25,070 nucleotides of DNA from Pigoraptor vietnamica (lineage: Eukaryota > Opisthokonta > Filasterea), in the NCBI GenBank assembly GCA_943704525.1, contig CALSCQ010000438.1, positions 1 to 25,070 of the forward strand. The letters run 5' to 3'. This document shows positions 1-25,070 of the stretch, piece by piece (within the stretch, counting starts at the first letter, position 1; each line of letters starts with the position of its first letter). A model generated the notes under the pieces. That model was not told the DNA's origin and did no database searches. It worked only from the letters and a program-made list of their open reading frames with translations. The position numbers were made by a program, and so were the translations under genes.

Positions 1-50
1 CCGCCCCCCCCCCCCCCCCTTTTCATTGTGCTGTCCTTCCTCTCCCACTC
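1..50. other. Left-edge sequence with poly-C run
   Basis: Positions 4-19 are an uninterrupted C run, i.e. poly-G on the coding strand of the FAM114A-like gene, just beyond its possible stop codon or within a further intron. No other feature seen. Confidence 0.5.
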
Positions 51-2393
51 TCATACCGTACAACACAAAAAAGCACGCACATATGCAACGGCTTCTTGCG
101 AATGGTCTGCGTCGGCGGCTTGCTCCTGCGCGTTCCAGCCCTCGCACAGCGCGTCGAGGCCCGACTTGAAATCCGCCTTGAGGTCCTGCAGCGACGCCGT
201 GCATCCATCGCGCGCGTGGACGATGGGCTCGAGGATAGCGTCCGCCCACATCGACGCAACGACGCTCCCGCTGCCGCTGCCGAGCGACGTGCTGCTTCCA
301 CTGCGCGTGTTCCTCGTCTGGTCCCCAAAGGACGCAAGCAGCGCCGACAACTCGGCAGCGACATCTTTAGTGGCGACGGCATCTTCCTCGGCGCCAAGGA
401 GCTGTCATGGCGCGACATGCAGTGAGACCCTTTTTTCACAGAGGCGTACGCTTTGCATGCCGTATGCGCAGTGTCTATTGTCGCATCCTCGCGTTTTTTT
501 TCACGTGTGCGCATTTGTGCAATACGTGGGTGAACGCACAGGAAGGCGAAGAAGGGACACAAACCTCGTTCAGTGTGCCGATCTTCTCGTCAGCCGCCCA
601 CTTTCGCGTCCCACGCAGCGCCATAAGCGCCTGCTGAGCGCGCAAATTCGAGTCGGCCGCGAGTGCCACCAGGGCATCGCGGTGCGCGGGCCCGTTCACC
701 TTGTCAAAGTGGCCGGCGAAGGACTCCTCCCACTCTGTGAATGAAGTAGAGTCAAGTTAGCGGCCTCGTGGACAAGCGTGGAGCTTACGGCAATCGTCAA
801 AGCATCGCTCACAAAGCACCTTTCGATCTTGCTTCCGTCGTCTCGCCCTCGGTGACGGTGGCTCCTCGCGTTTCGAGCGGGAGGTCAGACGCAACCACGT
901 CGAGCGCCTGTCACACGATACGAGCGAAGCGTGTGAACAACACCGGTGAGAGAGCGACAAGACATCAGCAAGCGAACAAGGGTGAGCTCTTGGTCGATAA
1001 AGAGCGCTGCATCGACGCATGAGGTGCTGACATCCCACCTTCTTCCCGAGTCCCTCGAGCGCATCGAGACCCTGCGCAATTAGGCGCTCGCCAAGCTCGT
1101 CAAACGACTGCTGTGCGACGTTCTCCTTGACCTTCAGGATGGCGGTGCCGAGGAGCCCTAGCGTGCACATTGGGTCGCAAGAGAGGCAACAGGGAATTTG
1201 GAGAAAAGGGAACGTAAGGTTATGGGGTGATGCAGGCCGCAAAAGCAAACGCATAGAATGGCAACGAAGGTGTAGCAGGTCATAAAGCATAGAAAAGCAA
1301 AATGAGTATTTGCGCGGAGAGGCGGGGCGTGGCCGCTAGACCCCTGTGGCACATAAAAGCGAGAGGCCAATCGCCTGCGACGCTGACGCACCAAGACCCT
1401 GATCAACGACGGAGAGAATGCCGCCCGATTGCTCAGCGTCGCCTTGCGTCGCAGTTGCGGAAGGGCCCTCCGGTTCGCGCGCCTGCACGCGTGGACGATT
1501 GTTTTTTTTTTTCTAAATAAAAAAAGAGAGAAACAACAAACAAAGAAAGAGAGAGAGAGGGAAGAGATGGAAGGAGCCGAACAGTTTTCCTTGACAACTA
1601 GCCACTGTGTGCCCACAGGACGCGACGACACACAACGTGATTGCACACTATTGCGCCGCCCACCTCGCCACCCTCTGCCGGGGCCTGCCCCTCTTCCTTC
1701 TCCGCGAGCACCTTCGGATTCGGCACGCCCAGCGATTCCTCCACAGACTCGATGTACTTGGTGATGTTCTCCGCTGCAAGTTACAGAGGGCCGGAGCAAC
1801 CCGGTTGGCGAAAGACAATCGACGAGGCAGACGCGGCAGGAGGAAAAGGCACACGAACTCAACTCACTCATGGCCGAGACAGTCGTGAGCGTGGACGCCG
1901 CCGTGGAGATAAGCGAGCCCCAGCCACCCCAGCCCCAGCCCGACTGCGCCGCCGCCGCCGCGTCCGCCTGTCGCTTGAACGACGCGGCTGGGTCGTCACG
2001 CTTCGGGGGCTCAGCGACACCTTCCTTGGGCTGTTCTTGGTCCGTGCCGCTCGATCGCGCACTCTGCGACTCCTCGTTGACGGGAACGGGCTCGCTCGTT
2101 CGCTTTGTTGGCTGCCCCTGCACGAGTCCATCTGCGGGGCCGCGCTTGTCCTTGGCGCGGGACCCTGAGGGTAGAGGGGGGGATTTGTCAACGACAACTA
2201 CTAAAGTAAGCAACCACCGACTGCATGACATGCGCGCGAAAGGTGGCAACGGACCTCCGTCGGCGTCGTCGAACTCCGTGGCACTCTCGTAGTCGCTTCC
2301 GGCATCGCTTCAAGGGGCACAACGGGGAGGTGAACGCTACGTTCTACACGCCACCTGCTACCACAAAGGCACACACCTTGCGTCGTCGCTCAT
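51..2393 (-). CDS. FAM114A-family (Noxp20-like) protein, nine exons
   Basis: Exons in order of translation: 2393-2377, 2307-2255, 2164-1868, 1773-1664, 1482-1392, 1157-1039, 907-820, 734-565, 401-51; all phases agree, giving 431 aa. An acidic N-terminus (MSDDASDAGSDYESATEF) is followed by a Pro/Glu/Lys-rich segment, then the family hallmark GWGWGGWG (residues 99-106) leading into a Ser/Thr/Ala helix. Next comes IESVEESLGVPNP (exon 4), which matches the IEKAETSLGIPGP-type motif I recall from vertebrate FAM114A2. GLDALEGLGKK (exon 6) and ALDVVASDLPLETR (exon 7) match the [26 protein letters not shown] region. HFDKVNGPAHRDALVALAADS (exon 8) matches the [20 protein letters not shown] region. Vertebrate members are linked to Golgi/vesicle membranes and neuronal differentiation; the role here is unknown. 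Uncertain points: exon 4 could instead end about 12 nt later at a GTGTGC donor. The C-terminus may continue left of the window, because TAT|GTGCGT near 84 is a good donor; otherwise the gene stops at TGA 53-51. The first intron has an AAG acceptor. Confidence 0.82.
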
Positions 2394-2910
2394 TTTTCTC
2401 GCGTCGCTGGCACGCCCTCGCCCTCCCTGTATGACTATGTCTTTCGTTCTCGCTGTGTCATAAGTTCAGTTTTGGCAAAGATGCGGAGAGATCAACGGCA
2501 AGCTACGTGGTTGCTCCACTTGAGGCGAATTCCACCCTGCGCATTGACCGCAATCTCGGCAGAAATATGTTACACTTATGTTACAACACAACTCTCAAAA
2601 CTTGCACAGCGTCAGTGTGTGTCCCCGTTTTGGCTGTGTTGCTGGTACCGGTGTCCCCGCATTGTCGCTTATGCCGCGTTCGGTCGCTCATGCACGGTCT
2701 GCTGCTTTGGACTGCTCCGTCCCTTGTCCGCCTGTGTCCTATCGACGGCATCGTTTTCGCGCACCTCCTTCACTTGTTTGTGACTGGTTTGGCCTGCAGG
2801 GACGCCGATGGACGCGGTGTGCTTATTATACACACTAATTATGCCATTACGTGAAAACGCCACGTCACACGGTCTCTGTCAATTGATTCCGTCGTGTTTG
2901 GGTTGTGTGT

Positions 2911-2911
<1 letters not shown>

Positions 2912-2974
<63 letters not shown>
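2912..2974. repeat. (GT)n dinucleotide microsatellite
   Basis: An uninterrupted GT run of about 31 copies, continued by imperfect GT/GC/GTGC sequence to about 3010. It lies inside the divergent promoter, roughly 190 nt before the plus-strand start codon region. Alternating purine-pyrimidine sequence of this kind can adopt Z-DNA (established knowledge); a regulatory role here is only inference. Confidence 0.95.
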
Positions 2975-2978
<4 letters not shown>

Positions 2979-3115
2979 TGTGTTGTGCGTGCGTGTGTGC
3001 GTGTGCGTGTGAAGAGAGGAGGGAGATTCCGGGCTGTGCATAGTGACCACGCTGCCTGCCAACACCTCTTGTGTCGACTGCTTTTTCTGCTCCCTTCGCA
3101 TCAAAGCGAAGGTAG

Positions 3116-3121
3116 TATAAA
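3116..3121 (+). promoter_or_regulatory. TATA box of the secreted propeller gene
   Basis: TATAAA lies 77 nt before the ATG at 3198. A TATA box normally directs initiation about 25-35 nt downstream, i.e. near 3145-3150. That would leave the in-frame ATG at 3153 almost at the cap and makes the ATG at 3198 the natural start, which also places a signal peptide at the very N-terminus. Confidence 0.5.
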
Positions 3122-3197
3122 GCGCCGACGGGGAAAAGCGTCTGAATGATCATTGTCGACTTCAATTGCCTCCAAAAAACTGCCTAACCCACCGACG

Positions 3198-4586
3198 ATG
3201 GCGGGTAGACTGCCTTCCCTCGTCGCTTCCGCCGCCGTTTTGGTGGCCCTTGCAGTCTTCGCGGCAGCAAACGGGTCCGGCGGCCATGCCGACCGCCGTC
3301 GCTGCGTCTCAACCGCCCGCTGCAAACTCTTTGAACACCGCATCGACTCGTTCGACGGGATCGTGCTCGCGCTCACTTTCATCGATGACAAGCCGGCGGT
3401 TGTGTTCGCGAATGGGCACAATCTCTACTTTGCAAGGGCCAAGGATGCGCGGGGTAGGCATTGGAACGTCCCGGACCTCATTGCCGCGAACGTCAATCCT
3501 CTCGTGGGGGGCGTCGCCATCGAAATTGTGCGGGATCGGCCCGTCGTCTCCTTCTTCAACGCCACCGAGGGCGCGCTCACTCCGCGCGAGCCCCCCGGCA
3601 TCAACACCTTGGAGCCCCTTCTCTTTGTGGCTGCGCGCGATCGCCTCGGCCGTTCGTGGCGCCGTCCGGTCATCGCATTCGACGGCGTGTTCAACTACCC
3701 AGACGCCGGCGACCGGCCCGGGCGCGGCTACCGCCTGAGCATGGCCATCGTGCACAAGAGGGTGGCGCTGTGCTTCTCCCTCGCCATCTTCAACATCACC
3801 GCGCGCGTGCCGAACCCCATCGTCACCGGGTGCGTGTACGGCCGCCTTGGACGGTACGGCGCCGATTTCCAGCCGTTTGAGGTCGTTTGGGGCCCGCAGG
3901 AATTGAACCTTTTCGTCGGCGACGTCGCGTCAAGCGTCGCGAACGTTCACTCGCGCTTTGGCGTGGCATATGCCACGGGCATCAAGGGGTCCGGCACGCT
4001 GGCGCCGACCGCATCGCTGCGCTACAGACTGACGAACAAGACTTCCAGCGACGTCGGGTCGCCCGGTACCTTCGAAGTGCTCGTCGACCACCACCCTGCG
4101 ATTCTTCGCGTGGAGCCTGGAGATACCGGCGCCTTCCCTTTCCTCACCCTCGTACGTGACAGGCCGGCGATATCGTACACTGAGCCCGCTTCTGACCCTC
4201 CCACTGCCAAGGTGGCTCTGTCAAAGGATTACTTCGGCCACGAGTGGACGAACCACACCGCTGTGGTGGACGTGTGGGTCAACGTGCCGACATCGCTTGC
4301 CGGCATCTGCGACCGCCCGTTCATCACGTTTGGACGCCAGCCGCCGACGTCGTTGTCGGGCGCTCCTCCCGCCGCCTACAGCCTGCTTGTGGCCGGAGCG
4401 AACGATTCTCACGGCAACCCAAATGGCACGTGGCACACGTTTCCCGTCGACGTGGCCATTTCAAACACGCCGATTGTGCCCCGCGCGTTCGGGGTTGCTG
4501 CTTTCGCCTACACTGCGTCGCCGACCGCGCTGCGCAGTGCATTTGCGGCATTTGTGGAGGTGGAGTGCGAGCGTCGTCACCACTGA
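3198..4586 (+). CDS. Secreted beta-propeller-like protein with Asp-box-like repeats, intronless
   Basis: A single open frame of 462 aa from ATG 3198; an in-frame ATG at 3153 would add 15 residues in front of the signal peptide. Residues 1-26 (MAGRLPSL, then a run rich in Ala, Val and Leu, ending AAANG) form a classic cleavable signal peptide. The mature protein has about six degenerate repeats: a strand such as DDKPAVVFANG, RDRPVVSFFN, RFGVAYATG, RDRPAISYTEP or CDRPFITFG, then a second strand such as LYFARAKD or LLFVAARD, then an Asp-box-like DxxGxxW turn (DARGRHW, DRLGRSW, DYFGHEW). This is the pattern of bacterial and eukaryotic repeats that fold as six- or seven-bladed propellers. N-glycosylation sequons are present (NAT, NIT, NKT, NHT, NDS, NGT). 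There is no TM segment, so it is probably extracellular or vesicular. I see no sialidase catalytic set, so I do not call an enzyme. Its lack of introns contrasts with every other gene here. Confidence 0.85.
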   Translation: MAGRLPSLVASAAVLVALAVFAAANGSGGHADRRRCVSTARCKLFEHRIDSFDGIVLALTFIDDKPAVVFANGHNLYFARAKDARGRHWNVPDLIAANVNPLVGGVAIEIVRDRPVVSFFNATEGALTPREPPGINTLEPLLFVAARDRLGRSWRRPVIAFDGVFNYPDAGDRPGRGYRLSMAIVHKRVALCFSLAIFNITARVPNPIVTGCVYGRLGRYGADFQPFEVVWGPQELNLFVGDVASSVANVHSRFGVAYATGIKGSGTLAPTASLRYRLTNKTSSDVGSPGTFEVLVDHHPAILRVEPGDTGAFPFLTLVRDRPAISYTEPASDPPTAKVALSKDYFGHEWTNHTAVVDVWVNVPTSLAGICDRPFITFGRQPPTSLSGAPPAAYSLLVAGANDSHGNPNGTWHTFPVDVAISNTPIVPRAFGVAAFAYTASPTALRSAFAAFVEVECERRHH

Positions 4587-4623
4587 GTAGCTGACGGAGC
4601 TGGTCGGTCTCAGTCGGTCGGTC

Positions 4624-4629
4624 AATAAA
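4624..4629 (+). terminator. Polyadenylation signal of the secreted propeller gene
   Basis: AATAAA lies 38 nt after the TGA of the propeller gene, in a short T/G-containing 3' region. Position and exact match to the canonical hexamer support it as the poly(A) signal. Confidence 0.65.
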
Positions 4630-5169
4630 ACCGACTTTCGTGAGGGGCATAGAGTGACCCAGATGCTGGAGAGCAGAATTTAACACACTCGGCACTCGCT
4701 CTGCTCTGCCAACAAACGACGCTGGCTCGTCACTCTCTCTCCGCTGCCGATTACACTGGCTCCGGCTCACCGATTTCAGTTTCACTTCATCTCGACCACA
4801 GTTTCAGGCGCCACCCCTGGCCATCCGCATAATATCGATTATCGATTGCGCGTCCACGGCCGCCGTCCATCAGGCATTGCGGCGGCGTCAGTCGCAGTTC
4901 ACTGACGAGATATCCGTCAATAAAACTCCCCTGGGTTTAGACCGGCCCACACTCAGTGTATGCCTAAGATGCGACTGTTCGGCGTCCGTGGGCACTGCGC
5001 ACCGATTGCACCTTTCCTGTCAACGTTGCGATTCAATCTGATTACGCCTCTCTTGTCTTGTCGCCGCCTTCGCTAAAGCAAGCAGGGCGTGGACACTTGC
5101 GTCCAGACAAAGACAGCTGATTGCTCACGTGAGTGGGTGTGTGGGTGGCCAAATTTGGGCAAAGCTTTA

Positions 5170-5179
5170 CCATATATGG
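5170..5179. promoter_or_regulatory. Perfect CArG box (candidate MADS-box/SRF site)
   Basis: CCATATATGG matches the consensus CC(A/T)6GG exactly and is fully palindromic, within GC-rich surroundings. It lies about 500 nt upstream of the start codon of the giant receptor gene. SRF-type MADS factors bind such sites in animals, fungi and amoebae (established knowledge). Use here is not shown. Confidence 0.4.
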
Positions 5180-5675
5180 AAAGAGCCTCGTGGGTCCCAA
5201 TGGCCGCCGCCCTCTCAATTCGAGAGGTCTATAGCAAACTGGACCTCGCGGTGGCAAGCTTATGAAAAATATAAGGAGGATCATGTGCTGCAGTAATTCA
5301 CGAAGTCTCGACTGTGTGGGTGTTCCTTAGAAATCAATTCCCAGGGGAGCGGCAGGCATAGTCAATCCTCATCGCCCAAACCTACTAATCACTACTCCTC
5401 CTCCTTTCCAGCGTGCTCTCGGGGCGTGTCTCGTGCGTGTGGGGCCTCTGCTTTATGCGTTGAAGGGCGCATCTAGGCAACTATTCTTTCTCTCTCTCGC
5501 CGACTTGACAGTACCGGCGTCAGTGGACATTCGCAACGTCGGCTGAGTCATTAGTTTTCGAGGGGGAATGGAAGGCGGACTCTCGGCTCACTAGTTTAAT
5601 TTTCGTGGATTTAGAGCGTGTTGTTGATTAGAAGCAACCCTAAGGGCAGGTCCCTAGGGGGCCGCCGCATCGCTC

Positions 5676-8600
5676 ATGGATAAGAAAGCGGCGGTCGAAC
5701 AGCAGGCTGCGCCGGTGGGTTGGGGGTGATGCGGGTGAGGCGACGATGAGTCGCTTTGCAGAAACGGGGATGACTCTGGGTTGGTCGCGGACAGGCCTAG
5801 ACACTATGTGGAGAGGGTTTGTTGGCGGCGATTGTCGTGGCAGACGCGCACCGCCCCGCGGCTGACCGATTTGCGGGTGGCCTACGGCTATTGGACGATC
5901 TCAGACAGTACCGCCCCTAATATTGTTCGTTGCCCTATTTTTGCAGGGGCCTCGCTTCGGATGGCGTGGCTGGAGCCTCACGACATTGGCCGTGTTCGGT
6001 CTTTTGTGTGCGGCGCTCTTTGCTGGTCACGAGGTGAATGCCGCGACTCTATTTTTGTTTACTCGGCCGGCGGGCATGATCGCGAGAGAGCGACGCATGG
6101 CTCACATGTTGGTGCTTCCCTCTGCAGCATTGGAAGCGCGCGCCCGCGCGGGCTCCTCTGGCGGACGACTACTTTGAGGATGACACCTCCGATCCATGTA
6201 AGAAATTGATATCATGTCGACTCGTGAATGCGTTCCGGTAGCCCATTGCTGTGAGTTATGTGACTGTCGGCGGTTCGACGTTTGACGTTGCCCTTTTGTC
6301 CGGCTCCAGTCTTTCGATCGGACACGTGCAGCAAGAACGGTCTCTGGACGGGAGAGAGCTGCGTGTGCAACCTCGGCTATCGGGGCGATACTTGCAGCGA
6401 GCGAGGTGCGTTGTCAAAGTCGTAACTTTAACCCTGCCAGTTGAGAAAACGTTTGTTTATACTCACTGGTGATGTCGGCGTCCGCGACAGTTGAGCTCTC
6501 TGCGCCGCCCGCGAAGAACGAGCGGGACACGATCTGCATGATTGTGGACGGTTTCGGTTTTCTCAACCCGAGCTCCGGTATCGCCACCGCCTATGCCTCG
6601 CTGGCCGAGGCCCTCGCGGCACAGGGCGCCAACGTGACGGTCGTGTACACGCCCGGCCTCGATTCGGGCGTGTTTGTCAACGCGCAGAAGTACTACCAGG
6701 ACCGCGGCGTCCATCTGCTCACGTGAGTGCCGGTCAACTACGAGAGGGAATAGCACTTGTCGAGTGTCAAAGTAGCACTGTGAAGCTGAATCGTTTTTTT
6801 GGTGCGCAGTCTGCCGGCAAGTGGCCTCGTGTTCAACGCGCCCAACAACGTGAGGCGATCGTACGAGGCGTACATGTGGCTGCGCGGCCAAAACTGCGAC
6901 ATTGTCCACTTCCACGCGCTGGGCGGCACCGGTTACTTCACTGTCCTCGCGAAGCACCAGGGAATCTTGCCGTACGCCCCTGTTATTGTTGTGGGCGCCC
7001 ACTCGATTGGTGCCACGATGATGAAGAACATTGACAAGGAGGCCGCGATCGACACGCCCGTGTTTGATCTCACGGACTTGAAGGAGGACTACATGCAGAG
7101 GATGTCGATGGAGCTCGCGGTGGGTTGGGGAGATTGTTGCCTGTTTTATCCCTCGTATCGGCCACTTAGATCTCAGCTCCTGTTTGTCGCCGCACTAGAT
7201 CTCGGCTCGTGTTGACGTGATTGAATCGACTGCAGGATCACGTCGTGAGCCCCAACAAGTGGCTCATCGAGTATCTGTCGCGCTTCCGGTGGTCGGTCAA
7301 GCCCTCGCGCCTCGAGGTCATTCCGAACATTGTGCCGTCGTACGTGCTCGAGCGTTCGACGGGCGCCGTCGCCGGCAAGAGCGTGAAGGCGAAGGAGATT
7401 GTTTTCTTTGGACGGCTCAGCGCGCTCAAGGGTCTGATTGTGTTTTGCAACGCCATTGACCTTGCCAAGCCGACGCTCGACCCCGACACGGTGATTACGT
7501 TCCTCGGTATGGACGTGCTCGTTCGCTTCCGCGCCAGCTCGGAGCTCATTCGGCGCCGCGCCGCGAACTGGCCCTTCCGCGTCAACATTATCACGGACAT
7601 GAACGGTCGCCAGGCGATGGCTTACCTCTCCGAGCCCGGCTCTGGCCGTGTCGCGATCATGCCGTCGCTTCTCGAAGTGTCGCCGTATGCGGTCGTCGAG
7701 TGCATGTACGCAGGCGTTCCGTTCCAGGCGAGCGACCTGCCAGGCACCGTGGAGCTCGTCAACGACGCGTCGCGCGACCTCGTGCTGTTCAAGGCAAACA
7801 ACAGCGCAGCGCTTGCCAACCGCATCGAGACGATTTTCGAAACGGGCGGTGAGTTCAGTACCAGCAGCTGAGGCGGACAAAATTGCGAGTGTTTAAACCG
7901 TTCGTATGGAGCTTCGTGGTTATTGATGCCTTTTGTTTTGTCTCCTTCCAGCGCCTCTTGCTGTGCCGCGGACGTCGGCGAACGAGATTGTGTGGAAGTG
8001 GCTCTCCTTCCACGGGCGGCTCGAGACGGAGCGGTCGCTGCAGATTGCCACGAAGGAGCGTCACGTCGACCCGGCGTCGGGCCCCCTCGTGACGGTTGTC
8101 CTTGTCCATTATAACCGCCAGACGCTCCTCAAGCAGGCGATCGAGTCGCTCGAGGCGCAGACGTACAAGAACTTTGAGATTGTCCTCGTGGACGACGGCT
8201 CGACGGATGCGCGCTCGCTCGCGTTCCTTCGTCAGCTGTCTGCCTCGTGGGAAAACCGCGGCTGGCGCGTACTCTTTGAGCCCAACCGCTACCTCGGTGC
8301 CGCCCGTAACACCGGCGGTGAGTTATGATCGCCGGTTGAAGCTGTTTCAATCTGTCTGCTCGATTTTGTTTGTTGATTTGCCGATGGCTCACAATGCATG
8401 CATGCGTGCTGCAGCTCGCAACGCGAAGGGAAAGTACGTTCTGTTCATGGACGACGACGACTACGCCAAGCCGCACCAGATTGAGACGTACGTCGACGTC
8501 GCCGAGCGCACGAACAGTGACGTCTTTACCTCTGGCCACGACCTCTTCGTTGGACTCGAGCCGCCGCCGGGCGAGGGCGGATACATTTTCCGCTACGTTC

Positions 8601-11600
8601 CGCTCGGACCTGCGCGCGACGTTGGTGTGCTGGAGAACTGCTTTGGTGACTCGAACATGTTCGTGCGCCGCGACTTTTTCCTCTCGTTCGGCGGCTTTAC
8701 GGAGGACTACGGTGTCGGTTTCGAGGACTACGAGTTCCTCGCCAAGGTCACGCTCGCCGGGCACAAGCTCGAGGCGCTGTCTGAGCCTCTCCACTGGTAC
8801 CGCAAGCACGGTCCCAGTATGAGCTCGCAAACGAACCTCCTCAAGAACCAGGCCCGCTACCTGCGCGCGTTTGAGAAGGAGTCGGACCTTGCCCACCTCG
8901 TGTCGCACATGCGCCGCTCGGTCGGATCCGGCTTTGTCGACGGCACCGGAAAGGGTAAGCGGAACGTGTATGCGTGTGGCTGCGTGTGTGTTTGGTAGAT
9001 GTTCGCGCACCCTAACGCGCGTGTCGCACGTACTGCAGTGTCGTGCCTCGAGAATACGAACTGCACCGTTGGCATTTGCCTCGGAGGAGTCTGCAACGGA
9101 CAGTGCCCGAACATGAACACGCCGCTGTCGGGCATTTGTAACGACGGTATGCGCGCGATCAACGGGACGTGCTTTTATCCCGTCGCGCCGATCGTGAACG
9201 GCACCTGCCCTCTCAACGTTACGTCGGTCGGCGACCTCTGCTTTGTCACCGGCGTGCCCTGCAAGACGAATGAGCAGTGCGGAGGGGACGCGACGGTCGC
9301 CTATTGCGACCATGGGTTCTGCCGCGACGCCAAGAACAACTGCACGAGTGAGTGTGCTTTGCAATTGAGGGCACTGTACAGAGATGACTCACAAACCACA
9401 TGTTCGAACACGCAGTTTGCGAGCAGGATTGTCGCGGTGTGTGCAATGGGCAAGCCGAGTACAACGCCGACGGGAAGTGCGTGCTGCCCACGCCCACGCC
9501 CACGCCCACGCCCACCCCAACTCCGACGCCGACGGCCGCGCCGACGACCGAGGCGCCGACCCCGACCACAGCGCCGGTTCCTGCGATCGATCAGGCGTAC
9601 TTTGATCCGCTACCGAACATCACGTACTTCATTGACGAAGGGTACATTTTCGCAAATTTCGACGATTTCCTCAAGGCCGACCCGCGCATCCGTGCCCGGC
9701 TGCAGGCGTCGATGCTCGTGCACAACCCGACCACGGACAAGTGGGACGCGCAGCCGATGCCATCTTGGCTCTCGTTCATCCGCGGTCGCCTCTCGATTTT
9801 TGGCGTCCCGACGCTCGCGGACAACGCGCTCGGCATGCACCTGTTTCAGATTACGGCGACGGACCAGTTTAAGCGCGTGTCGACGGGTCGTTTTACGGTG
9901 GAGATCCGCAGGCCCCAAGTGCAGCCGCCGGCGTTTTTCACGGTGAACCTCCGCCTCTTTGCGCGGTTTGAGTCGTTCTCGTCGCTGGACAAGGTCCAGG
10001 TCATCCAGGGACTCGGCAAGTTCATCGGAACGCCAGAGACGGACGTGTTGATCAAGAAGCTGTCAAAGGGTTCCACCATCGTCAACTTCACGCTCAAGTC
10101 GATCCAGACGATTGACGGCGCCAACGGGCTCGTCGGTGGGCTCGTGACCGGTCTTCAAAACGGCGCGCTCGTCTCGACGCTCGGCTACAAGGTCGCGTCG
10201 ATTACGGGCGACATCCCCAAGCCGCCGGTGACGTCGTCGTCGTCCACCGTGCAGACGTCTTCGCATCGGGCGACGTCCACCCCCGCGCGCACGTCGACCG
10301 CCGTTGCTCAGACGTCGACGCCTGCACGCACGTCGACGTTCGTGCCGCACACGTCATCGTTCGTTCCCACGTCATCGTTCGTTCCTACATCATCGTTCGT
10401 GCAGCCCACGTCATCGTTCGTTCCCGCGTCATCGTTCGTTCCCACGTCTACATTTGTGCCGCATACGTCGACGGTCGTCTTGCTCACGTCGTCCTTTGTG
10501 CCCGAAGTGACCTCTACGGCGGCCGCAGAGCCGACCTCGACGCCTGCACCCGAGTCGACGAGCGCCGCGCCGACCGGCGTTGTCAGCATTTCCCAGGCGG
10601 AAATCGACCCTATTGACGACGTGGACTATGTGCTGGACGAGGGCGCCATATTCATCGAGACGGACCCGAAGATTCGGGCAGATCCGCGCCTGCGACTCAA
10701 GTTCTGGTCTAACACGCTCGTCGGGGGCGCGCCGCAAGCACTGCCGACGTGGCTCGTGTTTGCGCGCGGTCGCTTGAGCTTCTTTGGTGTGCCCGCGCGC
10801 ACGGACCACGCCGTGGGCACGACAGTAGTGCAGATTAACTGCCGCGACCAGTTTGGTCGCATTACATCGCGGCAGTTTAACGTGCGCGTCTTCTCCGAGC
10901 CTCCGCCAAAGACAGACTTCACGATCAACCTCGCGCTCAACGCCAAGTTCGAGTCCTTCGGTGCTCTCGACAAGGTCAACGTGCTTGGCGGCCTCGGCGC
11001 GTTCCTCGCGATGGACAGCAAGACGATTCGCTTTACGAGTGTGACGAAGGGTTCGACTATTATTGGGTTGACGCTCAAGGGCGCCGATGCCACGGCCGGT
11101 CAGGGCGTCTTCACGTCGCTCAAGTCCGGACTTGACAGCGGGTCTCTCGTGTCGACGATAGGCTACAAGGTCAAGGGGCTCGAATTCACGGTGCCTGTCG
11201 TGTCGTCGTCCTCGAGCGCCACACCGACGCCGTCCACGACGAATGTGCCATCCGCAACGTCGACGTTTATTCCGACATCGACTGCTGTGCCGGCGACGTC
11301 GTCGTTCGTTCCGACGTCCACATTTGTTGCTCCGACGTCGTCGTTCGTGCCCGAGGCAACGTCCACCGCTGCGCAGGCGACATCGACCTTTGTGCCAGCC
11401 GCCACATCAACTGTTGCTGCCACGGCCACTACGGGCGCCGCGGAGGCAACAGCAACGACGGGTGCTGCGGAGGCTACCGCCACGACGGGTGCTGCGGAGG
11501 CTACCGCCACGACGGGTGCTGCGGAGGCCACCGCCACGACGGGCGCTGCGGAGGCCACCGCCACGACGGGCGCTGCGGAGGCCACCGCCACGACGGGCGC

Positions 11601-14600
11601 TGCGGAGGCCACCGCCACGACGGGCGCTGCGGAGGCGACAGCGACGACGGGCGCTGCAGAGGCGACAGCGACGACGGGCGCTGCAGAGGCGACAGCGACG
11701 ACGGGCGCTGCAGAGGCGACAGCGACGACGGGCGCTGCAGAGGCGACAGCGACGACGGGTGCTGCGACGCCCACGACGGGCGCTGCAGAGGCGACGCCCA
11801 CGACGGGTGCTGCGACAGCGACGACGGGCGCTGCGGAGGCGACGCCCACGACAGGTGCGGCTACGGCCACGACGGGTGCCGCGCCTGAGACCTCCTCGTT
11901 TGTGCCCGCGGCGACGTCGACAAGCACGCCGGAACCCACTGGCGTCGTATCCATTCCGCCGATGACGTGGTCTCCAATTGACAACATTGATTACGTGCTG
12001 GACGACGGCGTGATATACACGCGCGTGGAGGATAATGTGAACGCCGACCCTCGGCTCCGTCTCAAGTTCTGGGCGACCAAGGTCGTCGGCGACACGGTGC
12101 TCCCCCGCCCATCGTGGCTCGTGTTTGCCCGCGGCCGCCTCAGCTTCTTCGGCGTGCCCTCGCGCAGTGACAATGCCGTGGGGACGACGGTGGTGCAGGT
12201 CAGCTCGCGGGATCAGTTTGGACGCGTCGCGTCGACGCGGTTCAACGTGCGCGTCTTCTCTGAGCCGCCGCCCAAGACGGACTTTGCGATCAAGATCACG
12301 CTTAACGCGAAGTTCGAGTCGTTCGGCGGTCTCGACAAGTTCAACGTGCTGGGAGGGCTGGGCGTCTTCCTCGGCATCGACGCGCGCACGCTGCGCTTCA
12401 ACAATGTCACGAAGGGCTCGACCATTCTCGATACGACGGTGAAGGGCGCAAGCGCGGATGCCGGCAAGGGCCTATTTACGCAGCTCAAGAGCGGCCTCGA
12501 CAATGGCGACCTCGTCAAGACTGTCGGCTACAAGGTCAAGGGACTCGAATTTGCCGTCCCCGTCGTCTCTTCGTCGTCTTCGTTAGTGACGCCCACGCCT
12601 TCGCCCACGTCGACGATCGTGCCTAGCGTCTTTTCGTCGCCCGCCGTGTCGTCATTCACGCCCGTGTCGGTGTTCACGACATCGTCGTTTACGCCCGAAG
12701 CCTCGTCATTTACGCCCGTCTCGGTTTTCACGCCATCGTCGTTTACGCCGGCAGCTTCGTCGTTTACGCCTGCAGCTTCGTCGTTTACGCCTGCAGCTTC
12801 GTCGTTCACGCCGGCTGCGTCGTCGTTTACTCCGGCAGCGTCGTCGTTCACGCCCCAGCCATCGTCTACGGCGATTCCCACGGCTACGACGAGTCACACG
12901 GCGACCACTGGGAAGCCGCCCACGGCGACGACGGGCCACACGGCGACCACGGGACGTACAGCCACGACGGGCCACACGGTGACCACTGGGAAGCCCACGG
13001 CGACCACTGGGAAGCCCACGGCGACCACTGGGAAGCCCACGGCGACCACTGGGAAGCCCACGGCGACCACTGGGAAGCCCACAGCGACCACTGGGAAGCC
13101 CACGGCGACGACGCGCCACACGGCGACCACTGGGAAGCCCACGGCGACGACGGGCCACACGGCGACCACGGGACGTACAGCCACGACGGGCCACACGGCG
13201 ACCACTGGGAAGCCCACGCCGACGACGGGCCACACGGCGACCACTGGGAAGCCCACGGCGACGACGCGCCACACGGCGACCACTGGGAAGCCCACGGCCA
13301 CGACGGGACATACGGCGACCACCGGGCCAACGCCGACAACGGGACATACGGCCACGACGGGACACACGGCGACCACTGGGAAGCCCACGGCGACGACGGG
13401 CCACACGGCGACCACTGGGAAGCCGCCCACGGCAACCACCGGGCCAACGCCGACAACGGGACATACGGCCACGACGGGACACACGGCGACCACCGGGCCA
13501 ACGCCGACAACGGGCCACACGGCGACCACGGGACGTACAGCCACGACGGGCCACACGGCGACCACTGGGAAACCCACGGCGACCACTGGGAAGCCCACGG
13601 CGACCACTGGGAAACCCACGGCGACCACTGGGAAGCCCACGGCGACCACTGGGAAGCCCACAGCGACCACTGGGAAACCCACGGCGACGACGGGACACAC
13701 GGCGACCACTGGGAAGCCGCATACGGCCACGACCGGGAAGGCGACGTCGACGAAGCACGCAACGCCCACGCCCACGCCGACATCCACAGCGCACTCATCG
13801 TTTACGCCATCGCCGCCCAAGACTTCTCACTTCACTCCGGTCGTATCCCCGACTCCGACGCCGAAGCCGACACACGCGTCTGTCACGCCCACGGGTACTG
13901 CAACGACCGGCGCCCCGAGCACGTCGACGGCCGCGCCGATACCGATCACGATTCCGCAGGCGATCATCGATCCCATCGCGGACATTGTGCACGTGCTCGG
14001 CCAAGGCTACATATACTCGGACGTGGACGACCACGTGCATGCCGACGACAGGTTGCGCCTCCGGTTCCGTGCGGGTCAGATTAAGATTATCGACGGCGCG
14101 CCTGTTTTGCGGCCGCTTCCGTCGTGGCTCGTTTTCGTTCGCGGTCGGCTGACATTCTTCGGAGTGCCCGCGCCGAAGGACAACTCGACCGGCGTGACGA
14201 CGGTGGCGATGGAGTGCAAGGATCAATTTGGCCGCGTCACGCAACGCACCTTCCGCGTGACCGTCAAGACGGGCGTCGATGTGACGCCCGAATTCAGCAT
14301 TGACCTGACGCTGTTTGCCAAGTTTGAGAACTTTGGCGGATTGGACAAGGTGGCCATCATGTCTGGCCTCGGGCGCTTCCTCGGTCTGGGCAGCTCGTTC
14401 CCGCGCTTCCTGGGCGTGTCGAAGGGTTCGACCAAGATCGACTTTACCGTCGACGGCGCGTCTTCGTCGGACGGGTCGGCGCTGTTTGACTCCATGAAGA
14501 GCGGTCTTTCGTCCGGCGCCCTCGTGAAGGATCTCGGTTACAAGGTAAAGGGCCTGACGGTCGAATTGCCTGTCGTCTCGTCAACCTCGAGCGCCACGCC

Positions 14601-16561
14601 GACGCCAACGCCGACGAGCACGTTTGTGGAGACGACGAGCATCGCCTCGACAAGCACGCCGGAGGTCTCGGTGTTCACGACGCCGTCGTCGTTCACGGCG
14701 ACTCCCACAACGGGCACTCCGACGCCGACAACCGGCACCCCGACACCGACAACTGGCACCCCGACACCCTCGACCGGTACCCCGACCACTGGCGCGACCG
14801 CCACGACGGGCACACCGGAGGCGACGTCGTCGAATGTTGAGGAAGCGCCTTCGTCCTTCACCGCGACACCAACGACAGGCACGCCGACCCCGACGACGGG
14901 CGAGACTGGAACCCCCACGACGGGCACTCCAACACCGACGACGGGTACACCTACGCCTTCGACTGGTACGCCGACCACTGGCAAGACTGGCACACCGACG
15001 ACCGGCACGCCGACGCCGACGCCGACACCGTCCACGGGCACGCCGACGCCCTCAACAGGCACACCGACAACAGGCCCACCGACACCATCGACGGGCGCTC
15101 CGCCTTCGACGGGCGCGCCTGCTGCACCTACGACGCACGCCTCGAGCAGCTCGAGCCGCACGCCGTCACCGTCGCATTCACCGTCCATCACGCCCGTGCC
15201 GCCCATTACCGCGTCCAGCAAGTCTAACCTCGGCGTCATTCTGCCGGCCGTCCTCGTACCGACGGTCTCGCTCATTCTCATTGCGGCCGCCGTGTTCTTC
15301 TACAGGAAGTGGGTGTTTGCTGCGTGTTACATTTGTCGCCTCTCGTGTCCTTGTGCGCTTCCAGTTTCTAACTCACCCCACCCATTTTTACACTTGCAGG
15401 AGGGCGCGCCGCGGAGCATACTTCCCGTCGGACAAGGAGGGCGAGATGATGCGTCAAGACGACGAGTTCAGCGCCGTCGTGCCCGTCTCGACGTCGCCGG
15501 TCGCCGCGAAGAAGCCGTCGCGCCCCGCCGACGCTCCGCCGTACGTGGCGCCGCCCGGCTACCCCGGCAAGGGACAGACAGACGCCAAGTCGACCGCACC
15601 CCCGTACCGGCCGCCTCCGGACTATCCCACCGCCCCGGCACCCGGCACGGACGTACCTGCGTACAGGCCCCCGCCGGACTACGACAATGCGCTCGCGCTT
15701 GCGATGGCTGGACAGGCCGCGCCAGATGGGTCCGTGCCGGCCTACCGCATGCCACCCGACTACGCCGGCGCACTCGCCCTCGCGGCCGCGCAACAGCCCG
15801 CCGCCGACGGTTCTATTCCGGCCTACCGACAGCCGCCGGACTATGCGGGCGCGCTCGCTCTCAGCGCCGCGCACCAACAAGCGGCCGACGGTTCGATTCC
15901 GGCCTACCGCCAGCCACCGGATTATGCGGGCGCGCTGGCCCTCAGCGCGGCGCACGCCGCGCCGCAGCCGGGCGTCATTCCGGCCTATCGCATGCCGCCC
16001 GATTATGCCGGCGCGATTGCGCTCGGCGCACGCGCGCCGGGCACTGCGGCTGCCGCGCCTGCAGTGGTCGAACCGGCATCGGTGCTCCCGACGTACAGGA
16101 TACCGCCCGAGTACGCGACACTCGCCACGGCCGCTCCGCCTGTGGAGGCGCCGGTTGAGTCTGTTGCGCCGGTGCAGGCTGCTGCCGAAGCCGCGTCGTC
16201 ATCGTTGCCCGCCTACAAGCCCGTGCCCACATATCGTGAGCGTCCTCCTTCTGTGGTGCCTGTGGCGCCGCCGCTCCCGCCCGTCGAGCCCCTCGTGCCG
16301 GTACCCGCCCCTGCTCCGGAGCCGTTTGTGGCGCCCGAGCTCGCGTCGCCGGCCATTGTGCCCGTCCTCGCGCCGATGGTTGTTGCGCCGCCGCCTGCGA
16401 CGCCGGTGCGGCCAGAGGCACCGCCGAAGCAATTCGGAGTTGTGCCGCAGTACGCGCGGCCGCCGACCTACGACGAGGTGCGGAGCTTGCAAGCGCGGCG
16501 CCTGGGGTCCATGCCAGGACCGTCGGGCAGCCCTCCAGGACCGTCGTCGGGGCCGCAGTAG
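5676..16561 (+). CDS. GT4-GT2 glycosyltransferase fused to a dystroglycan-like (CADG/SEA-like, mucin, PPxY) transmembrane receptor
   Basis: Exons: 5676-5714, 5947-6033, 6128-6197, 6310-6405, 6491-6722, 6810-7119, 7236-7848, 7952-8317, 8415-8954, 9039-9347, 9416-15308, 15400-16561. All junction phases agree and no internal stop appears; product 3,238 aa. Order: cytosolic residues 1-25; hydrophobic signal anchor about 26-41; EGF-like unit about 70-97 (CSKNGLWTGESCVCNLGYRGDTC); GT4 about 105-480; GT2 about 505-770; Cys-rich segment about 785-905; TP-rich spacer; four CADG + SEA-like modules (about 944-1159, 1276-1484, 1730-1939, 2396-2607) separated by mucin-like Thr/Pro linkers; TM helix about 2823-2848 followed by basic KRARR; cytosolic tail 2853-3238 with nine PPxY motifs. 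The lumenal or extracellular part would be about 2,780 residues. It could act at the cell surface or in the Golgi. The start ATG is chosen because its short exon splices in phase to the signal anchor; this first exon is the least certain part. Confidence 0.82.
6491..7848 (+). other. GT4 (GT-B fold) glycosyltransferase domain within the giant gene
   Basis: Exons 5-7 encode a full GT4-type enzyme. The N-terminal Rossmann half opens with ICMIVDGFGF and a Gly-containing loop (SSGIATAYASLAEALAAQG), followed by CDIVHFHALGG. The linker carries DHVVSPNKWLIEYL, a form of the VSPSxY motif common in bacterial-type GT4 enzymes. The C-terminal half has IVFFGRLSALKGL and the nucleotide-sugar-binding EX7E motif: E425 and E433 in LLEVSPYAVVECMYAGVPFQAS. 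Both glutamates are present, so the domain looks catalytically competent. Donor and acceptor sugars cannot be read from sequence. Its closest relatives probably are bacterial-type GT4 domains, which should be tested by phylogeny. Confidence 0.85.
7952..8954 (+). other. GT2 (GT-A fold) glycosyltransferase domain within the giant gene
   Basis: Exons 8-9 encode a canonical GT2 catalytic domain. VTVVLVHYNRQTLLKQAIES is the first strand and helix. VLVDDGSTD (Asp-Asp near residues 563-564) binds the nucleotide. KYVLFMDDDDYAKP provides the metal-binding DxD cluster at 617-620. GFTEDYGVGFEDYEF carries the ED catalytic-base pair (E708, D709), followed by the ALSEPLHWYRKH segment typical of the C-terminal lid. 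All key residues are intact. It follows the GT4 domain with no linker longer than about 25 residues, so the two probably act in tandem on one glycan. Confidence 0.88.
9039..9480 (+). other. Cys-rich EGF/disintegrin-like connector within the giant gene
   Basis: Exon 10 and the start of exon 11 encode about 120 residues with some two dozen cysteines in short loops (CLENTNC, CLGGVCNGQC, CKTNEQCGG, CDHGFC, CEQDCRGVCNG) and several NxT/NxS sequons (NCT, NGT, NVT). Spacing resembles EGF/Dickkopf-like disulfide-knotted modules rather than one textbook family. It joins the glycosyltransferase half to the receptor half; splicing is in phase on both sides (8954|9039 phase 1, 9347|9416 phase 1). Confidence 0.7.
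9585..10230 (+). other. CADG + SEA-like module 1
   Basis: Residues about 944-1159. The CADG part runs from FDPLPNITYFIDEG through LPSWLSFIRGRLSIFGVP and ends in a DQF...FTVEI strand, the signature of the dystroglycan-type cadherin-like fold. The following about 100 residues (FFTVNLRLFARFESF, KGSTIVNFTLKS, GYKVASITGDIP) form an alpha/beta unit with K1105-G1106-S1107 before a hydrophobic strand, the place of the G|S autoproteolysis site in SEA domains. It is the most divergent of the four in its N-terminal half. Confidence 0.7.
10237..10570 (+). repeat. Coding repeat, SSFVPT-type Ser/Thr/Pro linker 1
   Basis: Linker between modules 1 and 2, built from short repeats of the type TSSFVPTSSFVPASSFVP at the protein level, encoded by 18-21-nt units. 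Ser, Thr and Pro dominate and would support dense O-glycosylation. Confidence 0.85.
10582..11205 (+). other. CADG + SEA-like module 2
   Basis: Residues about 1276-1484: IDPIDDVDYVLDEG, LPTWLVFARGRLSFFGVP and DQFGRITSRQFNVRVF mark the CADG domain. FTINLALNAKFESFGALDK, KGSTIIGLTLKG (G1433-S1434) and GYKVKGLEFTVPVV mark the SEA-like domain. It is closest to module 3 (shared FNVRVFSEPPPKTDF junction). Confidence 0.75.
11437..11900 (+). repeat. 27-nt coding minisatellite (TTGAAEATA) in mucin-like linker 2
   Basis: About twelve head-to-tail 27-nt units encode TTGAAEATA, then variant TTGAATP/TTGAATA units. Synonymous differences fall in blocks (first GCTACC, then GCCACC, then GCGACA), showing expansion by stepwise duplication. 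Thr-rich and probably O-glycosylated. Confidence 0.95.
11944..12572 (+). other. CADG + SEA-like module 3
   Basis: Residues about 1730-1939: SPIDNIDYVLDDG, PSWLVFARGRLSFFGVP and DQFGRVASTRFNVRVF for CADG; FAIKITLNAKFESFGGLDK, KGSTILDTTVKG (G1888-S1889) and GYKVKGLEFAVPVV for the SEA-like part. Near-identity to module 2 over the RGRLSFFGVP and FNVRVFSEPPPKTDF stretches indicates a recent duplication. Confidence 0.75.
12640..12860 (+). repeat. Coding repeat, SSFTPAA-type units at the start of linker 3
   Basis: Linker 3 begins with 21-nt units encoding ASSFTPA (about six in a row near 12740-12860) after SVFTPSSFTP variants. It resembles the SSFVPT units of linker 1, suggesting the ancestral linker was of this type before the later TTG expansions. 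Confidence 0.85.
12894..13745 (+). repeat. 21-nt coding minisatellite (TTGKPTA/TTGHTA) in mucin-like linker 3
   Basis: About 850 nt of 18-24-nt units encoding TTGKPTA, TTGHTA, TTGRTA and TTGPTPT in mixed order, with longer blocks of several units themselves duplicated. All unit lengths are multiples of three, so the frame is kept, and several other frames, including on the minus strand, also stay open as a by-product. Lys/His/Arg inside the Thr-Thr-Gly units give this linker a positive charge unlike linkers 2 and 4. Confidence 0.95.
13940..14577 (+). other. CADG + SEA-like module 4 (membrane-proximal)
   Basis: Residues about 2396-2607: IDPIADIVHVLGQG, LPSWLVFVRGRLTFFGVP and DQFGRVTQRTFRVTV for CADG; FSIDLTLFAKFENFGGLDK, KGSTKIDFTVDG (G2558-S2559) and GYKVKGLTVELPVV for the SEA-like part. 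The position, next to a mucin stalk and the TM helix, is like the single module of animal dystroglycan. Confidence 0.75.
14690..15130 (+). repeat. Coding repeat, TPTTG/TPSTG units in linker 4 (juxtamembrane stalk)
   Basis: Short repeats encoding TGTPTPTTGTPTPSTG and variants fill the stalk between module 4 and the TM helix, followed by a Ser-rich ASSSSSRTPSPSHSPS segment. High Thr/Pro content is typical of mucin stalks. Confidence 0.9.
15400..16561 (+). other. Cytosolic tail with nine PPxY motifs (final exon of the giant gene)
   Basis: The last exon starts right after the TM helix with a basic stop-transfer KRARR and encodes a 386-residue, Pro/Ala/Tyr-rich tail. PPxY motifs read in order: PPGY, PPDY (six times), PPEY, PPTY. 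Most sit in a repeat PAYRxPPDYAGALAL spaced by about 30 residues. PPxY is the class I WW-domain ligand; animal dystroglycan binds dystrophin through a C-terminal PPPY. A juxtamembrane acidic/basic patch (SDKEGEMMRQDDEF) precedes the repeats. Confidence 0.85.
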
Positions 16562-16666
16562 ACGCCCTGGTCGTCGTTGCTGAACGGGGCGAATTGAAAA
16601 AATGATCCACGCGCGTTGTTTGTTGTGTGTGAGAGTTTTGTGTATGTGTATGAATGTGTTGCGCCT

Positions 16667-16667
<1 letters not shown>

Positions 16668-16748
<81 letters not shown>
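16668..16748. repeat. (CT)40 dinucleotide tract
   Basis: An uninterrupted run of CT, 81 nt, about 105 nt after the stop codon of the giant gene. If the ATTAAA at 16815 is the poly(A) signal, the tract lies in the 3' UTR. Homopurine-homopyrimidine DNA of this length can form triplexes (established knowledge). Confidence 0.97.
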
Positions 16749-16751
<3 letters not shown>

Positions 16752-16894
16752 GCGCTTATTTCTCGCGTTTTCTTTTGCCGCCGCTTTTCGTATGCCTTGC
16801 GCTCTACAAGAAAGATTAAACGTACAAGTGGAATCCAATTTCTGGCAAACGGCTTTGAACAAGCCGTTGGGCCCACGTAACATTCAAGTAACTC

Positions 16895-16902
16895 TCACGT
16901 GA
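16895..16902. promoter_or_regulatory. TCACGTGA palindromic E-box
   Basis: TCACGTGA, the core bound by bHLH-zip factors, lies about 245 nt upstream of the threonine dehydrogenase start. The same CACGTG core recurs in two other intergenic regions of the window (5124-5133 and 22620-22633). Function is inferred from sequence only. Confidence 0.3.
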
Positions 16903-17146
16903 CCGCTGGCACACAGTTTGGGGTCGTAATGAACCGGCGGCTGTCAATAACACCGGCGAGAACACACAACCCGCGCTTGGAGGGCGCACACGTGGCGTGC
17001 GACAATTTCTTCGCGCGCAGGCGTTGCGTATTTTGTTTGCTGTGGTTCTCCCGCGGTTCTCAGTTGCATCGCGCGCATCTTTTACGTGCGCGGTTGACGC
17101 ACACGAGCGGTGTTTCTGTCGCTGTGCGGCGCAACAAGTATAGAGA

Positions 17147-19044
<1,898 letters not shown>

Positions 19045-19260
19045 GGGACCTCTACTAGTGTGTGAAGCGGGTGGTCAGCGATTTTTGCGCTGCGTGCGTG
19101 AGGAACGCACTCCATGAAGGATCTGGTGGCTGGGCAACAATATGGTGTCGCTGTGGCCCCTGTTGGTCTTGTGTGCGCAGCCGATGTTGATCAAGAGGCA
19201 GAAGGTGTTACGCGTGTGTAGGGGGGATTGCATTGTTACATAACGCGGGTGCGCGGGCGG

Positions 19261-22202
19261 TCACTTTGACTTCTTGCGCAACTTCTCAAACTTGTCCTGG
19301 AGATGGTGGATGACCTCGTTCGCGCCCATTTCCACGACCTGCGGCGTCGTGCAATATCCCGTTGAGCTCACACCACGTCCACCATGACACACGACATCGC
19401 CTTCACACGCTTCGAGGCATCTCTGCCCTACCTTGGACGGAATGCCCTTGAGCGGATTGTCGTCGATGTTGAGGAGCTTGAGGCGCGTGCACAGGCAAAT
19501 GTCGAGCGGAATGTCGTTGATTTGGTTGTCGTTCATGTAGAAAGTCCCCAGCGAGATGAGGCCGCCTGTTACGACAGCCGCAGGGCTTGAGTACGGCACA
19601 CACACAGCACGGACCCATGCAACACAATGAAGGGACCCCTAAACCAACTGCCCCCAACAAAGGACAGCGCCGTCTGCACGCACCGAATCCCGTCGGAAGC
19701 GCCGTGATCTTGTTCTCAGCGATCGACAGCGTCTTGAGCGCGATGAGCTGTCCGAACGTTTCCGGCAGCGCCGTGAGCTCGTTCGACTGCACCATCAGCG
19801 ACGAGAGCGTGCGGAGGCGTCCAAACTCCCTCGGTAGCTCGGTGAGTTTGTTGCCCTCGAGGTCGAGCGTCTTAAGGCGGCTGAGTTGAACAAAGTCGTC
19901 GGGAAGCTTCACCAGCTGGTTGTTCGATAGGACGAGCGTCTCGAGCTCGTACAGCCGGCCAATGGTGTCTGCGGCACGAACATGTGCGTAGCCGTGTGCT
20001 TGTGTGAGTAAGAGAGAAGAAGCGACCGTGTGTGTAGGAATGTGTGCAACAGTGCACATGATAAGGGCCCGTCGGTTCCAACAACGAGCAGTCAGTCAGC
20101 ACCCACCCGGCAGTGACTCGAGCTTGTTCGTTCCAAGGTTGAGCTCCTTGAGCATCTTTAGCGCGGCAATGTCCGACGGGATGGTCTTGAGGTTGTTGTT
20201 GCTGAGATCGACGCGCACGACGCGCGCAATCGACGGAAAGACGCCGTCACGGATTTCCGATAGCAAGTTGTGCGACATGACAAAAACCTGCGACGACGAA
20301 AGGGGCCTCAGTGACGCTGCTGCGCGTGCGCTCATGTGTGCAACTCTGACTTGGGAGGATGATCCAGACGCTGCGTGCGCACGTGCGTGCGTGCGGGCGC
20401 GCCTAAATGCGCCCATTTTCTTACCTGGACCTGCCTCAGGGCACCGAGACTCTGCGGGACACTGTCAAACTGATTGCGTCCGAGGGCGACCGTCGTCATC
20501 GCGGTGAGGTTGTCGCACATGCCATCAGGGACCGTCTTGAGCTCGTTGCCTTCGAGCGCAAGCTCTTCTAGCTTCGTGCACTTGCCGAGACTCAGCGGCA
20601 GCGACGAGAGCTTGTTGTACCTGCGCAACATGGGATTGTCTCGGCATGAGAACGACGAGCATATGTCGAAGCACGTTACATGCGTGCGCACACACTAGCA
20701 TATGCCCAGGCACATTACGTGCAGTACACGATCCCAAGTCGACATACATGTCGTGATGCACACACCTCAAACTCAATCGCGCCAATCCCGCGATGTTGCC
20801 GATGTTCTCGGGGAGGGATTTGAGCTCGTTGTGTTGGACGTTCAGAGTGACGAGACTGGTGCAGTTGCATATTTCTGTCAAGGCGGAAAGGCCAACACGC
20901 CACATGTCAGCGACTCCCATTTCTCTCGTTTTGCTCTCGTCGCGCAGTGCCGAGACGTAGAGGCGGCCTCACGCCCACTCACCGTCGGGCAACTCCTGCA
21001 GTGCGTTCTGTTGTAGGTCGAGAATGTTGAGCGCGCCGAGTTTTCCAATGTTGCCGTGCACCTTGTCGATGCGGTTGTCGCGGAGGCTCAAGAGCGTGAG
21101 ATTCTGCGGAAAGGAGAGAGAAGGCGAATACGGAATGAATGGAAGAGTCGGTGCCTATTACACGGGAATAAATTGTGCGGTTCGCCACAGCCAGCGCGAA
21201 GGGGGGCATCAAGTCAAAATTTGAAAAACACACAACAAAGGCCAAAGGGACCCAAGCGCCGATCAAGAGCCGATCGGACCGAAGCGGCGTTAGAGAGCCG
21301 CACAGCACGAGAAGTGCATACCGTGAGCGACTCGATTTCCATCGGCACGCTGAAGAGGCGGTTGAATCGGAGGTACAGCTTCGTGAGCGTCGTCAGCATG
21401 TATATCACGCCGGGAATGTCCTGGAGCCTGTTGTGGCGCAGGTCGAGCACCTGCAGCTGCTTCAGCGCCGACATTTCCTCGGGAAGCCACGTGATCTGCG
21501 CGCGCGACGAAAGCATGGATGTCAGATTGGCAACCCAGCCCTCCACAAAAAGGACGCGCACGCAGACAACGAGCGCTATCTCCCGACCACGCGATATCAT
21601 AACATGCAAAACGCGCTCAAGACCGACAAGGCGCTTCCTTTCCACCCTCTCACCTGGTTCTCGCTCAGGCCCAGGATCTTCAGGTTCACGAGGCCCTTGA
21701 TCTCGGGCGGAACCGTCGTCAACTTGTTCGAGTAGAGGTACAGCTCCGTCAGCCACGGCGCCTCAAAGACGAAGAGCGGTACCGTCGTCGTGTCGATGCC
21801 GTTCAGGTCCAAGAACGTCGCCTGCGCCTCGCTACACTTTTTGAATCGGTCGGCGATTGTCGCAATAATGTTCGGATCGACCGTGTTCTCCGACTGGCGC
21901 CGCGGCGACTCGCTGCGCTTGTTGTCACCGCGTATTGACACCTTGCGCGCGATGCCGCTCGTGGCGTCCGAGATCTTTCTCCCGCCGTCCCGGAACTGCA
22001 TCGAGACCTTCTTTCGCATCCCACCCGGCGGCGTGGACGCGGCGAAGGTCATCGACGACGACTGGGACAGCGAGGGGGAGGGCGGCGCATTCTGGGAATA
22101 CACTTGAGAGAGAATCGACCCGGAGGTCGGTGACGGCGACGGCGACGGAAGCTCAGAGACGTCCTGGACGCTCGCGGAATCGCTCACAGAGCTATCGTCC
22201 AT
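19261..22202 (-). CDS. Leucine-rich repeat protein with 20 SHOC2-type repeats, nine exons
   Basis: Exons in order of translation: 22202-21654, 21495-21322, 21103-20983, 20874-20766, 20620-20425, 20287-20107, 19968-19684, 19565-19432, 19338-19261; phases agree, 608 aa. Residues 1-126 are Ser/Pro-rich and probably disordered, with two basophilic kinase-like sites (MRKKVSM, ARKVSIR). From residue 127, twenty 23-residue repeats of the form xLxxLxLxxNxLxxLPxxIgxLx follow in unbroken register; they remain in register across all eight introns, which independently confirms the splice model. The Pro at the LP position and the repeat length put it with the SHOC2/PIRL/Dictyostelium LrrA group of intracellular Ras-linked LRR proteins. 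The final segment (VVEMGANEVIHHLQDKFEKLRKK) caps the solenoid with a helix. No signal peptide, TM or kinase domain is seen. It is convergent with the threonine dehydrogenase gene, 216 nt apart. The exact partner is unknown. Confidence 0.9.
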
Positions 22203-22619
22203 GTTTGCGGCAACTGCAAGGCGCAGCGGCGATGCTTAGAGACGCAGCGGCCCCGACGGGCGCGTGCCCGCAAGCGAAATGCGCCGCCAGTCGACTCCCG
22301 TGCGAGCAGACCGCGATTAACGAGTGATTTTCTTTGCCTCCAAGATAACTTCGAGAGATAACGAGGACACACACGGGCTTGCGGCGAGTTTCCACAGGTC
22401 GACACCGCTTTTTCACGCGCGTGGAAGAGATCCACTGGAGGGGACGGGAGAAACGAGAAGAGGGTTCGAGCGTCAGAAGGAGAAAGGGCGATCGCGCTGT
22501 GAAGCGAGCGACGACGTCGTTTGCCGTGTTGTCGGCCGAGTGTGGCTGTTTGTGTTTTCAAAGGGGCGTGAAACCCTCACCACTGTCAAAAGATCCACCC
22601 TCCACGCACCCCCGTCGCG

Positions 22620-22633
22620 TGATCACGTGATCA
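22620..22633. promoter_or_regulatory. TGATCACGTGATCA palindrome with E-box core
   Basis: A perfect 14-nt inverted repeat centred on CACGTG, about midway in the divergent promoter. Dimeric bHLH-type factors bind such palindromes; use here is inference. Confidence 0.35.
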
Positions 22634-22692
22634 AAGGCGCCAAAATTCAAAAAAACAGAAAAAGAGTGACAGCACTTTGGCAGCCCGTGTCC

Positions 22693-22695
<3 letters not shown>

Positions 22696-22782
<87 letters not shown>
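22696..22782. repeat. (CA)43 dinucleotide microsatellite
   Basis: 87 nt of perfect CA repeat just upstream of the right-edge gene. It is read as His-Thr in an upstream extension of the open frame, but the first plausible start codon is after it (22839). Confidence 0.97.
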
Positions 22783-22783
<1 letters not shown>

Positions 22784-22838
22784 CACGCAAGAAGAGCCCG
22801 TCGTTGCATCGCACGCGCTCAACACACGGAACGAAAGA

Positions 22839-23066
22839 ATGAGTGCACCGCAAATGGCACACACGCCGGCGCGGCCTGCACCGCCGCTGCAGCCGGTGAC
22901 TCCGCTCGGCGACAACGGGACAGATGTCCTGGACGCCTGCGAGGGTCGCCTCCGTCAATACTATTCGAGCGTGGACGCGGTGGCATCGAACGCACAGGCC
23001 GCGAAAGAAGTGCTCATGGACCTCAGCGACGTCTTGCGCCAGACGCGTGCGCGTGGTGTGACGGTG

Positions 23067-23109
<43 letters not shown>

Positions 23110-24983
23110 TTTAGGCCCTTCGGTAGAACATCACGTGTACGCTGGTTCGTGTGATGTGGTTTGTGTGCTTTCTCTGACATTGATTGCGATCGCCGGATAT
23201 TTGCAGTCGGGGGACGCGCGCGTGTTATCCGACCTGGACGCCAAACACGTCAAGTGCGTCGAGGCCGCTCGCCTTATGATCAACGCGTCGCATGACTTTG
23301 TGCAAGTCCTCGGCAACCTCCGCGTGAGCGTGGAGCTCGCCGCGAGCGCCATCTCGGGGGGCATGAAGCTCGCCGCGTGTGCCGTGACTCCGTCGTCGCT
23401 TTCGACAGCTTTCGACGACACAGACGATGACAAGGAAAATTCGCGTGTGTGCCCAAGCGACGCCGAGTCGCGACCGGCGGAGACGCCAGTCTCTTCCGAG
23501 ACAACGCCTGGCGACTCTGCGTCTGCCGCTTCGCATGACTTGTCGTTGTCCAGCGGAAGCGAAGGGCTGACTGTCAGCTCTGTGAGCGACGTTTCGCCAA
23601 TTCCGCGCCGTGAAGTGGGCGCGGCCGCTGGCAACCCCGCGCCAGAGTCGCCGTCGTTTGCGGAGGGGTCGCCGCAGGTCAGCACAGGAGAGCACATGCA
23701 CGTGCGAGGACGGCTGCCAATTGCGACACCTTCGACGGTGTTTGTGGACAAGCGCGTCGCCGCACTCTCCGGGACAGCCCGCAGCGCAATTGGTGGGTAC
23801 CTGTTTGCAGCTGGCTTCCGTCCGTCCGTCTTGGTACAAAGCTCCGCCGGTCTGTGTGCCGTTGGAGGCAACAATCACGCGGCCACTTCGTTCCTCTTCG
23901 CACCATGTCGCGCACGGCGCTCATCTTGCACATCGCTCTTGCTCGACACGCAGCCGCGACTGTCTCTCCGGCGCCTGTGACGCCCACGTTTCCTTCTCCC
24001 CCAATCACCGTTCGCCCGTACGGCGCCGACGGACCCATCAACTACGAGAACGACGAGAGCGGAATGTCGAGCGACACGTCCCTCGCGTCGGTGGGGGACG
24101 CGGCGTTTTCGGTGTTCGGAAGAAAGGCCGCGTCACCCCCAAAGACGCCGCTCATTCGCATGCCCCGTGGCGCACTCGACGAGAGCGACGACGCGGGAAC
24201 GGCGGCGATCGTCAGCGCCGACAAGTAAGTGTCGCGTGTGGCGGCCGAAGCTGAGGACTTTTTTTAAGCGTGGCAAGCCTTCGTTTTAGTGCAAACGCAC
24301 ATCCCACCTCCCGTGCGCACATAAACACTCGGCATGCATACACACTCACACTCACACACACACACACACGCAAACACACTCTCACACATCATTACGCACC
24401 CCTCCCTCCTCCAACAGCACGCCGCAGATGAACGACAGCCCAACCGTCCTCATCAAAATGATGCCTTCCGCCGCTGCCACGCCCGCCACCGCGCGGTTCG
24501 ACCCCTCCGAGGTGTGTCTGGACACTCCGAGCCCGCTTCCCACGCCGCACGTGGCCATCGTGGGCGACAGCGCGTCGATCAACCCCAAAATAACGGCCAT
24601 TCTGGACGAACTCGGTCGGAGGGCGGGCCTTCCGGAGGGAGTTTCCGACGGGTCGGAAATGGCTACCAAGGCGTCGGTGCAGCCGCAACAGCAGCACACC
24701 CAATCGCAGACGCGAGCGCAGGCAGAAACGAAGGCGAGGTTAAAGCTGGACTATGCCGCTTTCCCCGCCACTTTTCAGGTGACTGTCTCATAACGTTGCT
24801 CAGTTGTGCGGGAGCTCTTGCGAGTTTGTGTGCGCAATGGGACGAGCGCGCGTGTACTTACGCCCGCGTGCATCCGTGGCGACCCCTGCGCAGACTGGCC
24901 GCGGTGCGTCTGATCTCGGTCGGCTATTCGGCGTCCTTGTGACCATGCACGAATCCGGCACGGCGACGTCCGCCAATCCCGCG
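22839..24983 (+). CDS. Unrecognised protein with N-terminal helical domain, partial (continues right of the window)
   Basis: Exons: 22839-23063, 23207-23792, 23954-24224, 24418-24778, then a fifth exon ending at donor 24983 and starting at 24894 or 24804; phases agree. At least about 511 aa, with more beyond the right edge. Residues about 25-125 look alpha-helical and soluble (LDACEGRLRQYYSSVDAVASNAQAAKEV-type heptads, then LDAKHVKCVEAARLMINASHDFVQVL), reminiscent of a coiled-coil or BAR-like bundle, but I cannot name a family. The rest is Ser/Pro/Asp-rich and probably disordered, with Pro-directed motifs (SPP, TPL, TPS), a Gln-rich patch, and short ordered islands such as HVAIVGDSASINPKITAILDELGRR. 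No signal peptide or TM seen. The start is chosen because upstream in-frame sequence is only CA repeat. I do not propose a function. Confidence 0.65.
23069..23108. repeat. (CA)20 microsatellite inside the first intron of the right-edge gene
   Basis: Forty nucleotides of perfect CA begin five bases after the GT of the donor site (GTGAGCACAC), so the repeat almost touches the 5' splice site. Reading through it in frame would add His-Thr repeats and then a stop. Confidence 0.95.
24338..24382. repeat. Imperfect CA-rich repeat inside intron 3 of the right-edge gene
   Basis: Interrupted CACACT/CACACA sequence in the intron 24225-24417, the third CA-type tract of this gene neighbourhood. Confidence 0.85.
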
Positions 24984-25070
24984 GTAAGTCGCGTATGTGG
25001 CCGCCTCGGAGTGTGCGAGCCCCGCCCTTTCTCATATAATTAATGCCCACCCCCTCCCTTGTTTCCCCCC

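Follow-up and report, generated by a model that had tools for sequence, protein, structure and literature searches.

Animal dystroglycan crosses the membrane once and carries a PPxY motif in its tail, and defects in the enzymes that glycosylate it lead to muscular dystrophies. LARGE combines a GT8 and a GT49 domain and is, like the exostosins, a Golgi bi-domain enzyme whose two transferases share a chain and lie close to a membrane segment. Some SEA domains are able to cleave themselves. According to one account, LARGE acts on dystroglycan, which binds laminin with high affinity only once separate enzymes, LARGE included, have glycosylated it; the protein is cut between Gly653 and Ser654 by an enzyme there called unknown, its NU region holds two conserved cysteines, and repetition of its module is known, six-fold in Nematostella (PMC4582122). 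The same account reports that no dystroglycan or dystroglycan-like protein was found in two choanoflagellates and Capsaspora (PMC4582122), and a further source lists dystroglycan as arising with animals (PMC8061703). The exostosins are described as GT47+GT64 enzymes (PMC9178029). As a precedent, glycosyltransferases that play a part in the clumping and the rosette development of a protist are reported with jumble and couscous of S. rosetta (PMC6322860).

The window analyzed here is a stretch of 25,070 nucleotides from a genome of 32.5 Mb in 1,395 contigs, which is also the source of the contigs C922, C59, C493, C497 and C1090 discussed below. Its central gene can be read, as the preliminary description of this DNA had proposed, as twelve exons with consistent phases (Table 1); all eleven introns are GT-AG and 68-232 bp long. 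The predicted protein consists, in this order, of a hydrophobic segment, an EGF-like domain, a GT4 and a GT2 glycosyltransferase domain, a Cys-rich exon, four cadherin-like plus SEA modules, a transmembrane helix and a tail. The N-terminal hydrophobic segment, the EGF-like domain and the Cys-rich exon 10 come in addition to the parts recognized earlier. The gene model is least certain at its beginning, in exon 1, the start codon and the join of exon 1 to the hydrophobic segment. Upstream, a single-exon frame on the plus strand (3198-4586), signal-like at its start by eye and with no Pfam match at E<=0.1, is a probable secreted protein. On the other side lie NAD-dependent epimerase frames on the plus strand (about 17150-19044; Epimerase 9.2e-12 at 17494-18339) and leucine-rich-repeat frames on the minus strand (19403-22235; LRR_8 2.5e-22), each set probably belonging to one intron-containing gene.

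Table 1. Features of the fusion gene (window positions) and of two further module-bearing loci of the same genome (contig positions).
Feature	Position	Strand	Remarks
Whole coding region, 12 exons	5676..16561	+	3,238 aa; GT-AG introns, consistent phases, single terminal stop
Exons 1-6	5676-5714, 5947-6033, 6128-6197, 6310-6405, 6491-6722, 6810-7119	+	Spliced frame
Exons 7-12	7236-7848, 7952-8317, 8415-8954, 9039-9347, 9416-15308, 15400-16561	+	Spliced frame
N-terminal hydrophobic segment, aa 22-40 (signal anchor or signal peptide)	5971..6027	+	Hydropathy 1.82, second highest
EGF-like domain, exon 4	6310..6405	+	EGF_Teneurin E 3e-4, 21.2 bits vs cut-off 24.3; phase 1-1
Enzyme cassette, exons 5-9	6491..8954	+	2,061 nt; begins and ends in phase 1
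GT4 glycosyltransferase domain	6529..7848	+	Pfam; E-x7-E at aa 425/433
GT2 glycosyltransferase domain	8002..8923	+	Pfam; DDG 563, DDDD 617, ED in FED 707
Intron 9, enzyme/receptor junction	8955..9038	+	Read-through reaches TAG 8996-8998, then ATG 8999
Cys-rich exon 10	9039..9347	+	Phase 1-1; 5 of the protein's 11 N-glycosylation sequons
Module 1, cadherin-like + SEA-like	9592..10224 (SEA 9928-10224)	+	
Gly-Ser of KGST, SEA 1	10069..10074	+	G1106; between strands 2 and 3 (SEA model)
S/T-rich linker 1	10225..10593	+	123 aa, 46% S+T
Module 2, cadherin-like + SEA-like	10594..11205 (SEA 10909-11205)	+	Modelled, Foldseek
S/T-rich linker 2	11206..11964	+	253 aa, 39% S+T
Module 3, cadherin-like + SEA-like	11965..12570 (SEA 12274-12570)	+	
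S/T-rich linker 3	12571..13956	+	462 aa, 46% S+T
Module 4, cadherin-like + SEA-like	13957..14580 (SEA 14284-14580)	+	SEA modelled, SEA-only search
Gly-Ser of KGST, SEA 2-4	11050, 12415, 14425	+	G1433, G1888, G2558
S/T-rich juxtamembrane linker	14581..15228	+	216 aa, 52% S+T
Transmembrane helix, aa 2829-2847	15238..15294	+	Hydropathy 2.53, highest in protein; basic stretch after
Cytoplasmic tail	15400..16561	+	Nine PPxY motifs
C922 (L031), GT-free receptor	2446-7557	-	Single frame; two modules, Receptor-L, long S/T-rich linkers, TM, PPxY tail
C59 (L032), adhesion GPCR-like	2068-6004		Module ahead of HRM 1.1e-6, GPS 1.6e-9, 7tm_2 1.1e-18 (Pfam)

The intact GT4 and GT2 domains claimed in the preliminary description were recovered. 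The profile search that it had called for gave Glycos_transf_2 (2.3e-29), Glyco_transf_4 (4.8e-14) and Glycos_transf_1 (6.2e-13), all above the curated Pfam cut-offs, and the E-x7-E glutamates and the DDG, DDDD and ED motifs, to which we ascribe catalytic roles, are retained in the two predicted domains. LARGE had been mentioned there as one of the enzymes that glycosylate dystroglycan. Pfam identifies GT4 plus GT2 and found neither GT8 nor GT49 in residues 1-914; given also the colinearity with bacterial GT4-GT2 enzymes, a LARGE-like identity of the pair was rejected. Judged by its sequence, the pair is a bacterial-type GT4-GT2 bifunctional enzyme. A query of 650 residues spanning both domains matched 866 plasmid records, 24 of them covering at least 80% of the query in one place; the best 12 of the 866, bacterial plasmid glycosyltransferases, reached 95-99% coverage at about 36% identity. 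The search of genome_contigs yielded at least 594 stretches fitting the pattern and at least 329 encoding a relative of the pair, from which 77 loci were kept, and the best relative among the matches listed, from the Myxococcota, is 41% identical over residues 2-647 of 650. Two annotated relatives, from Azospirillum and Klebsiella, are single genes named only glycosyltransferase; the former is adjoined by galE and glycosyltransferases and the latter by a polysaccharide pyruvyl transferase family gene. Among the NCBIfam matches listed for the enzyme (best 25 of 29) none reached its cut-off.

For a tree of 36 rows, 34 of the 77 loci were picked by hand and two were dropped for stops, leaving 32 bacterial rows. 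Over most of its 650 residues the window pair is colinear with all of these, at 29-41% identity, and it scores 233-469 bits against them, as compared to 330, 139 and 131 bits against the enzymes of C493, C497 and C1090 from its own genome. In this tree, which warns of long branches, the window pair groups among bacteria, as does C493, neither of them at a settled place; C497 and C1090 stand apart, and no starred set holds the window pair. Acquisition by transfer from bacteria is likely on these sequences, with a tree that spans only bacteria and the genome itself. A viral source was considered and is not supported: in viral contigs, neither the two pattern matches to the GT pair (the pattern catches close relatives only) nor the 87 matches to the module, from a weak search with few conserved stretches, were confirmed. 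None of the 75 phage records matching the pair covers 80% of it, and a DNA search of phages with exon 9 gave no match. The equally weak module pattern had 47 matches in genome_contigs, none of them confirmed. No second copy of the fusion was found in searches of its own genome, of bacterial/prokaryotic and of viral contigs.

The receptor half had been described as CADG/SEA-like repeats. Modules 1, 3 and 4 are 42-68% identical to module 2, taken as the reference. The Pfam model He_PIG (putative Ig domain) matches all four, only below its cut-off (E 1e-4 to 0.054), and neither SEA nor DAG1 models matched any of them at E<=1 with HMMER filters that lose weak matches. A profile built from the four modules matched the adhesin SraP (E 9.3e-5) with its cadherin half only. 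Structure prediction, likewise proposed earlier, was carried out on module 2 and on the SEA stretch of module 4. Module 2, modelled without templates (mean pLDDT 70.4, pTM 0.50), had dystroglycan or dystrophin-complex entries as its 11 best PDB matches in Foldseek (E 1.5e-10 to 7.8e-6). Five of these are N-terminal structures of alpha-dystroglycan, two are chains of the proteolytic domain of dystroglycan, and four are dystrophin-complex chains whose identity is not stated. The TM-scores by query were low (0.34-0.39), which probably reflects uncertainty in the angle between the two domains. CELSR1 (8vy2, 1.7e-5), SraP (4m02, 5.7e-5) and Ig or cadherin entries came next; cadherin-23 (8tri, 1.2e-4) and protocadherin-15 (6bxz, 1.1e-3) match as well. 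In the SEA-only model (pLDDT 77.5, pTM 0.70) the elements run strand-helix-strand-strand-helix-helix-strand. IA-2 entries, the related phosphatase 4hti and the dystrophin-complex chain 8yt8_O (TM 0.70) fill the top seven rows of its search, followed by unrelated ferredoxin-like folds, and nothing in this search reached E<=0.001 (best 1.2e-3). IA-2 is named a SEA or SEA-like protein in one source (PMC6586460).

For the claim of CADG/SEA-like repeats, the predicted fold, with its modest model quality and low TM-scores, makes up in part for the lack of SEA or DAG1 profile matches. The Ig/cadherin-like then SEA-like order of dystroglycan is present in the predicted fold, low pair TM-scores included, and for the cadherin half also in the sequence. 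It is this fold that carries the interpretation of the modules as dystroglycan-like, with dystroglycan as the supported best match of the prediction. The receptor part is not an established member of that family, because none of its four SEA stretches contains a cysteine and there is no Pfam DAG1 match. A search with EF-hand_3 (dystrophin) was silent in this genome and equally silent in all 14 controls.

A KGST sequence places Gly-Ser between strands 2 and 3 of the SEA domain in each of the four modules; it is kept in the second module of C922 and in C59 and is absent from the first C922 module. By analogy with dystroglycan, these Gly-Ser pairs might be putative cleavage sites that split the enzyme from the membrane half, and cleavage there would call for a revision of the view that enzyme and substrate form one stable unit. 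The mucin linkers, transmembrane helix and PPxY tail noted before were all borne out, with 39-52% S+T in linkers totalling 1,054 residues, a hydropathy of 2.53 over 19 residues and nine PPxY motifs. Tandem repeats of the TTGAAEA- and TTGKPTA-type are visible by eye in the linkers (11430-11890 and 12880-13740) and may vary in length among strains. The third and fourth hydropathy peaks lie in the Pro-rich tail (1.66) and inside GT4 (1.57), so that the N-terminal segment at 1.82 is not far above the third. This segment may or may not be cleaved, that is, it may be a signal peptide or a signal anchor. With a basic stretch after the C-terminal helix, the region between the two hydrophobic segments is predicted to be luminal or outside, with the PPxY tail inside.

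Each half of the fusion also exists alone in the genome. By our searches, cadherin-like plus SEA modules occur at three places: besides the four of the window there are two in C922 and one in C59. C922 is a candidate free dystroglycan-like receptor: its N-terminus is signal-like, a_DG1_N2 matches below its cut-off (E 0.024), and its tail aligns with that of the window, both tails being of low complexity and aligned with no filter. The two overlapping frames of C59 are assumed to be one gene. C493, C497 and C1090 encode GT4 and GT2 together, with no modules in the stretches read, and C161, cut at the contig start, shows the same arrangement by eye. The genome holds many other glycosyltransferases. 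Among them, GT49 (PF13896), which we take to be the LARGE/B4GAT1 family, has 34 six-frame matches at E<=0.001 outside the fusion gene; these were counted exon by exon and hence represent fewer genes, and the family looks expanded. There are 33 six-frame matches to WW domains. Four of these domains stand in one frame of C1220 (28621-29361), an arrangement known from Nedd4-type ligases, and make a possible partner of the PPxY tails. The integrin beta family is also present.

Our preferred reading is one membrane protein: a bacterial-type GT4-GT2 enzyme, built into the ectodomain of a dystroglycan-type receptor, would modify the linkers of its own chain or those of neighbors. To this reading as a whole we give an even chance. 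Computation yielded the open frame, the domain identities, the predicted module fold, the motifs and the separate halves in the genome; the overall architecture is well supported, and from it we infer the glycosylating action. The N-terminal hydrophobic segment would take the protein into the secretory pathway, with enzyme and modules in the lumen, where the two transferases could build a short or alternating glycan on S/T-rich linkers, either those of their own chain or those of receptors travelling with it. Once at the surface, the stalk with its glycans would bind outside ligands and the PPxY tail WW proteins. With less assurance, at least one SEA domain might be cut at Gly-Ser, perhaps by itself, leaving the enzyme half non-covalently held or shed. 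We consider self- or neighbor-glycosylation of linkers in the secretory pathway and subsequent adhesion the most likely course; SEA cleavage may serve to separate the parts. A more far-reaching history is conceivable but doubtful: a bacterial surface-polysaccharide enzyme would have been captured and, in the form of an exon cassette, added to a dystroglycan-type receptor, turning it into an adhesion receptor that writes its own sugar code, the SEA cut at Gly-Ser would leave halves that stay non-covalently joined or part on a signal, and the module, if the host is not an animal, would be older than animals or shared across that border.

The unity of the gene turns on intron 9. Were it two adjacent genes, a Golgi GT4-GT2 enzyme would end at the TAG at 8996-8998 and the receptor would start at or near ATG 8999, which follows directly and is in frame with exon 10. 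A weak intron 9 donor (rank only 7 of 28 GT) and the presence of stand-alone GT4-GT2 genes and a stand-alone receptor in the genome are in keeping with such a split. However, the second protein, starting MFAHPNARVARTAVSCLE, is by eye without a signal sequence and yet must cross the membrane, whereas the free receptor C922 starts signal-like; the genes would have zero spacing; exons 9 and 10, on either side of the junction, have the same GC3 (0.83 and 0.82); and the acceptor ranks first of eight nearby AG. The matrix behind these ranks is small, made from the other ten introns of the same gene, and by the same matrix introns 3, 4 and 10 have one weak splice side each. Moreover, 22 in-frame, stop-free splices exist at intron 9, and the top two, from donor 8976 (first) and from donor 8955 of the preliminary description (second), both to acceptor 9038, both fuse enzyme and receptor. 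We regard two genes as very improbable. One gene with alternative transcripts is also improbable: retention of intron 9, which soon reaches a stop, would give the Golgi enzyme, skipping of exons 5-9 would give the receptor, and the fusion would be minor or absent. The cassette can be removed in frame because both its ends are in phase 1, and phase 1-1 is also seen in exon 4 (EGF) and exon 10 (Cys-rich); but with 6 of the 11 introns in phase 1 such a match is common here and counts as suggestive only.

For the enzyme's target, a rather unlikely alternative is that it acts on other substrates, such as secreted glycoproteins or a matrix polysaccharide, with the receptor as anchor, stalk or localization signal and the linkers decorated by other enzymes. 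The other sugar genes beside the Azospirillum and Klebsiella relatives and the many further glycosyltransferases of the genome are compatible with this, but the tethered 1,054-residue linker sequence would be the nearest substrate, which is an argument of geometry. Similarly, the modules could possibly be of a general cadherin-like plus SEA kind, as in protocadherin-15, cadherin-23, CELSR or the sarcoglycans, which hold cadherin-like domains, with no special tie to dystroglycan, although we think this rather unlikely. CELSR1, SraP, cadherin-23 and protocadherin-15 match the module model too, the cadherin half matches SraP by sequence, IA-2 tops the SEA-only list and four of the 11 top entries are the dystrophin-complex chains of unstated identity. 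Against this, the five alpha-dystroglycan N-terminal entries and two proteolytic-domain chains outrank every other named protein, and the Gly-Ser position agrees with the dystroglycan site.

Taken as a single membrane protein, the fusion brings together halves that are each of a known kind, and the join appears to be new; no description of this enzyme-receptor layout was found in the open-licence PMC literature, mostly judged by listings. A natural fusion of this kind would be a ready system for asking if tethering an enzyme to a receptor determines the glycan that the receptor carries, with the free receptor and free enzymes of the same genome as built-in controls. A dystroglycan-type module with Gly-Ser in a non-animal would, if the identity of the host is confirmed, point to an origin earlier than the base of the animals, or else to a crossing of that border.

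C922 and C59 share the cadherin-like plus SEA module with the fusion protein, and C922 also its mucin-like stretches, transmembrane helix and PPxY tail; unlike the fusion, both are without glycosyltransferases, and C922 has Receptor-L whereas C59 has HRM, GPS and 7TM. Bacterial GT4-GT2 enzymes of surface-sugar loci are colinear two-domain enzymes alike, to which the fusion protein adds a membrane segment, an EGF-like domain, a receptor ectodomain and a tail. LARGE and the exostosins resemble it in having two transferases per chain, in principle able to build an alternating glycan, but belong to other GT families and have no receptor on the same chain. With dystroglycan (DAG1) the fusion has in common the Ig/cadherin-like plus SEA-like order, an S/T-rich mucin region, Gly-Ser at the place where the SEA domain of dystroglycan is cut and, in the receptor part, a single transmembrane helix with a PPxY tail. 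It differs in SEA stretches without cysteine, in having no DAG1 Pfam match at E<=1, in four modules all separated by mucin and in nine PPxY motifs, and it adds a second, N-terminal hydrophobic segment, an EGF-like domain, a Cys-rich domain and two glycosyltransferases.
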